DNA from: Bdellovibrio bacteriovorus
GTDB lineage: Bacteria; Bdellovibrionota; Bdellovibrionia; Bdellovibrionales; Bdellovibrionaceae
Direction: 5' to 3'
Assembly: GCF_002208115.1 (NCBI RefSeq)
Contig: NZ_CP020946.1
Span: 3,038,001 to 3,102,000, forward strand
Length of the DNA: 64,000 nucleotides
This document shows, piece by piece, positions 1 to 64,000 of the stretch. Numbering within the stretch: position 1 is the stretch's first letter; each line of letters starts with the position of its first letter. Position numbers and translations under genes: made by a program. The notes under the pieces are model-generated. The model did not search any database. It was not told the origin of the DNA and saw only the letters and a program-made list of their open reading frames with translations.

Positions 1-150
1 GCAATGCTGGCCGGGATTGTTTACACTTTTTAAACTGCCGGTATTGGGAACGTGGGCGGTCACCTGCTGCCCTTGGAACTCGATATCCGCAAAGAAGCGC
101 TTATAACGCTTTAGAAAAATACCTTCTTGCAGCTTGCTGTGAAACTTCAT
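1..150 (-). CDS. sfsA: SfsA-family protein, 5' part only
   Basis: The gene starts at an ATG (148-150) on the minus strand and runs off the left edge, so only the first 50 residues are visible. They contain the family pattern LKRYKRFFADIEF followed by VTAHVPNTGSLK, which matches the N-terminal nucleic-acid-binding OB-like part of SfsA (sugar fermentation stimulation protein, a putative DNA-binding or nuclease-like protein). The role of SfsA is poorly defined even in E. coli. It is divergent from the acyltransferase gene to its right. Confidence 0.85.
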   Translation of the reverse strand, partial: MKFHSKLQEGIFLKRYKRFFADIEFQGQQVTAHVPNTGSLKSVNNPGQHC

Positions 151-410
151 AGGAACCCCAATCTTCAAGTCAAAACCAACACCCTGAAATTAGTCCCTGA
201 AAGGGCCTTTTGTCGACCCCTTTCAAAGCCCCCCGCCCCGCCCGCAACCTATTGGAAACCGTGGAAAAATCACACTGTTACGTGGCATCCTGTGACGACT
301 GATTTTCAATACCGTTTATGCTGCGTGTTATCCCGTGCAAATGCTCTAGGGTGAGTCTAGAACGAGGTGTTTTAGATTTAGATATGAACAACGAAAGGAA
401 CTCTCGCAAC
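151..410. promoter_or_regulatory. Divergent intergenic region, sfsA / E2 acyltransferase
   Basis: About 260 bases separate two divergent genes and must hold promoters for both. I see no convincing ORF or known riboswitch. The E2 start is decided by AAAGGAA at 394-400, about ten bases before the ATG at 411. An in-frame upstream extension reaching back to 318 has no such site and adds a sequence unlike the lipoyl domain. Confidence 0.5.
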
Positions 411-2024
411 ATGGCAACTGATGTGAAACTGCCCGAGCTTGGAGAAGGCGTTACTGAAGGTGAATTGGTAAAATGGTTGGTAAAACCAGGCGATGCGGTC
501 AAAGCGGACCAGGCTATCGCGGAAGTATTGACTGACAAAGCAACGGTAGAAGTTCCGTCACCGGTTGCAGGTGTCGTAAAAGATCTTAAATTCAAATCCG
601 GCGACGTTGTAAAAGTCGGCGCGACGATGATCACTCTTGATGGTGCAGGCGCTGCAAAACCAGCAGCCGCTCAACCGGCAGCAGCAGCTCCGGCTCCAGC
701 AGCTTCCACTCCAGCTCCGGCTGCAGGTGGCGGTAAGGCACAAGACGTAAAATTGCCTGAACTGGGCGAGGGCGTGACTGAGGGCGAACTGGTTAAATGG
801 TTGGTAAAACCAGGTGACTCTGTAAAAGCAGATCAGGCGATCGCTGAAGTTCTGACGGACAAAGCGACTGTGGAAGTTCCGACTCCAGTGGCTGGTGTTG
901 TAAAAGAATTGAAATTCAAATCCGGCGACGTGGTAAAAGTCGGTTCCACCATGATCATCCTTGAGGGTGCAGGTGGTGCCGCGGCTCCGAAAGCGGCTCC
1001 AAGTGCTGGTCCAGTGCAGTCTGCGCCTGCACACTCCGCGGCTCCTGCTGCGAAGGCAGCAGCTCCAGTGGCAACTGCTTCCAGCGACATCTTCCCACCT
1101 GTGGCAGACTCCAAAGTTCTGGCGACTCCGGCGACTCGTCGTCTAGCGCGTGAAATGGGCGTTGATATCAACTCTCTTACCGGAACTGGCCTTGCGGGTC
1201 GCGTGACTCGTGAAGACGTTATGTCCTCCGGTGGTGGCGCAGCTCCGGCAGCAGCGAAAGCGGCTCCAGCAGCAGCGGCTATGTCCATCCCGAAACCAGC
1301 ATACCAAGGCCCGGCAGGCGCAGCGGAAGAGCGCGTTCCTCTGATCGGTATCCGCAAGAAGATCGCTGAAAACATGCAGCGTTCTAAACACGTGATCCCG
1401 CACTTCACCATCATGGATGAAGCGAAAGTGGATGCGATGGTTGCTCTTCGCGAAAGCCTGAAAGAACACGCAGAGAAAAACGGCACGAAGATCACTTACC
1501 TTCCTATCGTTATGAAGGCTTTGATCGCGACGATCCGCGAATTCCCGATGTTCAATGCATCTATCGACGATGCGGCTGGCGAAATCGTTTACAAAAAGTA
1601 CTTCAACCTGGGCTTCGCAGCGGACACTCCAAACGGTCTTGTTGTTCCAGTGATCAAAAACGCGGACCAGAAGTCCATCCTGGAAATCTCCAAAGAGATC
1701 CTGGATCTTTCCAAGCGTGCGCGTGACGGCAAATTGAAACCGGATGAAATGAAGGGTGCAACTATCACTGTGACGAACATCGGTTCTATCGGTGGCACAT
1801 ACGCGACTCCAGTGATCAACCACCCTGAAGTGGCGATCCTGGGCATGTACAAAATCGACGAAAAAGTGGTTCTGAAAAACGGCCAGGTTTCCGCGATTAA
1901 AGTTATGAACTACACAATGACTGCCGATCACCGTTTGATCGACGGCGCTGTCGCTGCAAGATTCCTTGCTGCCTTCATCGGCCGCATCGAAAACCCAGGC
2001 AAACTATTGGTGGAGCTAATTTAA
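411..2024 (+). CDS. Dihydrolipoyl acyltransferase (E2) of a 2-oxo acid dehydrogenase complex
   Basis: This 537-residue protein transfers acyl groups from a lipoyl arm to CoA in a pyruvate- or branched-chain-type dehydrogenase complex. Two nearly identical N-terminal lipoyl domains each carry the DKA motif, whose Lys is lipoylated. They are joined by Ala/Pro-rich linkers and followed by a peripheral-subunit-binding domain (ATPATRRLAREMGVD) and the catalytic acyltransferase domain with the active-site pattern DHRLIDG near the C-terminus. It lies one base upstream of the E3 gene. No E1 gene is adjacent, so whether the substrate is pyruvate or a branched-chain oxo acid cannot be settled here. The nearby lipB supplies octanoyl groups for such arms. 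Confidence 0.93.
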   Translation: MATDVKLPELGEGVTEGELVKWLVKPGDAVKADQAIAEVLTDKATVEVPSPVAGVVKDLKFKSGDVVKVGATMITLDGAGAAKPAAAQPAAAAPAPAASTPAPAAGGGKAQDVKLPELGEGVTEGELVKWLVKPGDSVKADQAIAEVLTDKATVEVPTPVAGVVKELKFKSGDVVKVGSTMIILEGAGGAAAPKAAPSAGPVQSAPAHSAAPAAKAAAPVATASSDIFPPVADSKVLATPATRRLAREMGVDINSLTGTGLAGRVTREDVMSSGGGAAPAAAKAAPAAAAMSIPKPAYQGPAGAAEERVPLIGIRKKIAENMQRSKHVIPHFTIMDEAKVDAMVALRESLKEHAEKNGTKITYLPIVMKALIATIREFPMFNASIDDAAGEIVYKKYFNLGFAADTPNGLVVPVIKNADQKSILEISKEILDLSKRARDGKLKPDEMKGATITVTNIGSIGGTYATPVINHPEVAILGMYKIDEKVVLKNGQVSAIKVMNYTMTADHRLIDGAVAARFLAAFIGRIENPGKLLVELI

Positions 2025-2025
2025 T

Positions 2026-3447
2026 ATGCAAAATTTTGACGTAGTAGTTATTGGTGCGGGTCCTGGCGGTTATGTGGCTGCGATCCGTTCTGCACAACTT
2101 GGTTTTAAAACAGCAGTTATCGAACGTGAATTCCTGGGTGGCGTGTGCTTGAACGTGGGTTGTATCCCGTCCAAAGCCATGATCACTGCGACTCACCTTT
2201 TGCACAAAGCCCAGCACAATTTCAAAGAAATGGGCTTGAACATCAAAGGTGGCATCGACGTGGACATGAAACAACTTGTGAAATGGAAGCAATCCGTTTC
2301 TGACAAGATGTCCGGTGGTGTAAATCAGCTTCTTAAAGGCTACGGCGTTACCATCATCAAAGGTGATGCTGAATTCAAGTCTTCCAAAGAAATCTCTGTG
2401 AAGTCTTCTGCAGGGACTGAGTCAGTTCAGGCGAAATACTTTGTTGTGGCGACAGGTTCCCGTCCGATTGAAATCCCTGGTTTCAAATTCGACGAAAAAG
2501 ACATCTGCTCTTCCACAGGCGCTTTGGCGTTTGATACCATCCCTAAACGCGTGGCGGTTATCGGTGGTGGTTACATCGGTCTTGAGATCTCTTCTTACCT
2601 GCGCAAGCTGGGCACGGAAGTGACTGTGATCGAAGCGCAATCTGCATTGTTGGCGGGTGTGGTTGATCCAGACTGCGCGCAGATCGTGACTCGCAAACTG
2701 ACTAAAGCGGGCGTGAATGTTCTTTACGGCGCAAAAGCCAAAGGTCAGAAAAAAGTCAAAGACGGCTATGAAGTGACTGTTGAGATCAACGGCAAAGACG
2801 AAGTTGTAAAATGCGACAAGATCCTTGTGACTGTCGGTCGTCGTCCAAATGGCGATCAGGCGAACCTGAAAGCGGCTGGCATTGCTGTGGATGAGCGTGG
2901 CTTCGTGAAAGTCGATGCTCAACGCCGCACGAATGTTTCCAACATCTTTGCTATCGGCGATATCGCCGGTCAGCCGATGCTGGCGCACAAGGCCTCCCAC
3001 GAGGGTGTTTTGGTTGCGGAAGTGATCGCGGGCCATAACCGCGTTTACGACGCGAAAACAGTTCCGGCAGTTGTCTTCACCGATCCTGAAATCGCAGCCG
3101 CCGGTATGACTGAAGCTGAAGCGAAAGCCAAAGGTCACACCGACCTTCTGATCAGCAAGTTCCCGTTCGCAGCCAATGGCCGTGCGGTGAGCATGATGGA
3201 AACAGACGGTTTCGTGAAAATGATCGCAGATAAGAAAACCCACGTATTGTTGGGCGTTCACATTGTCGGTCCGGAAGCTTCCAACTTGATCTCTGAAGCA
3301 GTTTTGGCGATCGAAATGGGCGCACGCATTGAAGACCTGGCGCTTTCCATCCACCCTCACCCGACTTTGGGTGAAACCATGATGGAAGCCGCAGAGGCGA
3401 CCCTGGGTCACGCGATCCATATCATTCAAAAACCTTTGAAAGCATAA
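2026..3447 (+). CDS. lpdA: Dihydrolipoamide dehydrogenase (E3)
   Basis: This 473-residue flavoprotein reoxidises dihydrolipoamide with NAD. It has the N-terminal FAD-binding GAGPGGYVAAIRSAQLG, the redox disulfide in GGVCLNVGCIPSK, a second dinucleotide site at VIGGGYIGLEISS, and the C-terminal HPHPTLGE motif with the catalytic His-Glu pair. Length is normal for the family. It starts one base after the E2 stop codon and is surely co-transcribed. A strong terminator follows. Confidence 0.96.
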   Translation: MQNFDVVVIGAGPGGYVAAIRSAQLGFKTAVIEREFLGGVCLNVGCIPSKAMITATHLLHKAQHNFKEMGLNIKGGIDVDMKQLVKWKQSVSDKMSGGVNQLLKGYGVTIIKGDAEFKSSKEISVKSSAGTESVQAKYFVVATGSRPIEIPGFKFDEKDICSSTGALAFDTIPKRVAVIGGGYIGLEISSYLRKLGTEVTVIEAQSALLAGVVDPDCAQIVTRKLTKAGVNVLYGAKAKGQKKVKDGYEVTVEINGKDEVVKCDKILVTVGRRPNGDQANLKAAGIAVDERGFVKVDAQRRTNVSNIFAIGDIAGQPMLAHKASHEGVLVAEVIAGHNRVYDAKTVPAVVFTDPEIAAAGMTEAEAKAKGHTDLLISKFPFAANGRAVSMMETDGFVKMIADKKTHVLLGVHIVGPEASNLISEAVLAIEMGARIEDLALSIHPHPTLGETMMEAAEATLGHAIHIIQKPLKA

Positions 3448-3461
3448 GCTTTCTGCGAAAA

Positions 3462-3485
3462 GGCCGGCCGCAAGCCGGCCTTTTT
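3462..3485 (+). terminator. Rho-independent terminator after lpdA
   Basis: GGCCGGC (3462-3468) pairs with GCCGGCC (3474-3480) around a five-base loop and is followed by five T residues. It lies 14 bases after the lpdA stop. Confidence 0.9.
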
Positions 3486-3610
3486 CATACAGCCGTGAGA
3501 TTTTTGCCTGTTTCTCCCCCATCTGCCTTACAAATCTGTAAGTAAGTTCAAAAGTGCACCCACTTTCAGTCCTTATCCGGTATGAATTATACCTAAATAC
3601 GGATTAGATT

Positions 3611-4249
3611 ATGGAATTAGCATTAAATACACAGACAGCCATCTATCGCTCAAAACTTATTGAGTTGGCCTCCCTGCTGAAATGCCTGGGCATTGAAATG
3701 CGCGCTTATGACAACCCTCAATTGCAATACTTTACAAAGCTGTCTCCCGCCCAGCAGGCGACGGTAAGCCAAGCGCTGGAAGCCTATGTGGGTGCCTTGC
3801 GCTCTGAGTATGTAGAGGGTGATTTTTCCAACGAGCGCTTTGTGCTGCAGTTTCTGTTTCGCATGGGCATCGTTCCGCCGTCGGATCTGCACGACACTCT
3901 GGACAAGGAAAAGTACATCCAGATCTATAATGCCGACCAAATTCAGATCTTCCGCTCTTTAAGCTGCTATGACCGCTGTTCCTTCACTCTGGAACAACTG
4001 ACGACTCACACGTGGTTTGATCTGTGGGAACGCGACAGCCTGTTTTATTACGCCTGCTTTGGATTGGCGGCCACGGCTTTGAAGATCGTAAAGTTCACCA
4101 AACTGCGCTTGAACTTCCCTTATCACCGCGTGACTGAAATTAACTCGGCCCACGAATTCTCATTTGATTACCGTATCAAATCCCTGAGCGCCTTGACCCG
4201 TCAGGGAAAGCTGCAGGCGGCTCTTTTGATCGAAGACTGGAAATTTTAG
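3611..4249 (+). CDS. Hypothetical protein, 212 aa
   Basis: I do not recognise this protein. It has no signal peptide or membrane segment and looks like a soluble, mostly helical protein with several aromatic and Cys residues in the middle (for example SLSCYDRCSF). The ATG start follows a weak AT-rich leader. It is monocistronic, between the lpdA terminator and a secreted-protein gene. The composition is ordinary for the region. Confidence 0.7.
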   Translation: MELALNTQTAIYRSKLIELASLLKCLGIEMRAYDNPQLQYFTKLSPAQQATVSQALEAYVGALRSEYVEGDFSNERFVLQFLFRMGIVPPSDLHDTLDKEKYIQIYNADQIQIFRSLSCYDRCSFTLEQLTTHTWFDLWERDSLFYYACFGLAATALKIVKFTKLRLNFPYHRVTEINSAHEFSFDYRIKSLSALTRQGKLQAALLIEDWKF

Positions 4250-4343
4250 CCATTCTGACACCAAAAACCGTCGGCATCGTTCCTGCATAAAAGCGGGGTA
4301 CAAGATTTTTGAAGTCATAATGACACCTTTTTTGGGGGAAACG

Positions 4344-4769
4344 ATGAAAAACCTATTCTTTGCAATGCTAATTGTCTTTGGTTTGGCACCATGGGCTCAC
4401 GCCGATGTTTTGGAAAGCCAGTATCAAGACGCGGAAACAAGCTACATCCGCCCAGGACCGCGCCCAGCGCCTTATCCAGGCAACCCGCGCCCGGATCCAT
4501 ACCCGCATCCAAATCCACGTCCAAACCCACCAGCTCCGTACCCGAATCCATATCCAGGTCCGGGCCCAGGTGTTGAGTACATCACTTGTGAATCCTGGAA
4601 TTACTATTATCAAGAGTGCTACTTCAACCCGTACAGAATTCACTCTGTCAGACTTTACAATGTGATCTCTTACGATGCGTGCCTGTACAACAACACGTAC
4701 GGCATCTATGGGGATCGCGTGTGGGTGAACCGTGGCTGCCGCGCTATCTTTGAAGTCATCCGCTACTAA
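4344..4769 (+). CDS. Secreted DUF3011-domain protein with proline-rich linker
   Basis: Starting at ATG 4344, ten bases after GGGGGA, gives a clean signal peptide (MKNLFFAMLIVFGLAPWAHA). An upstream in-frame ATG at 4320 would spoil it. The mature protein has a linker of about 45 residues made of short Pro-rich repeats (PxPNPxPxP type). A C-terminal domain begins at ITCES and ends WVNRGCRAIFEV, and its Cys spacing and the closing RGCRAIFEV match DUF3011. The function of that domain is unknown. The protein is predicted to be periplasmic or exported. Confidence 0.8.
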   Translation: MKNLFFAMLIVFGLAPWAHADVLESQYQDAETSYIRPGPRPAPYPGNPRPDPYPHPNPRPNPPAPYPNPYPGPGPGVEYITCESWNYYYQECYFNPYRIHSVRLYNVISYDACLYNNTYGIYGDRVWVNRGCRAIFEVIRY

Positions 4770-4795
4770 CATTGGGATACATTCAAAATCAAAAA

Positions 4796-4824
4796 GCCGA
4801 CCTTGCAGGGGTCGGCTTTTTTTT
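4796..4824. terminator. Bidirectional terminator
   Basis: GCCGACC (4796-4802) pairs with GGTCGGC (4810-4816), with A residues before and eight T residues after. It sits between the convergent genes ending at 4769 and 4846 and can serve both. Confidence 0.88.
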
Positions 4825-4845
4825 GTTTTTAACGCCAGTGCTTTT

Positions 4846-5577
4846 CTAGCGAACGCGCAAAAAGGACTTGCGCTGATTCAACTGCATCAGTTTTTCAGCC
4901 ACTTTATTCTGTCGACTTTTCGATGTGCGATCAACAAAGACCACACCCGGCGCGGATGATTTCAGGATAGAACTAACATCGGCAAACACCGCCACCCCGC
5001 TTTGACCAGGCAACAGTCCGCTGTAAACTCCTCCGTAACCCGTCACCCCTTGAGCACTAAACCCGGTGAACAGATTCGCGACGATCCCGGCACTGAGAGA
5101 ATCCGTACCCAAGGCATACCCCAGCACCACCTTGGGAGCCTGCAAATCCAGATTCAGATATAGCTTCGAGACACGACTGTCGCTCAGTGGGATCGAATAC
5201 CATTCTTCCGCCTTCACTCCCATGACCGGAAACAGGGTTCCGTTGGGCAAACCTTTTTCCGCCTGCAAAGCGGGAATCTTGGTCACCCGAGAAAAGTTCA
5301 ATACCAGATCGATATCGGTAATCCCCGGCACTAGGGACGAGACATTGAGCATTCCCAGCATCTCCACTGGGTTTTCCGGATTATAAATCGGCAACTGCAC
5401 GCTCATAATCTGCAGGTTGTTGGAATCCACCTGAGTTTTTAGAGAAACATACACGTCGCCTTGGGTGATTTTGGAGGAAAGGGCCGCCCCTTTAATAAGG
5501 CCTTCCTGCGAACAAGCGGCCAGGGTCAACACCGTGGCAGCCAACAGCACTGTTTTTTGAATCAGGGATGAGATCAT
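4846..5577 (-). CDS. Putative lipoprotein, 243 aa
   Basis: The start at 5577 is supported by AAGGAG upstream and yields a lipoprotein signal (hydrophobic stretch ending LTLAAC, Cys at about residue 21). The longer reading frame to 5637 has no signal at its N-terminus. The mature part is hydrophobic-alternating, suggesting beta structure, and I do not recognise a family. It is divergent from the SdiA-regulated-type gene at 5744. Confidence 0.78.
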   Translation of the reverse strand: MISSLIQKTVLLAATVLTLAACSQEGLIKGAALSSKITQGDVYVSLKTQVDSNNLQIMSVQLPIYNPENPVEMLGMLNVSSLVPGITDIDLVLNFSRVTKIPALQAEKGLPNGTLFPVMGVKAEEWYSIPLSDSRVSKLYLNLDLQAPKVVLGYALGTDSLSAGIVANLFTGFSAQGVTGYGGVYSGLLPGQSGVAVFADVSSILKSSAPGVVFVDRTSKSRQNKVAEKLMQLNQRKSFLRVR

Positions 5578-5743
5578 TGAAACGCACTCCTTGGTTGAAA
5601 CGAACAAACTTGCCCCTCCAGTTTCGGAAAAAGCCAACTGGACTAAAGGGGGGCTGTTTAAATCTTTACAAAATCGAAACTCAGTCAGAATATTCTTTCA
5701 GGCCCTACTGTCTCAGGTTAAGAATTCCGCGCGGGAGATATTC

Positions 5744-6544
5744 ATGAAAACTCAAATCGTTCTGGCCACTTTGCTGTCCTTATCCACATCTGCTTTCGCA
5801 GCCGAAACAGTTTCGGTCCAAAAAGCTTTGCCCGAGGTCGGCAGCAATCTTTCCGGGATCACATACAATTACGACAGTGATTCTTACTTTCTGATTCAGA
5901 ACAATTCAGGAAATATTTTTGAATACAAAGCCGACTTTACCAAACCCGTGCGCACGATCCGCATGACCAATCTGACTGACGCAGACACCGAAGACATCGT
6001 ATATCTGGGCAACAATCAGTATGCGATCAGCACGGAATCAAACCAGGTGCTGATTTTGAAAATTGATGAGGTTCAAACGACGGTGGATGTTCGCGACTCC
6101 CGCGACGATGTGCAAATGATGCAACTTCCGGCTCCAGCGAAGCACAACAAGGGACTGGAAGGAGTATGTTTTTCAAAGAAACACAACACGTTCTATGCCG
6201 TTCAGGAGAAAAAGCCCAAGCGCATCTTTGAATGGACCCGCCCTTCTCATGGCAATGACATCGCCGACGCTGCGGCTTTGGGTGTGAAAGAACCGTTCGA
6301 TACCGAAAAGATTCTAAAACACGTGATGAGCGATCTGTCGGCGTGCATTTATGACGATAAAAATGACCAGTTGCTGCTGCTAAGCCACGAATCTTCCCGC
6401 GTGATGCGACTGAACCGTCAGGGACAGGTGGTCAGCACCACAGATCTTCCACTGCTTCCAGATCAATACGAAGGAATGACGTTCTCGAAAGACGGAAAGC
6501 TCATCGTGGTCAGCGAACCCAACATCGTGGTGATCCTGAAATAG
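5744..6544 (+). CDS. SdiA-regulated (YjiK-like) family secreted beta-propeller protein
   Basis: ATG 5744 gives a typical signal peptide (MKTQIVLATLLSLSTSAFAA). The 266-residue product has the repeated pattern of the SdiA-regulated family: SGITYNYDSDSYF, then DTEDIVYLGNNQYAIS, then KGLEGVCFSKKHNTFYAVQE, then YEGMTFSKDGKLIVVSEPN, each a propeller blade. The biochemical role of the family is unknown. The protein is probably periplasmic. Confidence 0.82.
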   Translation: MKTQIVLATLLSLSTSAFAAETVSVQKALPEVGSNLSGITYNYDSDSYFLIQNNSGNIFEYKADFTKPVRTIRMTNLTDADTEDIVYLGNNQYAISTESNQVLILKIDEVQTTVDVRDSRDDVQMMQLPAPAKHNKGLEGVCFSKKHNTFYAVQEKKPKRIFEWTRPSHGNDIADAAALGVKEPFDTEKILKHVMSDLSACIYDDKNDQLLLLSHESSRVMRLNRQGQVVSTTDLPLLPDQYEGMTFSKDGKLIVVSEPNIVVILK

Positions 6545-6564
6545 GATCACCACCCTAAAGAGGA

Positions 6565-7314
6565 CTATTCCAGATAGTTCTTTTTCAAAGCGGCGAGCTT
6601 TTCAGGGGTCAGGGAATATTCGACGGCAAAATAGCGATCCATACTGCCGTAACGCTCATGAATTGCATCCAAGGCCGAACCCAGGAAGTTCTCTTTTACT
6701 GACATCAGGTAATGCAGGTTCTCAAGCCCCTTGGTGGACAGCTTGGATTCAACTTTGCTTAAGACTTGTTCCCGGAACGGCTGCAGGGTCTGCTCGGTGC
6801 GCAGATAATCTTCCAAAACAGCGTCACGGGACACTCCCAAAGACAACAACATCAAAGCCGAACCAACACCCGTGCGATCTTTACCGACAGCACAGTGCTG
6901 AACCAACGCGCCCGTTTCAAGGGGCTGCACACGTTCAAACAATCTGTGATAAGCGCGATTGGCAAAAGGCAGCTGCTTATACAGGCTTTCCATAAAGTCA
7001 TGGGGAATCACACGCAGGTTTTCATCGGCCCAAAAATCGTGATTGTCGTTTTTGACAGAGTGAGATTCCGGATTGGCCGGATGGCATTCATACCGAGCCC
7101 CATTCCAAACCACATCTTTGTCGGCGGCGGACTCTTTCAGATCGCGATAATCCAGAATATCAGTCACCCCAAGAGATTCCAACTGAGCACAGTCTTCAGC
7201 CGTCAAACGAGACAGGGAGCCGGAACGATATAGACGGTTTTTTTTAACCCGTCTGCCGTCCGTTGTCAGATACCCACCCATGTCCCTGAAATTGATTCCG
7301 CCCTGAAGTTTCAT
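6565..7314 (-). CDS. Tyrosine-protein phosphatase, LipA/Y_phosphatase3 family
   Basis: This 249-residue protein has the Cys-based P-loop HCAVGKDRTG and the N-terminal motif NFRDMGGY, followed by RLYRSGSLSRL and a DYRD element, the standard layout of the PF13350 group of Tyr/Ser phosphatases. There is no signal peptide, so it is cytoplasmic. The internal ATG at 7314, with AAAGGTG upstream, is preferred over a start at 7347. The substrate is unknown. Confidence 0.88.
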   Translation of the reverse strand: MKLQGGINFRDMGGYLTTDGRRVKKNRLYRSGSLSRLTAEDCAQLESLGVTDILDYRDLKESAADKDVVWNGARYECHPANPESHSVKNDNHDFWADENLRVIPHDFMESLYKQLPFANRAYHRLFERVQPLETGALVQHCAVGKDRTGVGSALMLLSLGVSRDAVLEDYLRTEQTLQPFREQVLSKVESKLSTKGLENLHYLMSVKENFLGSALDAIHERYGSMDRYFAVEYSLTPEKLAALKKNYLE

Positions 7315-7442
7315 TCCGCACCTTTCCGTAAAAACCCATGATAACACGAAGCGCGTTTAATTCATTTTCAATTAGGTCCTTGGCCCGGCGTTTTATGGGA
7401 ATCTTGTTGAATTGGCGCATCAAAAATGGAAATTTGCGTCGC

Positions 7443-8585
7443 ATGAAAGCCAAATTCGCATTCGTTTTTGCCCTGTTCCTGGGTCTTCAGGCCACCGCCG
7501 CCTGGGACCTGAATGACGTCTCTTATCTGATGCCATTGCCAGTCCGTTTTGGCGACGACAATCTGATGGGTATCAACACCCCCGGCCGCGGCGGCCCGCT
7601 GCTGAATCCGGCCTTCATGGGAACGATTCCCCCACTGACTCCGGTAATGAGTGAAAACGACGTAGCCACATCCCTGCGTGTGATTGCCGTGCGCATCGAC
7701 CCGTGCTTCCCCCTGCCAACCCCACAATCCTGCCAAAAACAAATCCGCCTGGTATGGCAACCGCTGGAACCGGGCTTCCACAACCGCGTGCAAACGGTCG
7801 ATGCCGCCCTTCACAGTTTTTATGTGCTAACCGACGCCGACTTTGATTCCCTGACAAAGGATCTGATGGCGTGGAAAGCCCGGAACAAAGTCGAAACCAA
7901 AGGTCTGCCTTTGCAGGTGCACCCCGCATGGGCCGTACAAGCCGATAAATCTCCAACGTTGTTAGAGTTCAACCACATCGTGCGCAAATACGCAGGCCCC
8001 GTAAACCTGACCCGCATCACCGCAATGGTGGTACGAGGCGCCGGCGACATGTGGTCCTTCCAAGGCTTTGAAGTGCGCAATGGTCAGTTAAAATTGATGA
8101 AGATCCCACGCGTAGACAGATCAGCCCAAGCCTTCGTCAACTTCGCAGTCCCTTCAGACCACTTCGAACGCGGCCTGATTTCCCCGGAAGCCACCGGAGA
8201 AGATTCTTTCAACAAAGTCATCGGCAATTCCGCCCGCATGAAAGTAGGCAACGAAGACCTGCTAAGAAAAGAACTGCGCGCTATCCACCGCGCCGAAGAC
8301 CCGCACAGCTTCAACCCAGAAAACATGGACTGCGCCAGTTGCCACGTAGCCCAGCCAGCAAGAGTATGGTTGGAAAGAAACCGCACAGATCTAAACCTTG
8401 AAAGCCTGTGGAATACCCACGCCTACAAAAACCCAGCTTATGATTTGTCCAACGTAAGCCCCGACCAAAAAAACACCCAAATCATCCGAGCCTTCGGCTA
8501 CTTCCTGGAAAACCCAGCCATCAGCCAACGAGTCATCAACGAATCCGCCGAAGTAGCCACAGCCCTAAACCAAATCCTAAAATAG
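7443..8585 (+). CDS. Secreted protein with a single CxxCH haem-type motif
   Basis: The chosen ATG gives a signal peptide (MKAKFAFVFALFLGLQATAA). A longer frame to 7338 overlaps the divergent phosphatase start and is unlikely. The 380-residue protein has one CASCH motif about 75 residues from the C-terminus (8332-8346), in the context MDCASCHVAQPAR, which is what a covalently bound c-type haem needs. No second site is visible. The N-terminal 250 residues are not recognised. The ribosome-binding site is weak, so the start is provisional. A role in periplasmic electron transfer is inference. Confidence 0.72.
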   Translation: MKAKFAFVFALFLGLQATAAWDLNDVSYLMPLPVRFGDDNLMGINTPGRGGPLLNPAFMGTIPPLTPVMSENDVATSLRVIAVRIDPCFPLPTPQSCQKQIRLVWQPLEPGFHNRVQTVDAALHSFYVLTDADFDSLTKDLMAWKARNKVETKGLPLQVHPAWAVQADKSPTLLEFNHIVRKYAGPVNLTRITAMVVRGAGDMWSFQGFEVRNGQLKLMKIPRVDRSAQAFVNFAVPSDHFERGLISPEATGEDSFNKVIGNSARMKVGNEDLLRKELRAIHRAEDPHSFNPENMDCASCHVAQPARVWLERNRTDLNLESLWNTHAYKNPAYDLSNVSPDQKNTQIIRAFGYFLENPAISQRVINESAEVATALNQILK

Positions 8586-8597
8586 CTCTGCACGAAA

Positions 8598-8690
8598 AGC
8601 GGCGCGCGATAGCGCCAGCGCTCTCCCAAAAGGCGGCGCCCGAAAGGGCCAGCCAAAAAAACCGCGGCGCGCGCAGCGCCAGCCCCCCCC
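8598..8690 (-). repeat. Three REP-like GC-rich hairpin units
   Basis: Read on the minus strand, three units share the frame GCTGG-hairpin-GCGCCGC and are followed by T-rich stretches: about 8661-8690, 8631-8656 and 8598-8620. The inner stems differ (GCGC/GCGC or GCCC/GGGC) but always pair. Two more units of the same family lie at 32302-32357. They resemble repetitive extragenic palindromes, and the short T runs give them a terminator-like look. Confidence 0.75.
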
Positions 8691-8729
8691 GAACCCCGAA
8701 AACGCAAAAAACCAACCACCTGGAACAGC

Positions 8730-8850
8730 GGTTGGTCAAAAGGGTTCAAGCGCAAGGCGGAGGGTCCTACCGCAGCGGAGGCGTGCTCCAAGCACGTCGG
8801 AGCGAGGACAGGGCCCGACAACGCAGTCGATTGGGCCCTTTTCACCAACC
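8730..8850 (-). repeat. Dispersed structured 3' element, copy 1
   Basis: A 15-position terminal stem (8730-8744 with 8836-8850) has one C-C mismatch and encloses a conserved core. The core holds a perfect hairpin CGTGCT-CCA-AGCACG (8782-8796), an enclosing GTCCT/AGGAC stem and a CGAC-AACGCA-GTCG hairpin. A second copy at 32375-32500 has the same core, and its terminal stem differs in sequence but still pairs. It begins five bases after the stop codon of the minus-strand VWA lipoprotein gene, so it would be a 3' untranslated element of that transcript. The strand is assigned on that ground. No ORF here is credible. Confidence 0.8.
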
Positions 8851-8855
8851 GTAGC

Positions 8856-10484
8856 TTACTTAATGCATGAGTAGTAAACTTCGTAGTTTCCTTGTGGCAG
8901 CATTTGGTCGAAGACTAGGTTCAGTCCTTCCATCTTGCGAGTGCCATCATAAACCTGCCCATCTTTCAGAACCAGGATGGATCTCATGGCATCCACAACC
9001 GGCGCGCACGTCAGGGTGATGGATTTCAAAGTCTTGCGCACACCTTCGGCGATGCCCTGAACTTGGGCTGCATAATCAGATGCACACACGTCCCCGATCA
9101 CACCGCCGGTCAGTTTGGAGATCTGCTCATAGCGGAAGCCGGCAGAATAACCTTCACCTTTCAAACACGCCTGATCATCAGGACGCGCGATGATGGAATG
9201 GAAGCTCATGGCTTTCTGGGAACCGAAGCTGTCGGCCACGAACTTCACAAAGTTTGCAGGATCATTCTTAGGACCGTTGGCCGATTCATCTTCGTCCGAG
9301 ATCACCACAACCGCCAGTTGGGAATCGTTACGGATGAAGTTCGCGTTGCCACCAGAGGCCGTCATCGAGCGTTCGATGGCGCGGTAAGCAGCGAAGATAC
9401 CCTGCTCACTGCCGGAACCGGTTTCAGATCTTTGCAAAGTGTTGCTCAATGTTGTGCGGGCTTCAGCGTCGTTCATGGAGGACGTCAGAATATACTGCCC
9501 CGGTTTGTTATAGAGAGGAACCAAGCGACCATCACCCAGGGTCTTGTGGACTGGATCGGTGGTGGTCACGGCAAGCTGCCAGTCCAGACCTTTCACCACA
9601 TCCAGGAAGTTACGAACTCGGGACGCCATGCTTTTTTGCTCGTATTCCATGGAACCCGAGTTGTCGATCACGAACAGAATATCCACTTTTTGGTATTCGT
9701 TCACTTTCACATTGTTCACCATCTGTTTGTACATGGAGGACACTTTGAAAGAGATGGATTTTTCAGACGCATGACCCAGTTTGTCTTTTGCAGAAACTTT
9801 CAGAGTGTAATCACCACCAGCAAGCTTTGGCAGAACGATCTTGTTCTGACCAGCAGCGCAGGCTTTGGTGGAAGTGCCCATAGAACAAGTCACAGAGGCC
9901 ACACCGGCACCCGCGTCCGTCACGGTGAAGATCAGTTCCACATCCAGGCCTTCTTCAACCGGAGCGGAAGGATATTTTGCAAACACGATGTCCGGACCGA
10001 TCTGGTCAATATAGATATGACGAACATAGCAGGAACTTGTGCGTCCGTCGTGATCGCGGAACTGCACGCTGACAGGAACATTCTGATTGGTCTTTGAGCT
10101 TAGCAAGGTGCCAGAGTCCGCATAGTCCACCCAAGCACCGCCGCCGCAGGATTCATTTTCAGAAACCTTGGTGTAAGCCGTGTGGAACGGAGGATAGAAA
10201 TCAAGACTGAGGGTGGTGGAAGCAGTCAGAACAGCGCCTTTGTTGATGTCAAAACCATCCGGTTCGGAAGGAGCTGGAGTGCCGCCACCATTGTCGCCCC
10301 CGGTACTGCCCTCTTCGCTGCTGCCGCCGCTGGAGCCGCCACCAGAGCCTGTTTCCGGCTCAGTGATCACACTGAAGTCACCATTGTTGAGGTCTTGTTT
10401 CACCTCGGTGCCGCCGCCATTGTCCAGACATCCAGTCAGAGCGATCGCTGCGATCAATGTGCTCATCAGTCCTAGATTCTTCAT
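8856..10484 (-). CDS. VWA-domain lipoprotein with Ser/Gly-rich linker
   Basis: The 542-residue product begins with a lipobox (IALTGC, Cys 19), then a low-complexity Gly/Ser/Glu linker (residues about 45-75), an Ig-like region, and a von Willebrand A domain. The domain starts at VDILFVIDNSGSM near residue 265, with the complete MIDAS motif DxSxS and a later VVISDEDES strand. VWA domains with MIDAS bind metal and protein ligands, so a cell-surface binding role is inferred. GGGAGAGGG just upstream of the ATG supports the start. Structured repeats follow the stop codon directly. Confidence 0.87.
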   Translation of the reverse strand: MKNLGLMSTLIAAIALTGCLDNGGGTEVKQDLNNGDFSVITEPETGSGGGSSGGSSEEGSTGGDNGGGTPAPSEPDGFDINKGAVLTASTTLSLDFYPPFHTAYTKVSENESCGGGAWVDYADSGTLLSSKTNQNVPVSVQFRDHDGRTSSCYVRHIYIDQIGPDIVFAKYPSAPVEEGLDVELIFTVTDAGAGVASVTCSMGTSTKACAAGQNKIVLPKLAGGDYTLKVSAKDKLGHASEKSISFKVSSMYKQMVNNVKVNEYQKVDILFVIDNSGSMEYEQKSMASRVRNFLDVVKGLDWQLAVTTTDPVHKTLGDGRLVPLYNKPGQYILTSSMNDAEARTTLSNTLQRSETGSGSEQGIFAAYRAIERSMTASGGNANFIRNDSQLAVVVISDEDESANGPKNDPANFVKFVADSFGSQKAMSFHSIIARPDDQACLKGEGYSAGFRYEQISKLTGGVIGDVCASDYAAQVQGIAEGVRKTLKSITLTCAPVVDAMRSILVLKDGQVYDGTRKMEGLNLVFDQMLPQGNYEVYYSCIK

Positions 10485-10691
10485 ACCCTCTCCCTGCTTC
10501 TTTTGTGTTCCTTGAAACCATTTTGTCGGTATCCTCCGCCGCTTCTCAAGCGAATCTCATTTTGAAATTTTTGTGACTAGTGCGTTTACACCTCGAATGA
10601 AATTGCTGTCCAAAGGTTGCACACTGCTTTCTGAATTGGACCTTTGAAGAGAAAGAATGACTTGGACCTAAATCAGTGGCACAAACAAAAT

Positions 10692-11351
10692 ATGGCTGAT
10701 CTGATTTTTCAGGATTGGGGACTTATCAACTATGATGAGGCCTTAAAAAAACAAAATGACCTGGTGGAAAAGGTGCATAACGAAGACCTTCCGGGCTTTC
10801 TTGTGTTCTGCACGCATCCTCCGGTGGTGACTGTGGGTCGCGCCACTCAGGCCGAGGATATCTTTGCCTGGCAAGGCCCGCTGGTGGAAGTCACTCGTGG
10901 AGGCCGCGCCACTTATCACGGTCCCAGCCAGCTTGTGATCTACCCGATTTTGAATCTTTCCCACACCCGCAAGGGTCGCAAAGACCGCGAGATCAATCCT
11001 TACTTGAAAGTGTTTGAAGACGCCATTGTCGACGTGTTGAAAACTTATGGACTCAACGGCATCGAAGGTCGCTCTTCGGCCAAACAAAACCTGAACCGCC
11101 ATGATGCCGATGACACGGGTGTCTGGGTGCAAGATCACAAGATCGCCTCTGTTGGCGTGGGTGTGCGCAAATGGGTCGCCTTCCACGGAGCGGCCATCAA
11201 TCTGACTTTTGATGAGAAGGCCTTCCAAGGGCTTCGTCCCTGCGGCTTCCCACCGGAGGTGATGATCAGCCTTGAACAACTGCTCAAGGCGCCGGTCGAC
11301 GTGAAGGAATTTAAAGAAAAACTGAAACGCCGTTTGCTGGAAGTGCTTTGA
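10692..11351 (+). CDS. lipB: Octanoyl-[acyl carrier protein] transferase
   Basis: LipB moves octanoate from ACP onto lipoyl domains such as those of the E2 protein at 411-2024. The family motifs are present: TRGGRATYHGPSQLVIYPI, the catalytic Lys in DHKIASVGVGVRKW, and the catalytic Cys in LRPCGFPPEVM. Length (219 aa) is normal. The ATG at 10692 fits the family N-terminus. A TTG at 10644 would add 16 residues, and neither start has a strong ribosome-binding site. Confidence 0.94.
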   Translation: MADLIFQDWGLINYDEALKKQNDLVEKVHNEDLPGFLVFCTHPPVVTVGRATQAEDIFAWQGPLVEVTRGGRATYHGPSQLVIYPILNLSHTRKGRKDREINPYLKVFEDAIVDVLKTYGLNGIEGRSSAKQNLNRHDADDTGVWVQDHKIASVGVGVRKWVAFHGAAINLTFDEKAFQGLRPCGFPPEVMISLEQLLKAPVDVKEFKEKLKRRLLEVL

Positions 11352-11365
11352 TTCCACAAAAACAA

Positions 11366-11388
11366 AAGGAGCCTTGCAGCTCCTTTTT
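11366..11388. terminator. Bidirectional terminator lipB / doxX
   Basis: AAAGGAGC and GCTCCTTT pair around CTTGCA, followed by T residues. It lies between the convergent stops at 11351 and 11409. Confidence 0.85.
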
Positions 11389-11408
11389 TGTTTCCCTTGA
11401 ATCAGGAA

Positions 11409-11840
11409 TTACTTCTTTTTCGTGATCAGGTGATCGACGGACCAGCGGCCCGCCCCGTGCAACACAAAGAACAAACCCGTGAACAGGTACAACAGACCCA
11501 TTTCCTTCTTCACAAACGGATCGGCGGCGTGCACACCAAAGACGGCTACGACCATCGTGAACACCATGAAAGCCGCTGCCGGACGAGTCAACAGACCCAA
11601 CGCCAGCAAAATACCCCCGGCAAATTCAGCCAGGCCCGCACACCATGCAAAGAATTCCGGCGCCGGGAAGCCCATAGAGCGAACACCTTCCACCAGCATC
11701 TCTGGCGGAGGAACTTTCCCCAAACCGTGAGAGAATGCCATCGTCAGACCAATGAACACGCGCAGTACAGTCAGCGCAAAATCATCCATCTTGGTATTGA
11801 AATTTCTAGGTGCAATCAGTTTGCTCAGCAGTGTTTTCAT
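11409..11840 (-). CDS. DoxX-family membrane protein
   Basis: The 143-residue protein has four hydrophobic segments and DoxX features: an N-terminal LRVFIGLTMAFSHGLGK and a second AEFAGGILLALGLLTRPAA. It is an inner-membrane protein. Family members take part in quinone or thiosulfate oxidation and in oxidative-stress complexes, but the exact job here is unknown. AAAGGA supports the start. Confidence 0.88.
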   Translation of the reverse strand: MKTLLSKLIAPRNFNTKMDDFALTVLRVFIGLTMAFSHGLGKVPPPEMLVEGVRSMGFPAPEFFAWCAGLAEFAGGILLALGLLTRPAAAFMVFTMVVAVFGVHAADPFVKKEMGLLYLFTGLFFVLHGAGRWSVDHLITKKK

Positions 11841-11906
11841 CAGGGAATCCTTTCTATGATGTTCATTTACAACGCACAGTGGGACTAAAAAAGAACCAGG
11901 AACCTT

Positions 11907-12335
11907 TTATTTTAACTCGGGGGCGGAGGCGCGGAACTTTTTCAGGATTGGCATGATCAGCGCACGCTTGCTCAGATCACTGGCGGATACTGATTCAAAC
12001 AATTCCACCAGATGCTCGCTGGATGCTGTGGTGATATCGCCGTCATGAAATGCCATGGACCAGTCCGGGAACAGACGTTCTGCCCCGATGGCTTCAATCA
12101 AAACTTTGACGGAATAATTTCGATCATCGTCACGGATGGCAGTCAGTACGTTGCGCACCGGAGCCTCGTCCCCTTCCAGAAGCTGAACGAAATATCCATC
12201 ACGAAAAATCAGCAGACCCGTAATGCCCAGGCGGGCATTGTTTCTTCGGGACACTTCGAGGATCTCACGGATGTCCGTGTAGCTCAGATCCTCGGCGGCC
12301 TTGCTGAAGTAGACCAGATGGAAGACTCCGCTCAT
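11907..12335 (-). CDS. BLUF-domain blue-light sensor, short stand-alone form
   Basis: BLUF domains bind FAD and sense blue light. The key residues are visible: the flavin-contacting Tyr in HLVYFSKA (residue 9), Asn in RRNNARLGITG, Gln in GYFVQLLEG, and the WSM motif near residue 90. The rest (about 50 residues) is a helical tail with no output domain, so it probably signals by binding a partner. It overlaps the MaoC gene by four bases (ATGA), so the two are translationally coupled. Confidence 0.9.
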   Translation of the reverse strand: MSGVFHLVYFSKAAEDLSYTDIREILEVSRRNNARLGITGLLIFRDGYFVQLLEGDEAPVRNVLTAIRDDDRNYSVKVLIEAIGAERLFPDWSMAFHDGDITTASSEHLVELFESVSASDLSKRALIMPILKKFRASAPELK

Positions 12336-12751
12336 ATGCCGGCAGGGCCAGTCGTAGACATCATGATCACGGCATCACCCTTAACCACAACGTCACCATT
12401 AACCTTCGCCACGTTCGTTTCAACCGTCGCGATGCCTTTTTCTTTTCTCAAACCGGTGATTTTGATGGTGATAACAATCGTATCATCAACGAATACCGGA
12501 TTAACGAATTTCATATTTTGAGCAAGGTAAATACCACCCTGACCGATACCATCAACCAGCGCTCTGGAAATCAGAGCGCCGACGATCATACCGTGAGCGA
12601 TACGACGACCAAAACGGGTTTTTGATGCGTATTCATCATTCAAATGAATTGGATTGTGGTCTCCGGATAGCTCCGCAAATTGCTGGATCATTTTGTCCGT
12701 CACTTGCACAGTTACCTTTGCTTCAAATCCTACATCAATCACTTCAGCCAT
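12332..12751 (-). CDS. MaoC-like (R)-specific enoyl-CoA hydratase
   Basis: This 139-residue hot-dog-fold protein carries the hydratase-2 motif FAELSGDHNPIHLND followed by FGRRIAHGM, with the catalytic Asp and His. This resembles PhaJ and other short MaoC proteins that hydrate trans-2-enoyl-CoA. AGGAG eight bases before the ATG supports the start. It is co-transcribed with the BLUF gene; a functional link between light sensing and fatty-acid metabolism is inference only. Confidence 0.88.
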   Translation of the reverse strand: MAEVIDVGFEAKVTVQVTDKMIQQFAELSGDHNPIHLNDEYASKTRFGRRIAHGMIVGALISRALVDGIGQGGIYLAQNMKFVNPVFVDDTIVITIKITGLRKEKGIATVETNVAKVNGDVVVKGDAVIMMSTTGPAGI

Positions 12752-12769
12752 GAAAAAACTCCTAAAAAC

Positions 12770-14086
12770 CTACAAGATATTTGCTGCCAGCTCGGCCAGC
12801 TCAGATCTTTCACCTTTGGTCAGAGTCACATGGGCCGCAATTGGGTGGCCCTTGAATCTCTCAACCGCATAGGTCAAACCGCTGTTCGCGGAATCCACGT
12901 AAGGATTATCGATCTGATAGACGTCGCCCGTAAGGACAACCTTTGTCCCTCGACCGGCACGCGTAACAATTGTCTTGATCTCGTGCGGAGTCAAGTTTTG
13001 TGCTTCGTCGACGATCAGGTACTGCTTCGGAATGCTGCGACCGCGAATGTAAGTCAGAGGCTCAATGTTCAGCATCCCCTGATTGATCAATTCTTGCGCA
13101 CGCCCCGCTGCTTTTTTGTCCGCACCCATCAAAAATTCGACGTTATCGAAGATAGGCTGCATCCAAGGATTCAATTTCTGCTCGATGTCACCAGGCAGGT
13201 AACCGATATCGCGTCCCATAGGGAAAATCGGACGGGACACCAGCAAACGCTGGAACTGCCCTTGATCCAAAGTTTTATGAAGACCCGCGGCAATCGCCAT
13301 CAATGTTTTACCCGTACCGGCTTTACCCACCAGGGATACAAACATGATTTCATCATTCAGCAAACAGTCCAATGCGAAGGCTTGCTCGACATTTCGGGCA
13401 TGAATACCCCAGATGGAATCAGCGGCCTGCATCAAAGGAACAATGGCCTTGTCCGCCAGGCTGTAACGACCAATCGCAGAATGATTCGGGTTCGCCGCAT
13501 CTTTCATGATCACGTACTGATTGCCATAAAGTTTCACGTCTGTGATGAAGCGTTTTTCGCGATAGAAGGCATCAATCTGCTCTGGAGACACCATGATCTC
13601 CTGATAACCCTCGTAAAGATCATCACGGTTGATATCGTTGGCATCATAGTCATTGGCAATGACACCGTAAACATCCGCCTTGATACGCAGGTTGATGTCT
13701 TTGGTGATCAGCTCAACCTTGTAGCGCGGGTGCTGCTTTTGCAAAGCCAAAGCTGTGTTCAGAATACGGTTGTCCGCTTTCTGATGATCCAGCTCTGACG
13801 GCATACCTGCCAGCATCAGATCCGTGTTGATGTATACCATGGTTTCGGAGTTGTCGATCTGAACACCGCTGGCCAATGAGCCCTTGGACCGAAGAACGTC
13901 GATAAAGCGGCTGAACTGACGCGCATTTCGACCGTTTTCACCCTGGTCACGTTTGAACTTGTCGACTTCCTCGATAACAGAGATAGGAATGTGTACGTCA
14001 GCCTCACCGAATCTCAGGATTGCCTGGGAATCGAAAAGGATCACGTTCGTATCGACAACAATTTTTCTGCGCTTAGCTTTGCTCAA
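12770..14086 (-). CDS. PIN domain-PhoH ATPase (YlaK/PhoH2 type)
   Basis: The N-terminal PIN nuclease domain (IVVDTNVILFDS, later acidic residues in SVIEEVDKFKR) is followed by a PhoH ATPase domain. The ATPase has Walker A GKAGTGKT near residue 254, Walker B YLIVDEAQNL and the sensor VVLTGD. PhoH2-type proteins have RNase and helicase activity. The TTG at 14086 is preferred because GGAGGG lies six bases before it. The ATG at 14113 has no ribosome-binding site and would add nine residues. The MaoC gene follows 18 bases downstream. Confidence 0.9.
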   Translation of the reverse strand: MSKAKRRKIVVDTNVILFDSQAILRFGEADVHIPISVIEEVDKFKRDQGENGRNARQFSRFIDVLRSKGSLASGVQIDNSETMVYINTDLMLAGMPSELDHQKADNRILNTALALQKQHPRYKVELITKDINLRIKADVYGVIANDYDANDINRDDLYEGYQEIMVSPEQIDAFYREKRFITDVKLYGNQYVIMKDAANPNHSAIGRYSLADKAIVPLMQAADSIWGIHARNVEQAFALDCLLNDEIMFVSLVGKAGTGKTLMAIAAGLHKTLDQGQFQRLLVSRPIFPMGRDIGYLPGDIEQKLNPWMQPIFDNVEFLMGADKKAAGRAQELINQGMLNIEPLTYIRGRSIPKQYLIVDEAQNLTPHEIKTIVTRAGRGTKVVLTGDVYQIDNPYVDSANSGLTYAVERFKGHPIAAHVTLTKGERSELAELAANIL

Positions 14087-14211
14087 TGGACACCCTCCGT
14101 AGTTATAGTCCATGCGTGCTGCAAACTGTTTTCAGCTGCAAACACTTCACAGCTAAATTGCAACAAATCGCAGGACCAAAGTCCACGCAAAACGGCGTCC
14201 CAAAAAATAAA

Positions 14212-14238
14212 AAGACCCGGCGAAAAATCACCGGGCCT
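14212..14238 (-). terminator. Terminator after PilZ gene
   Basis: On the minus strand a CCCGG/CCGGG-based hairpin with an A/T-rich loop is followed by a T-rich run. It lies 30 bases after the stop of the PilZ gene. Confidence 0.75.
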
Positions 14239-14268
14239 TTGCCACTTTCATAATATCAGGACAGGTTA

Positions 14269-14778
14269 TCAGGAGATGTGAGAAACAAGAACGTCGCCGG
14301 AATCTGTTTTCAGACTCGCACTGACGTTTTCGATGAACTTCACAAAGTGATGAAGCGCTACATCATTCATCGTGCCTTTGACAAAACCGGCACCATGACG
14401 AACAACGCCTTCGTCTTCGATGGCACGGCTGTTGGACACAGTGATCGTGAATGGGAAGTACGTGGAGTGATTCAAATACACTCGCATCGCCACTTCATCC
14501 CCGGCCACAAAGCCGCCTTCAGCCAGCTCCAGATCAAAAGCCAAACCGTTTTCCGAAATGTCGTATAGCGCGGCCTTCAAAAGGCCCTTTTCAGGAAGTA
14601 CGACAAAAGCTCCCACGAATTCAGTTAAAATTGTTCTTTTTACGTCACGACGGTCCCGGCTCAAAATTTCCTGGCGGGCCTCTGTAATGTCGAGAACTTC
14701 CGCGCGGACCTCAATTCCCTTGTTTTCCAAAGAATTCTGAGATCTTAGGCGTGGCGTAATATCGAGAACTTTCCCCAT
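14269..14778 (-). CDS. PilZ-domain protein, probable c-di-GMP binder
   Basis: The 169-residue protein has the PilZ signature in two parts: RRDVKR (RxxxR) near residue 43 and, about 30 residues later, DISENGLAFDL (D/NxSxxG). Both bind cyclic di-GMP. The start at 14778 is set by GGGGGA five bases upstream, and the longer frame to 14871 is not needed. It is divergent from the TonB-like gene. With DgcB in the same window, it adds to the c-di-GMP machinery of the region. Confidence 0.85.
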   Translation of the reverse strand: MGKVLDITPRLRSQNSLENKGIEVRAEVLDITEARQEILSRDRRDVKRTILTEFVGAFVVLPEKGLLKAALYDISENGLAFDLELAEGGFVAGDEVAMRVYLNHSTYFPFTITVSNSRAIEDEGVVRHGAGFVKGTMNDVALHHFVKFIENVSASLKTDSGDVLVSHIS

Positions 14779-14870
14779 TTTTCCCCCTGTTGACTCATTT
14801 CTTATCGGCAGAATGTGTTTCAACTTTAGCCGTCTTGCCCAAAGGTCCAGTTTCGGCTTAAAATGAGACA

Positions 14871-15758
14871 ATGGCAGTCATTAGGGCGATTCTCTGCAGT
14901 TTTATGTTCCATTTTTTGGTCATCGTGGGCCTGATCTGGCTTGCGCCCAAACTGCAACTGCCAGAACCCGAGGTAATCGAAGTCACCCTTTCCGACGAAC
15001 AGAAAATCTTCAATGCCCTGAAACCCAAAGACCGCTCCGTGGTACGCCAGGCGGTGGTGCCGGAGAAAATGAAACTGCCCGAGGATGAAACTTTGGCGCG
15101 CTTTCTGTCTGAGCAAAAACAGCGCGTGAAAGAAGAAACTCAGGCGGCAAAATCCGGTATGACCCAAAACCGCAGCAACCGTGAAAGTGCGGTGAACAAA
15201 CCCGAGTCCGCCCCGCCAAAAGTGGCTGAACAGAAAAAACAGCAGCACAACACCGAGGATGTCGACAAAGACGGCTATCGCAATGTGGATATTTCCAAAG
15301 AACTGGCCGAAATGAAACGCTACAATGACGGCTTTTCTTCCGTCGGCGAATCCCTGCCCACCGATGTGAAGGTCGGCTCATTCACCGCCCTGAACACAGA
15401 CCGATATCTGTTTTATACTTTTTATGCCAGAGTGGAAGAGCTGATCCGCTACCGCTGGGAAACCCGCGTGCAGCAGGCCATCGATCAGTTCGATCGCATT
15501 GATCGCATCAACGCCGGGAACCGCAACTGGGTGACTCAGGCTGAATTTATTCTGGATCGCAACGGCAATCTGCGTTCGGCATTGATTATGAAAAGCTCAG
15601 GAATCAAAAACTTTGATATGGCGGCGGTGAATGCCTTCAAGGAAGCCCGCATCTTCCCGAATCCGCCGCAAGAGATGTTGAAAGAGGATGGCTACATTCA
15701 CCTCGTGTTTTCTTTCACTGTGCGCTACAGCCCACCAGCTCTGGTGAACCGCAACTAA
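14871..15758 (+). CDS. TonB-family C-terminal domain protein
   Basis: It has an N-terminal membrane anchor (residues about 4-24), a long charged Lys/Glu/Gln-rich periplasmic spacer with coiled-coil character, and a C-terminal TonB-like domain (AEFILDRNGNLRSALIMKSSG, then AAVNAFKEARIFPNPP). It probably spans the periplasm to energise or tether an envelope complex. It is not beside ExbB/ExbD genes here. 295 residues is within range. Confidence 0.82.
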   Translation: MAVIRAILCSFMFHFLVIVGLIWLAPKLQLPEPEVIEVTLSDEQKIFNALKPKDRSVVRQAVVPEKMKLPEDETLARFLSEQKQRVKEETQAAKSGMTQNRSNRESAVNKPESAPPKVAEQKKQQHNTEDVDKDGYRNVDISKELAEMKRYNDGFSSVGESLPTDVKVGSFTALNTDRYLFYTFYARVEELIRYRWETRVQQAIDQFDRIDRINAGNRNWVTQAEFILDRNGNLRSALIMKSSGIKNFDMAAVNAFKEARIFPNPPQEMLKEDGYIHLVFSFTVRYSPPALVNRN

Positions 15759-15767
15759 AGATCACGA

Positions 15768-16487
15768 CTAAGGCTTGTCGCTCATTCCAACCCGGCCAAC
15801 CATCGGCAGCTTCAATGCCGGTCGCATGAAATCAACCCCGAAGTTCAGGCCCAGCAGATTCAGCTCAACACCCTCGCCCAAGCCCACAGTCAGCCCCAGC
15901 ATTCCAAACAAGGAAAACTGCACGCCGGTCTTGGATTCACTCCAGCCGACAATGTCCGCCTGATTGATCCAGTCCTTGCCGATAGCGTGCGGAGGAAGTT
16001 CCACCTTCAGTTCCGGCACGTTGCGGATGATATGGGAAATAAAGGTGTTGCTGTTCGGGCCCGGATAAGCGCGGTAAGTGTTTTTGTAGGCATAATCGCG
16101 CGCCAGCTTGTCGATTTGCGGAATGGCAGCTTCCGCCTCGGCACCCCGCAGGTCTTCGATCAGTTCGGGCTTGGCACCAAACCAGTGACGATCCGGAATG
16201 TCCGCCTCGATGCGAACAGCCTCCAAACCTCTTTTCACTCGCCACCCGATCACGTGATAGGTCCTATAGTGATCGGCATCTTTGGCCTTGGTCGCGATCC
16301 AGGAATGAACGGCAAAGTAGCCACGCCAACTGACCGTGCGGGCCGCATACACCTGAACCACGGCGCCTTTTTCTTCCTGAGGGGTTGGCGCCAGATGTGC
16401 ACTGTCCCGGGTGGCCGTGCGCCAGTCTTGCGCTTGCGATTGAAAACCCAACAACATGAAAGCAATAAAAGATCCGATGAATTTCAT
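15768..16487 (-). CDS. DUF3750-family secreted protein
   Basis: A signal peptide (MKFIGSFIAFMLLGFQSQA) is followed by VYAARTVSWRGYFAVHSWIATK and a YRTYHVIGWRVKRG motif, the hallmark of DUF3750. The later NSNTFISHIIRNVPEL, with conserved Ser and His, suggests an enzyme-like core, but no activity is known to me. It is predicted periplasmic, and convergent with the TonB-like gene. Confidence 0.8.
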   Translation of the reverse strand: MKFIGSFIAFMLLGFQSQAQDWRTATRDSAHLAPTPQEEKGAVVQVYAARTVSWRGYFAVHSWIATKAKDADHYRTYHVIGWRVKRGLEAVRIEADIPDRHWFGAKPELIEDLRGAEAEAAIPQIDKLARDYAYKNTYRAYPGPNSNTFISHIIRNVPELKVELPPHAIGKDWINQADIVGWSESKTGVQFSLFGMLGLTVGLGEGVELNLLGLNFGVDFMRPALKLPMVGRVGMSDKP

Positions 16488-16549
16488 TTCACCAGTATGG
16501 ACTAATTTTTATTTTTTTGCGGGATTAAATGCTGAGGTCTGCTCAGAAC

Positions 16550-16966
16550 TTAAGCTTTCCGCGGAATGAATTTCAACGACGCCGAATTGATGCAGTAACG
16601 AAGTCCCGTTGGCTCCGGTCCGTCATCAAACACATGCCCCAAGTGGGAATTCGACGACGACGCTCGCACCTCGATACGAGTCATGCCATGGGAATAGTCG
16701 GCGATCTCTTTCACCGCATCCGCAGAAATCGGATGCGTGAAGCTGGGCCAGCCCGAACCGGAATCAAATTTGTCGTCGCTGGAAAACAGCGGCACTCCGG
16801 AAATCGCATCGACATAAATGCCCTGCTCATGATGATTCCAATAGGCATTCTGGAACGGACGTTCAGTGCCATTTTCAACCATGATGCGATATTGTTCAGG
16901 GGTCAGAATCTTTTTCAGCTCGCTCTCGTCAGAGGGAAGCCCGCATTTTAAAACCTTGTCAGCCAT
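16550..16966 (-). CDS. msrB: Peptide-methionine (R)-S-oxide reductase, zinc-less
   Basis: MsrB reduces methionine-R-sulfoxide. The catalytic Cys is in [12 protein letters not shown], and the domain motifs SGSGWPSF and [14 protein letters not shown] are present. Both CxxC zinc pairs of the classic form are replaced (YVDAIS and RASSS), and the usual resolving Cys in SGCGWPSF is Ser. This is a zinc-free type that probably needs another recycling route. No signal peptide is seen, so it is cytoplasmic. The length of 138 is normal. Confidence 0.94.
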
Positions 16967-17053
16967 ACTTTAGTTGTACCCGGTCCAGGAGCTTTAGTCC
17001 AGAGTGTGGCCGAATTCATGTCGTTCGCCACTCAACCTTGCTACTATGTGGGA

Positions 17054-17626
17054 ATGAAGAAGTTTTTATCCCTGACCCTATTGGCCGTTCTGATTTCGAC
17101 CTCTATGCCCGCTTATGCCATGTTCACAGAATTGGGCCTGTCTTACGGAAGAAAAACCACCACCTTCGACAAAGACAACTCTTTTGACTCTGAATCCATC
17201 ACAGGTTCGCTGTCCCTGTATTTCCTGGAGCGCCTGGCTCTGGAACTGAGCTACACCGACGCCACGGGCCTGCGTGAAGAAAAAGCCAGTCCATCCGACG
17301 CCCGCCGTACAACGACACAAAAATCCCAGATCCTGGGGGCGGATTTGATTTTGGTTTTTGCGGATAAAACCGCGTTGTTCCAGCCTTACATCAAAGGCGG
17401 CGGAGCGCAGATCAGCCGCTATCAGCAGATTAAAATCGAAGGTCAGGACACTTACACAATCGAACCTGAATCCGTCACCGTTCCCAGCTATGGCGTGGGC
17501 TTGAAGATCAAAGTCACTGAATCTTTGGGCATCAAACTGAGCTATGACGTATGGAAGACACCGATCGGTGACGGCCTGCAAACGGACGACAGCTCCATCC
17601 GGGCCGGTGTGACCTGGGCATTATGA
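17054..17626 (+). CDS. Outer-membrane beta-barrel protein
   Basis: ATG 17054 gives a clear signal peptide (MKKFLSLTLLAVLISTSMPAYA). The 190-residue precursor alternates hydrophobic and polar residues in strands (ELGLSYGRK, SLSLYFLERLALELSY, LGIKLSYDVW) and ends with a strand RAGVTWAL, typical of OmpA/OprF-like or Ail-like eight-stranded barrels. The stop overlaps the next gene by four bases (ATGA). Confidence 0.78.
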   Translation: MKKFLSLTLLAVLISTSMPAYAMFTELGLSYGRKTTTFDKDNSFDSESITGSLSLYFLERLALELSYTDATGLREEKASPSDARRTTTQKSQILGADLILVFADKTALFQPYIKGGGAQISRYQQIKIEGQDTYTIEPESVTVPSYGVGLKIKVTESLGIKLSYDVWKTPIGDGLQTDDSSIRAGVTWAL

Positions 17627-18672
17627 GGCTGAAACTTGGCCTGACACTTCTTGCCGTCGCCACGCTGAACAGCGGATGTCAGATGGGCTATCTGATGAAG
17701 TCGGGCTATGGGCAGATGAAGCTGCTAAACAGCCGCATTCCTGTCGATGAAGCTCTGAAAGATCCAAACCTGGATGAAGGCAAAAAGAAAAAGCTGAAGC
17801 TTGCGCAGGAAGCCCGCACCTTTGCCGAAACCGAACTGCATCTGAAATCCACCAAGAACTACACCTCTTACGTAGAACTGGGCCGCCCCTATGTCACCTA
17901 CGTGGTCAGCGCCGCCCCCAAGTGGGAACTGAAACATCACCAGTGGTCTTATCCGTTCATGGGAAAAATGCCTTACAAAGGTTACTTCAATGAAGACGAC
18001 GCCAAGGAAGAGGAAAAGTCCCTGCAGCAGGACAACCTCGACACCTACATGCGCGGCGTTTCAGCCTACAGCACGCTGGGCTGGTTCAATGATCCGATTT
18101 TAAGTTCGATGCTTCGCTATGATGACTATGATCTGGTGAACACGATCATTCATGAAACTGTGCATGCCACTCTGTACATCAAAAATTCCGCCGACTTCAA
18201 CGAACGCCTGGCCACGTTTCTGGGCAACAAAGGCGCCGAGCTTTTCTATTTGAAAAAAGAAGGTGCAGACTCGCCGACACTGAAGTTGATTCAGTCTGAA
18301 AACGACGACAGCAAAGTCTTTTCGCAGTTTATTTCGGCTGAACTGGATGCACTTGAAAAGTGGTACAAGGAACTTCCATCCAGTGAAAGATCCGAAGAAA
18401 AACGCACGCAGCGAATACAGCAAATTCAGAGTAAATTTTCGGCTGAAGTGGTGCCGCGCCTGAAGACGGAAAGCTATAAAAGATTCGCCGATGCGAAGCT
18501 GAACAATGCCCGCTTGCTGGTGTATCGCACGTATATGCAGGACTTGAGTGACTTCGAAAAGCTGTACGAACTCAGGGATCGCAGCTATTTTTCCTTCATT
18601 GAGGCCTGTCGCGGCCTAGAAAAAGCCAAAGATCCGTCCGCAGAACTCAAAAAAATGCTCTCTCCCCCGTAA
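17623..18672 (+). CDS. Predicted aminopeptidase lipoprotein (PF10023 type)
   Basis: It has a lipobox (TLNSGC) and a central zinc motif HETVH near residue 176, followed by NERLATFLGNKGA, which supplies the third ligand. This matches the predicted aminopeptidases of COG4324. It is coupled to the barrel gene by an ATGA overlap, which suggests the two act together at the outer membrane. Long helical segments follow the catalytic part. Family activity is predicted, not proven. Confidence 0.82.
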   Translation: MRLKLGLTLLAVATLNSGCQMGYLMKSGYGQMKLLNSRIPVDEALKDPNLDEGKKKKLKLAQEARTFAETELHLKSTKNYTSYVELGRPYVTYVVSAAPKWELKHHQWSYPFMGKMPYKGYFNEDDAKEEEKSLQQDNLDTYMRGVSAYSTLGWFNDPILSSMLRYDDYDLVNTIIHETVHATLYIKNSADFNERLATFLGNKGAELFYLKKEGADSPTLKLIQSENDDSKVFSQFISAELDALEKWYKELPSSERSEEKRTQRIQQIQSKFSAEVVPRLKTESYKRFADAKLNNARLLVYRTYMQDLSDFEKLYELRDRSYFSFIEACRGLEKAKDPSAELKKMLSPP

Positions 18673-19030
18673 GGGCTAACCCCCGAAAATCAGGCTTATT
18701 CCACAGCCTCCTGTTTAGGCAAAAATCTGCGAAATTTTCTGCCAGTTTTGTAATGTTTCGCTAAACACGTAAAACCACGATCAAAATCCAGTTCAAATAG
18801 CAGCCGAGCATTGTTAAGAATCTAACAATGCGAAATTGCTAAAGTATCATATAACCCATTCGGGTGATGTGACCCTTTGATATCATTGAAGAATTCTTTA
18901 CACGCGCAGTGTGTCTCTGCTGGCGGAATAAAAAAAATACGACTAAAACTCGCTCACTTTCAAAAAACCATGTCAGGAAGTAACAGAACGTAACAGGACC
19001 CTGACAAGTCACAAAGAAACCGGAGAGAGC
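18673..19030 (+). promoter_or_regulatory. Leader and promoter region of the eight-gene secreted-protein operon
   Basis: The 358 bases have no credible ORF. Notable signals are a perfect 9-bp inverted repeat (GCATTGTTA at 18808-18816, TAACAATGC at 18823-18831), and a 7-bp inverted repeat TGTCAGG/CCTGACA (18971-18977 and 19000-19006) close to the start codon. The latter encloses two copies of GTAACAG ten bases apart. A GGAGAG ribosome-binding site precedes ATG 19031. These may be an operator and a leader hairpin. No known riboswitch was recognised. Confidence 0.55.
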
Positions 19031-19564
19031 ATGAAATTGAAGTTCCTAGGCGCTGCCCTTGTAGCACTAGCAATGTCCCTTACTGTCCACGCTGATGAAT
19101 TCGATGGTGGCAGCCCAGATTACGATCCTCGTCCAAATCCACATTACACAGAAGCAGAGATCCAGAGAAAGATCGAAAACGAAATGGCCGTGGCTTGCAG
19201 AGGCAACCTTTGCTCTATCGTAGGAACTGATGGTCACGGCGAAGGCTGGACGGTGAGCTTCCAGGTTGGCTACGGCGACAATCCAAACAGCGGCGGCAAC
19301 AACTTCTACATCGGCGACAGCCAGAATTCCACGAACAATGGTGGTGACTACTACGCAGGTATCACAGTGACTTACAAGAACTACTCCTGCAACTCCACTC
19401 TGCGTGTGACTCCTTCGGTTTATCGTTTCGTGAACACGTACATGTACAACATGGTGAACGCCGACGGCTCAACAAAGCGTAACTTCTCTCCTGCAGATCA
19501 AACTGTGATTCTGTTCTACACGACGATGCTGAACAAAGTCGATAACTGCAAAGCGCTGAACTAA
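19031..19564 (+). CDS. Secreted protein of unknown function, operon gene 1
   Basis: First gene of the operon. The signal peptide is MKLKFLGAALVALAMSLTVHA. The 177-residue precursor has four Cys residues in the mature part (ACRGNLCSIV, NYSCNST, and one near the C-terminus), enough for two disulfides, and a Gly/Asn-rich centre. I recognise no family. GGAGAG precedes the ATG. The next gene starts 28 bases downstream. Confidence 0.8.
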   Translation: MKLKFLGAALVALAMSLTVHADEFDGGSPDYDPRPNPHYTEAEIQRKIENEMAVACRGNLCSIVGTDGHGEGWTVSFQVGYGDNPNSGGNNFYIGDSQNSTNNGGDYYAGITVTYKNYSCNSTLRVTPSVYRFVNTYMYNMVNADGSTKRNFSPADQTVILFYTTMLNKVDNCKALN

Positions 19565-19592
19565 ACCCGGTAACTGGAAATACAGAGGACTC

Positions 19593-22289
19593 ATGAACAA
19601 ACTCACGTTGATCACTTTACTGATGGCCTGCACCCTGCCGGCACTAAGCCGTGCGGAAGTGCCAGCCCATCAGACAAGTCTTCTGAGTCCTCTGAAATTC
19701 ACCAACCGCGCCCAGTGCGCGCTGGATTCTGAAAAACCGACATCCTCCATCATGATCATGATTGATGGTTACAATGCCGGCAAAACCGCGAACTCCGTCG
19801 CCAAATTGCGCGGCCTGAACACGGAAGAATACAGCAACAAGGCCATGAAGGAATTCCGACTTTCGGTGGCCTACATGACCCTGAACATCATGAACAAAAT
19901 GATCCGTGGGCAGCTTCCGGTGCTGCCCATGAATCTGAAAACTGCGGATCTGCCAAAGTATCTGCAGGTCAACCGCAGCTGCGAAGCCAGTGGTGGCAAT
20001 TGCACCGAGTTGAATGACTACCTTTCTCAAATCTGGGCCCGCGCCGGAAAACGCGCTGAACTGCTAGCCTTTGACAGCTTCACTCAACAAAATTTCCCTC
20101 TGCATGCCTCCAAAGACCGCCTGGGCTGCTATTACATCAAAAAATTCTCGGCTCTGCAGGGGCATCTGCAAAACCCTGAAGTCAACCAGGCCAACCTGCA
20201 GGACATCGCCCTGGCCTACCTGAACGAAGCGGACTATCTGACGGGTTGCTTTAACGCCGATGACAAACTGAACAACCGTTTCGTGACCCTGCAAATCGAC
20301 TGGGAAACGAATGCAAACTCCCTGGCACAACAGGGTTTCGACTTCTGGAACAGCTTGAAAATCTATCTGTCCTGGGCGTGGAGACACACCAACGAAGTTG
20401 AACAGCTAAGCCCTTCATTCGGTCGCATCTTCCGCTCTATCGCCTTGGAAGAATCCATCATGTTCACGCCGAACGGCTGCAAGTCCATGACAAAGCCTTC
20501 CTGTGACAGCGAATATCTTTCTTCAAACAGCATCCGCGAGCTGGCTAAAATCAGCGGCCCGACGCCTGAACACTTCGACACCGTCCCGGTGGGAACGGAA
20601 GCCGAGATGCTGGAAAAAGGCGTTCGTGGCGTGAACAATGACTTCCTGGGCACGCAGTCCTTCGACAGCGCTCAAGAATGGCTGGCGAACTTCCGTAAAA
20701 ATGTGATTCAGTCCCGCGCTCTGATGAAAACCAAGTATCAGGCCGCGATCACCATTTTGAACCTGTTGCAGGATCAACTGGGCGCCGCCGTGCTAAGCAC
20801 TGTGGTTTCCAAAGACATCAGCGCTCACCGTGGCAATGAAGCCATGATGAATGAGCTTTACTACATGTGCACTGAGATCCGTCTGGCCGGCGACGAGACC
20901 CTGGACTTCCTCAAGTCCGATATCGATCGCATTGCTCAGCTTAAAAACATGACTCAGATGCAGTACTCTGACCGTCGCTCTTTGCAAGAGCACGTGAACT
21001 TCTTCAATGCGGTTTCAGCGCAGGTTCTGCCCTTCTGTAACGAGCTTGAAAAACAAAACTACTGGAATAAATCCGGATACACCGTGAACAAGTCCGGATT
21101 CGCCCCCTGGGCGAAAGAGATGATGCAGCTTCAGGCCAATCCGGAAGAAGCCAAATTCATCCCGACAGCATTCAACAACCAGCCTCTGCTGTCCTGGAAC
21201 AACCAGTCCGTTGCGGGCGCCCAGGCGATCTGCTACAGCTCTGTGGACTGCACCCGTCTGATGGTGAAAAGCATGGTGGACCTTTATGCGGTTTCTACCT
21301 ATGCCGATGCGCTGGTTCCCCTGGCAGGTAAAACTTCTGATCCGAATCTGTTCAACCCGTACTCTGAACTGAAAACCTGTAAAATGTACGATCCCTGGTT
21401 CCAAACCCAGCGCATGAACAAAGTGCTGATGGTGGATCTGGCCAATACCGCCCTTTTCGGCTGGAACATCCTGCCAATCTATGTGGACGTGAACTTTACC
21501 GCTCCGAAAGTGGCTTCTTTCAACCAGTTGGTGAAAGACGGTAAAATCAAATTTGATCCACGTGTGGAAAAATCCAAAATGCAAACATCTCTGGTGGCAG
21601 ATTTTGGTCCTTTGCTGGGCGCACCCTGTGCGGTTTCCCTGAATAACAACGGTATCAAGAACTATAACTTCTATTCTTTCTCTGGTCTGACGGTGAATTA
21701 CTGTGATTCCAAACAGTCCAATGAAGTTGTTTCCAACAATCCAAGTGATTTTGCGACCGGCGCAAAAACCGCACGTTCTTTCTGCGGCGGCTGCACCCTG
21801 AACTTCACTGCGGTGGCGGCAGCATCCACCTCCACATTCGGCGTGGTGAATCCCGCGAAGTTTGTAGTGTATCTGTTCCGCACCTTCCAGAAGTACTTCT
21901 CTGCGAAGAAAGACAAAGTAAACATCCCGAAATCCTGGGAAGTGAACGCCGCCTACGCGGCCGAAGTTTACAAAAAATACGGCCAGATCCCATCCCACTG
22001 TGTGGATCAGCTCAGCAAAGGTCTGAAATGTTTCAGAGACAGTTGTGCCGCCAAAGCCGCTGATGTCTTTGAAAAGGCCTACAACACCAAGGTTCACGAA
22101 GTTTATATCCGCGAAGATGATGACAGCCAATGGCCGCCATCCGACACCAAAGAAGCATGGATCAAGTCTGATCTGTGCAAAGGCGAAGCGGTCATTCGCT
22201 TCACCTGCAATGAGCGGAAAGTTGAAAACTTCAGAACACATTCCATGTACGGATTCCACAAGTCCTGCAGAAGAGCGATGGGGAAATAA
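19593..22289 (+). CDS. Large Cys-rich secreted protein, operon gene 2
   Basis: The 898-residue product has a signal peptide (MNKLTLITLLMACTLPALSRA) and more than twenty Cys residues spread along the chain. Many are in close pairs (FCGGCTLNF, LKCFRDSCAAK), as expected for a disulfide-stabilised periplasmic or surface protein. It looks largely helical in the first two thirds. I see no transmembrane segments and no family I know. Its TAA shares bases with the ATG of the next gene (TAATG). Confidence 0.8.
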   Translation: MNKLTLITLLMACTLPALSRAEVPAHQTSLLSPLKFTNRAQCALDSEKPTSSIMIMIDGYNAGKTANSVAKLRGLNTEEYSNKAMKEFRLSVAYMTLNIMNKMIRGQLPVLPMNLKTADLPKYLQVNRSCEASGGNCTELNDYLSQIWARAGKRAELLAFDSFTQQNFPLHASKDRLGCYYIKKFSALQGHLQNPEVNQANLQDIALAYLNEADYLTGCFNADDKLNNRFVTLQIDWETNANSLAQQGFDFWNSLKIYLSWAWRHTNEVEQLSPSFGRIFRSIALEESIMFTPNGCKSMTKPSCDSEYLSSNSIRELAKISGPTPEHFDTVPVGTEAEMLEKGVRGVNNDFLGTQSFDSAQEWLANFRKNVIQSRALMKTKYQAAITILNLLQDQLGAAVLSTVVSKDISAHRGNEAMMNELYYMCTEIRLAGDETLDFLKSDIDRIAQLKNMTQMQYSDRRSLQEHVNFFNAVSAQVLPFCNELEKQNYWNKSGYTVNKSGFAPWAKEMMQLQANPEEAKFIPTAFNNQPLLSWNNQSVAGAQAICYSSVDCTRLMVKSMVDLYAVSTYADALVPLAGKTSDPNLFNPYSELKTCKMYDPWFQTQRMNKVLMVDLANTALFGWNILPIYVDVNFTAPKVASFNQLVKDGKIKFDPRVEKSKMQTSLVADFGPLLGAPCAVSLNNNGIKNYNFYSFSGLTVNYCDSKQSNEVVSNNPSDFATGAKTARSFCGGCTLNFTAVAAASTSTFGVVNPAKFVVYLFRTFQKYFSAKKDKVNIPKSWEVNAAYAAEVYKKYGQIPSHCVDQLSKGLKCFRDSCAAKAADVFEKAYNTKVHEVYIREDDDSQWPPSDTKEAWIKSDLCKGEAVIRFTCNERKVENFRTHSMYGFHKSCRRAMGK

Positions 22290-22879
22290 TGAAATCGATT
22301 TTTCTGTCCCTGATGCTTCTTTTGAACGCCCCAGCAGCCTTTGCCTGGTCGGTTGAATCCGCTGTCGGCACTGGTCCTCGCGGCGAATTCCAGGACACCG
22401 TCACTCTTTACTGCCGTCCCGACGAAACCCTGTGCCAGGAAGTTTGCAAATCCCAGAATTCATGCTGGAAAGAGCAGGAGCTTTGCTTCAACTGCCTGGG
22501 CACCACCAACCCGATCCTGCGCACCGTGTTTACCGAGATCGACCGCCTGTACCGCAACAATCAGCGCGTTCTGCCTGCAGCGGAAGTGGCCCGAGTGTTC
22601 ACAAAGGATCACATCTTTGTGGCCGCCAAAAGCATCTATAACTTCTATTCCGCCATCGACAATCAGGAAGTGATGGCAAGATTCCAAGGGCTGTGCCCGA
22701 CCGGCACCGGGCAACCGCTGATTGTCCTGGAAAAAAACAAGTTTCAGGAACCTTCCCGGATCAAATTCATAGTTTGCGAAGGGACCGGCCAATACAACCA
22801 GGGAATGTACGTTTTGGAGTACAACCCTCAAGTGGAAACCGGAACCAACAACGAAATTAAAGTGAACAGTAAACCTTAA
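22289..22879 (+). CDS. Small Cys-rich secreted protein, operon gene 3
   Basis: A signal peptide (MKSIFLSLMLLLNAPAAFA) is followed by a compact Cys cluster in the first 60 mature residues (LYCRPDETLCQEVCKSQNSC then ELCFNCLG), then a less cysteine-rich domain. No family was recognised. It is translationally coupled to gene 2 by a one-base overlap. Confidence 0.8.
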   Translation: MKSIFLSLMLLLNAPAAFAWSVESAVGTGPRGEFQDTVTLYCRPDETLCQEVCKSQNSCWKEQELCFNCLGTTNPILRTVFTEIDRLYRNNQRVLPAAEVARVFTKDHIFVAAKSIYNFYSAIDNQEVMARFQGLCPTGTGQPLIVLEKNKFQEPSRIKFIVCEGTGQYNQGMYVLEYNPQVETGTNNEIKVNSKP

Positions 22880-22910
22880 AAACAGAACGTTAGATCAAAA
22901 GGAGAAAACA

Positions 22911-23942
22911 ATGACTAACTTGATGAAATTTGCAGCGGTAGCCATGCTACTGATCTCTGCACAAAGCGCGAACGCAATCTCTTTGCGTTTCAAATTCAAA
23001 ACCTTCAGCTCTGGTCCAGACATCTACGCTTGTAATGCTGGTTTGAAGCACAATGCATCCGCTCACAAAGCGTGCTACTTCGAAGACACTCAGATCGCTT
23101 GTACTGCGGGTACTTGTACTGATGCTACCTGCCACACTCGTTGCGTTTGCACTAACGACAACGGTGGTGAGTACCTGATGGACTACATGAAGGGTCAATA
23201 CAGCTCTTGGAACACTGGCGATGCTAAATGGAACACAAACTGGACAGCGACTACCCGTCAAGCTGGTCAGGGTTCTTTCGCAACTTTGGTAAACCACGAA
23301 GATGCATTCTCTAACCGTATCAAAGAACTGAGCTTCAACCTTGGTTCCGAGCTTTATGGTGCTGAGTACTTCGTTGATATCTGCTACCGTGGCCCTCAGA
23401 TTGAGTACTGGGAAGACAACGTAGTTGCTAACTTCAGCCTGTTGGCTCAGGTTTCTGCAACTGACTTCGTTGCTACTGGCGTTAACCCAGGTGACAACAA
23501 CCCAGACGGTCCAGGTTTCAACCACGGTCGTGATGGTTTGAACATGACTCCAAACATCAAGTACACGACTTTGTCCGGCTTGACTGTTGAGTCTTACACT
23601 GTGTGCGACCTTCAAGGCATGAACACATTCAAATACGCTCGCAACAACGCTAACCAGTACAACATGCTGGATAACGAAGCGAAGTTCTCTGACTGGAATG
23701 CTCCACAAAACGGTGGCGGTGACTTCTTCACTGGTACAAACCAGCCAACCACTTTGAATGGTGCTAAAGACCTTTACAACACATGGATCAACCAAAACAC
23801 AAAAACTCCACGCTTCTGCCGTGTACGTTATGTGTTCAAAGAGACAAATCATGCTGCTGCCATCAAAAACCTGAGAAAATGGCAACGTCACGGTGCTGAA
23901 ATGTGTACTTACACTAAAATCGAAGAAGGCGCTGCGAACTAA
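22911..23942 (+). CDS. Secreted protein, operon gene 4, paralogue of gene 6
   Basis: The 343-residue precursor has a signal peptide (MTNLMKFAAVAMLLISAQSANA), a Cys-rich N-terminal insertion (CTAGTCTDATCHTRCVC), and a C-terminal half sharing a motif order with the gene at 25563: VDICYRGP, then SLLAQVSA, then VCDLQG, then PRFCRVRYVFKETN. It has the strongest ribosome-binding site of the operon (AAAGGAG) and prefers GGT, CGT and GCT codons, which suggests it is the most abundantly made product. Function unknown. Confidence 0.82.
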   Translation: MTNLMKFAAVAMLLISAQSANAISLRFKFKTFSSGPDIYACNAGLKHNASAHKACYFEDTQIACTAGTCTDATCHTRCVCTNDNGGEYLMDYMKGQYSSWNTGDAKWNTNWTATTRQAGQGSFATLVNHEDAFSNRIKELSFNLGSELYGAEYFVDICYRGPQIEYWEDNVVANFSLLAQVSATDFVATGVNPGDNNPDGPGFNHGRDGLNMTPNIKYTTLSGLTVESYTVCDLQGMNTFKYARNNANQYNMLDNEAKFSDWNAPQNGGGDFFTGTNQPTTLNGAKDLYNTWINQNTKTPRFCRVRYVFKETNHAAAIKNLRKWQRHGAEMCTYTKIEEGAAN

Positions 23943-23964
23943 TCGCCCTCTTGGTCTCTGAAAG

Positions 23965-23992
23965 GATCGGTCTTATGAGATCGGTCTTATGA
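23965..23992 (+). repeat. Exact 14-bp tandem duplication forming a coupled mini-ORF
   Basis: GATCGGTCTTATGA occurs at 23965-23978 and again at 23979-23992. The first copy places an ATG (23975) eight bases after AAGGA. That ATG opens a five-codon frame (MRSVL) whose TGA overlaps the ATG of the next gene (23989) as ATGA. The real start is thereby 22 bases from the Shine-Dalgarno sequence and probably depends on coupling to the mini-ORF. Confidence 0.8.
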
Positions 23993-25560
23993 AATTCAAA
24001 AATCTTACGGTTCTGATCCTTTCAGGGGTTGTATTTGTGCTGGCAGGCGAAGCTTTCGCCTGCCGCGCTTCTCGTGACATGAAACACAATTTTGCGATCA
24101 ACTTTGAATCCAATCCGCCGATCCGTATTTACGGCGATGGCGAAGGTTCGACGATCCTTCCGCAAATGATCGACAAGTGCACTGAAAGTGCCGGCAGCTT
24201 CCTGATGCTTTCCAAAGGCGTCTATATGCCGAGTGATGTTTCGGATGTGGCGGATATTTCCCTTGATGGTGACCTACCGGATGAAAACATCTGCAAAATC
24301 GAAAATTCGATTTTCAGCAAGCCGATGGATCACAATCAAAAGAAATCTCTGGTTAAACGACAGCACAAATTCCTGCAGCAATGCGCCTTTGTGACCGTGG
24401 CCGAAGTCAACGGCCGCCCCCTTCGTTATAAATCCGACCAGCAATACTGCAAAACCATCCCGCAGGGTGCCAGCATGGTGCAAATGGAAGGGGAGTACTG
24501 CTTCCTGACCATCAACCCCAGCTACAATCTTTCCATCACCATGGGTTTAAAGCCTGAGTGCGCCACTCAGGAAAAAATGAAAGAACTGGGGCTTGAGTTC
24601 GGCGACATCGAAGCGGCTTTGAATTCTTATGTTGCAGGCGATGATTCCGGTCTCAGCCCTGACGTGACTGCCATTGGTTCTTCCCGCTATCGTTTTACTC
24701 TGCAGGCTCCCGCCAACATGATGGAGCTAAGCGAAGACGTGGGAATGGAGGCTCCACGCTTCCCCACCACTTACAATGCTGAATTCAACATGGGCGACCT
24801 TCAGTTCCGTCAAGCCGGTGAAGAGCGCGTGGATCTGAACATGTACCTGTCCGTGGATAACCGACAGCCTTTATTCTGCAACCAGGCTGGCCTGTGCACG
24901 GCACCGTCTGCTTACAACATCCCGGTGGCGGCCGAAGTTGAAGTCTTTAAGGTCGGCTCGCAAAAGTCTGTCTTCATCGACGGATGGACCAGCGGCGGCA
25001 CCATTCAGGGCAACTGGCAGGGGCTGATGCGCTTCCCGCAACAAAGCATTGATGGCCTGAATTTCGTCAAAGGTGAGCGCTATAAAGTGGTTGTAACCAT
25101 GATTGACCCGTTTGAGGACTTCTACATCTATCTGAACAGAGCCGAGCAGTTTCTGATCGATCTGAAAGCGGCCAATGGTGTTGCGGGATTGGATCAAATC
25201 CAGTCCATTCAGCCATTGTCTGACCTGCTGGGCCTGCCACGTTTGACGGGCTTGCCGCATATTTCCTCCGGCGATCTGAATTCAGATCTGGACATGTCCT
25301 TGAGCTATTTCAAGAAACTGGGTTCCACGCGCCTGTGGCCGACTTACTATGAGCGCCTGTGCGATCCCAGCCATGGTCAGTGCTATCTTTCCGGAAAACA
25401 AAAGTTCTGGAACCGCTTCTCTGCTGAATTCACCGTGGGTGAAAAGGGTGATGGTGGCAACTTCGACTTGAATGACATCCGCGTGATCAAAGAATCCCCG
25501 CAGGGCGTGGTTATGAACAAGCAGGTGAAAACTCTGCCTCGCTACAGATGTGAGCCGTAA
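23989..25560 (+). CDS. Secreted protein of unknown function, operon gene 5
   Basis: The 523-residue precursor has a signal peptide (about residues 1-24, ending GEAFA, then CRAS). A lipoprotein cannot be excluded because a Cys directly follows the predicted cleavage site. The mature chain has a dozen Cys residues and mixed alpha/beta character, with no recognised domain. Translation probably depends on the upstream five-codon leader. The stop is two bases before the next ATG. Confidence 0.8.
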   Translation: MKFKNLTVLILSGVVFVLAGEAFACRASRDMKHNFAINFESNPPIRIYGDGEGSTILPQMIDKCTESAGSFLMLSKGVYMPSDVSDVADISLDGDLPDENICKIENSIFSKPMDHNQKKSLVKRQHKFLQQCAFVTVAEVNGRPLRYKSDQQYCKTIPQGASMVQMEGEYCFLTINPSYNLSITMGLKPECATQEKMKELGLEFGDIEAALNSYVAGDDSGLSPDVTAIGSSRYRFTLQAPANMMELSEDVGMEAPRFPTTYNAEFNMGDLQFRQAGEERVDLNMYLSVDNRQPLFCNQAGLCTAPSAYNIPVAAEVEVFKVGSQKSVFIDGWTSGGTIQGNWQGLMRFPQQSIDGLNFVKGERYKVVVTMIDPFEDFYIYLNRAEQFLIDLKAANGVAGLDQIQSIQPLSDLLGLPRLTGLPHISSGDLNSDLDMSLSYFKKLGSTRLWPTYYERLCDPSHGQCYLSGKQKFWNRFSAEFTVGEKGDGGNFDLNDIRVIKESPQGVVMNKQVKTLPRYRCEP

Positions 25561-25562
25561 GA

Positions 25563-26396
25563 ATGAAAGCACTTCTTGTCACCCTGATTGCTGTTTTTTC
25601 CTGCCCTGCTTTGGCCCAGGTGGATGTCACAGTTTCATCCAGCTCTGAGGATATTTTTGTCTGCAACCTGACCCGCACCGCTTCACCTGTGGCCCCTTCT
25701 CCGGGCTCGTTTTCGGGCAGTGTGAGCTATGAGGACCTGAGCTCTCCGGTAAGTTCCCCCTGGCGCAACCGCAGTGTGGGACTGGCGCTGAATGAGGACT
25801 CTGACAAGCTGTTCTCTTTTGCCAATCAGTGGTTGTCCCGCATCACCCGCCTGAAGATGTCTTTTTCGTATGAGACCATGGGTGTCGGATACAAAGTGCA
25901 CATATGCTATCTGGGCCCACTGGCTCAGTGCAAAGGCAATAATGGCAATGGCGAGGGCCATGGCTATGGCAATTGCAAAAACAATGGCAACAACGGCAAC
26001 GGTGTTGGTAACGGCAATACCGGTGAAGAAGACTTCAGCGAAAGAATTTATTCATTGGCCGCCAACGTCCGAAATTCTGCCAATGCCTATACTGCGGCTG
26101 CGAACCTGTACTATCGTGTGACAACGTCCTGTGATTTGCGCTCGGGTCGCACCGACACCCGCCAGGCCAATCAAGTCAGCCCCGGCGACAGTATGCAGGT
26201 GGACTATTCTTACACGACCAACTGGGCGGCCTTTGACGGAACCTTCCGTGACAACGTCATGGTCCTAAACGCCAACTGGCCACAGCGAGCCCCCAAATTC
26301 TGCGAAGTGGTTTTTGAGTTTAAAGAGGCCTCGGCCGCAGCACGCTCCAATGTTTTGACGGATAATGAAATCGAACTGTCCGTCGATATCTTCTAG
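25563..26396 (+). CDS. Secreted protein, operon gene 6, paralogue of gene 4
   Basis: The signal peptide is MKALLVTLIAVFSCPALA. The 277-residue product shares the ordered motifs of gene 4: VHICYLGP, SLAANVR, TSCDLRSG, and PKFCEVVFEFKEAS near the C-terminus. A low-complexity Gly/Asn stretch (25927-26022, NGNG and GNGN repeats) interrupts the domain in a place where gene 4 has none. Both probably adopt the same disulfide-bonded beta-rich fold. Function unknown. Confidence 0.82.
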   Translation: MKALLVTLIAVFSCPALAQVDVTVSSSSEDIFVCNLTRTASPVAPSPGSFSGSVSYEDLSSPVSSPWRNRSVGLALNEDSDKLFSFANQWLSRITRLKMSFSYETMGVGYKVHICYLGPLAQCKGNNGNGEGHGYGNCKNNGNNGNGVGNGNTGEEDFSERIYSLAANVRNSANAYTAAANLYYRVTTSCDLRSGRTDTRQANQVSPGDSMQVDYSYTTNWAAFDGTFRDNVMVLNANWPQRAPKFCEVVFEFKEASAAARSNVLTDNEIELSVDIF

Positions 26397-26404
26397 GTGT
26401 GAAC

Positions 26405-27595
26405 GTGAAAGCACTGATTATTGCCCTGATCATGTCAACCGGGCTGACGGCCCAGGCCGCCGTCTGGAATGCCCAGAATGTGTGGTCTCAAGCGCAGGAG
26501 GACCGCTATTCCCAATGGGTGGTGGAAAACTTCAAGGCCGATATTTTTTCAAATCCAGCGAATCCCTGGTACGGCATTTCCACGGATTGCGCAGATGCCG
26601 TCTATGCAGCAAGGATCATCTTTGCTTACGAGAACTCTTTGCCAGTGGCCTTCACAAATATTGAAAACATGAAGCGCAGCCTGACTCAGTCCATGACGAA
26701 CTGGGATCGCCTGCCGGAAAAGGACCGCGTTCGCAAGTTCATCCAACTGGTGTCGGATCTGACCAGCACCCAGACACTGGGACATGATACGGTTCCGGTG
26801 GCAATCAAGCGCGAATACGTGCGCCCGGGCGCCATCTTTCTGAACCCCACTCTGACGACGGAAGAGGAAAACATCGTCGGCACCCGTGGCGGACACGCCG
26901 AAATGATCATCGATGTGAATGAAAACGGTTTCATCCGCTCTTTGTATTCCACCACACCTTCCAAGGTGCGGGAACTGATCACCACGCGCAATCCTTACAC
27001 CTGGCCGATCAGTCGTCTGGGTGGGTTCCGTGTCTGGAAAACGGCGACATCCCCTGCGGCGAACAATCAGCAGTTTGAAATGGCCGGATGGACCTCTTAT
27101 GGACGTCCGACCCGCAAGCAGATTTACCAATGGCATGAAAGCATCAGAAAAGAACTGCGCCTCAGACCTCCGACAATCGACGAGCGTATTGATGTGGTCG
27201 TGGAAAGCATCTGCAACCTGTGGCAGGGCCGCGTGGATGCGGTGAACGCCGCCTGGAAGGCCGTGCGTGATGCCGGAGGCCGCTGCCCGTCTGCGGGTCT
27301 GCTGGATGAACACTCCACCAACCGCCGCGACGCCCGTCTGCGCGAAGCTTACGGTCAGTTGAATGACCTGATGTACTGGCGCAAGAACAACTATGATGTA
27401 CCTGGTGCTATTGGCGACATCAAGGACGCCAAAGAGGTTCTGACAGCTTGTCATGTGATGACGGGCTTTGCCGCCAACAACGCCTGGGAATTGTTTTTAA
27501 AAATGATCGACGGCCATCTGGTCGCCGATGCCCGCTGGAGCCCGGCGGTGCGCTGGGGTGAAACATCCCGCTATGGAGGTCAACAATGTCGCTAG
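26405..27595 (+). CDS. Secreted NlpC/P60- or papain-like-fold candidate, operon gene 7
   Basis: The GTG at 26405 is chosen over the GTG at 26399 because TAGG lies at a better distance and the signal peptide (MKALIIALIMSTGLTAQAA) then begins normally. The 396-residue product has GISTDCADAVYAARIIF, which looks like the catalytic Cys helix of papain-like amidases, then VRPGAIFL and RGGHAEMIIDV, which would supply the His strand. If right, it is a secreted cysteine peptidase or cell-wall amidase. The C-terminal 180 residues are unassigned and helical. Confidence 0.62.
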   Translation: MKALIIALIMSTGLTAQAAVWNAQNVWSQAQEDRYSQWVVENFKADIFSNPANPWYGISTDCADAVYAARIIFAYENSLPVAFTNIENMKRSLTQSMTNWDRLPEKDRVRKFIQLVSDLTSTQTLGHDTVPVAIKREYVRPGAIFLNPTLTTEEENIVGTRGGHAEMIIDVNENGFIRSLYSTTPSKVRELITTRNPYTWPISRLGGFRVWKTATSPAANNQQFEMAGWTSYGRPTRKQIYQWHESIRKELRLRPPTIDERIDVVVESICNLWQGRVDAVNAAWKAVRDAGGRCPSAGLLDEHSTNRRDARLREAYGQLNDLMYWRKNNYDVPGAIGDIKDAKEVLTACHVMTGFAANNAWELFLKMIDGHLVADARWSPAVRWGETSRYGGQQCR

Positions 27596-27987
27596 TGACA
27601 AGTGCTTTGGTTATGGCGTGTGTGGTCTATGGACCGGCCCAATCCCGCGACAATGTGAACAACTTCAAAATCCTGCAACCGCTGCAGATCCAGGATGGTC
27701 GCATCACCACATTGGCTCGCAACCAGATTTCGCAGTTTGAAAGTTATGACTTTAAAATTGAACAATACAATCTGGATCAGTGTCCGAACTCCATCATCGC
27801 TCGTGATTCCAAGGGTCGCTATGCTGCGGTCAAAGGGATGTACCGGGCCAATGATGGCACTTCTCAAGGGGTGTTTGTCTTTGACGATGGCAACGACGAA
27901 CGCTTCAAGGCGCTGATTCATTGTCCTTACCAGTTTCAGCCCTGCGACTCTGGAATCGACGTCATTTCCGGTTGGGAGATCTTCTAA
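27586..27987 (+). CDS. Secreted small protein, operon gene 8
   Basis: The last operon gene encodes 133 residues with an N-terminal hydrophobic segment (MSLVTSALVMACVVYGPAQS) that is likely a short signal peptide. Three Cys residues lie in the mature part (DQCPNS, IHCPYQFQPC). GGAGGT five bases before the ATG is a strong ribosome-binding site inside the end of gene 7, which it overlaps by ten bases. No family was recognised. Confidence 0.75.
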   Translation: MSLVTSALVMACVVYGPAQSRDNVNNFKILQPLQIQDGRITTLARNQISQFESYDFKIEQYNLDQCPNSIIARDSKGRYAAVKGMYRANDGTSQGVFVFDDGNDERFKALIHCPYQFQPCDSGIDVISGWEIF

Positions 27988-27991
27988 AAAC

Positions 27992-28017
27992 AAAAAGCCG
28001 TCGAAAGACGGCTTTTT
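27992..28017. terminator. Bidirectional terminator at end of secreted operon
   Basis: GCCGTC (27997-28002) and GACGGC (28007-28012) pair around GAAA, flanked by A and T runs. It ends the operon and also serves the convergent sensor gene ending at 28019. Confidence 0.92.
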
Positions 28018-28018
28018 G

Positions 28019-28504
28019 TTACTTCTCTTCGATCAATTTCGGAGAAGGCAGTGGTTTGGCGGTCTTCCCGGGAGTGACTTCAGGATTCGCCAGCATGGTT
28101 TTAATCCGGTTGGTCAGATCCTGCTTGATCAACAGATACTGCACCATGCGCTCAGGTCCCAACAGGGGCTTGAGCTTGTCGAACTCCTCTTCATTCATTC
28201 GACCATAGCTTTGCAGGGACTTGCGATAGCGGGTCAGCTCTTCATCTTTGGATTTTGCCGTGGTGGCTTTGTTCATTTTATCGACGGAAGCCTGCAGCTC
28301 CAGATTGAACTGGGCTTTGCGTTTATTGATGTCCCGGACAATTTCAGAGAATTTCTTTTCTTCGGAGGTGTTCAGCTTCAATTCGTCGCTCATTTTCCAG
28401 ATGAGAAGTTCTTCAAGCTGATTGCGTTTCTCCGCAGCCACAGCCACGGAGAAAGCCGAATTTAGACATATTAGGAATATTAGGAACAGAGTCTTCAGCA
28501 GCAC
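28019..28504 (-). CDS. Periplasmic CpxP/Spy/CnrX-like helical protein
   Basis: The signal peptide spans about residues 1-24. The rest is a long amphipathic helical chain rich in Lys and Glu (MSDELKLNTSEEKKFSEIV), reminiscent of the CpxP/Spy and metal-resistance sensor group. As the third gene of an ECF sigma operon it may tune the anti-sigma factor from the periplasm, as CnrX does. The family assignment is weak and rests on pattern and context. Confidence 0.6.
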   Translation of the reverse strand: MLLKTLFLIFLICLNSAFSVAVAAEKRNQLEELLIWKMSDELKLNTSEEKKFSEIVRDINKRKAQFNLELQASVDKMNKATTAKSKDEELTRYRKSLQSYGRMNEEEFDKLKPLLGPERMVQYLLIKQDLTNRIKTMLANPEVTPGKTAKPLPSPKLIEEK

Positions 28505-28528
28505 GTTGTCTCACCCGAGTCAGGGTGA

Positions 28529-29008
28529 TTAGCGTCCGCTTTCACCCATGATTTTATTGAATTTATCTACAGATAAATTTTCGAATGATTCGCGAGCTAC
28601 GTCCATAAAAAAGTCAGATTCGCTCTGCGTGCTGATCAAGGTCTGGGAAATCTCCTCTGGGGACAAAAGGGCCTCAGAGACAATACGCTCATGCCCGTCG
28701 CTCAGAAGCCCGGCTCTGGTCATCGACTGGTTTACTTTTGACACCTGCGGCATCAAAAGAACAGCGAAGGCCATCAGCGAAGCTACGCCGCTGACGGGAT
28801 AAAGCCATCCTCGCCAGTGAGAGCGAAGCAGATTCCGCGGAGTCATCAATACCGGAGCCGGTTTGATTTCCACGGTTTCCACCTCTGCCATGATTTTATC
28901 ATGCAAACGATCGAAGAAATCATCGTTCATGGGCAGTTCCATATCGTCGGCGGCTTTAAGGCCTTTGCGCACTTTATCCATGCGATCCATACGGTCCACG
29001 TTGTCCAT
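28529..29008 (-). CDS. Probable membrane anti-sigma factor
   Basis: The 159-residue protein has a cytoplasmic N-terminal part of about 65 residues with a short helical start (FFDRLHDKIMAEVE), one transmembrane segment (GVASLMAFAVLLMPQV) and a small periplasmic domain. It starts six bases after the sigma gene stop. This is the usual position and topology of an ECF anti-sigma factor, and no zinc HxxxCxxC motif is visible. Confidence 0.75.
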   Translation of the reverse strand: MDNVDRMDRMDKVRKGLKAADDMELPMNDDFFDRLHDKIMAEVETVEIKPAPVLMTPRNLLRSHWRGWLYPVSGVASLMAFAVLLMPQVSKVNQSMTRAGLLSDGHERIVSEALLSPEEISQTLISTQSESDFFMDVARESFENLSVDKFNKIMGESGR

Positions 29009-29014
29009 CGATTC

Positions 29015-29635
29015 TTATCCTTCTGCTTCCGCAAATCTTTGGTTAACCTCGAGGAAGAAGCCACCTACTTCTTCCGTCCAGTTCTTCAATTCAGCCTGCT
29101 GTTCGAATGTCTGACGAAGTTTCATCAGAGCATGTCTGTAATTCGCCTTCGCTGTATCGTATGGGCACTCCATAATATCAGCGATCTCGTTAAAGCTCAG
29201 GTCCTCGTACACACGAAGAACAAGGGCTGTTTTCTGCTTGAACGGCAGCTTCTCTACTTCATTTTTAAGTATGTCAGAAACCGCCGTATGGACGAGTGTA
29301 GTTTCGGCCTCCGCATCTACAGCCAATTGCACATCGTCGATATCCACGGTGTCGCGTTTCCACTCACGCAGTTTGTTGCGTGCCGTGTTCACGGCGATCT
29401 GGAACAACCAGCTCTTGAAAGAAGAACGACCTTCGAAGGTGTTCAGCTTTTCGTAAGCTTTGATGAACGCTTCTTGCGTCACGTCCTCAGCTGTGTCCAT
29501 GTCCTTTACGAACCGCAAACTCATACGCAGCACACTTCTCTGATGTCGTTTCACGAGTTCGGAAAAAGAACGTCTGTCGCCAGACTTCACTTTTTCTACC
29601 AGTTCAAGATCCGTTACGTTTAGATCTCTCTCCAT
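29015..29635 (-). CDS. ECF (RpoE-like) sigma factor
   Basis: The 206-residue protein has region 2 (AEDVTQEAFIKAYEKLNTFEG, SFKSWLFQIAVNTARNKLR) and region 4 with its helix-turn-helix (VYEDLSFNEIADIMECPYDTAKANYRHALMKLR). In HD100 the gene next to dgcB is the RpoE-like bd0743, and this is most likely its equivalent. It heads an operon with the anti-sigma and periplasmic genes. No clear autoregulatory ECF promoter was found upstream. Confidence 0.95.
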   Translation of the reverse strand: MERDLNVTDLELVEKVKSGDRRSFSELVKRHQRSVLRMSLRFVKDMDTAEDVTQEAFIKAYEKLNTFEGRSSFKSWLFQIAVNTARNKLREWKRDTVDIDDVQLAVDAEAETTLVHTAVSDILKNEVEKLPFKQKTALVLRVYEDLSFNEIADIMECPYDTAKANYRHALMKLRQTFEQQAELKNWTEEVGGFFLEVNQRFAEAEG

Positions 29636-30078
29636 ACTTTGACTCGTTTCTGTCTAAATTCGGTTAACGTTCTGAATTTTTTTCCCGAAAGAGCCATTCT
29701 GCTCCCCCCAGCACCCGGTAAATTCGCCCCCAAACCCGCGATGCTTACTCTCTTTCACTAATGCAACGATGATGCCTGATTTTGAAGAGTCAAAGTGGCC
29801 CTAAATATATGAAACAACTTAGGAATTACGCATTCCGTTATAACACCCATAATCATTTCTTATGGATCAAAACCTGTACTAAGTTTTAAGCAGAGCTGAC
29901 GGAAGGCAGCAGTTTTATGTCTATATATAGAGGGACTGTAAAATTGGCCAAAGCGGCCCTAGACCAAGGTAATATGAAAAAAAGCCGCAACTTTTTGGGC
30001 TGCGGCTTTAAGAATCCCAGGTTTGGAGTGTCTTCAGTAAAGTCTTGTAAGAAGCCAACCCCGGGATAAAAACTGAAA
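29636..30078. other. Intergenic region between sigma operon and dgcB
   Basis: These 443 bases hold the promoter of the sigma operon at the left and the dgcB terminator at the right. The middle is AT-richer than its surroundings. A frame of 102 codons on the minus strand (29886-30194) overlaps dgcB and looks spurious. I see no small RNA signature that I can support. Confidence 0.5.
29976..30006 (-). terminator. Terminator after dgcB
   Basis: GCCGCA (29984-29989) pairs with TGCGGC (30001-30006). On the minus strand the stem is followed by a run of T residues. It lies about 70 bases past the dgcB stop. Confidence 0.85.
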
Positions 30079-31011
30079 TTAAGCGACGATGGTGGTACGG
30101 TTACGGCCACCCTGTTTGGACTGGTACAGCGCCTTGTCGGCACGGTCGTACACTTGAGTCCATTCAGTTTCATTTGGAAGCTTGGTGGCAACACCCACGG
30201 AGATGGTCACCGGGATCTTCTTGCCTTCAAATGTAAAGTCATGGGCTTCGATCGTCTGACGGATACGTTCGCCCACTTCACCGGCTGTTTTGGATGGAGA
30301 ACCGGAAAGCAGCAGCACGAACTCTTCACCACCGTAACGGGCAAAGAAGTCGTTGGAGCGAATCAGCTTGGTGATCACGATACGGCACAGTTCCTTCAGA
30401 ACATAGTCACCGCCCGGATGCCCGTAGCTGTCGTTGATCTTTTTAAAGTGATCGATATCGAAAGTCACAAGACTGAAGGGCTCGTTCAGAACTTCGGCGC
30501 GTTTCATCGCTTCAGGGCCCTTGTCCAAAAGCGCCCCTTTGGAATGAGCACCCGTCAATGCATCCTTCTGCGCACGATCGTACATCGCCGCATTGGTCAT
30601 GGCTTCGATGCTGCCTTTTTCAAGGAACTTGAAGATCACGTTGCCGGTTTTGATCTGATCATTGTTTTTCAAAAGGCACGATGCCAGTGGCGGGATCACC
30701 TGACCATTCACAATGGTTTTATTGGTGGAACCCAAATCGATCACGGACACTTCACTGCCATTGACAGCGAACTTTGCGTGAGAGCGGCTCAAACTTTTAT
30801 CATCAATGTAGACTTGGCTTTCCACAGAGCGGCCGATGACAATGTCACTGGCCGTGATAGGATATTGTTTACCGACGTAGCCCGGAGGGCCGATCAAAAC
30901 AACAATTGCCGGCGGAACATCATCCGCCTCTTTAAGACGACCCTTGAAAGTGTCGCTGGCAACAATACTGGTTTTTTCTAAGTTGTCTGAATTGTCATCG
31001 TTGTGAGCCAT
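30079..31011 (-). CDS. dgcB: FHA-GGDEF diguanylate cyclase DgcB
   Basis: This enzyme makes cyclic di-GMP from GTP. In B. bacteriovorus DgcB (Bd0742) is needed for prey invasion. The 310-residue protein has a short N-terminal tail containing EKTSIV, an FHA domain (VIGRSVESQVYIDDKSLSRSHAKF, then DLGSTNKTIVNG) and a GGDEF domain with RYGGEEF near residue 226 and the inhibitory RxxD (RSND) five residues before it. The ATG at 31011 is preferred over the extension to 31041. It is 37 bases downstream of pgi and probably co-transcribed with it. Confidence 0.95.
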   Translation of the reverse strand: MAHNDDNSDNLEKTSIVASDTFKGRLKEADDVPPAIVVLIGPPGYVGKQYPITASDIVIGRSVESQVYIDDKSLSRSHAKFAVNGSEVSVIDLGSTNKTIVNGQVIPPLASCLLKNNDQIKTGNVIFKFLEKGSIEAMTNAAMYDRAQKDALTGAHSKGALLDKGPEAMKRAEVLNEPFSLVTFDIDHFKKINDSYGHPGGDYVLKELCRIVITKLIRSNDFFARYGGEEFVLLLSGSPSKTAGEVGERIRQTIEAHDFTFEGKKIPVTISVGVATKLPNETEWTQVYDRADKALYQSKQGGRNRTTIVA

Positions 31012-31048
31012 AGGAAAAAGTATAAAACTTCCCCCCGTCACCTGACAA

Positions 31049-32266
31049 TCAAGCTTTCTTCAATTTCTCTTTCGCTAGTCTCTTGCCCAGCTCGACACCC
31101 GGCTGATTGAAGGCGTCGATTTCCAGGTAATCTCCAAGCCCCGCAACCACAAGCTGCCAGAACATAAACATGTAACCCAAAGAGTGTTCATCTAGGACTT
31201 TAGTCTTAAGAGTCATCGTGGAAACACCACTCTGATTCAAAGCCTCCTGCGTGGCCAAACCTTCTGCCCGCAAAAGTTCACCCATCGTGCGACCTTCAAG
31301 GTCCTGAGTTTCTTTGAACTGAGCTTTCTTGATGCGCAAAGAACCCGCCTCGGATTCCTCCACACGCTGGAACACAACGAACTTATCTTTGGTTCCTTCC
31401 ATCACCTGCTGCAAAATCGAATGCTGATCCGAAGCCCCGACAGCAGACATCGGCGTGCTCACACGCGGAGCCGGTTTCCCCGCACGAGTTTCAGGTTTCC
31501 CCAATGACTCGGCCCAAAGCTGCTGATACCAAGCTCCGAAAGACTTCATACGAGAATTGTAAATCCAAAGCAGAGTGATCCATTCTTCACGCTTATAACT
31601 TTGCGCCACTTGCGCCATCGTCTGAGTCACAACTGCCGTGTCATTCAAAGCGCGCATCGCCCCGACACGGAACTTCTCAAGATCCAACCCCAGGAACGCC
31701 GCCGGCATCATCCCCACCGGAGAAAGCACCGAGAAGCGCCCCCCAACATCCAAAGGAATTTCACAAGTAGGAATAGAATGCTTGCGAGCCCAAGCCATCA
31801 AACTGCTGTCTTTGGTTTCAGAAATAACCACACTGTGCTTGGGAAGATTCAGTTTCTCTTCCGTGTAAATCTGATCCACAAGCTCCAAAGCACACAAAGA
31901 CTCAATCGTAGTTCCGCTCTTGGAAATGAAAACCCAAGCAACCTCTTTCAGGTCCCCCAGCTCTTCAATCAAAGTCTCAAACTCCAGAGCATCCACATTG
32001 TCGACAAAGAACATATTGCGAGCACAGAACACTTCCGCAATCACCCGAGTCCCCAGCGAACTACCACCAAGACCCACGATAACAATCTTCTTAAATTTCT
32101 CTGCCAGCTCAGTCCCAACTTTATAAGACTGCTGCCACAAAGAAACCCGCTCCATCACCTGCGGAAAGCCAATCTCTTTACGCTGCAAAAACAACTTCAA
32201 AGACTCCTGACACTTCACCAAAACAGATTCATCAATTTTATGAAACGAATGCGAAATCTCCAACAT
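31049..32266 (-). CDS. pgi: Glucose-6-phosphate isomerase
   Basis: This enzyme interconverts glucose-6-phosphate and fructose-6-phosphate. The family motifs VGLGGSSLGTRV, ISKSGTTIESLC and the C-terminal FNQPGVELGK are present. The length of 405 residues is short beside the E. coli enzyme but close to the smaller bacterial form. The true start is ATG 32266. The frame stays open to 32443 only because it reads through the GC-rich repeat units, which translate into unrelated sequence. Confidence 0.94.
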   Translation of the reverse strand: MLEISHSFHKIDESVLVKCQESLKLFLQRKEIGFPQVMERVSLWQQSYKVGTELAEKFKKIVIVGLGGSSLGTRVIAEVFCARNMFFVDNVDALEFETLIEELGDLKEVAWVFISKSGTTIESLCALELVDQIYTEEKLNLPKHSVVISETKDSSLMAWARKHSIPTCEIPLDVGGRFSVLSPVGMMPAAFLGLDLEKFRVGAMRALNDTAVVTQTMAQVAQSYKREEWITLLWIYNSRMKSFGAWYQQLWAESLGKPETRAGKPAPRVSTPMSAVGASDQHSILQQVMEGTKDKFVVFQRVEESEAGSLRIKKAQFKETQDLEGRTMGELLRAEGLATQEALNQSGVSTMTLKTKVLDEHSLGYMFMFWQLVVAGLGDYLEIDAFNQPGVELGKRLAKEKLKKA

Positions 32267-32301
32267 ACGTGCATCTCTTTCTAAGTTAAAAACCGATCCC
32301 A

Positions 32302-32357
32302 CCCGCGGCGCTCCCAAAGGGAGCCAGCCCCCACGCGGCGCCCGAAGGGCCAGCCAG
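32302..32357 (-). repeat. Two REP-like GC-rich hairpin units
   Basis: On the minus strand two units share the frame GGCTGG-hairpin-GCGCCGC with the three at 8598-8690. One has stem GCTCCC/GGGAGC (about 32302-32329), the other GCCC/GGGC (about 32333-32357). They lie between the structured element and the pgi start, in the same order as at the other locus. Confidence 0.75.
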
Positions 32358-32374
32358 AAACCAACGGAAAATAA

Positions 32375-32500
32375 GCGGGTGATCAAAACAGTCCGAGCGC
32401 AAGGCGGAGGGGCGCCCTCGCAGCGCAGGCGTGCTCCAAGCACGTCGAAGCGAGAAGGCGACCCGACAACGCAGTCGATCGGGCTGTTTTCATCGCCCGC
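32375..32500 (-). repeat. Dispersed structured 3' element, copy 2
   Basis: Its core matches copy 1 (8730-8850): GCGCAAGGCGGAGGG, hairpin CGTGCT-CCA-AGCACG (32430-32444), and CCCGACAACGCAGTCGAT. The terminal stem is 20 positions (32375-32394 with 32481-32500), with two G-U pairs and the same single C-C mismatch as copy 1. Several pairs are changed on both sides relative to copy 1. It directly abuts the stop codon (32501-32503) of the minus-strand metallophosphoesterase gene. Confidence 0.82.
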
Positions 32501-33640
32501 CTAGGAAATAGCTACGTCTTCTTCGATTTTGTGGTAACCCTTCCACTCCTTCAATCTGCCTCGCGGCCGACCTCCGTCTTCAGGGTATTCGATAAGAACA
32601 TAGGTTAGTTTCGTGATCTTTCCCAAGGACACAATATCCAAAGAAGTGATCTCAGTCCATGTTCCCGTATTGAAATATTCTTTATTCTCTGACCACTGGC
32701 GATACTGGTACACGTGCGTGTGACCAAAGATGACTGTGTGCACACGGTCATCCCCCAGGATTTTACGCGCCGATTCACTTAAATCCGGAAAGATGGCGCT
32801 TTCCGCAATCACCTGAATGATACGCTTCAAAGGCCAATGACGGCGCGGATCCTTTACCAGGATGCTTTTCAGGAAATATCCCATGGCCATAAAGAACGCG
32901 CGAACCATTGTTCCGGTTTCGTTCAGGAAAGCCCAGCGGACCATTTTGCCAAAAGGACGGATCTTGTCGACATGGGGGTAGTGTTGTTTGATTTTCAACA
33001 CGACTTCCAGGAAGAAATGGGATCCAAACGGCAGGTTGAGGATCGGTTCCACCAGATCCTTTTTCAGGAAAAACTTTTTGGGGTCCATACGATTGGCGGC
33101 CTCATGCATGTGGCCGTGTTCGATATGAACTCCATCAAAGAAATAGACGATGTTTTTAAAACGAATTGGCGTCCCGATGACCTGATTCAGGTAAGCGCGG
33201 CAGGCGGGCCACAGCATCCCTTGATCGTGGTTGCCGACGATATAGGTGATGGTGTTACCGGGTTTTGCGGCGAATTCGGCCAAAGCAGTAAAGACAGCTT
33301 TATGCCCGTTCACGCAGTCTTTCAGAATTTCCAAGGTGACGGATTCGGTGATCACTGAAAGGAAGTGGCCCTTGTAATCACACTGCAGGAAGTTCAGGAA
33401 GTCCCCGTTGATAATCAGTTCGACTTCATAGTCACGATAGACACCGGTGGAATAGAAGTGGATGAATTCCACCAGCTTTTCCCCGTAATAGAATTCTTCG
33501 AGTGAATTGATTCCGCCTTTTTCCAACAGGCGGCCCTTCCCCAAATGGAGATCACTGACGATGATCTTGATTTTTTTCACGGGAGCAGGTTTCGCGACGG
33601 CGGTGCCCTCGCTACTTTCTACCTGGGAAGCGGACTCCAT
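32501..33640 (-). CDS. Calcineurin-like metallophosphoesterase
   Basis: The 379-residue cytoplasmic protein carries the dinuclear metal motifs in order: SDLHLGKG, INGDFLNF, VGNHDQGM, IEHGHMHE and FGHTHVYQY. It belongs to the broad PF00149 group; UDP-2,3-diacylglucosamine hydrolase (LpxH)-like activity is possible but not shown. It starts one base after the coiled-coil gene stop, so the two are co-transcribed. The structured repeat starts at its stop codon. Confidence 0.85.
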   Translation of the reverse strand: MESASQVESSEGTAVAKPAPVKKIKIIVSDLHLGKGRLLEKGGINSLEEFYYGEKLVEFIHFYSTGVYRDYEVELIINGDFLNFLQCDYKGHFLSVITESVTLEILKDCVNGHKAVFTALAEFAAKPGNTITYIVGNHDQGMLWPACRAYLNQVIGTPIRFKNIVYFFDGVHIEHGHMHEAANRMDPKKFFLKKDLVEPILNLPFGSHFFLEVVLKIKQHYPHVDKIRPFGKMVRWAFLNETGTMVRAFFMAMGYFLKSILVKDPRRHWPLKRIIQVIAESAIFPDLSESARKILGDDRVHTVIFGHTHVYQYRQWSENKEYFNTGTWTEITSLDIVSLGKITKLTYVLIEYPEDGGRPRGRLKEWKGYHKIEEDVAIS

Positions 33641-33641
33641 A

Positions 33642-34988
33642 CTACTCAGCTTTCTTCAACGGAACGAGATTCTCTTCTTTCGCCTCCAGGTTCGTCAAAG
33701 CCAAACGCAGTGCGCGCTCGGTTCGTTTGACTTGATCCTGGTTGGCCTCGATCGTCTTGTTAAGCTCAAGACATTTCTTACGGTAATTATCGAGTTCCTG
33801 AGAGAGCTGATCAATCTTTCTTTTTTGTTCTAAAATATACTCATCTTTGGACCGAACAAGGGCGGACTTTTCCGCACGGAGCAACTCCAGGCGGTTTTCC
33901 AGTTCCCGTTCGCGGACGCGGATCTTTTTGAAGTCAGATTTTAGTCTAGTTTCAAGTTCTTCAACCTTGATGCGCGCCTTGGCAACCTCGTTCTCTTTGT
34001 ACTGAAGGTTCCCTTTCAGGATCAGGATCTCGCTTTGCGCGGATTCCTGCATCTCGGTTTTTTCTTTTTCAATTTCAGAAATACGGACGGTCAGGTCATC
34101 AGTGCGGGAACGAATGATTTCACCGGCCGAAGCCAGCTCTTCATTTTCGCCACGCAGGTGTTCCACTTCGCGTTCAAGCTCCAGGATGCGCTGCTGCGCC
34201 AGCTTCAGGTTTTCGGCCTGAGCCAGGCTGGCATCCACGGAAGTCATCACGTTGGCGGCCCCACGGCTGCCACGGAAGTTTCCGACGCTGACTTTGACGT
34301 CCACTTCGGGCTGGGATTTGCGTGAACCCACACGGGCGTTGGCAAAACCTTCAACCGCCACGGTTTTATCCGCATCAGTACCGCCCACAACAGAGCTGGT
34401 GGCGTTGAAATCCTGTTGGATGGAAACGGTTTTGTCTTCACCGGCAGGTTGCGAGCTGAACACCGGACGAGTGGAATCATCATCCATCGCCGACACAGGC
34501 ATCGCATCCAGATCATCCGCAGACTGATAGCCCGCCTCCGCAGAAGGACCGTTGTAACGTTCCTCTTCGCCCACGGAAGGACCCATCATGAAACGCTCAG
34601 AAGGCGGCAGATCGCCGAAGCCTTCGGGCATTTCAAAATCGTCGGAATCGGATGACTCCACTTCAGGAATCTCCGGAGTGTTGTAAGAACCATCGTAAGA
34701 ACTTTCATTGGACTCTGCGGAATATTCCGCGCCACCGACAAACTCTGAAGAGTCGATGTCTTTGGCAGCATCTTTCCCAAGTCCCTGTTCCAGACTGTCC
34801 CAGATGTTTCCGCCCACGGCCGTCGCATCCAGACGGTTTTCGTCTGTGGCAAGAGCAGGCAGCCCATTATATTCCTCGCCTGTATCGTTCGCACGATACG
34901 AGGACTCGGATTGAATCTCCTTGAGATCATCCATCAATGACTCAATCAGATTCTCTGCGGCTGAAGATTTCTTTTTCTTTTTGCTCAT
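33642..34988 (-). CDS. Acidic disordered plus coiled-coil protein
   Basis: The first 240 of 448 residues are acidic and low in hydrophobics, probably disordered. The remaining 200 or so form a continuous coiled coil (heptad-rich from ENLKLAQQRILELEREVEHL on). There is no signal peptide. Two [DE]KTxx[IV] motifs (DKTVSI near residue 183 and DKTVAV near residue 206) resemble the EKTSIV tail of DgcB and are candidate FHA ligands. It looks like a cytoplasmic scaffold, possibly polar. No family was assigned. Confidence 0.78.
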   Translation of the reverse strand: MSKKKKKSSAAENLIESLMDDLKEIQSESSYRANDTGEEYNGLPALATDENRLDATAVGGNIWDSLEQGLGKDAAKDIDSSEFVGGAEYSAESNESSYDGSYNTPEIPEVESSDSDDFEMPEGFGDLPPSERFMMGPSVGEEERYNGPSAEAGYQSADDLDAMPVSAMDDDSTRPVFSSQPAGEDKTVSIQQDFNATSSVVGGTDADKTVAVEGFANARVGSRKSQPEVDVKVSVGNFRGSRGAANVMTSVDASLAQAENLKLAQQRILELEREVEHLRGENEELASAGEIIRSRTDDLTVRISEIEKEKTEMQESAQSEILILKGNLQYKENEVAKARIKVEELETRLKSDFKKIRVRERELENRLELLRAEKSALVRSKDEYILEQKRKIDQLSQELDNYRKKCLELNKTIEANQDQVKRTERALRLALTNLEAKEENLVPLKKAE

Positions 34989-35052
34989 GTCTAAGGGAAA
35001 TATCGGAATTTTCCGGACTTCCCTTTAAGTATAAAACAAAGCCGGATCAATA

Positions 35053-35205
35053 TCAGGATCTAGGTCCGGGGTGTCTCGTATTGAGATCGTCTTTCTCGGA
35101 TTTCCGGGCTTTTTGCAGACGGTCCAGCACGAAGAAGGCAACGATAAACAAACCAAGAGGGATGATGATCACCAACAGGTTCAAAAACTTCTGTGGAAGT
35201 TCCAT
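35053..35205 (-). CDS. Small single-span membrane protein, 50 aa
   Basis: ATG 35205 follows AGGAGA at good distance. One transmembrane segment (FLNLLVIIIPLGLFIVAFFVL) is followed by a basic cytoplasmic tail rich in Arg, Lys and Asp. It lies 64 bases upstream of the coiled-coil gene and may share its transcript. Function unknown. Confidence 0.7.
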   Translation of the reverse strand: MELPQKFLNLLVIIIPLGLFIVAFFVLDRLQKARKSEKDDLNTRHPGPRS

Positions 35206-35496
35206 AGGGTCTCCTTTTGATGGCGACCCTACCATCCATAAACTTCCGCCAAATCAGCGGAACCCGGTTTACTATTTAGTTTTCACTATCATAGCCTCCG
35301 CTGTTCCGTTTGTCTGCGATTTTCGGTCAAACTATGGATCCCTTATTCCATCATATTCGGACGAATCTTTAACTGAGCCTTTACTGCCCTGTAATGCGTC
35401 CGACAATTTTTAGCTGCGTCCACTTTAACTGGGCTTGAGACATATTCATGTTTTTGTAAAAACACCGTTACGTTAATATAAACAAAGGATAGTTGC
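35206..35496. promoter_or_regulatory. Divergent region with a palindrome before the hydrolase gene
   Basis: The region is noncoding as far as I can see. A 7-bp inverted repeat with a 2-base spacer, TGTTTTT-GT-AAAAACA at 35449-35464, lies about 33 bases before the ATG of the hydrolase gene. It could be a repressor operator over the promoter. AAAGGAT then precedes the ATG. Confidence 0.5.
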
Positions 35497-37299
35497 ATGT
35501 CTGTTGAAGTCCTCTCTCTTGAGTTCAGTGAAAGAATGGCGGGTTTTTTTGTGGCGAAGAAATTCACGCTGCAGCCCTCGTCACCGCTTGCACAATCTGA
35601 CTTTCAAAAAGAATCCGAACGCTTTGATAAACTTCCTTTTGAATTCAATCTGCAGATTCATGTGCCGGACCTGGCCAAGTTTCACGCCGACAACAGCACC
35701 CCTTCCAAAGTTTCCGGCACCGTGACTGACATTCGCTTTGGTGATGAGCTTCCCATTCTGGAAGGCCATTTTCATCTGTTCACCCGCCCGGCCGCCAGTC
35801 CCAACATGGATACCGCGAAAGAAATGCACTACACGTTGTTCTTCCAGGACCGTGAAGAAAAAAAGTGGACCTTGTTTGGCTTTAAAGACGTGATCAAAGA
35901 AGACGCCCGGGAAATCTGGGAGCAAACCACAACTTTGTATTTCTATTTGTGGGAAGGCCATTCCACCTATGAAAACTTTGGGGAAAAGAAGGTTCAGGGG
36001 GTGGGTATTCTGCGCATCTCTTTAAAAGACTTCATCAAACAGATGGGAAGCTTCAAAACCAATGCAGCGAACTCTTTGGAAGACAAAGAGGCTATCTTGA
36101 AGTACTTCAAATCCTTCCTGGGAAATCTTTGGGAGGTCTATGCTCCGTTCATCTTTACCACCTCTTCGGCGCGCTGGAATGAACATATTTATCCGCCCCA
36201 CACCACGCAAGGTGTGGCTTTGGGGGAAAAGACCCTGCACCCGCTGGACACCCGCGACGGCCTGAGTATTTCGATTCAGCGATTCAACTGCGGGCCACAA
36301 AAAGATGTGGTGTTGCTGCTGCATGGACTGACAACGTCAACCGATATGTTCATCATGCCGGAACATGAAAATCTGGTGAATCACCTGCATGGCGCGGGCT
36401 ACACCGACGTGTGGTCCCTGGACTGGCGCGGAAGCGGCAGATTTAACTACAACCTTTCACCGCACGGCTACACCATCGATGATATCGCCAAATACGATAT
36501 TCCCCGCGCCGTGGAATTCATCCGGGAACTATGCGGAAACGACGTGCGCATCCATGTGGTCGCCCATTGTGTCGGCTCATTGGCATTTATGGCCTCTTAC
36601 GCCGCCGGATATGTGACGAATATCGCAAGCATTATTTCCAATAGTGTGTCGTTGACTCCGCAAGTGCGCTGGCAATCCATGCTGAAAATGATGGTGGGTC
36701 CTGAAATCTTTGAAACGGTGTTTGGCTATGCCTATGTCAGTCCACGCATCCCTTACATGCCCGGCCGGGCCTTTGGCAAATGGCTGTACTGGATGGAAAG
36801 ATCCCTTCGCAGTGAATGCCGCGAGCCCGCTTGTCATATGGTGAGCTTCATGTGGGGCTGGGGTTTTCCGGCAGTTTACAACCATCGCAACATTCATCCG
36901 GTGACTCATCGTCGTCTGATGGACCTGCTCGGCGGAACAAGTTTCCACTATCATAAGCACATCCGCAAAATGCTGCTGGCTCGTCATTCGCTGTCGTTTG
37001 ATGGTCAGATCAACTACCTGGAAAAAATGAAGCTTCAGGAAATGCCGCCCACGCTGCTGATTTCCGGGGGCGACAATCACATCTTCCCCGGATCAAATAA
37101 AAAGACCTATGAAGAATTAAAGACCACAAAAAACGCCGACCGGGTTCAATACAAAGAGTTTTCCCAGTACGGGCATCAGGATGTTTTCATGGGACAGTAC
37201 TGTCACACCGAGGTTTTCCCGCAACTGGTGGAATTCCTGAAACAGCATTCTTTGCAACAAACTCCGGCCGCCGAAAAGCCGAAACTGCGCATTGCCTGA
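35497..37299 (+). CDS. Alpha/beta hydrolase with Cys nucleophile, partner of GMC oxidoreductase
   Basis: The 600-residue protein has an N-terminal domain of about 230 residues with no family name I can give (HYTLFFQDREEKKWTLFGFKD region). A C-terminal alpha/beta hydrolase domain follows: LLLHGLTTS oxyanion region, nucleophile elbow VAHCVGS near residue 358 with Cys in place of Ser, Asp in SGGDNHIF and His in YGHQDVFMG. A Cys nucleophile is typical of PHA-synthase-like relatives. It lies six bases from the GMC gene, so a joint steroid- or lipid-modifying role is inferred. Confidence 0.82.
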   Translation: MSVEVLSLEFSERMAGFFVAKKFTLQPSSPLAQSDFQKESERFDKLPFEFNLQIHVPDLAKFHADNSTPSKVSGTVTDIRFGDELPILEGHFHLFTRPAASPNMDTAKEMHYTLFFQDREEKKWTLFGFKDVIKEDAREIWEQTTTLYFYLWEGHSTYENFGEKKVQGVGILRISLKDFIKQMGSFKTNAANSLEDKEAILKYFKSFLGNLWEVYAPFIFTTSSARWNEHIYPPHTTQGVALGEKTLHPLDTRDGLSISIQRFNCGPQKDVVLLLHGLTTSTDMFIMPEHENLVNHLHGAGYTDVWSLDWRGSGRFNYNLSPHGYTIDDIAKYDIPRAVEFIRELCGNDVRIHVVAHCVGSLAFMASYAAGYVTNIASIISNSVSLTPQVRWQSMLKMMVGPEIFETVFGYAYVSPRIPYMPGRAFGKWLYWMERSLRSECREPACHMVSFMWGWGFPAVYNHRNIHPVTHRRLMDLLGGTSFHYHKHIRKMLLARHSLSFDGQINYLEKMKLQEMPPTLLISGGDNHIFPGSNKKTYEELKTTKNADRVQYKEFSQYGHQDVFMGQYCHTEVFPQLVEFLKQHSLQQTPAAEKPKLRIA

Positions 37300-37305
37300 G
37301 GTTCT

Positions 37306-38994
37306 ATGAAATTGGATTATGATTATATTGTGATCGGCTCTGGTTTTGGTGGTTCCGTCATGACCTGCCGCCTGGTCGAAAAAGGCTACAAGGTCTGCCT
37401 GATGGAGCGAGGCCGTCAGTGGAAGATTGGCCAGTTCCCTCGGCGCCCCCACGATGTTCAACAGCGCATGTTCTGGGATCCCGAAGATCAAAAGTACGGG
37501 CTGATGGAATTGCGGGACACTCCCGAAAGCGACGTGCTGTCACTGACAGCCAGCGGACTGGGGGGTGGCAGTCTGATTTACGCGAACGTGCTTTACCGCA
37601 TGCCTGAAAGATTCTTTCAAGGCTGGCCGAAGATTTACAATCGTAATACTCTGGATCCTTTTTACGACCGCGTTCTGCACATGATGGAGGCGAAGCCCTA
37701 CCCTTATGAAACGCAGAACTATTACAAGGCCACACCCAAGACCGCACTTTTGAAAAGACTGGCGGAAGAAATGCCGCCTCCGCCGGACTCCGTCGGGAAA
37801 CCCAGTTTCACTTTGCCGCCCCTGGGGGTGCGATTTGAGGGAAGCTTTCCCGGACATCAAACCCACAACATGCACGGGGCTTTGCAGTCCAAATGCAACA
37901 AGTGTGGCGACTGCGATATCGGCTGTAATATCAATGCCAAGAACTCTTTGGATCTGAACTATATCTTCCGGGCCCGAAATCTGAAAACGGCCGGGGAACC
38001 CGCTGACATTCGCACCCACGCGGATGTCGTGCGCATCGAACACTGCGGTGATTACTACAAGGTGACTTATGTCATTCCGGAATTCCCACAGCAGGAAACA
38101 ACCTTCACTGCGAAGAATGTGATTTTGTCAGCCGGTTCCATTGGATCAACATCCCTGCTGTTGAAAATGAAGAAGCAGGGTCACCTGCCGAAGTTGAACA
38201 TCTGGCTGGGCAAAAAATGGAGCGGTAACGGAGATTTGCTGGGTTTGATTTTTGGATCCCGCGAAAATATTGATGCCACCAACGGCCCGGTCATCACGGG
38301 TGCCATCGAATACAATTTCAAAGACTATGAGGATGGTTATCACCATGGAATGTATCTGCAGGAGGCCGGATTTCCGGTGGGGTTCGCCTGGTATCTTTCC
38401 GGGAAAATCCCTCAACTGCCTGGCATTCGTGGACTGGGGACCTTGTTCGCTCACAGTATCAAGAAGTACATCTTCAAAATTCTGAATATCGAAAGCCGTG
38501 ATCAGATCAACGTCGGAGATGAGTTCGCGCAGGCCATTGATCGCGCGGATTTCACCAAACGCTGCTTTGTGCTTTTGGGCATGGGAAGAGATAAACCCGA
38601 CGGAGAAATCCGTCTGCGTTCCGACGACCAGGCCATCATCAAATGGAAGATAGATGGCAGCAAGCTGCACTTTGATCGTCTGCGCACACAAATGAAGAAA
38701 ATCGCCGAGCGCATTGGCGGTGTTTTTGTCGACAATCCGCTGACTCACTTGAACAAGGTCGTGGCCGTTCATCCACTGGGCGGCTGCCCGATGGGAGAAA
38801 CAGCGGACACCGGCTTCGTCAATCCACTCGGGGAAGTGTTTGGATATAAAGGTCTTTACGTGGTGGATGGCAGCATCCTGCCCACCTCCACCGGACCGAA
38901 TCCTTCCCTGACCATTGCGGCAGTTGCTGAATACATCGCAGAACAGATCCCAAACAAGGTAACCACAAAAAACAAAGAGACCCAGGAAGCCTAG
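37306..38994 (+). CDS. GMC-family FAD oxidoreductase, cholesterol-oxidase-like
   Basis: This flavoenzyme has 562 residues. The FAD motif is VIGSGFGGSVMTCRL, followed by SGLGGGSLIYANVL and a C-terminal HPLGGCPMG with YVVDGSILPTSTGPNPSLTI, all typical of the cholesterol oxidase branch of GMC enzymes. A Cys cluster CNKCGDCDIGC near residue 200 has the spacing of an iron-sulfur-like motif, also seen in some relatives. No signal peptide. The substrate is unknown; an alcohol or sterol is likely. Confidence 0.9.
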   Translation: MKLDYDYIVIGSGFGGSVMTCRLVEKGYKVCLMERGRQWKIGQFPRRPHDVQQRMFWDPEDQKYGLMELRDTPESDVLSLTASGLGGGSLIYANVLYRMPERFFQGWPKIYNRNTLDPFYDRVLHMMEAKPYPYETQNYYKATPKTALLKRLAEEMPPPPDSVGKPSFTLPPLGVRFEGSFPGHQTHNMHGALQSKCNKCGDCDIGCNINAKNSLDLNYIFRARNLKTAGEPADIRTHADVVRIEHCGDYYKVTYVIPEFPQQETTFTAKNVILSAGSIGSTSLLLKMKKQGHLPKLNIWLGKKWSGNGDLLGLIFGSRENIDATNGPVITGAIEYNFKDYEDGYHHGMYLQEAGFPVGFAWYLSGKIPQLPGIRGLGTLFAHSIKKYIFKILNIESRDQINVGDEFAQAIDRADFTKRCFVLLGMGRDKPDGEIRLRSDDQAIIKWKIDGSKLHFDRLRTQMKKIAERIGGVFVDNPLTHLNKVVAVHPLGGCPMGETADTGFVNPLGEVFGYKGLYVVDGSILPTSTGPNPSLTIAAVAEYIAEQIPNKVTTKNKETQEA

Positions 38995-39025
38995 GTGTCT
39001 TTGCTTTTAAGCTGTTTCGTTTAAA

Positions 39026-39919
39026 TCAGTTCCAGTCCTGATAGTCATCGGCACCACCACTGCTATCCCAGTTCTCGTCGGAAATAGTCAGTGTGATACC
39101 AAACAATCGCTCGCCCCAGTAGCTCGTACATTCAAATTCGTAGTCATAGAAGTAATCAGCGACTCTTTCGTTAACTGTACCAAGGACAGCATTCTGTCTG
39201 TCTGCTGCTGAAAGATTATTGGTAACCATAAAATTTACACGAAACGAACCATAATAGCGGACTGAGTTTGAAGAAGGCAAAATGTAGCTGCTGCTTGTGG
39301 CTACACTAGTAAGGAAGTACTTCCCTGTGCTCTTCGGAAACTCTTCAATCAGATGTGGAGCGGCGCCACCGAAACACTCCTTCACATTGGTATTTGCCCC
39401 ACAGCTTAACGCATTCGAGTTTGCTTCAGCAGTCGCCGGGATATAACCACCGCTGGTCACATCTGTCGGTACTCCATTTTCATCTACCGGACCTGTCGGC
39501 GTTGTGACGGGATAGGAATCGGAACGTTTATAATAATAAGGCCTAAAGCTCAAAATAGGACAATATGCAGGGTTCAGCGAGCCCACTTTGAACTCGACAG
39601 CACTGCGATACAATTGGGCCTCTGGTACAGTTACTTCGCACTCAATGTTCGTGCTGGGAGAGCTCGGCGATACAGCGCAGGTCTTCCAGTTTTTAAAAGC
39701 TGCGTTCTCTGCGGCAGACTCCCACCGCGTGCCCACCTGAAGATAAACAAAGGCCCCTGCCGGAACTCCTTCTGGCACTGGGATTGTTGGATTTGTTGGT
39801 GTAGGATTCTCTGTACTTGGGGTGTCCGTCGGAATGAGCTCCTTCGGCTCTTCCGAGCAAGAAATCACTGATACTGCCAAAAACAAGAATGCCAATAGTA
39901 AATATAATGCTGTTTTCAT
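39026..39919 (-). CDS. Putative lipoprotein, 297 aa
   Basis: The lipobox is SVISC (Cys 21), followed by a Pro/Thr-rich linker (residues about 30-50) and a mature domain with several Cys residues. I recognise no family. AGGGC precedes the ATG. The gene stands alone and is convergent with the GMC gene. Confidence 0.75.
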   Translation of the reverse strand: MKTALYLLLAFLFLAVSVISCSEEPKELIPTDTPSTENPTPTNPTIPVPEGVPAGAFVYLQVGTRWESAAENAAFKNWKTCAVSPSSPSTNIECEVTVPEAQLYRSAVEFKVGSLNPAYCPILSFRPYYYKRSDSYPVTTPTGPVDENGVPTDVTSGGYIPATAEANSNALSCGANTNVKECFGGAAPHLIEEFPKSTGKYFLTSVATSSSYILPSSNSVRYYGSFRVNFMVTNNLSAADRQNAVLGTVNERVADYFYDYEFECTSYWGERLFGITLTISDENWDSSGGADDYQDWN

Positions 39920-40053
39920 GCCCTACACATCGGAGTTCCGTAGACTCTCACGAGAGGACTAAACAAGAATTGTTTTCTTCTTGCCAGAAATCCGGACTTT
40001 TAGTAACAAACATGTTTCAATTTATCTTCAATTCACAAGACATCTTAACAAAG

Positions 40054-40080
40054 AAAAAAGGCCTCCGGAGTGGAGGCCTT
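40054..40080 (-). terminator. Terminator after the PfkB kinase gene
   Basis: AAAGGCCTCC pairs with GGAGGCCTTT around GGAGT. On the minus strand the stem is followed by a T-rich run. The hairpin lies about 11 bases past the stop at 40091. Confidence 0.9.
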
Positions 40081-40090
40081 TGACAGGATC

Positions 40091-40999
40091 TTAAACAGTG
40101 ATGACTTTTTTGTATTCGGTCAGGCGTTTTTCAAGATCGCCCAAGGTCACTTTCGCCAGAGCTTTCACAGAGAAATCCTGGATCGTGTGAGAAGCCATCA
40201 TGGAACCCATGATGCAGGCTTGCTTCAGATTCGCGATAGTTGGAACTTCCTTCTGAGCTGCCAGGTAACCGAAGAAACCACCGGCGAAGGTGTCACCAGC
40301 GCCTGTAGGGTCCACAACTGTCGGGATCGGCATGGCTGGAAGGATGAAGTAGCCCTCATCCTTCGTGTACATCGCAAAGCCGTACTCGCCGCGCTTGATA
40401 ACCACCGCCTTGGGGCCCATAGCTGTGATGAGCGGAGCTGCAGAGATCGCATTGGCAGCGCCCGTCAGCATCTTCGCTTCACCTTCATTGATCAAAACCA
40501 GATCCACCTTTTTAAGAACATCGATCAGCTTGTCTTTTTTGATGGAGATCCAGAAGTTCATGGTGTCCATACCAACAAACTTAGGGGATTTCACCTGCTC
40601 CAAAACCTGCAGTTGCAGCTCAGGGGCAATGTTTGCCAGGAACACGAAAGAGGAGTCTTTGAAATGCTCTGGCAATTGCGGATTGAAGTCCGCAAACACG
40701 TTCAGATCCGTTTTCAAAGTTTTAGCCTCGTTCAGGTCACCTTCATAGGAACCCGCCCAGTGGAAGGTTTTCCCCGGAACCTTGGAAAGACCCGCCAAGT
40801 CCACACCACGGTTGTTCAGAAGATCATAGTCCTTCTGGTCATAGTCTTCACCAACAACACCGACAACACGCACTTTGGAGAACAAAGATGCTGCCAAAGA
40901 GAAGTAGTTCGCGGAACCACCCAAAGCGCGGTCCACTTTACCGGATGGAGTTTCAATGGAATCGTAAGCCAGACTGCCGACAACAAGAATTTCAGACAT
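40091..40999 (-). CDS. PfkB-family carbohydrate/nucleoside kinase
   Basis: The 302-residue kinase has the PfkB signatures: an N-terminal VVGSLAYDSIETP with LGGSANYFSLAAS, and DPTGAGDTFAGGFFGYLA with the catalytic Asp near residue 250. The substrate, a sugar or nucleoside, cannot be told. GAGGT upstream sets the start at 40999, ten bases after the rlmN stop. An in-frame extension to 41056 would overlap rlmN. Confidence 0.9.
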   Translation of the reverse strand: MSEILVVGSLAYDSIETPSGKVDRALGGSANYFSLAASLFSKVRVVGVVGEDYDQKDYDLLNNRGVDLAGLSKVPGKTFHWAGSYEGDLNEAKTLKTDLNVFADFNPQLPEHFKDSSFVFLANIAPELQLQVLEQVKSPKFVGMDTMNFWISIKKDKLIDVLKKVDLVLINEGEAKMLTGAANAISAAPLITAMGPKAVVIKRGEYGFAMYTKDEGYFILPAMPIPTVVDPTGAGDTFAGGFFGYLAAQKEVPTIANLKQACIMGSMMASHTIQDFSVKALAKVTLGDLEKRLTEYKKVITV

Positions 41000-41009
41000 A
41001 ATGTTACCT

Positions 41010-42209
41010 CTAGTGTTGATTGTTTTGTTCTGCTTCTTGCGCAGCCAAAAGTTCACGTTTGTATTTAGGAAGACCCGCCAGACGAGAGTTGGAAATATCC
41101 ATCGTCTGAGGACGCTCTTTCACCGTGGTCAACTGACCGCAAGCCGCGAAGATGTCACGACCCATAGAGCGACGAAGAAGAACGTGCGCACCCAGGTTCA
41201 TCAATTCCGTATGGAACGCCTGGATTGTGTCGTCATCAGGACGCTCGTAACCAGAACCCGGGTGTTCGTTGAACGGGATGATATTGATTTTGCATGGCAC
41301 ATCTTTCACCAGTTTCACCAACTGACGAGCGTGCTCCAACTGATCGGTGATACCTTTCAGCAACACGTACTCGAAAGTGATCTTGTCTTTGGAAACACGG
41401 TAGTGCTCTTTACAAGCTTCCAGCAACGCCTTGGTATCCCAGCGTTTATTGATCGGCATCACCTGAGAACGGATTTCATCGTTAGGACCATTCAAGCTGA
41501 CTGCCAGACGCACTTTCGCGTCAGCCACACGCCACATTTCCGGCACGATACCGGAAGTGGAGACCGTGATCTTTTTGCGGGACAGGTTGATACCCCATGG
41601 GGAATGGATCACGTCGATCGTTTTGAAGACTGCTTCCGGATTGTCCAGCGGCTCGCCCATACCCATGAATACGATATTGGTGATGCGCTGGCCTTCCGCC
41701 AAACGGTCGTGAACCTGCATGAACTGACCCACGATGTCTTCAGTGCGCAAACGGCGTTTCAATTTCTGTTTGCCGGTGAAGCAGAACTTGCAGGCCATAT
41801 TACAGCCCACTTCAGAGGAAATACACAAAGTCAGGCGGTCTTCAGATGGAATCACAACCGCTTCAACGGACATGCCGTCTTTCATGTCGAACAGGAATTT
41901 CTGGGTGCCATCAACAGATTTCAAGTGCTGAAGAACCGGAGGCAGGTCAAAAGACAGCATGGAAGGAAGATCCTGACGGAACTCTTTGGACAGATTCGTC
42001 ATCTGCTCCGGATCAGTCACACGCTGCTCATAAACCCATTTGAAAATCTGCTGGGCACGGAACTGCTCTTTGCCTTTGCTTTTGATATAGGCTTTCAGAT
42101 CTTCCAGTGTCAGGGAGTAGAAATTGACAGGTTGATTTTCAAGGGGTTTGGCGACGTTGTCGTCAGAATAATTAACGGGCGCAAGAGTGCTGCCGGCGTT
42201 TGCTTCCAT
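41010..42209 (-). CDS. rlmN: 23S rRNA/tRNA adenine C2-methyltransferase (radical SAM)
   Basis: RlmN methylates A2503 of 23S rRNA and A37 of some tRNAs. The radical-SAM triad CNMACKFC lies near residue 136, with FMGMGEPLDN, AVSLNGPNDEIR and the C-terminal catalytic Cys in FAACGQL. The length of 399 includes about 25 extra N-terminal residues. AAGGAG precedes the ATG. Confidence 0.96.
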   Translation of the reverse strand: MEANAGSTLAPVNYSDDNVAKPLENQPVNFYSLTLEDLKAYIKSKGKEQFRAQQIFKWVYEQRVTDPEQMTNLSKEFRQDLPSMLSFDLPPVLQHLKSVDGTQKFLFDMKDGMSVEAVVIPSEDRLTLCISSEVGCNMACKFCFTGKQKLKRRLRTEDIVGQFMQVHDRLAEGQRITNIVFMGMGEPLDNPEAVFKTIDVIHSPWGINLSRKKITVSTSGIVPEMWRVADAKVRLAVSLNGPNDEIRSQVMPINKRWDTKALLEACKEHYRVSKDKITFEYVLLKGITDQLEHARQLVKLVKDVPCKINIIPFNEHPGSGYERPDDDTIQAFHTELMNLGAHVLLRRSMGRDIFAACGQLTTVKERPQTMDISNSRLAGLPKYKRELLAAQEAEQNNQH

Positions 42210-42491
42210 CTTCGGGCTCCTTGGCTTTTTACAGCCGTGCTTGTTACAGCTGGGACCTTACCTTCACTAAGGCTGATCCCGTTGGTTAAAGGATTATGTG
42301 TGCGGCGTTTGTAGCACAAGCACCCCCCTTTTCCTAGGGATTTCATATAATTGGGGGCCCAATAGAGCGCCTTCAGAGTCTTTTTCAGGAATTCTTACAC
42401 CATCTGCCTAAGCCCTGACCAATACTGCAAAGAATCCAGTGCCCCCCGGGGGCCCCTTGTTTTTCCCCGGCGCATCTCTATATTGGCGAAC

Positions 42492-43643
42492 ATGATTTGG
42501 CCCTTTATTTTCCTGTCCTATGCCAGCTTGTTTGTTTTCGGCCTTACCGACAACATCCGAGGCCCCCTTTTTCCAGAGATTCTGAAGCAATTCGGGGTCA
42601 GCGACGGCATGGGATCCCTGATGTTTGCCTTCTCAAACATTTCGGGTTTGATTTCCAGTTATGCCTGCCGCTATCTTCTGCGTCGCTATGACCGTTTGAC
42701 CGTTTTGAAGGCCGGCACTCTGGGGTTGATCATTTCCCTGCTGGGGCTTGCGGCATCCCCGATCTTCCCGGTGTTTTTGATCTTCAGTTTCGGATTTGGC
42801 TTCAGCATGGGGATTTTAGGCCTTGTTCCCAACGTTCTGGTTCCGATGGGTTCCAGTCCGGAGCGCAAGCAGCAGATGCTGGCGGGCCTTCACACCATGT
42901 ATGGCCTTGCCAGCTTGATGGCTCCGTTAATGGCCGCCGCCATTGAGTACCTGACCGGAAGCTGGAGATGGACCTTTGCCGCCGCCACAGTGGGTCCGAT
43001 AGCACTTTACCTTTACATGTTTCATTCAAGTCACAAGTCCCTGCACACACGCTCTTCAGTGACAGACGACCAGCACCGCGCGAACAAAAAGAAAAACCTG
43101 AAGCCCCAGTTGTTCCTGGCCATCATGCTAAGCTTCGCAGTTGCTGCGGAGATCATGGTGTCCTCGCGCCTGGCTCTGTATATGCAACGAACCTGGAACT
43201 ATTCCATGGAGGCTTCCAGCATCTATGTGACTTACTTCTTTGTCTGCATGGTGCTGGGACGTTTTGCTTTTGCTGTGATTCGCTTCCGTCAAACGGCGCG
43301 TTTTCTGCTGTCGGCCTCTGCCGTGATCTGTTTGATGGTGCTGCTGGCAGGCCTCTATATTCATCCTCTGTTCCTTGCGGGAACGGGCCTCGCCATCGCG
43401 CCTTTTTACCCCTTGGCGATTTCGTGGATTTCATCCGAGTTTCCGGAAGATCTCGACACAGCTGTGACTTACATGATGACCACGGATTCCCTGATGCTGA
43501 TCCTGATGCATGTCGGAGTTGGCAAATTGACAGATTTTTTCGGTATTCAAAATGCGATACTGGCAGGCTCAGTCTTTCTGGTGGGATCCTTCATAATGGT
43601 CAACAGCTATGCGTGGCTGTTTAAGAGGTCCAAATGCGCTTAA
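42492..43643 (+). CDS. MFS transporter
   Basis: The 383-residue protein has about twelve hydrophobic segments. The first half contains the loop-2-like pattern YLLRRYDRLTVLKAGTLGL, expected for the major facilitator superfamily. The substrate is unknown. ATG 42492 is used; a TTG nine bases earlier is possible, and neither has a clear ribosome-binding site. The end overlaps the next gene by ten bases, so the two are coupled. Confidence 0.88.
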   Translation: MIWPFIFLSYASLFVFGLTDNIRGPLFPEILKQFGVSDGMGSLMFAFSNISGLISSYACRYLLRRYDRLTVLKAGTLGLIISLLGLAASPIFPVFLIFSFGFGFSMGILGLVPNVLVPMGSSPERKQQMLAGLHTMYGLASLMAPLMAAAIEYLTGSWRWTFAAATVGPIALYLYMFHSSHKSLHTRSSVTDDQHRANKKKNLKPQLFLAIMLSFAVAAEIMVSSRLALYMQRTWNYSMEASSIYVTYFFVCMVLGRFAFAVIRFRQTARFLLSASAVICLMVLLAGLYIHPLFLAGTGLAIAPFYPLAISWISSEFPEDLDTAVTYMMTTDSLMLILMHVGVGKLTDFFGIQNAILAGSVFLVGSFIMVNSYAWLFKRSKCA

Positions 43644-44434
43644 CACTGTTGGCAATTTTCCTGTTTGGTTTCAATCTGGCCTTCGCCGCACTTGAACTTC
43701 CCCACGAAAGCCAGTTGTCTGCGCTGATGCTGAACCAGAATGATGATGAACTCTATCTGCGAGGAGTGATTCCTCATTCCCGCCCCAGTTCATTATGTGG
43801 TCCCGCAAGTGCGATCAACTGGTTGCAGCTTGAAAAAAAGTCACTTTCAAAGTCCCAGCAGATTGACCTTTTGGCCCAGGCCGCAAGTGTGAGTCTTGCC
43901 CAGGGCACCGATGTGAATCAGGGACTGATCGAACCACAGCTGGTGCAGTACTTGAAGAATCTGGATCAACTGATGGGGCGAAACAACCACTACGGTGGAA
44001 AAGGCCGTCACTTTAGCGGAACTGAACTGACCGTTTCTGATCTGCTGTCTTCTGAACCACAGATTCTGCTGCTGCGCTATGACTCCCGTCCTCGACCGGT
44101 GCAGCCGCCGATGGGACGCGGCCGCAGCCCGCGCATTGGCGGTGATCGAGAGGGTGGTCGTGATATGGGAATTCCCATTCTGGATGAAAACGAGATCCGC
44201 GGTTTTCACTTCGTCCTGAAGGTCGCTGCAGACTCGGCAACTCAGGAAATATTATTTATCGATCCCGAAAATCCGGGCCATTATTCCCGCGCCCGTCTTG
44301 AAATTCGCACCAATCCCCGCAACCAAAAGCCGGAAGTGCGTTTGCTGCCGCACTCAGCAAGGGACCTGGTCAGCTTCTCTGGAGGCGGACTGCTGATCTG
44401 GACGGCGCTTTCAGCAATCGAAAAGAATCCCTGA
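43634..44434 (+). CDS. Secreted C39-like peptidase candidate
   Basis: A signal peptide (MRLTLLAIFLFGFNLAFAA) is followed by RPSSLCGPASAINWLQ, which matches the catalytic Cys helix of C39-like papain-fold proteins. GFHFVLKV supplies a His and LFIDPENPG an Asp in the expected order. The 266-residue product is thus a possible periplasmic cysteine peptidase. An Arg/Gly/Pro-rich insertion sits between. It overlaps the MFS gene. Confidence 0.72.
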   Translation: MRLTLLAIFLFGFNLAFAALELPHESQLSALMLNQNDDELYLRGVIPHSRPSSLCGPASAINWLQLEKKSLSKSQQIDLLAQAASVSLAQGTDVNQGLIEPQLVQYLKNLDQLMGRNNHYGGKGRHFSGTELTVSDLLSSEPQILLLRYDSRPRPVQPPMGRGRSPRIGGDREGGRDMGIPILDENEIRGFHFVLKVAADSATQEILFIDPENPGHYSRARLEIRTNPRNQKPEVRLLPHSARDLVSFSGGGLLIWTALSAIEKNP

Positions 44435-44563
44435 ACGAACGTTCGGGGCTTAACCCAAAGCCTCAGTTTACCGTCGACAAGGTCTCGTTTTTGCTGCTTC
44501 AGTCATGATTGTTTCTGCAAACCCGCATACTCTTTAAAGAGCAACTGTTATTGCGGGAGTTCT

Positions 44564-44908
44564 ATGAGTTTGCCGAAAATTATTACCAGATCCGCCTCTT
44601 CATCTTCCTCAGCACCCAAAGTGGATGTGTCCCCGTCTTCGACTGATCTTGCAGCAGAACGGGAAAACGGACGCAAACTGATACTGGGGCTACTGACTGA
44701 ACTGGTCACAGACAGTTCAAGCCTGTCCATTGATATCGAGGTTGGAGAAAGAACCACCGTATATCACGTCGGCTGCAAAAAAGAGTGCATTGGACAAATA
44801 CTGGGATCCAAAGGCAAAAACATCGGCGCGATTCGAACCCTTATCTCTTCCATTTCAGCTCGGAAAGGATTTCGCGCAATAGTTGAAGTTCCTTATTTTA
44901 GTGACTAA
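44564..44908 (+). CDS. KH-domain RNA-binding protein, KhpA-like
   Basis: The 114-residue protein has a single KH domain of about 75 residues with the RNA-binding GxxG loop in LGSKGKNIGAIRTL. This resembles KhpA (YlqC). It differs in a Ser-rich N-terminal extension of about 30 residues and in not lying in the usual rpsP-trmD cluster. The partner KhpB is not in this window. Confidence 0.8.
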   Translation: MSLPKIITRSASSSSSAPKVDVSPSSTDLAAERENGRKLILGLLTELVTDSSSLSIDIEVGERTTVYHVGCKKECIGQILGSKGKNIGAIRTLISSISARKGFRAIVEVPYFSD

Positions 44909-44916
44909 GATAAGGA

Positions 44917-45648
44917 GTGCCATTCCGAAAAATTTTCGCTTTCATTTTTGTTTCCGTTTTTCACCTGCAGACACAGGCCTCTTCACCGTTAAAAACCGTG
45001 ATTGGGGAAAATATGTCGGCGCCATGGTATTTTGCAGATTCGGCGGCATCTCCAAAGGGAATTACCGCTGACTATATGCGCGCACTGGCTGCAGAGCTGG
45101 GACGGCAAATTGACATTCTTGTCCTGCCAAAATTCCGAATTCGCGAGTATTCCCAAAAAAACAGAATTGATCTGAACTGCTATACTTCCCGTGAATGGGC
45201 CCAGGTTAGCGAGGCGGACGTGTTTTGGTCGGAACCTCTTTTTATTTCAAAAAACCTGATTGTTTCAAATACCGCAGCGGTAAAGTCTCTGGATCAACTG
45301 AAAAAACAACGAGTCGGAACGGTGTTAAAGTATCGCTACCCGGCGCTTCAGGAAAGCTTTAATGCAGGAACACTTATTCGGGATGACTCCCCGAACGAAG
45401 ATGCCAACCTGCAAAAGCTGGATGCTTCACGCTTTAGCTATGCGGTGGTTGAAGAAATACATTTGGCTTATTATCTTAAGCGCCACAAAAGTTCAAAGAT
45501 CCAAAGACATGGACTTGTCATCGAGGAAATCCCGGTCCGCTGTTGGCTGCGCCGCGACTCGCCACTGAAGATTTCTGACTTGAATCGTGCCATTGCTGAA
45601 GTAAAGTCGAATGGCACACTAGACAGAATTTTTGGAAAGTACAAGTAA
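44917..45648 (+). CDS. Periplasmic solute-binding-like protein (SBP family 3)
   Basis: The 243-residue protein has an N-terminal hydrophobic signal segment (FAFIFVSVFHLQTQA) and a type 3 solute-binding fold pattern: SPKGITADYMRALAAELG, then LDQLKKQRVGTVL, and ending AIAEVKSNGTLDRIFGKY. No transporter partners are adjacent, so it may be a sensor-like or orphan binding protein. The GTG start overlaps its own AAGGAG, so the start is uncertain. It begins eight bases after the KH gene. Confidence 0.75.
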   Translation: MPFRKIFAFIFVSVFHLQTQASSPLKTVIGENMSAPWYFADSAASPKGITADYMRALAAELGRQIDILVLPKFRIREYSQKNRIDLNCYTSREWAQVSEADVFWSEPLFISKNLIVSNTAAVKSLDQLKKQRVGTVLKYRYPALQESFNAGTLIRDDSPNEDANLQKLDASRFSYAVVEEIHLAYYLKRHKSSKIQRHGLVIEEIPVRCWLRRDSPLKISDLNRAIAEVKSNGTLDRIFGKYK

Positions 45649-45653
45649 ACGCC

Positions 45654-47735
45654 CTAGGGGCGTGGCACCCACTTGACAGTATTTTCGCCCACGAAAAAGA
45701 TTTTTCGCCCTGACACAACAAGACCGAAAGCCGAGCCAACTTCTGAATCCTTGCTTCCATTTGACGGAGCTCCCGTATACCCAGGAGCTGTGCTTCGCAA
45801 CCCAGCGATGGTAGTGACAACCGCACCTGGAGTGATCTTGCGAATTATCGGTTCACCCCATTCCGCAGTATAAATATTGCCTGCAGAGTCTGAAGCCAGG
45901 GAATGGGGTTGAGAAAAACGCGCACCACTGCCCGTTCCGTCAGTACTTGCACCCTGGCCGGCCGCACCGGCAAAAGTGGTCACGACCCCCGCCGAAGTGA
46001 TCTTGCGAATGATGTGGTTGTCTGTATCGGCAACAAAAATATGTCCGGAAGAGGAAACTGTGATCCCCCTAACATTGGAAAAGGTTGCGCCGGTTCCTGT
46101 ACCGTTCGTGCTCCCTTGAACTCCCACCTGTCCTGCAAATGTCGTTACAACCCCTGCAAGCGTGACCTTTCTAATGACGTAATTGCCCGAATCAGAGACA
46201 AAAAGATTGCCAGCCCCATCACTTGCGATTCCAGCCACTCCAGCAAAACGGGCCGCAGCCCCCGTCCCGTCAGCGAATCCGGAATTATTATAGCTTCCCG
46301 CCAACGTGGTCACCACACCCGCCGGAGTGACCTTTCTAATGCGATATTCGTCGGCAACATAAATATTGCCGTCTTCGGCCATACTTAAGCTTGTGGGGTA
46401 GCTGAAACGGGCTGCCGAACCTGTTCCGTCGGCATCTCCAGCCTGCCCTGGACTTCCAGCAATGGTGGTTACAATTCCAGAGGGGGTGACCTTTCGGATA
46501 GTTCTGTTCGCAGTGTCTGCGACATAGATATTACCGGCAGAATCCGTCGTGATACCTTCCGGGGCAGAAAACAGCGCGGTGGTCCCGGTCCCATCCACTG
46601 AACCGTCTCCGCCCCAGCTGAAGCTCCCTGCCACCAAGGTCACAACACGTGCGGGCGTGATCTTACGAATTGTCGAATTGTCTGAATCAGTGACTATCAG
46701 GTTCCCGGCTCCATCCATGCCTATGCCCGTAGGACCGGAAAATTTCGCTGCGGTCCCTGTGCCATCTTCTGCACCATAATCACCGTAAGCCCCGGCAACA
46801 TTGCTGACCACTGCCGAAGGTGTGATTTTGCGAATCGCAGAATTGCCATAGTCGGCCACATACAAGTTGTCAGAACTGTCGATGGTAAGCCCCACCGGCC
46901 AGTTAAATCGGGCCGCCGTACCAGTCCCATCCACGGCACCATTAGCATAAGCTTGTCCGGTAAAAGTCGTTACGACCCCGGCCGGGGTGATTTTACGAAT
47001 AGTCGCACAAGTCGAGCACGCGACGTAAATATTCCCCGCTGAGTCACCCACAATACCCGTTGGATAACTGAACTGGGCTGCAGTTCCGGTCCCGTCAGCG
47101 CAGCCAGCGACTTCGCTTCCGGCGAAAGTCGTCACCACCCCCGCAGGAGTCATTTTCCGAATCATACTGTTGTTTTTATCCGCGATATAAAAATTGCCGT
47201 CCGCCGCCAAAGTAATGCCCTCCGGGTCACTGAATCTTGCAGCAGATCCGGTCCCGTCTTCGCTTCCGGTAATTCCAGGCGATCCCGCCACCGTCGTCAC
47301 GACACCCCCCGGGGTGATCTTGCGGATGGTGGATGTATTTCCTTCAGTTACAAATAGATTTCCAGCTCCATCGATGGCGATTGCCTTCGGATAATCAAAC
47401 CGGGCATTTTCACCCGTTCCATTCACATGTCCAAAAGCGCCGAGCTTCCCCGCAAAAGTCGTAACAAATCCATTAGAAATCTTACGAATGACAGAGGCAT
47501 TGCTGTCTACGATAAAGATGTCGCCCGCCGCATTGACGGCGACCGCACGAGGTTCGCGAAACCTGGCTAAGCTCAAGGGCCCATTTATCATGGCGGATGC
47601 TTGGAACTGACCCGCAAGAAGCTGCAGCCCGACATACTTTTTTTGCCAAAAGGCGCCTCTACCGAATCCCAAAGAGCCAATTGGCGATACCAGCACCGAG
47701 ATGAATGAAAGAAGCATCACAGCCTTTTTAAACAT
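45654..47735 (-). CDS. Secreted NHL-repeat beta-propeller protein
   Basis: The protein has a signal peptide and about 12 repeats of roughly 55 residues with the pattern GIAxDxxGNxYVADxxNxxIRKxTPxGVVTTxAGxxG, ending DGTGxxARF. It probably forms two six-bladed propellers or one large one. The start at 47735 follows GGGGGA; the frame to 47756 is rejected. It is the third gene of the adhesin operon, 21 bases after the adhesin stop, and may be a surface binding partner. Confidence 0.88.
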   Translation of the reverse strand: MFKKAVMLLSFISVLVSPIGSLGFGRGAFWQKKYVGLQLLAGQFQASAMINGPLSLARFREPRAVAVNAAGDIFIVDSNASVIRKISNGFVTTFAGKLGAFGHVNGTGENARFDYPKAIAIDGAGNLFVTEGNTSTIRKITPGGVVTTVAGSPGITGSEDGTGSAARFSDPEGITLAADGNFYIADKNNSMIRKMTPAGVVTTFAGSEVAGCADGTGTAAQFSYPTGIVGDSAGNIYVACSTCATIRKITPAGVVTTFTGQAYANGAVDGTGTAARFNWPVGLTIDSSDNLYVADYGNSAIRKITPSAVVSNVAGAYGDYGAEDGTGTAAKFSGPTGIGMDGAGNLIVTDSDNSTIRKITPARVVTLVAGSFSWGGDGSVDGTGTTALFSAPEGITTDSAGNIYVADTANRTIRKVTPSGIVTTIAGSPGQAGDADGTGSAARFSYPTSLSMAEDGNIYVADEYRIRKVTPAGVVTTLAGSYNNSGFADGTGAAARFAGVAGIASDGAGNLFVSDSGNYVIRKVTLAGVVTTFAGQVGVQGSTNGTGTGATFSNVRGITVSSSGHIFVADTDNHIIRKITSAGVVTTFAGAAGQGASTDGTGSGARFSQPHSLASDSAGNIYTAEWGEPIIRKITPGAVVTTIAGLRSTAPGYTGAPSNGSKDSEVGSAFGLVVSGRKIFFVGENTVKWVPRP

Positions 47736-47756
47736 TTCTCCCCCGCTTTCAGACAC

Positions 47757-50700
47757 TTAGTTGAATCCTTCGATCCACGACACGTAAATAACTGTCCCCA
47801 CCTTCATAAAGGAATAGATCACATGACCTGGGGCCGGAGTCGCATTGCTCGGCTGATAACGGAATGTCGAACCAGAATTCGTAAAGATGCAAGCCCCCGT
47901 GTGCGTGTTGTTCTGGACAGCAATGGTGTACGTCGCACCTTCCACCATGTTTTGCAGGTCCCATGAAGCCCCGGAACATCCTGTCGAAGTGTGCTGGGAG
48001 TTTCCAAGTGAAAGATCAAAACTAGTCGGACTGGCATCACTTACCTGATTCGAAGCGATGGTTCCGTTGACCTTCAGCTTCACCCCTGGATCGCCAGAAA
48101 CACCAATACCGACATTCCCTGCCGGAAACGCAGTTAAAACCTTTGTGTTATTGGTAAACAGTGCGATCTGGCGAACTCCGTTAGAACCAAGAACAACCGT
48201 ATTGGAGACGCCACTGGCACTGCTGTTCCCCCAACCCACAAATCCTTCTGAGCCGCCCCCTGTATTAAAGAACTCGACAGAGCTCACACCACTGCCATGA
48301 TTGTTCTGAACGTTGATCGCCCCTTGCCCCGAGGAATTGTTTACCACCGAAAGATTGCGATCCGCACCCGTAGACCCGATGGCCACCTTGCCGGTGTTGA
48401 AGTAAATATCGGAGGCCGAGCTGATCCACTGGCTGGAAGGAATGTCGGTATTACAAATAATTGAGCTGGTCCCATCGGCAGTACACATCTTATTCGCCGT
48501 GATCCCCGATACCCCCACCAACGGGACATTTCCAGAAACTGCCCCTGTGTCTCTTGTACCGGCAGATCCGATGCCCAAACTTGTTCGGGCCGATCCCGCG
48601 CTGGTAGCCCCTGTACCACCGTTGGCAATGGACAAAGTCCCCGTCACATCTGACGACAAAGCCACCAGTGCGTTCACCCAGGCTGAGCCATTGTAACGAA
48701 TATGTTGACCTGCCAAGGGCGAGGTTACAGTGGCAGCAAACTTTCCGTTGAAGTTGTCATAGTCCGACTTGCTGATCAGACCGGCGGTCACTGAGGCTGC
48801 CGACGCCATCGGAATATTCAAAGTGTGCGTGCTGGTCGCTGAGCTGAAGGCTGGCGCTGTTCCCGCTGTACCAACAGCGAACGTTTGCGTTGCCGCAGTC
48901 AAACCACCCAGCGAAGTGATGCCACCTGCCGCCGGCGTTGTCCACGACAACGTGCCTGATCCATTCGTCGTCAGAACCTGGTTGGCGCTACCGTCTGCTC
49001 CTGGCAAAGTGTAAGTGATATTATTGCCGGAAGCTGGCGCTCTGAATCCTGAATAACCAGAAGTCGTTCCAGATGTTCTGATTTCGCCTTTCACATCCAA
49101 AGCCGAACCCGGCACCCCTGTACCGACACCAACGTTACCGTTCGCGGCAATACGAACACGCTCCGAACCATTTGTTCCAAATACAATGGGCGCGGCGGAA
49201 CTGGAGATTGCAAATGTTTGTGAACCTGCATAGGCCAAAACCCCCATCCCAGCCTGCGGAACACCTAGATAATTGCCTGTCGCTGCAGTCCCTTGAATCC
49301 GGAACGAAAGCATGTCGGCACCATCATTTATTAAATCAAAACTTCCCATCAGCGATGAGTTTGTTGATTGGACTCTGAGTTCGGGCATCGGTGCACTCAG
49401 ATTTAACAGGTGACCAGGTGTACTGGTTCCAATTCCCACATTTCCATTCGCTAACACTGTCAGCCCGCTACCAGCCGTTGAATTAGACTGGATTCTGGCA
49501 ATTTTACCATTGGTTGATGCTCCTGTATTGGCCACATACAAAAGACCATTCGTTGAATTGACTGAACCATTGGACGTCGTAAGTCTTAAAATCGAGCCCG
49601 TCGACAAAGCATTAGCACTGATTGTCATCGGATTCTGCGTTGTCGCAGTTGACCAGTTCCAGGTTTGGGCGAAGTTCAAGTTGTCTATGGTATTGGTTGC
49701 GGTCGCTGCAGTCAGTGCCGACAAGGCCGCACCACTAGCGGGCGTAGACCACGCCAAGCCCCCCGTTCCATCTGTTGAAAGCACTTGCCCCGACGAACCG
49801 GCCGTTTGCGGCAAAGTCAAAATCACATTGGACGACACTGTCGACGGCGCACGCACAGCGATATAGTGCGATGAATCTGAATCCGCGAAGCGCATCTGAT
49901 TTTGCGCGGCCATTTGCACAGAGTTCGTAAAGGTCTTTGCTCCGGCAATAGTTTGAGTTGATGATTTGTCGACAAGGCCCGCCGCATCGGGTGATCCACT
50001 TGCCCAGGCCGCCGGACCTGATGCATATACCACATTTCCCGCCGTCCCCCCAACCAGAGACGTCACAGCACTCGTGCCATTACCTACAATCAGACCTCCA
50101 GCAGTCAAAGAAGTAGACCCCGTACCCCCCTTGGAGACCGCAACAGTTGCCAAGGTCAAAGCGCCAGAATTTGAAAGTGTCGCATCCCCAGACATAGCTA
50201 CGGCTGTGGCCACGTTCGAACCGTTCCCAACCCAAATGTTTCCAGAATTCAAAGTCGGCAACAGAGGCGTCGGAGCCTGACAGGCAAAACCAGCGACAGT
50301 CCACGTCGGCACATGGCCCGCAGTGGCGCAGGCGAAGTTATAGAATTTCCCAGTGCTGTCTTTCATCGCAAACGAAGTCGTTGCGGAGTTCACGCCTGTG
50401 AAATCGATATCTGCACCGATGATCGTTCCATTGGCAATTTTAGCGGAAGTCACCGCATTGGCGGCGATGGTTGCAGCAACGGATCCAGGGCCCGTCGCCG
50501 TCACATCTCCTGTCAAGGCTGTCACGTAGTTACCAGCAGCCTGCTTTGCAGTGAAAGAGTCATAATCTGTTTTGGAAATAAGCCCCGCGGTCACCGATGC
50601 CGTAGAAGCCATCGGGATATTCAACGTGTGCGCATTACCCGCGGAAGACCAAGCAGGGGCCAAACCGGACGTCCCCGGTGTGGCAAATGTTTGAGTCGAA

Positions 50701-53285
50701 CCCGTTTGACCATTCAAAGAGGTCAACCCAGCGCCCGACACTCCCAAAGCCACCGCTGCGGAACCATCCCAGTACTTCACTTGATTGGAAGTCGTATTAA
50801 ACCAAGTTTTCCCTTTATCACCTGCTCCCCAGAAGGTGATCAAAGTGGTCTCTGTCGCATTCGTGTAGTTGCCAAGCCCCAAAGAGCCGGTCATCACGTC
50901 GCCAGCTTTGTTTACTGGTGTATATCCCAACGCGGTCGTCACATCACCTGCAGCGATATTTGCTCCGACGGTCACACGCCCCTTGGCATCGACAGTCACT
51001 TTGGAATAAGTTCCCGCCGTCACACCAGAATTAGCCAAAGTCGTTGCAACAGAACCCGCAGAGGATGTCACATCACCAGTCAGCGCCGGCATACGACCTG
51101 CCGCTAATGTGCCCGTCGCATCTGCCGTACCCAGGTCGACAGCATTCTTCACTGCCAAAGAACCAAGCCCCGTGATGTCAGAATTGGACAACTGCGCCGC
51201 CACCCAATTTGTGCCATTCCAACGAAGGGTTTGGCCCGTCGTTGTTCCAGATGCAATTGAAATCACCGGAGCAGTCCCGCCCGAACTTGCCAACGGAGCT
51301 GAGGCTGTGACACCCGTCACAGTTCCCGTCCCGGCATTGTCGACTCCGCAAATCCAGCCTGAGCCATTCCATTTCAGAACTTCATTGTTCGCACAAGACA
51401 CGTTGTTGGGTTTGTAAGACAGGTACTGACCGGCTGCTGAAGAAACACGGTCTGCACGCACATTGGTTACCGTCACAGCACCGGCATTGGAAACCGTTGC
51501 ATCCCCCGACAGGGTTTGCGCAGCCGCCGCGTTGGTGCCATCGCCGATCCAAATTTTACCATCTGCCAAAGCTGGCAAAAGTGGCGCCGGGGCCTGACAG
51601 GCAAAACCAGCCACCGTCCATGTCGGCACATGACCCGTGGTCGCGCAGGCAAAATTATAGAACTTGCCTGTGCTGTCTTTCATCGCAAACGACGTCGTCG
51701 CGGTGTTCACACCACTGAAATCCATATCCGCGCCGACAATCGTGCCGTCGGCGATTTTCGCTGAAGTCACGGCGTCGGCGGCAATCGTCGCTGCGACAGA
51801 ACCTGGCCCGGTCGCGGTCACATCCCCCGTCAACGCCGTGACATAGTTGCCTGCGGGCTGTTTCGCTGCGAAGGCATCATAGTCTGTTTTATTCAGCAAA
51901 CCAGCAGTGACTCCCACCGCCGATGCCATAGGAATATTCAAAGTATGTGTGTTTGAAGCAGAACTCCACGCAGGTGCCGTGCCCACAGTACCGGTCGCAA
52001 ACGCTTGTGCACCACCCAAAGCCTGCACAGTCGTTCCATTCCAGAATTTCACCTGATTGGCTTCACTGTTGTACCAGGTGTAACCTTTGTGAGCGGCCGA
52101 AAGACCACCTGTCAAAGTGGCTTCTTGCGCATTCGTATATGTTCCCAAACCCAACGCGCGCTGCGGGCTCATCAAAACATAGCCTGTTGCAGTCACATCG
52201 TTAGAACCCATGTTCAAGGCGCCGGCCATCGTGTCGCCGTTTTTACTGACGGCATCCGTGATCCCGTACCCTGCCAAGGTCGTAGGTTTCCCCGTGGTGA
52301 TCTTGGCCCAATCCAAAGCCGGAACATCCGCCGCCACCAAGGCGCCGTTGATCCAGGCTCCGCTCTCAAAGCGCAGGAAATGGCCGTCAGCTAAAGCCGT
52401 GGTGTTCACCGCCGTGCCTTTGATCTTATCAACGGTGTTTGCGCCCACGGCCCCGCTGACGTCACCGGCCAGAGTTGGCGCCGATGGCAATCCGGTCCAA
52501 GTGCCGTCTCCACGCAGATAAGTCGTAGCATCCGCCGTTCCTGTGGGATTCATCACCGCCAAAGGCCCCAGTCCCAGATTTGTCCGAGCACCCGCAGCGG
52601 TGCTGGCTCCGGTTCCGCCGTTAGCCACGGCCACAACCCCGGTCACATTGCCGGCGGTGGTTGCCGTGGGGGCCGCGTAAGTTCCCGCCAGAATATCGGC
52701 CATCATGGTACTGCCAAACCAGGACTCGGCCGCTGTTTGAGTCAAACCGCCCGGCGTGTTCACGTTAATAAAGTCTGCACTGGCTTTGCCATTCAGTGTT
52801 TCTGCACTGCCGGCATTTTCAGCGTGCACGGCCAGAGGAGCTGAACGCATATTAAAGTCCGCAGTGATTCCAAGACTGCTGACCACGACACGCAGTTTAC
52901 GACTGTCGGTCGCCAGAGGTGTGTAATCCGTAAATCCGTTTGAACATGTCAGACTGGTTTTAGGTTTGTCGTTAAAAACTTCTTTAAGGCTTAAAGTCGG
53001 CAGCGCAGATTTATTCCCACGCCCCACAACCAGGTAAAGGTATCCTTTTTCAATCTGCACACCCGAATGCATTTCTTCCCACAGGATGCAGGAATTGCCG
53101 TCACTGCGAACACCCAAAATCTGCACCACCACATTGGAGGTCACAGTGGGAAACGCGGGACTTGACGGGTTGGAGTTGTCCTTAATCACACCTTGAAAGG
53201 TGATCCCTTTGTTGCCATTGGTTTGCGCCAATGCCATGGAGGAAAGCAACAACAGATTCAAAATCAGAAATTTGGATCTATTCAT
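47757..53285 (-). CDS. Giant phage-tail-fibre-like adhesin (MAT-type candidate)
   Basis: The 1842-residue product has a signal peptide (ending SSMALA), an N-terminal beta domain of about 150 residues, and a long shaft of Gly/Thr/Ala-rich tail-fibre repeats such as VANGGTGAST and NGGTGATSAGSARTSLG. A C-terminal tip domain ends YVSWIEGFN. This architecture fits the mosaic adhesive trimer proteins described from Bdellovibrio. Trimerisation and prey binding are inferred from the family. No peptidase S74 chaperone domain is visible at the end. It overlaps the upstream lipoprotein gene by eight bases; AAGGGG precedes the ATG. Confidence 0.8.
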   Translation of the reverse strand: MNRSKFLILNLLLLSSMALAQTNGNKGITFQGVIKDNSNPSSPAFPTVTSNVVVQILGVRSDGNSCILWEEMHSGVQIEKGYLYLVVGRGNKSALPTLSLKEVFNDKPKTSLTCSNGFTDYTPLATDSRKLRVVVSSLGITADFNMRSAPLAVHAENAGSAETLNGKASADFINVNTPGGLTQTAAESWFGSTMMADILAGTYAAPTATTAGNVTGVVAVANGGTGASTAAGARTNLGLGPLAVMNPTGTADATTYLRGDGTWTGLPSAPTLAGDVSGAVGANTVDKIKGTAVNTTALADGHFLRFESGAWINGALVAADVPALDWAKITTGKPTTLAGYGITDAVSKNGDTMAGALNMGSNDVTATGYVLMSPQRALGLGTYTNAQEATLTGGLSAAHKGYTWYNSEANQVKFWNGTTVQALGGAQAFATGTVGTAPAWSSASNTHTLNIPMASAVGVTAGLLNKTDYDAFAAKQPAGNYVTALTGDVTATGPGSVAATIAADAVTSAKIADGTIVGADMDFSGVNTATTSFAMKDSTGKFYNFACATTGHVPTWTVAGFACQAPAPLLPALADGKIWIGDGTNAAAAQTLSGDATVSNAGAVTVTNVRADRVSSAAGQYLSYKPNNVSCANNEVLKWNGSGWICGVDNAGTGTVTGVTASAPLASSGGTAPVISIASGTTTGQTLRWNGTNWVAAQLSNSDITGLGSLAVKNAVDLGTADATGTLAAGRMPALTGDVTSSAGSVATTLANSGVTAGTYSKVTVDAKGRVTVGANIAAGDVTTALGYTPVNKAGDVMTGSLGLGNYTNATETTLITFWGAGDKGKTWFNTTSNQVKYWDGSAAVALGVSGAGLTSLNGQTGSTQTFATPGTSGLAPAWSSAGNAHTLNIPMASTASVTAGLISKTDYDSFTAKQAAGNYVTALTGDVTATGPGSVAATIAANAVTSAKIANGTIIGADIDFTGVNSATTSFAMKDSTGKFYNFACATAGHVPTWTVAGFACQAPTPLLPTLNSGNIWVGNGSNVATAVAMSGDATLSNSGALTLATVAVSKGGTGSTSLTAGGLIVGNGTSAVTSLVGGTAGNVVYASGPAAWASGSPDAAGLVDKSSTQTIAGAKTFTNSVQMAAQNQMRFADSDSSHYIAVRAPSTVSSNVILTLPQTAGSSGQVLSTDGTGGLAWSTPASGAALSALTAATATNTIDNLNFAQTWNWSTATTQNPMTISANALSTGSILRLTTSNGSVNSTNGLLYVANTGASTNGKIARIQSNSTAGSGLTVLANGNVGIGTSTPGHLLNLSAPMPELRVQSTNSSLMGSFDLINDGADMLSFRIQGTAATGNYLGVPQAGMGVLAYAGSQTFAISSSAAPIVFGTNGSERVRIAANGNVGVGTGVPGSALDVKGEIRTSGTTSGYSGFRAPASGNNITYTLPGADGSANQVLTTNGSGTLSWTTPAAGGITSLGGLTAATQTFAVGTAGTAPAFSSATSTHTLNIPMASAASVTAGLISKSDYDNFNGKFAATVTSPLAGQHIRYNGSAWVNALVALSSDVTGTLSIANGGTGATSAGSARTSLGIGSAGTRDTGAVSGNVPLVGVSGITANKMCTADGTSSIICNTDIPSSQWISSASDIYFNTGKVAIGSTGADRNLSVVNNSSGQGAINVQNNHGSGVSSVEFFNTGGGSEGFVGWGNSSASGVSNTVVLGSNGVRQIALFTNNTKVLTAFPAGNVGIGVSGDPGVKLKVNGTIASNQVSDASPTSFDLSLGNSQHTSTGCSGASWDLQNMVEGATYTIAVQNNTHTGACIFTNSGSTFRYQPSNATPAPGHVIYSFMKVGTVIYVSWIEGFN
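50241..50640 (-). repeat. Large internal repeat of adhesin gene, copy B
   Basis: About 400 bases match 51552-51950 closely at DNA and protein level, encoding GDVTATGPGSVAATIAANAV, then ATTSFAMKDSTGKFYNFACA and VPTWTVAGFACQAP. A shorter third match lies around 48751-48870. The duplicated module includes two Cys residues. Confidence 0.85.
51552..51950 (-). repeat. Large internal repeat of adhesin gene, copy A
   Basis: This is the N-terminal-side copy of the module also found at 50241-50640. Differences are mostly synonymous or conservative, so the duplication is old enough to drift but is kept in frame. Confidence 0.85.
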
Positions 53286-53529
53286 AAGCGATAACCCCTT
53301 CTACAACGTAGTTCCCGCTAATCCGTTTTTCCGTTGTTTCTGCAATTTGACCTTGAACTTGATATTGGCCCGATACGGCCACTTCGGTATTCTGATAGTC
53401 TTTGTCGTGACGGATAGCTGCAGGAGTCGGCAGCGCCTGCTGATTCAAGTCACTGATGTTGGCCTCCAGCGAACACCCACTGGCAGAAACCATCAGAACT
53501 GACATTGTTAAAGTCACAACCCAAAACAT
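53278..53529 (-). CDS. Small lipoprotein, first gene of adhesin operon
   Basis: The start at 53529 (GGAG upstream) gives a lipoprotein signal ending VSASGC, and the mature part is about 65 residues with no recognised domain. The frame to 53562 is rejected because it would extend the N-terminus past the signal. The stop lies within the adhesin start region (8-base overlap), so the two are coupled; it may anchor or assemble the fibre. Confidence 0.75.
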   Translation of the reverse strand: MFWVVTLTMSVLMVSASGCSLEANISDLNQQALPTPAAIRHDKDYQNTEVAVSGQYQVQGQIAETTEKRISGNYVVEGVIAYE

Positions 53530-53797
53530 CCCTGACTCCGTCGCAAAACGTACTGCATTCAAATCTATAGAAAGGTTCGGGTTTTTCTCAGTGTTGCTCT
53601 ATTTGGTCGCCACATTATGTTGTGGAAATGCATTTAAAGTGAAAATGGGAATGCGCTTTGAAGTCCTTGGTCCAGCCCTGAAATCCGCACCCAAAGCGCA
53701 TTGCGATGCGCAATGTGGCTCGCGTTAAAGCCACATTTCCACGCTTCATTTCATTTTTTTGTTTTAAAGCGAATGACAGTCATGAATTAATTGTTCC
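53530..53797. promoter_or_regulatory. Divergent region with nested inverted repeats
   Basis: Between the adhesin operon and the regulator lie three nested inverted repeats: GTGGAAATG/CATTTCCAC (53622-53630 and 53734-53742), ATGCGCTTTG/CAAAGCGCAT (53651-53660 and 53692-53701) and ATTGCG-ATG-CGCAAT (53700-53714). A direct repeat ATGACAGTC occurs at 53773-53781 and 53797-53805, the second on the regulator start codon. These could be operators for the regulator or a large cruciform. Confidence 0.65.
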
Positions 53798-54532
53798 ATG
53801 ACAGTCCAACAATTCATGCAGATACAATTGAAAAAGCGACAAGAGAAGAATCCCAAATTCTCTCTGAGATCTTTTGCCCGCTTGCTAAAAACTGACCCCA
53901 GTTCTTTATCAAAAGTATTGAACGGTCTGCGTATTCCGTCAGATGAAACAGTGGCAAAGTGGGTGGATTGCATGAAGCTGTCCGCAGAGGAAACTGAACA
54001 ACTGAAGGGAGTGGTGAATGGAGCCAATTCATTCAACCCTCTGAATTCAGATTTCTTTGAATCCACGTATAGCTGGGTTCACCCGATTCTGCTGGAGACA
54101 CTGAAATTACCAAACGCCACCCGCAATATGGCGGCCTTGGCGGATCTTTTCGGAATGACCGAAGAGCAGATTCAAAAAACCATCGAGTATCTGGAAAACC
54201 ACAAAATTCTGCACAAGCACCCGGAAAGCGGAAGCTACCTTCCGTCGAACCTGACCACGGTCACAATTCCTTATACGACCGACCTGCGCCGGGGACTGCA
54301 AAAGAAATATCTGGAAATGGCACAAAAAGCCCTGGAAGAAGTGCCGATGGAGAGACGGGACAACAGCACCCTGACTGTCGCCATACACACCGATGACATC
54401 CCAGCGATCAAGGACATCATCCGCGAAGCCCGTCATCGCATTCACCGCCTGGCTGAAAAAAGAAGACATCAACTGAATGCAGTCTACAACTTCAGCAGCG
54501 CCCTGTATCCGGTTAAAGAGGAGACCGTATGA
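53798..54532 (+). CDS. TIGR02147/DUF4423-family regulator
   Basis: The 244-residue protein begins with a helix-turn-helix (SLRSFARLLKTDPSSLSKVLNGLRIPS) followed by the family pattern ATRNMAALADLFGMTEEQIQ and LRRGLQKKYLEMAQKAL. Such proteins are frequent in Bdellovibrio and Fibrobacter; ligands are unknown. It is divergent from the adhesin operon and overlaps the next gene by four bases (ATGA). Local repeats suggest autoregulation. Confidence 0.85.
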   Translation: MTVQQFMQIQLKKRQEKNPKFSLRSFARLLKTDPSSLSKVLNGLRIPSDETVAKWVDCMKLSAEETEQLKGVVNGANSFNPLNSDFFESTYSWVHPILLETLKLPNATRNMAALADLFGMTEEQIQKTIEYLENHKILHKHPESGSYLPSNLTTVTIPYTTDLRRGLQKKYLEMAQKALEEVPMERRDNSTLTVAIHTDDIPAIKDIIREARHRIHRLAEKRRHQLNAVYNFSSALYPVKEETV

Positions 54533-54963
54533 AGTTCATATTGACGCTATTGATGACATTGGGCGCTTCCACTCACGCTTCACCTCTGCAGGATGGTCAG
54601 GAAACAAACGGCGGTGATCCTTATGCCGCAGAATTTCTGTTTGTTGTGGACTCAACCTTACAACAACTGCCGCTGACTTTGCCTTTGGAAAACGAAGCCG
54701 CGATCCAGCGCGAAGTTCTGGAGGAAGCCCGTACAGCAGTTTTGGTGGCGTCGGTTGAAGTTTTGAATCTGGATGGACGAGAAGTGGCGGCGGTCAACCA
54801 ACCCCTGACGATCCCGCCCCGAATCGTCGTCTCCAGATCTGCATGGAAGTCTTTGGATATAAAACAAAAAAGACTGCTGGTGTTGCACGAACTGCTGCCA
54901 ATCGCCGGTATCTACGACGATCACTACAAAAATTCTTTGCGCCTGTGGCAACTGCTTCCCTAA
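54529..54963 (+). CDS. Small secreted protein downstream of the regulator
   Basis: The signal peptide (MKFILTLLMTLGASTHA) is followed by GQETNGGDPYAAEF. A C-terminal HELLPIAGIYDDHYKNS looks like a short helical metal- or partner-binding segment, but I have no family to name. Length 144. It is coupled to the regulator gene by an ATGA overlap. Confidence 0.72.
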   Translation: MKFILTLLMTLGASTHASPLQDGQETNGGDPYAAEFLFVVDSTLQQLPLTLPLENEAAIQREVLEEARTAVLVASVEVLNLDGREVAAVNQPLTIPPRIVVSRSAWKSLDIKQKRLLVLHELLPIAGIYDDHYKNSLRLWQLLP

Positions 54964-54978
54964 AGGACCACAGGGCCG

Positions 54979-55458
54979 TCAGTGCAGACGATCCCCATCG
55001 TCTGCTTCCGGCAGCGACTCTTGAACCTCTTCGGGGGTCGCTTCACGAACCTCCAAGGCCTCAATTTCAAAAATCAGATCCTGCCCCGCCAGCGGATGAT
55101 TCGCATCCAGCGTAATACGATCCTTGGAAAGCTCTGTTACGCGGAATTTTTCCGCCTTCTTGCCTTCACGGGCAAACAGGATACTTTCCCCGACTTTCAG
55201 TTTCGGACTGCCCACCAAAGATTCCCGGGCCACTTCCAAAACTTTCGTGGTGTCGTAGTAGCCATAAGCTTCTGCCGCACTCAATTCAATCTGGCGTTTT
55301 TCGCCCTTGCGAAGATTCTTGAGACCATCGGAAAGCCCCGGCAAAGCATGCTCTGGGCCCGGAGCCGCTGTCATCACATCACGATTGTAGGTTGAGCTGA
55401 TGACCTGCCCCAGTTTGTTTTTAAGAACACAGTGAAACGATATAATCTGAACGTTCAT
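54979..55458 (-). CDS. FKBP-type peptidyl-prolyl isomerase, SlyD-like
   Basis: The protein has FKBP-core residues (LKNKLGQVISSTY, GLSDGLKNLRKGEKRQI, AYGYYD) and the insert-in-flap arrangement of SlyD, with the return strand DANHPLAGQDLIFEIEALEVREAT. The C-terminal tail is acidic and lacks the His-rich metal tail of E. coli SlyD. Chaperone and isomerase activity are inferred. AAAGGA supports the start. The region to 55668 upstream holds two copies of CGAATATC (55534 and 55561 area), a possible operator, but no ORF. Confidence 0.88.
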   Translation of the reverse strand: MNVQIISFHCVLKNKLGQVISSTYNRDVMTAAPGPEHALPGLSDGLKNLRKGEKRQIELSAAEAYGYYDTTKVLEVARESLVGSPKLKVGESILFAREGKKAEKFRVTELSKDRITLDANHPLAGQDLIFEIEALEVREATPEEVQESLPEADDGDRLH

Positions 55459-55668
55459 AGCATGTCCTTTTGTTGGCGAAACATTGTTGGGACGCGAGCA
55501 CTTTATGGTTCAGTATCGATAATTAACAGGAAACGAATATCGAGTATCAGCGTACAGAATCGAATATCATTTTGAGACGAGCAGCCCAAGATTTCCATGC
55601 TGCCTGAACCCCAGTATAACATCCTGAGGCCCCGGCACCAGTCCGAAAATCACAAAAAAAGCAGAAGA

Positions 55669-56046
55669 TCACTTAAATCTATCGTATTTGAGCTCAACAG
55701 CAGGACCCAGCCACATGGCAGCCTGGGTATGGTCGTAAAGATCATCCCCGGTCAATTCATGGACCAGGACCGACAGGTCCCCGCGCTCATGCATAAGCCA
55801 CAGGACCACTTCCGTAAAATGTTCTTTGGGGAAATTGATTTCAAACATAGGCACCGGATGCGGACCGATGGCTTCAGGAATCATCTCGCCAACGAAGACC
55901 TTCTTGCCTTCAAACATGCGAATGGCTTCAGCACGAAGATGCTCGGCCTTTTGCAGGCTCGCATCCTTAAAGTAAATATGTGCGTCGAACTCTCGAGGAA
56001 AACCCGCCGGCAAAAGTTTGCTGTTCACTGTGTAAGTCTTTTGCAT
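55669..56046 (-). CDS. DOPA 4,5-dioxygenase-family protein
   Basis: The 125-residue protein has the family pattern FDAHIYFKDAS, then GPHPVPMFEINF, then LSVLVHELTGDDLYDHTQAAMWLG, which supplies the metal-binding His residues. The natural substrate in bacteria is unknown. It lies 12 bases after the heptose kinase gene and is probably in the same transcript. Confidence 0.85.
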   Translation of the reverse strand: MQKTYTVNSKLLPAGFPREFDAHIYFKDASLQKAEHLRAEAIRMFEGKKVFVGEMIPEAIGPHPVPMFEINFPKEHFTEVVLWLMHERGDLSVLVHELTGDDLYDHTQAAMWLGPAVELKYDRFK

Positions 56047-56058
56047 GGCAGGTCCCTT

Positions 56059-57087
56059 TTAATGTGCGGTCTGAATGTATTCTTTCAGTTCTGGGATTTC
56101 ACAAGGCACGCAGCCCACCTTACCCACAACCACGCCGGCCGCATAGTTCGCCAGCATGCAAGAATGAACCAGTGACAAACCAGACATCAACCCCAAAGAC
56201 AAAGCGGCAATCACCGTGTCACCGGCACCCGTCACGTCAAAGACCTTGCGGGCATAAGTTGGAACTTCCGTGATTTCATCACCAGATACAATGGTCATGC
56301 CGTCTTTACCACGAGTCAGAACCACGTCTTTAGCGCCCGTCAGTTTTTGCAGGGCGCGAGCAACATCAACAACCTTGTTCGGATTGTCACGCAGATCATC
56401 GAAATCCATTCCCGTCAGCACAACTGCCTCATCATAATTCGGCTTGATCAAATCCACGCCCTGATAGAAAGAGCCGTGGTTGTTGCGATGTGGATCGACC
56501 ATCAGTTTTTTGCCGTGTTTTTTGCAGATCGCAGAAACCTTTTCAACCACGTTGCGGGAAATCACACCTTTGGCGTAATCCTCGATCACCACACAGTCAG
56601 CTTTAGCCACATTCTTTTCAACAGTTTCAATCAGGCGGGCTTCGGCTTCGGCAGAAAGATACTTGCGCAATTCATAGTCCACGCGCACCAGGTGATGGTG
56701 CTTGGCCATCACGCGGGTTTTGCGTGTGGTGGGACGGGCTTTGTCGACAATCATGTAATCCCAGCTCACGCCGCTTTTTACGAACAATTCACGCAGAAGA
56801 TTTGCCCCGGTGTCATCACCCACAACGGAAACCAGCATGGCTTCCCCGCCAAGGCTTGCCACGTTCTGTGCCACATTGGCAGCCAGACCCAGGCGCATGT
56901 CTTCTTCTTCCACTTCCAAAACCGGAACCGGTGCTTCGGGGCTGATGCGGCGAACCTGGCCCATGACGTATTCGTCCAGACCCACGTCACCGATAATGAG
57001 GATTTTTTTGCCTTTAAGGAAAGGGATCTGATTCAGCAGAAGTTCTTTTTCCTGAGGACCCACGGAGGCCTTTACGGGTGTTGTCAT
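56059..57087 (-). CDS. D-glycero-beta-D-manno-heptose-7-phosphate kinase, kinase-only form
   Basis: The 342-residue PfkB-fold kinase acts in LPS heptose synthesis. It has GDVGLDEYVMGQVRRISPEAPVPVLEV, GLAANVAQNVASLGG and the catalytic VTGAGDTVIAALSLG. This is the N-terminal half of E. coli HldE; the cytidylyltransferase half is absent, so a separate adenylyl- or cytidylyltransferase should exist elsewhere. The ATG at 57087 is preferred, with GGGAGA upstream. Confidence 0.92.
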   Translation of the reverse strand: MTTPVKASVGPQEKELLLNQIPFLKGKKILIIGDVGLDEYVMGQVRRISPEAPVPVLEVEEEDMRLGLAANVAQNVASLGGEAMLVSVVGDDTGANLLRELFVKSGVSWDYMIVDKARPTTRKTRVMAKHHHLVRVDYELRKYLSAEAEARLIETVEKNVAKADCVVIEDYAKGVISRNVVEKVSAICKKHGKKLMVDPHRNNHGSFYQGVDLIKPNYDEAVVLTGMDFDDLRDNPNKVVDVARALQKLTGAKDVVLTRGKDGMTIVSGDEITEVPTYARKVFDVTGAGDTVIAALSLGLMSGLSLVHSCMLANYAAGVVVGKVGCVPCEIPELKEYIQTAH

Positions 57088-57203
57088 TTTTTCATTCTCC
57101 CGGAGCAATTGAGCTTCCCTTGTAGCCCAAAAAGGCCCGGCCTGTCACCCCCAAAACCCCGCACTTGGCGGCCCCGGGGGCCTCGTGATAGAACCCATGG
57201 CCT

Positions 57204-58115
57204 ATGTTTAAACCCAAAGGCAGATTCCCATCCAAACCAGCCCCACGTTCCGCCAGCGCAGGCCCGAAAAAAGGCGGCAATGACGGCGGTGAAAAGGCCC
57301 TGCCCTATGGATTGATTTACAAACAGAACTACATCTCCGCCCGCGAAAAGGCCGAGATCATGACGTACCTGAAGACGCTCTATCCGATCTGGGAAATGCG
57401 TTATTCCAAAAACAATCCGCCCCCGGAAAACCAAAAACAGCGTCCGCTGCTGCGCCCGGTGTACTGGCTGGGGAACTGGCAATTTGCCTGCCTGAACTAC
57501 TATCATCCGCCCAAAGGCATCTACAACCGCTGTGTCACTGCCGAAGGGTATCCGCCGATTCTGGAATATCTGATCCAAAAGATCGAAGCGCTGGTGCATG
57601 ACACCTATGCACCCAGAGATATTCCGCGCGGCTGGCATTTGAACACGTGTCTGATCAACTATTACGGTGATCAAATCGGTGAGGATGGCAAAAAGAACGA
57701 CTGCGCCCGCGTGGGTGAACACAAGGATTTTGAACCCGGCCCGGTGGCGTCGATTTCTTTCGGGGAACGCGCCTTCTTCCAGTTTGTTTCAAGCCAGGGC
57801 ACAGAATCCAAATCCAATGCGGTTTTTCAGCAATGGCTGGACGACAGTTCCTTGCAGATTTTTGGCGGGGATAAATTCAAAAAACATCTTTTCCACCGCG
57901 TTCAGCGCGTGGACCGCAAATCCGGGGATTCTTTCCCGCTTAACGAGATTTCAAACTTTGAAACCCGCCGGATCAACTTCACCTTCCGTTATGTGCCGGA
58001 CGAGCACATCACTCCTTTCCACCGTCTGTCGGCAGAGGCAAAAGAGGATGTGCAGGGCTACGTGGAAAAGCTGGCGGAACATTCGGACTTCTTCAGAGAC
58101 GCACTGACAAAATAA
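57204..58115 (+). CDS. AlkB-like 2-oxoglutarate/Fe(II) dioxygenase
   Basis: The Fe(II) ligands are visible as HKDFEPG (HxD) and HRVQRV (distal His), and RRINFTFRYV provides the 2-oxoglutarate Arg pair seen in the AlkB family. An N-terminal basic tail of about 30 residues precedes the fold. It may repair alkylated nucleic acids or hydroxylate other substrates; the length of 303 is longer than E. coli AlkB. It is divergent from the heptose kinase gene, and its stop abuts that of the hydrolase gene. Confidence 0.83.
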   Translation: MFKPKGRFPSKPAPRSASAGPKKGGNDGGEKALPYGLIYKQNYISAREKAEIMTYLKTLYPIWEMRYSKNNPPPENQKQRPLLRPVYWLGNWQFACLNYYHPPKGIYNRCVTAEGYPPILEYLIQKIEALVHDTYAPRDIPRGWHLNTCLINYYGDQIGEDGKKNDCARVGEHKDFEPGPVASISFGERAFFQFVSSQGTESKSNAVFQQWLDDSSLQIFGGDKFKKHLFHRVQRVDRKSGDSFPLNEISNFETRRINFTFRYVPDEHITPFHRLSAEAKEDVQGYVEKLAEHSDFFRDALTK

Positions 58116-59825
58116 CTAAAGGGCCACGGGCCAGGCGGCTACAAGCAAAGCCTTGCCCTTGCTTTGATCAATGCGCACTTTCAAATTTTGATTCAGCCAG
58201 CGCACAATCATTTCCTGTTCAGATCCCGTCATGTCCTTGTTGAAGAAGCGGAAATCAAACTGCGACAGGGGCAGACTCAGGCTCATGGATTTGGTTTTGC
58301 CCTTGGCGTTTTCCACTTCCAGCGCCACAGTGACGAAGCCCTGTTTTTTACCCGGCTCTTCAACTTCAAACTTCACGCTGGAACCGGAATCAAAAAAGCC
58401 GGTCCATTCCTCGTCAGAAAGATCCATTTCCAGTTTCTGTTCGGTCATTTTAAAATTCGGCGAATGCGACAGAATGTAGGACTGGAACAGCGAGGTCAAA
58501 GCACTCCAGTCATAAGGAATCGGTAATGTGCAATGCACCCCTTGCGGCAGCTCCACAACGCGGATATTTTTACTGTCGACTTTCAGATCTTTGTTCAAGA
58601 GCATCTGGGCATTCAGATCATAAGGAACCGCCGGATCCTGTTCGGTCGCGTAAATCAAGACCGGCTCTTCCACTTGTTTGTAGTGGCGCCAGAAATCATT
58701 CAGTTCCCAGAAATGAATACTGTCTTCCTGGCCAGGAGGCAGCTTCACCGCGTTCACATAAGAAAGACCGCCATGATAAGTGCGCGCAATTTCGGATATG
58801 GCTTTGCTCAGGAAAGAAAAATTGTCATAGGTGACCAGTGATGGAATTTTCTGATCAAGACCTTTCAGCCGCTGACGGCTCCACAGGTCCACAAACGCTG
58901 ATTTTACTCCGCTGTGGGTCAGTGATTCCATGGTCGAACGCAAGTTCACCACCGGGCACAGGGCCGTGAAACTGTTGATCAGCGGTCCGCGCTTGGGTGA
59001 ATTGTACTTGTTCAGCAAAGACGAATAAAGCACACCGTGCCCACCCAGACTGACACCGAACACATGCACGCTGTCCACCATCTGTGACAATGGCTCAATC
59101 GGATCCTGCAGCAGGCGTGCGACCAGAATGTTTTGAATGCCCTCATCATAGCCACCGAAAGAGAAGCGGCTGTTATTGGCAACAAAGTCGGGACTCGACA
59201 TGTTTTCAAGCATCAGTACATTGAACGGCGACTGCTCAAACAGCATCATCAACCAAGCGCGCTCCGGCTTAAAGTCCTCGACGTTCGAAAAAATACCCAG
59301 GCGCACAATCACCAGCGGGCGGCGTTTCATATCGCCCTTCAGTCCCAACAGACCTTTCAGTTTTACGTTGCCCGGCAGATTCACCACCACCCGGCGCAGG
59401 AACGGATGCCCCTGCGGATCGTACTTCATCGTCATCATCCGGCGCAGGTTGACCAGATATCCGTTGTCTTCCGTTTCCAGTTCAGACCGGCAGTCCTGGA
59501 AGTATTTCTGAACCAACGCCCCTTGTAGCTGGGCTGACTTCTGCACCCGGCTGTCCTGCATGCGGGCCGCCCACACCTCGGGCGTGCAACCTGAAGACAT
59601 CAGTTTTGGCTCACCTGTGGGGATCCAACTGATGACATTCGTCATGATAAAATTCAGCGGCTCCGGATAACGCCCCGGGCTGTCCCCCAGCAATGGAGAA
59701 TCCTCGGCCGGAAAGCTGATTCGGGAGCTTTGGAACTGCTCCATGAAAGCTCTTTGGGGGCTTTGGGCGTAAAGTTGGGGACTGAATAAAAGGACGCTAA
59801 ATAGGCTAAACCACGACTGAAGCAT
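58116..59825 (-). CDS. Secreted alpha/beta hydrolase
   Basis: The signal peptide (MLQSWFSLFSVLLFSPQLYA) is followed by a chain of about 550 residues with an alpha/beta hydrolase pattern: nucleophile elbow VFGVSLGGHGVL, Asp in YATEQDPAVPYD and His in PQGVHCTLP. The C-terminal 110 residues form an extra domain rich in beta strands. The substrate may be a lipid or peptide ester; periplasmic or outer-membrane location is inferred. The start at 59825 is chosen to begin the signal peptide. Confidence 0.8.
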   Translation of the reverse strand: MLQSWFSLFSVLLFSPQLYAQSPQRAFMEQFQSSRISFPAEDSPLLGDSPGRYPEPLNFIMTNVISWIPTGEPKLMSSGCTPEVWAARMQDSRVQKSAQLQGALVQKYFQDCRSELETEDNGYLVNLRRMMTMKYDPQGHPFLRRVVVNLPGNVKLKGLLGLKGDMKRRPLVIVRLGIFSNVEDFKPERAWLMMLFEQSPFNVLMLENMSSPDFVANNSRFSFGGYDEGIQNILVARLLQDPIEPLSQMVDSVHVFGVSLGGHGVLYSSLLNKYNSPKRGPLINSFTALCPVVNLRSTMESLTHSGVKSAFVDLWSRQRLKGLDQKIPSLVTYDNFSFLSKAISEIARTYHGGLSYVNAVKLPPGQEDSIHFWELNDFWRHYKQVEEPVLIYATEQDPAVPYDLNAQMLLNKDLKVDSKNIRVVELPQGVHCTLPIPYDWSALTSLFQSYILSHSPNFKMTEQKLEMDLSDEEWTGFFDSGSSVKFEVEEPGKKQGFVTVALEVENAKGKTKSMSLSLPLSQFDFRFFNKDMTGSEQEMIVRWLNQNLKVRIDQSKGKALLVAAWPVAL

Positions 59826-59932
59826 AGGCTCATTGTGGTCAAAAAGAACCACTGAGTCATCACCTTTTTCCGGAGTGACTTTGAGTATTTACTTCACTAA
59901 CATTTCACCGTGTACTTAAGGAGACACATATC

Positions 59933-61207
59933 ATGGAACACAAGATAGAGCCTCTCTATGACGGGCCTCTTTTCAGAAACGCCATTCAAACTCTCGATGA
60001 AGCTGCTAAAATTATCAACTGCGATCCCAACATCCTTGAGCGTCTAAAAAGACCTCGTCGTTGCATCACAGTTTCCGTCCCTGTTCGTATGGACGATCAC
60101 AGTGTGAAAGTATTCACGGGCTACCGTGTACAGTACTCTCCAACTTTGGGTCCTTACAAAGGCGGTATCCGTTATCACCAAAACGTGGATCTTTCCGAAG
60201 TTGTCGGCCTTGCGGCTTTGATGACCTTTAAAAACTCTGTTTTGGGTCTGCCTTTGGGCGGCGCAAAGGGTGGCATCACTGTTGATCCGACCAAACTTTC
60301 CCGCACTGAAAAACAAAACCTGACTCGTCGTTATGCTTCTGAAATCGGTCCTTTCGTGGGCCCGACAAAAGACATTCCTGCTCCGGACGTGGGCACAGAT
60401 CCACAGACGATGGCTTGGTTCATGGACACTTACTCTCAGGAACAAGGTGGCTTCGCTCAACCGGGCGTGGTGACTGGCAAACCGGTGGAAATCGGTGGTT
60501 CTTTGGGTCGTAACCATGCGACCGGCTTGGGTGTTGTGTATGTTGCAGAAAAAGCTTTCGAAGTTTGCAACATGAGCATGAAAGGCGCTTCCATCGCGAT
60601 CCAGGGCTTCGGTAACGTGGGCTCCTTCGCGGCGAAATTCGCACATGAGCGCGGTGCCCGTATCGTGGCAGTGAGCGACGTTTCCGGTGGTATCTTCAAC
60701 GGCGACGGTCTGGACATCAACGAAGTGAACGAGTACGTGAAAGCGCACAAGTTCCTGAAGGGTTATCCAAAAGCTCAGCCGATCAGCAATGAAGAGCTGC
60801 TTGAAGTGAAATGTGATGCCTTGTTCCCGTGCGCTCTGGAAAACCAGATCGACACGCACAATGCTGAAAAAATCCAGGCAAAAATCATCGTGGAAGGCGC
60901 CAACGGTCCAATCACCAATGCTGCGACAAAAATCCTTCATAAACGCGGTGTCTTCATCGCTCCGGACGTTATCGCCAACGGCGGTGGTGTGATCGTTTCC
61001 TACTTCGAGTGGGTTCAAGACACCATGTCTTACTTCTGGGACGAGGAAGAAGTGAATGGTCGCCTGAAAGGCATCATCACGAAAGCCTTCGACAAAGGTT
61101 ACGGTTTGGCCAAAGAAAAGAACATTGATATGAGATCTGCTGCAATGGCGGTTTCTGTTCAACGTCTTGAGCGCGCGATGCTGCTCAGAGGCTTGTACCC
61201 AAGATAA
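59933..61207 (+). CDS. gdhA: Glutamate dehydrogenase
   Basis: The 424-residue enzyme interconverts glutamate and 2-oxoglutarate. The motifs are GPYKGGIRYH, the catalytic Lys region LPLGGAKGGI, DVGTDPQTMAW and the NAD(P) site GFGNVGSFAAKFA. This is the hexameric GdhA/GluD2 type. AAGGAG precedes the ATG. Its TAA shares one base with the pyrD start (TAATG), so the two are coupled. Confidence 0.96.
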   Translation: MEHKIEPLYDGPLFRNAIQTLDEAAKIINCDPNILERLKRPRRCITVSVPVRMDDHSVKVFTGYRVQYSPTLGPYKGGIRYHQNVDLSEVVGLAALMTFKNSVLGLPLGGAKGGITVDPTKLSRTEKQNLTRRYASEIGPFVGPTKDIPAPDVGTDPQTMAWFMDTYSQEQGGFAQPGVVTGKPVEIGGSLGRNHATGLGVVYVAEKAFEVCNMSMKGASIAIQGFGNVGSFAAKFAHERGARIVAVSDVSGGIFNGDGLDINEVNEYVKAHKFLKGYPKAQPISNEELLEVKCDALFPCALENQIDTHNAEKIQAKIIVEGANGPITNAATKILHKRGVFIAPDVIANGGGVIVSYFEWVQDTMSYFWDEEEVNGRLKGIITKAFDKGYGLAKEKNIDMRSAAMAVSVQRLERAMLLRGLYPR

Positions 61208-62190
61208 TGCGTCCTTGGTTGCTTTTACCACCCCAGTGGGCTCACGATCTGAGCTCCCTGGGGCTTCCTTTCTACTCTCTGATTCACGGACGAAAAACTC
61301 CGCACTGGAAGAGTTTTACCTGGCGAGGCCTTGAATTCGCCAACCCCATGGGTATTGCCGGTGGTGTTGATAAAAATGCGGAACATCTGAAAGAATGGTG
61401 GGCACTGGGCTGCGGCTTTGTTGAAGTCGGCACCGTCACTCCCCGCGCGCAAACTCCGAATCCTGGAAAAATCATGGACCGCGACCTGGAACTTCAGGCC
61501 ATGTGGAACAAGATGGGTTTTCCGTCTGATGGCGGCGATGAAGTTTTTCACAATCTGGCGTCCTATGCGCCGAACTACCGCACGCCGATTTTTGTGAACA
61601 TCGGAAAAAACCGTCACACTCCGAACAACGGAGCTGTGGCTGATTACCTGACCTTGGTGGACCAGTTCCGCCCGTTTGCAGATGCCTTTGTTGTGAATAT
61701 CTCAAGCCCCAATACGGCGGGCCTTCGAGATCTTCAGAAAAAAGACAATCTGCGTGCCCTGATCGGTCCGATCGTGGACCGCGTTTCCCACTTTGAACCC
61801 ACTCCGGTGCTGGTGAAACTTTCCCCCGACATGGGGGAAGAAGGACTGGCTGAAGCCGTGTCCAACTGCCAGGAATTGGGTGTCGATGGTTTTGTTCTGA
61901 CAAACACCACACTGTCCCGTCCCGCAGGATGCCATTTCCCAGCAGAAGGAGGCCTTTCGGGGGCTCCGCTAAAACAACTTTCGCAGCGCGCCCTTCAAGT
62001 TGCTGTTCAAACTTTGGGCAAAAAACGCGAGGGCCTGCTTTTAGTCAGTGTTGGGGGCATTATGAGCCCAGAAGATGTCTTTGAAAGATTGCAAATGGGC
62101 GCCGATCTTGTTCAAATTTATTCTGCACTTGTATTTCATGGACCTGGTTTCTTCCATGACGTTGCTAGAAGGTATAATGACGGACGATAG
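61207..62190 (+). CDS. pyrD: Dihydroorotate dehydrogenase (quinone), class 2
   Basis: PyrD oxidises dihydroorotate to orotate using quinone. It has GIAGGVDKNAEHL, GFVEVGTVTPRAQ, the catalytic Ser in VVNISSPNTAGLRDLQ and the FMN-binding VSVGGIMSPEDVFE. The N-terminus is a short amphipathic membrane-association stretch. The 3' end overlaps the Nudix gene. Confidence 0.95.
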   Translation: MRPWLLLPPQWAHDLSSLGLPFYSLIHGRKTPHWKSFTWRGLEFANPMGIAGGVDKNAEHLKEWWALGCGFVEVGTVTPRAQTPNPGKIMDRDLELQAMWNKMGFPSDGGDEVFHNLASYAPNYRTPIFVNIGKNRHTPNNGAVADYLTLVDQFRPFADAFVVNISSPNTAGLRDLQKKDNLRALIGPIVDRVSHFEPTPVLVKLSPDMGEEGLAEAVSNCQELGVDGFVLTNTTLSRPAGCHFPAEGGLSGAPLKQLSQRALQVAVQTLGKKREGLLLVSVGGIMSPEDVFERLQMGADLVQIYSALVFHGPGFFHDVARRYNDGR

Positions 62191-62638
62191 CGCAGTTGAA
62201 TCAAAGCCAAAAAAATCTAAAATCCGCAAGGGTCATTGGATCCCGGTGGTGGCTGGTTTTCTGCGCAAAGACGGCAAGATTCTTGTCGGTCAGCGCCCTG
62301 AAAACAACTCTTTGGCCGGCCAGTGGGAATTCCCCGGCGGCAAGATTGAAAACGGCGAAACCCCGGAAGAAGCTTTGGCCCGCGAACTGAACGAAGAGCT
62401 CGGTATTGAGGCTGAAGTCGGTGAATTGAAGCTGGCCTGCACTCATTCCTACGGAGATGTAGGGATTCTCATATTGTTTTATGAAATCCTGTACTGGAAG
62501 GGCGAGCCTCGGGCCAAGCACCACATGATGCTGGAATGGATCCATCCGGAAGAGCTAAAACACCGTAATATCCCCGAAGCCAACCGCAAAATCCTTCACA
62601 AGATCTATAAAGCGTTGGGACTGGAATGGCGAAAATAA
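62177..62638 (+). CDS. MutT-type Nudix hydrolase
   Basis: This Nudix protein (153 residues) has the canonical box GGKIENGETPEEALARELNE followed by ELGI, and the residues GQRPENNSLAGQWEFPGGK typical of MutT (8-oxo-dGTP diphosphatase). AGAAGG at 62167-62172 sets the ATG at 62177, inside the pyrD end. The downstream gene overlaps it by 13 bases. Confidence 0.92.
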   Translation: MTDDSAVESKPKKSKIRKGHWIPVVAGFLRKDGKILVGQRPENNSLAGQWEFPGGKIENGETPEEALARELNEELGIEAEVGELKLACTHSYGDVGILILFYEILYWKGEPRAKHHMMLEWIHPEELKHRNIPEANRKILHKIYKALGLEWRK

Positions 62639-63735
62639 TCCTGGTTAGCAAACATGTGAACGCGACTTCGTGGCAGCTGGCGCAAGCTTTAAAGGCCCAG
62701 CAGCACGAGGTGGTTCTGCTGACCAGTTATGGCGAAACTCCCCGCGACACCAGCGGCATCGAGTTCATGGGCTATTTCAAAAAATGGAGTTTCCTGGAAG
62801 GCGTTCGCATCATCCCAGGACTTTTCGGCCTGCAACCCCAGATTCTGCATGTGCTTTTGGATGATGATAAAATGAATGCCGCGCAAATGGTGCTTTCCAC
62901 CTTTGCAAAATCCCATCCGACTTGTGTTCTGACGACTTCTTTATTGAATATCAAAAACGGTCTGTCGCGCCGAAACCCGGTTCGTTATCTGGTTGAGGAA
63001 AGTGACATCATCACCTGCCCGACGGTGGAAACCCTGGGACAACTTCGTGGGTTGGATGTCCGATCCAATCGCCAGGGCCGTGGCATTTTGCCGCCGGTGC
63101 TGGATTTGAAAACAGACCAAACCGACGAGGCCATCGACAGCAGTGAACTGCCGCTAATCGCGAACTTAAAAAAATCCCCTTACGTGGTGCTGCCGTTCAA
63201 TGAAACCCGCTTTAATCCGGACTCGGATTATTTCCTGCGACTGCGGGCGGTGGCGCAAAAATACAAAGTGGCTTTGTGGGGAACTTACGCCCACTGGACC
63301 CTGCGTGATCGCAAGCGCTTCGCCGCATGGATGGCTGAATTCCAGTGTGCGGATCGTTGGGTTCTGACTGGACCTCTGTCTGCCCCGGTGACTCAGCAAC
63401 TTCTTAGTGGCAGCACGGCTTTGATGCTGGCCGGACAAAACTTCACACCGGTTGAAATGACTGAATATTATCTGCGTGCGATTCAATCCCACGCGGTGCT
63501 GATTCTGGACACGCGCCAGACCAGTGTTCACTCCGATCTTTGGAAAAACACCATCAACTGCTGGGTGCTGAATCATTCTCAACTGCAAAAAGATCTGATC
63601 AAACTGCTGGCCAAAAGCCATCTGCGCCTGCCGGAATCCCTTTCGGAAAAACTGGCCGAAGACCGCCATCTGATCGACTCTTCGATGAATGAACTCAATC
63701 GTCTGTACAACAAGGCCTTGAATCATCTAAGATAG
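62626..63735 (+). CDS. GT4-like glycosyltransferase candidate
   Basis: The 369-residue cytoplasmic protein has a Rossmann-like start (ILVSKHVNATSWQLAQALKAQQHEVVLLTS), a middle SPYVVLPFNETRFNPDSDYFLRLRAVA segment and ESDIITCPTVE, consistent with family 4 or GT-B glycosyltransferases. The usual C-terminal EX7E motif is not obvious. It is followed four bases later by another glycosyltransferase-like gene. Confidence 0.65.
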   Translation: MAKIILVSKHVNATSWQLAQALKAQQHEVVLLTSYGETPRDTSGIEFMGYFKKWSFLEGVRIIPGLFGLQPQILHVLLDDDKMNAAQMVLSTFAKSHPTCVLTTSLLNIKNGLSRRNPVRYLVEESDIITCPTVETLGQLRGLDVRSNRQGRGILPPVLDLKTDQTDEAIDSSELPLIANLKKSPYVVLPFNETRFNPDSDYFLRLRAVAQKYKVALWGTYAHWTLRDRKRFAAWMAEFQCADRWVLTGPLSAPVTQQLLSGSTALMLAGQNFTPVEMTEYYLRAIQSHAVLILDTRQTSVHSDLWKNTINCWVLNHSQLQKDLIKLLAKSHLRLPESLSEKLAEDRHLIDSSMNELNRLYNKALNHLR

Positions 63736-63739
63736 TTTC

Positions 63740-64000
63740 ATGGCCAAAAAGTCCCGACTGCCGGAAACACTCAATATCTGTCTGACGTCCCAACGTTTTC
63801 CGATTCTCAGTCGTGCCACCGATCATGGGTTCTTGTGGCCGATCGCCCGTGGTCTGGCCCGCGAAGGTCACAAAGTCACAGTTCTTGCCGCCAGCTCTGC
63901 CTTAAAAAAACCGGAAGTCACCCGCGATGGCGTGAAGGTGTTTTATCTTCACGAAGGTGCAAAAAATCTTTCTCATCTGAACTTCCAAATGGCTGTTCGT
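63740..64000 (+). CDS. Glycosyltransferase family 4 candidate, 5' part
   Basis: Starts at ATG 63740, just after the preceding stop, and runs off the right edge (87 codons visible). The N-terminal ICLTSQRFPILSRATDHGF and IARGLAREGHKVTVLAASSAL is the typical acceptor-side start of GT4 enzymes. Probably in one operon with the previous gene. Confidence 0.75.
   Translation, partial: MAKKSRLPETLNICLTSQRFPILSRATDHGFLWPIARGLAREGHKVTVLAASSALKKPEVTRDGVKVFYLHEGAKNLSHLNFQMAVR

Follow-up and report, generated by a model that had tools for sequence, protein, structure and literature searches.

What is the structured sequence that follows two minus-strand genes in this 64,000-nucleotide window of the Bdellovibrio bacteriovorus genome, and does its structure belong to the mRNA of those genes or to DNA? 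The first-pass annotation had described a pair of structured 3' elements, and the intervals that it gave for them were borne out (Table 1); the shared sequence is 84% identical and gap-free. The paired changes that it reported in the terminal stem, the common C-C mismatch (C8737 versus C8843 in copy 1, C32384 versus C32491 in copy 2) and the replaced middle stem were all found. The stop codon of the neighboring gene, said to lie 0 to 5 nt away, was measured at 5 nt from copy 1 and 0 nt from copy 2. The plus strand folded at -69 kcal/mol in copy 1 and -74 kcal/mol in copy 2 (z = -5.6 and -6.2; 0 of 200 shuffles were as good). The minus strand, which is the sense strand of the adjacent genes, folded more weakly (z = -3.3 and -4.8).

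Table 1. Coordinates of the two element copies, their parts and their neighbors in the 64-kb window
Feature	Position	Strand	Remarks
Element copy 1, full length	8730..8850	+ (folding strand, opposite adjacent gene)	136.1 bits, model R1
Element copy 2, full length	32375..32500	+ (folding strand)	142.9 bits, model R1
Copy 1 outer stem, left arm GGTTGGT	8730..8736	+	Pairs with 8844-8850
Copy 1 outer stem, right arm ACCAACC	8844..8850	+	
Copy 2 outer stem, left arm GGGTGAT	32377..32383	+	Pairs with 32492-32498
Copy 2 outer stem, right arm ATCGCCC	32492..32498	+	
Core left strand of internal loop, GCGCAAGGCGGAGGG	8750..8764	+	Kept between both copies and between phyla
Core right strand of internal loop, GCCCGACAACGCAGTCG	8813..8829	+	Kept between both copies and between phyla
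VWA-domain lipoprotein gene (neighbor)	8856..10484	-	Stop codon 5 nt from copy 1; outside element
Metallophosphoesterase gene (neighbor)	32501..33640	-	Stop codon abuts copy 2; outside element
Intrinsic-terminator-like hairpin behind copy 1	8710..8737	-	5' arm is the element outer-stem arm ACCAACC

Other repeats were noted in the window. Beside copy 1 (three, at 8595-8690) and beside copy 2 (two, at 32298-32357) are short, GC-rich repeated hairpins with the pattern GCGGCG-CCC-GAAA-GGG-CCAGCC, which resemble a REP-type family distinct from the element. At 45801-47328, a degenerate direct repeat of 46 nt occurs ten times, about every 165 nt, and probably represents a gene for a repetitive protein. 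No tRNA or tmRNA gene was found in the 64-kb window.

The element had been taken for a two-copy one, but it is a family. BLAST with copy 2 as the query recovered 25 strong copies in the 3.77-Mb genome that contains the window (G000), and a covariance model (R1) built from 22 of the G000 copies found about 30. Similar numbers were obtained for G006, which we take to be B. bacteriovorus HD100, and G002, which we take to be Tiberius; orthologues of copy 2 were present in these two genomes and in G016. A covariance-model search of Bdellovibrio genomes, as the first-pass annotation had suggested, found further copies in 20 of 23 other genomes, with 0 to dozens of copies each, counts that include reverse-strand matches to the same element. 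Clear relatives were present in four genomes from other families of the order. Shorter copies without the inner arm occur in the Bdellovibrio family, one copy has a loop insertion, and in G013, which holds 44 copies, some are in tandem. Rfam 15 gave no match in the window at the gathering score, the sole result of an E-value search of Rfam was mir-133, below the cutoff, and at 18 loci of other taxa the element had no overlapping Rfam match. There was no match among viral contigs or phages, and we found no description of such an element in the literature covered, mainly open papers. The motif AAAAGTAAGYAGGTACCTTTT, possibly a promoter or operator repeat, recurs in intergenic DNA to the left of the element at three loci (L009, L023, and L104).

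Alignment and folding revealed one asymmetric rod of 110 to 120 nt with a conserved internal loop and no REP palindrome in either half. Among the 22 copies, 23 of 41 pairs were compensated, with both sides changed, and 97.2% of cells were paired; 0 of 500 shuffles scored as high, and six slid controls came nowhere near. Selection on a paired structure, the first part of the original claim, is therefore strongly supported. The outer stem has a position beside an invariant T that was A-T, G-C, C-G or T-A across 60 distinct sites, the counts of its two sides agreeing, and the sequence logo contained neither an invariant base outside the stem nor an invariant GTAG/CGTC terminal tag. The outer and lower stems of the element strand contained 97 G-T pairs and a single A-C pair, and the element strand gave the more stable fold at 58 of the 60 sites with RNA parameters and at 57 with DNA parameters. 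The ratio of G-T to A-C and the better folding indicate that selection for pairing acts on the strand opposite the adjacent gene. Hence, the C-C mismatch and the structure are features of the gene's antisense strand and not of its mRNA.

The element is positioned at gene ends. At 44 of the 60 sites, the opposite-strand gene had its stop codon close to the right end of the outer stem, in a range from 9 nt inward to 8 nt outward of that end and mostly at a distance of 0 to 5 nt; random positions gave 3%. The left end had no stop-codon preference. The stop codons were TAA (19 sites), TAG (18 sites), and TGA (7 sites). The idea that stop codons serve as TAR tags for insertion was ruled out, since TGA also is used and no base is invariant. 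The outer-stem arm doubled as the arm of a native intrinsic terminator at 5 of the 60 sites (expected, 0.34; p = 5e-4), copy 1 among them, where the two pairings are mutually exclusive because they share this arm. An attenuator-like switch between outer stem and terminator is real at these 5 sites but is not general. At several other sites, the element comes after the T-run of the native terminator, and at 22 of the 60 there is a separate terminator on the gene strand within 80 nt downstream. Several convergent sites have no room for another terminator, and one copy lies between the same-direction genes rplY and pth. The inner stem of Bdellovibrio copies is flanked by AAAA/TTTT. A T-tract is present in these and in several Nitrospirota and deltaproteobacterial copies and absent from the relatives in Streptomyces and Myxococcales. 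Assignment to the intrinsic terminators, a hairpin and then a U-tract in all members, was rejected, since GC-rich relatives have no U-tract.

The orientation of the element follows replication. In six complete genomes anchored at dnaA, 167 of 173 copies had one polarity, with the folding strand as the leading-strand template. This tally comprises copies of at least 50 bits, drawn from searches and from sampled stretches of genomes, after reverse-strand matches to the same element had been removed by hand. Compared with a leading-strand gene share of 0.555 (from a simple ORF caller), P was 7e-35, computed on counts that are not independent, since G000, G002, and G006 have many orthologous sites in common. 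G013 alone gave 44 of 44, and G012 gave 27 of 28. With two exceptions, the confident copies of G000 lie on the minus strand up to the middle of the map and on the plus strand beyond it. In two genomes with a rearranged order, local GC skew was followed by 7 of 7 tested copies (G016) and by 8 of 10 (G007), the other two being located where skew is near zero. Gene orientation was ruled out as the source of the polarity, as the leading-strand gene share is just 0.56 and about 44% of genes are lagging. Two copies whose neighboring genes are on the lagging strand (L004, at rplY-pth, and L005) agree in orientation with replication and violate the gene rule. The six wrong-way copies were among the more diverged (median, 83 versus 130 bits; p = 0.012). 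Copies were widely spread along the replichores (G006, KS p = 0.61). One of the two wrong-way copies of G000 is the inverted, diverged member of a three-copy cluster (L148; G000:C1:1458719-1460541), the G002 orthologue of which likewise holds a wrong-way copy. The first-pass annotation had allowed that no further compensated copies might turn up, or that position and orientation might prove random; the copies are many, and their placement and orientation are nonrandom.

Comparison of G000, G006, and G002 revealed clean empty sites without target duplication at two loci (L030 and L090). A further copy was found on the 48-kb Bdellovibrio plasmid pBdHAGR2 (AP029178.1; L427, 3001-3116), where it likewise adjoins the stop codon of a gene on the other strand. 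The clean empty sites and the plasmid copy show that the element disperses. At other sites, the alternative allele has a native terminator in place of the element, and several "empty" alleles contain a different terminator sequence, so insertion and replacement are not always separable there and the direction of change is uncertain. At L104, a 1.2-kb segment that includes the element begins exactly at the stop codon; a cassette reading of this insertion was ruled out, since gene and element form no cassette. Orthologous copies in G000 versus G002 or G006 were of two classes. Those of one class were 94 to 100% identical, mostly above their flanking genes, and this near-identity of retained copies suggests host-level constraint beyond mere persistence. 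Those of the other were 81 to 88% identical, with paired differences arranged in blocks and the outer stem wholly or largely kept in most, i.e., interiors are exchanged blockwise.

Relatives occur well beyond the order. The core pattern GCAAGGCGGAG-N42..70-CGACAACGCAG occurred in at least 120 stretches when the GTDB species set was scanned; among the matches listed, these included Nitrospirota, Deltaproteobacteria, Myxococcales, Planctomycetes, and Streptomyces. The core is invariant in these matches by construction. The lower stem, apical hairpin, and folding strand recur even though they are outside the pattern, and the element strand was more stable in 74 of 78 copies from other phyla, among the matches listed. 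With R1, genomes of Nitrospirota and Deltaproteobacteria, one Phycisphaerae MAG, and one Myxococcales MAG each yielded many copies, and Streptomyces yielded a few. At E ≤ 1e-4, it gave no match in two of three Firmicutes genomes or in Nocardioides; Firmicutes and some Actinobacteria gave weak matches, and these may be outside the family. Nitrospirota and deltaproteobacterial loci had a stop codon beside the right end and local skew of the same sign, although skew outside Bdellovibrio is local only and is confounded with gene direction. The MAG Dive96_bin1.91 (JAJRTR01, L277-L356) contains very many copies of about 170 nt with termini ATTGCAAAATT/AATTTTGCAAT; its longer variant, like that of the Phycisphaerae MAG, had no clear polarity or stop-codon adjacency. 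In a Myxococcales MAG (L321, 3292-3787), a relative directly abuts the 3' end of a tmRNA gene (Rfam RF00023).

Genes for candidate mobilizing enzymes were sought nearby. Six Y1 (RAYT) genes in four genomes are followed at a short distance by a same-strand copy of the element. No Y1 gene was found in G013, G017, or G008; G003, G004, and G014 have a Y1 gene and no element. Among the matches listed, a Y1 gene was nearby at 1 of 80 core-pattern loci. RAYT as a general mobilizer is weakened by those three genomes and by the scarcity of Y1 neighbors in other phyla. A retroelement was ruled out because most genomes have no reverse transcriptase (RVT_1 was present in 4 of 25 and absent from the genome of the window). 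If the coordinates of G006 are identical to the published ones, a RAYT-like gene at G006:C1:563484-563747 lies near APsRNA3 and APsRNA4 (561,854-563,081; PMC3627812).

In integron attC sites, the folded strand is antisense to the gene at its stop codon, and structure is kept above stem sequence. Our element resembles them in both respects, with a folded strand antisense to a gene whose stop codon adjoins it and structure more conserved than stem sequence. Unlike attC, it has no conserved recombination core boxes, its outer stem varies freely with compensation, and it is dispersed in conserved synteny rather than in cassette arrays. ERIC/IRU-like and BRE repeats (PMC3110155) also are dispersed structured intergenic repeats of about 90 to 130 bp, but the element stands apart from them in its replication polarity, in wobble pairing that is specific to one strand, and in its recurrence in several phyla. 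IS200/IS605 single-strand transposition (PMC6006769) shares replication-strand bias, hairpin recognition, and the absence of target duplication at clean empty sites. In contrast to IS200/IS605, the better-folding strand of our element is the leading-strand template and there is no transposase gene inside it.

The role first proposed, that of a 3' UTR stabilizer, processing signal or regulatory RNA in the adjacent mRNA, fits the location behind stop codons and the strong covariation, yet we consider it very unlikely. The gene-sense strand carries A-C mismatches and is the worse folder at 58 of 60 sites, a function in the gene-sense strand could not produce a polarity of 167/173 with about 44% of genes on the lagging strand, the family disperses, also to a plasmid, and none of the HD100 attack-phase sRNAs (PMC3627812) overlapped the listed element copies. 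The DNA hairpin element that the first-pass annotation named as its alternative is the better lead. RNA could also act from the other strand: a hairpin and U-tract in element-strand RNA would halt head-on antisense RNA polymerases before a leading-strand gene, which would account for both the stop-codon position and the polarity. The folding strand is indeed the antisense strand, and the stop codon lies 0 to 5 nt from the right end at most sites. The AAAA/TTTT around the inner stem in Bdellovibrio and the convergent sites with no space for another terminator also are consistent with this. We regard such a boundary function as unlikely because the U-tract is missing in GC-rich relatives, 22 of 60 gene strands have their own terminator, and one copy lies between genes of the same direction; moreover, it leaves both the conserved core loop and the block exchange unexplained.

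Movement of a REP/REPIN-type element by a RAYT (Y1) transposase would suit the six Y1 genes that precede an element, since GTAG REPs are known from stop codons (PMC3733652) and compensatory changes occur in REPIN hairpins (PMC3116915). The element shares with these systems its dispersed, intergenic, compensated hairpins, its tandem copies, and some copies beside RAYT genes; like REPs, the ends of which often provide the stop codon, it is mostly downstream of genes. We nonetheless think this origin quite improbable. A REPIN is two inverted REPs of 20 to 40 nt around a spacer, whereas the element is a single asymmetric rod of about 120 nt whose halves are not inverted REPs and which has no invariant GTAG/CGTC end tag. 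REPs and REPINs also differ from it in its near-perfect replication polarity and in the copy-rich genome without a RAYT, and REPINs differ in that the internal-loop core of the element recurs in several phyla. The distribution of Y1 genes among genomes and core-pattern loci likewise argues against it. A signal that marks polarity along the whole chromosome for the replisome, segregation or repair, to the benefit of the host, would match the near-perfect polarity, the wide spread along replichores, and the strong constraint at retained sites. Copy numbers from 0 to dozens among species of one genus are unlike those of an essential signal, and there is little probability that this is the explanation.

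The account that we favor, tentatively and at somewhat less than even confidence, is a nonautonomous dispersed repeat that acts via the fold of one strand, with a logic like that of REPINs and attC sites, and that is spread and filtered by fork direction. New copies would arise behind the 3' ends of genes, often at or in terminator hairpins, and would be moved by an HUH/Y1-type or other hairpin-processing enzyme with single-stranded DNA as the active form. Fork direction would set the orientation, the strongly folding strand becoming the leading-strand template, through insertion bias, survival bias or both. With the strong folder on that template, the weak folder, with its A-C mismatches, is the one exposed on the lagging-strand template. 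In a wrong-way copy, the strong hairpin would instead sit on the exposed lagging-strand template, and such copies would not be retained and would decay; the divergence of the wrong-way copies favors loss over insertion at forks. Copies then swap interiors with each other while the outer stem of each site remains. Against this account, RAYT genes adjoin just six copies and the 44 copies of G013 occur without a detectable one. Also, a folding strand on the leading-strand template is the opposite of the lagging-template targeting of IS200/IS605, were that strand the substrate. The near-identity of retained orthologous copies and the alleles at which insertion and replacement are not separable likewise count against it. 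It is possible, although we hold it rather doubtful, that the relatives form an undescribed multiphylum family of folded-strand elements whose placement behind the 3' ends of genes and whose orientation are dictated by the fork, and that they spread and swap interiors through a new single-strand mechanism other than RAYT, IS200/IS605, integron or reverse transcription.

Because its orientation reads the fork (167/173), its G-T/A-C ratio names the folding strand, and its interior is block exchanged, the element is a natural assay for the fate of a hairpin on both template strands at the replication fork. If the Nitrospirota, Deltaproteobacteria, Planctomycetes, and Streptomyces relatives are one family, they would constitute a common class of bacterial intergenic structure that is missing from Rfam.

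Follow-up and report, generated by a model that had tools for sequence, protein, structure and literature searches.

Chaperone-usher fimbrial operons are compact and encode Sec-exported disulfide proteins, one of about 900 amino acids (aa) next to smaller, beta-rich, variable distal subunits. The same can be said of an eight-gene operon (g1 to g8) which we analysed in a 64-kb stretch of Bdellovibrio bacteriovorus DNA, here called the window, belonging to a genome of 3,769,537 bases. However, none of the eight proteins gave a Pfam usher or chaperone match up to an E value of 1, and g2 is predicted to be mostly helical, not a beta-barrel. F-type type IV secretion systems, with their periplasmic proteins TraN, TraU, TraW, TraF and TraH, are also similar in that several exported Cys-rich proteins are encoded together. 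Nevertheless, no match to TraN, TraU, TraW, TraF, TraH or TrbC was obtained with Pfam or NCBIfam, or when family members were run singly against Pfam, and the conserved core of the module lacks an ATPase, an inner-membrane channel and a pilin gene.

Among the predators' own proteins, the chimeric fibre proteins of Bdellovibrio and the MIDAS adhesin Bd0875 have been proposed to meet prey (PMC10769870, PMC11003981). The module comes close to the former insofar as a second operon of its kind lies directly downstream of a fibre-like gene with collagen repeats. Each of those, however, is one protein in which fibre or MIDAS domains can be recognised, whereas the module is a fixed set of proteins matching no Pfam family; in g1-g8 themselves there was no Pfam match to fibre or collagen-like repeat domains, and collagen repeats were seen only in the neighbour of the second operon. 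We also dropped a connection with the 'rose-like complex' known from tomography, since that structure has been described as tripartite-pump-like. The module has the look of a multi-part structure, located at the cell surface or outside it, that has not been described before.

Organisation of the operon

Eight co-directional ORFs occupy positions 19031-27987 of the + strand, at the coordinates given in a preliminary description of this DNA. The operon and its signals comprise the following features:

18673..19030, + strand: leader upstream of g1, non-coding, presumed promoter region (ORF and motif scans)
19031..19564, + strand: g1, exported protein of 177 aa, core, 4 conserved Cys, conserved half
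19593..22289, + strand: g2, exported protein of 898 aa, core, 22 conserved Cys columns, model mostly helical
22289..22879, + strand: g3, exported protein of 196 aa, core, 8 conserved Cys
22911..23942, + strand: g4, exported protein of 343 aa, beta-sandwich model, opens the exchangeable block
23989..25560, + strand: g5, exported protein of 523 aa, core, 12 conserved Cys, exchangeable block
25563..26396, + strand: g6, exported g4 paralogue of 277 aa with a Gly/Asn-rich spacer, fast evolving, exchangeable block
26399..27595, + strand: g7, exported protein of 398 aa, optional component, putative papain/NlpC-like
27586..27987, + strand: g8, probably exported protein of 133 aa, accessory, in the closest operons only
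27989..28020, + strand: intrinsic terminator hairpin, 14 pairs and a U-tract, directly 3' of the g8 stop codon

From g1 to g8, the genes are separated by +28, -1, +31, +46, +2, +2 and -10 bases, in agreement with the tight packing (about -10 to +46) first reported; the 'several' overlaps of that report come down to two true ones (-1 and -10), a slightly generous wording. The grouping is above chance because the set is kept together across the phylum (see below). In the leader, a weak sigma-70-like match at 18822-18850 is a candidate promoter, and stretches such as TTCTTTACA and CTGTCAGGAA are shared with HD100, Tiberius and kdesi. We take the first two of these relatives to be B. bacteriovorus HD100 and Tiberius. 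At the other end, the operon closes with one terminator, as had been described: the hairpin comes straight after the final stop codon and adjoins the end of a convergent gene on the - strand, and the hairpin stem is identical in HD100 and Tiberius while the loop is altered. Since the number of terminator-like sites in the region (15 observed versus 13.4 in shuffles) is not above chance, it is the position and the conservation of this hairpin that argue for it.

Predicted export signals and cysteines

A strong hydrophobic N-terminal segment was found in all eight products, so that the N-terminal signals noticed earlier extend to the complete set. Lacking K/R, g8 has a less typical start. No transmembrane segment was apparent after the N-terminus in any of the eight. 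The products had also been called mostly rich in cysteine, and in seven of them (g1-g6 and g8) cysteine indeed makes up 2.3-4.6% of the presumed mature part, with 1.3% in g7. The background, drawn from the 64-kb window only, is 0.97% in the 48 other genes and 0.86% in 16 exported-looking ones.

Conserved Cys columns number 4 in g1, 22 in g2, 8 in g3 (all eight invariant across 29 sequences) and 12 in g5. These are even counts in four unrelated families, which is what full disulfide pairing would give, and from the sequences we infer that the conserved cysteines of the module proteins are paired in this way. The g4/g6 alignment, in which two paralogues are mixed, contains nine conserved Cys columns, and g7 has four conserved Cys besides the presumed catalytic one. 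The idea that g5 is a lipoprotein, based on an invariant Cys beside the cleavage site, was dropped since the preceding residues fit signal peptidase I and the Cys count is even only if that Cys is counted.

Family searches and structure models

None of the eight proteins reached the cut-off in Pfam, NCBIfam, PHROGs or PADLOC, in line with the absence of recognisable families claimed at the outset. When all members of the six family alignments were compared with family profiles, only chance-level matches were obtained, except for a weak one to DUF4846 in g7, and profile searches of PDB sequences returned nothing usable. Folds with unrelated housekeeping functions, which would have spoken against the first reading of the operon, did not turn up in profile or structure searches.

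The only enzyme-like product of the eight, a single possible enzyme fold having been noticed earlier, is g7. Its C64 (in DCAD) and H166 (in GGHA) are invariant in 16 sequences and stand in the order expected for the NlpC/P60 type; such a Cys-then-His arrangement is typical of NlpC/P60-like papain-fold proteins. DUF4846 was matched weakly by five of the 16 g7 proteins, with a best E value of 2.4e-4 that is below the curated cut-off, and the window g7 itself gave E 0.086 and 12.8 bits, the cut-off being 37. Thus g7 shares the DCAD cysteine and the subsequent GHA histidine with NlpC/P60-type or DUF4846 proteins but differs from them in scoring below the curated threshold, and no genome yielded an NlpC/P60 or DUF4846 profile match above cut-off for g7. 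By its motif, g7 is probably a papain-like enzyme, not a proven family member.

Structure models were built from the 21 usable sequences for g2 and the 25 for g4. For g4, the model shows a beta-sandwich, at moderate confidence (pLDDT 73, pTM 0.76). Closest to it in structure are carbohydrate-binding and fibre-type beta-sandwiches, with Z of at most 6.2, a value within the chance range for this fold class: the best hit (Z 6.2, 128 residues, rmsd 3.4) stands amid many unrelated beta-sandwiches, and the best Foldseek E value is 1.3e-3. The g2 model is mostly helical (pLDDT 70, pTM 0.62) and had no convincing structural neighbour and no PDB match. A lack of structure matches for these models does not show that the g2 and g4 folds are new. 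In g2, the segment 623-753 is well conserved in sequence and modelled with very low confidence, as can happen with a part that folds only together with a partner.

Distribution in the Bdellovibrionota

In iterated profile searches, g1-g5 were found to travel together. Where g2 is flanked by 5.5 kb or more on both sides (52 loci), all five families are present in 49; g3 is the next gene after g2 in 50 of 51 loci, and g5 the next after a g4/g6 gene in the same proportion (50/51). The block order is g1-g2-g3-g4-g5 in Bdellovibrio and g4-g5-g1-g2-g3 in Halobacteriovorax-like genomes; in others, the blocks are arranged divergently. The neighbours of the module vary (acyl-CoA dehydrogenase, transglycosylase or carbonic anhydrase genes, among others); no gene outside the core accompanies it repeatedly from locus to locus, and the conserved core itself contains no cytoplasmic or membrane partner.

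Among 369 genomes of the phylum, g2 was detected in 75 and g5 in 75, with both in 73 (Fisher p ~3e-72, a value that ignores shared ancestry and is indicative only). The g4/g6 profile found 74 genomes, nearly the same set, and therefore these families are hardly found outside the module. As a side observation, kdesi has a third, solitary g2 gene (L033:7150-9918) with the other core genes absent nearby.

The module is kept across the phylum, including a genome that we take to be Halobacteriovorax marinus SJ, but it is missing from 7 of the 24 genomes of the genus and from another that is presumably the epibiotic predator P. exovorus JSS. These absences count against the module being essential for predation. 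The role on prey or at the bdelloplast put forward in the preliminary description is one possibility only.

Of 70 loci, 23 contain g7 and 6 contain g8, so both are optional. This bears on the idea of a secreted complex that digests or remodels the wall of prey, in which g7 would be the catalytic part and g1-g6 carriers and binders. The conserved Cys-His pair of g7, as the only enzyme-like member, agrees with it, as does the weak resemblance of g4 to carbohydrate-binding beta-sandwiches. The five-part core, however, stays where g7 is absent, in the second operon of the same strain as well as in most loci, and has no recognised catalytic motif, which makes us regard such a complex as unlikely.

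Outside the phylum, a pattern-based scan of 84,980 species, of limited sensitivity since members inside the phylum were also missed, found no relatives: the matches carried only the names Bdellovibrio, Bdellovibrionaceae or Bacteriovoracaceae, or were an unspecified bacterium or Proteobacteria. None of the module queries tried had a relative in viral, phage or plasmid collections. As no family was recognised, these collections gave no relative and the species scan stayed within the titles just named, we rate the system as new as to its components, with the reservation that the search was of limited sensitivity. With the same reservation, the assembly is so far known only from Bdellovibrionota.

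Exchange of the g4-g6 block

At about 937-944 kb, the same genome contains a second operon of this kind, in which g1-g6 are present and g7 and g8 absent. Its g2 is 45% identical to the window g2. In the module, g6 is a paralogue of g4, and its Gly/Asn-rich spacer reaches a much greater length in some strains; that of kdesi g6 (L029:13343-14491), a very long Gly/Asn repeat compared with the window g6, suggests length variation. In the window strain, HD100, Tiberius and kdesi, the second operon stands downstream of a gene for a long protein. At L021:6614-9439 and L023:13299-16454, directly upstream of the operon, this protein has 941-1051 aa and combines a Thr/Ser-rich stretch with a long collagen-like NGN repeat. 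Collagen-type repeats are recognised by Pfam in the protein of the window strain, and the NGN repeat run is much longer in HD100 than there.

The second operon is syntenic between the window strain and HD100. While the flanking genes are 94% (upstream) and 93% (downstream) identical in aa, the identity within the operon falls from 95% (g1) and 92% (g2) to 76% (g3), 56% (g4), 43% (g5) and 40% (g6). At the DNA level, identity of about 71-85% drops to 49-69% (mostly 50-60%) just after the g4 start and is back at 84-90% right behind g6. In g4-g6, the second operon of kdesi, although kdesi is more distant, is closer to that of the window strain than HD100 is, with 88, 81 and 69% in g4, g5 and g6. 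In the g5 tree, HD100 falls outside the group of window strain and kdesi (support 100/100), whereas in the g2 tree it falls inside. Rapid evolution alone is insufficient to explain this, because the distant kdesi is closer in g4-g6 than HD100 and because the g2 and g5 trees conflict.

A similar situation was observed for the first operon, that of the window. Between kdesi and the window strain, identities are 93% (g1), 74% (g2), 57% (g4), 33% (g5), 40% (g6) and 43% (g7), with near flanks at 80-98%, and the g2 and g5 trees of kdesi are likewise discordant. Therefore, the drop in identity together with the discordant trees indicates that replacement has affected g4-g5-g6 as one block, including g7 where the operon has it, a conclusion drawn from the two exchange events that were looked at closely. 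We read such replacement as a sign that the products of the block fit one another and face something variable; it could also come about by homologous recombination without selection by an outside partner.

Two other readings of the module meet here. In one, the module would serve the predator's own envelope without acting directly on prey, for instance as a scaffold in the periplasm or the surface layer that maintains cell shape or gives osmotic protection. Sec export, disulfides and the absence of anchors would suit a periplasmic complex, and the genus genomes without the module mean that it is dispensable for predation there, if those species are predators. On the other hand, block replacement between close strains and fast divergence are better suited to an outward-facing part, and a patchy presence speaks against a general envelope role, so that we consider the scaffold rather improbable. 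In the second, it would be a system of cell-to-cell antagonism or one related to phages, such as a toxin complex that is secreted or a surface feature selected by phages. Systems of this kind are typically exchanged in blocks and distributed in a patchy manner; nevertheless, the core contains no immunity-like cytoplasmic gene, PADLOC gave no match, and the phage, viral and plasmid collections lacked relatives of the queries tried. We hold this reading to be very unlikely.

Genomic neighbourhood

Upstream of the operon, at 17006-18672, lie genes for a putative aminopeptidase (PF10023, E 5.5e-110) and a small outer-membrane-type protein, which are kept in HD100, Tiberius and kdesi and do not accompany more distant copies of the module. 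Beyond the convergent genes at the other end, an RpoE-like sigma factor, an FHA-GGDEF protein and phosphoglucose isomerase correspond to Bd0743, DgcB/Bd0742 and Bd0741 of HD100, and therefore the operon sits close to dgcB, though encoded on the other strand and with its own terminator in between. Deletion of dgcB abolishes predation (PMC6561027). The - strand at 30079-35000 carries dgcB (Bd0742-like), the Bd0741-like phosphoglucose isomerase, a phosphoesterase-like protein and a coiled-coil protein at the place expected for Bd0739, which has been reported to partner RomR, a polarity protein (PMC11025332). A protein of 159 aa with one hydrophobic segment is encoded at 28529-29008 (- strand), immediately behind the gene of the RpoE-like sigma factor; judged by its sequence and position it is possibly an anti-sigma factor, although these sigma factor genes have been described as lacking one (PMC3464611).

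In the main texts searched, no mention of the presumed HD100 locus tags of the operon region, Bd0746-Bd0756, and no expression data for the operon genes were found; Bd0745 comes up there solely because it lies next to the gene of the sigma factor Bd0743.

Proposed assembly

The co-occurrence and co-localisation of g1-g5, the even Cys counts, the core devoid of cytoplasmic or membrane partners and the exchange of g4-g6 lend good support to the coordinated, multi-part exported assembly suggested in the preliminary description. It is very probable that g1-g5, with g6, are one exported system. That its proteins form a complex at the surface is predicted from gene content, and co-occurring genes can share a pathway without forming a complex.

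The mechanism that we prefer, and to which we give about an even chance, is a base (g1-g3) that carries an exchangeable, outward-facing head (g4-g6). The products would leave the cytoplasm by Sec and become disulfide-cross-linked in the periplasm, where g1-g2-g3 would make up the conserved base or assembly part. For the crossing of the outer membrane, type II secretion of the folded, disulfide-bonded proteins would be the likeliest route, since the core contains no outer-membrane barrel, anchor or lipoprotein signal. The beta-rich head of g4-g5-g6 would touch a variable outside partner, which may be the surface of prey or of another cell, a glycan or a phage; that prey cells are this partner is a tentative proposal. 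As an optional addition, where present, g7 would be a papain/NlpC-like enzyme, and the peptide bonds that it may cut or cross-link could belong to wall material or to the assembly itself.

Taken as a whole, the module is possibly, though doubtfully, a new surface or secreted machine confined to Bdellovibrionota, with a disulfide-cross-linked base and a recognition head whose allele would help to set which prey, surfaces or phages are engaged. Predators export many proteins of obscure role, and which of these form a set can seldom be told. Five exported families that are inherited as one unit, with naturally conserved and swapped halves, constitute a testable system. If the head does contact prey, the module would bear directly on how these predators choose and handle their prey.
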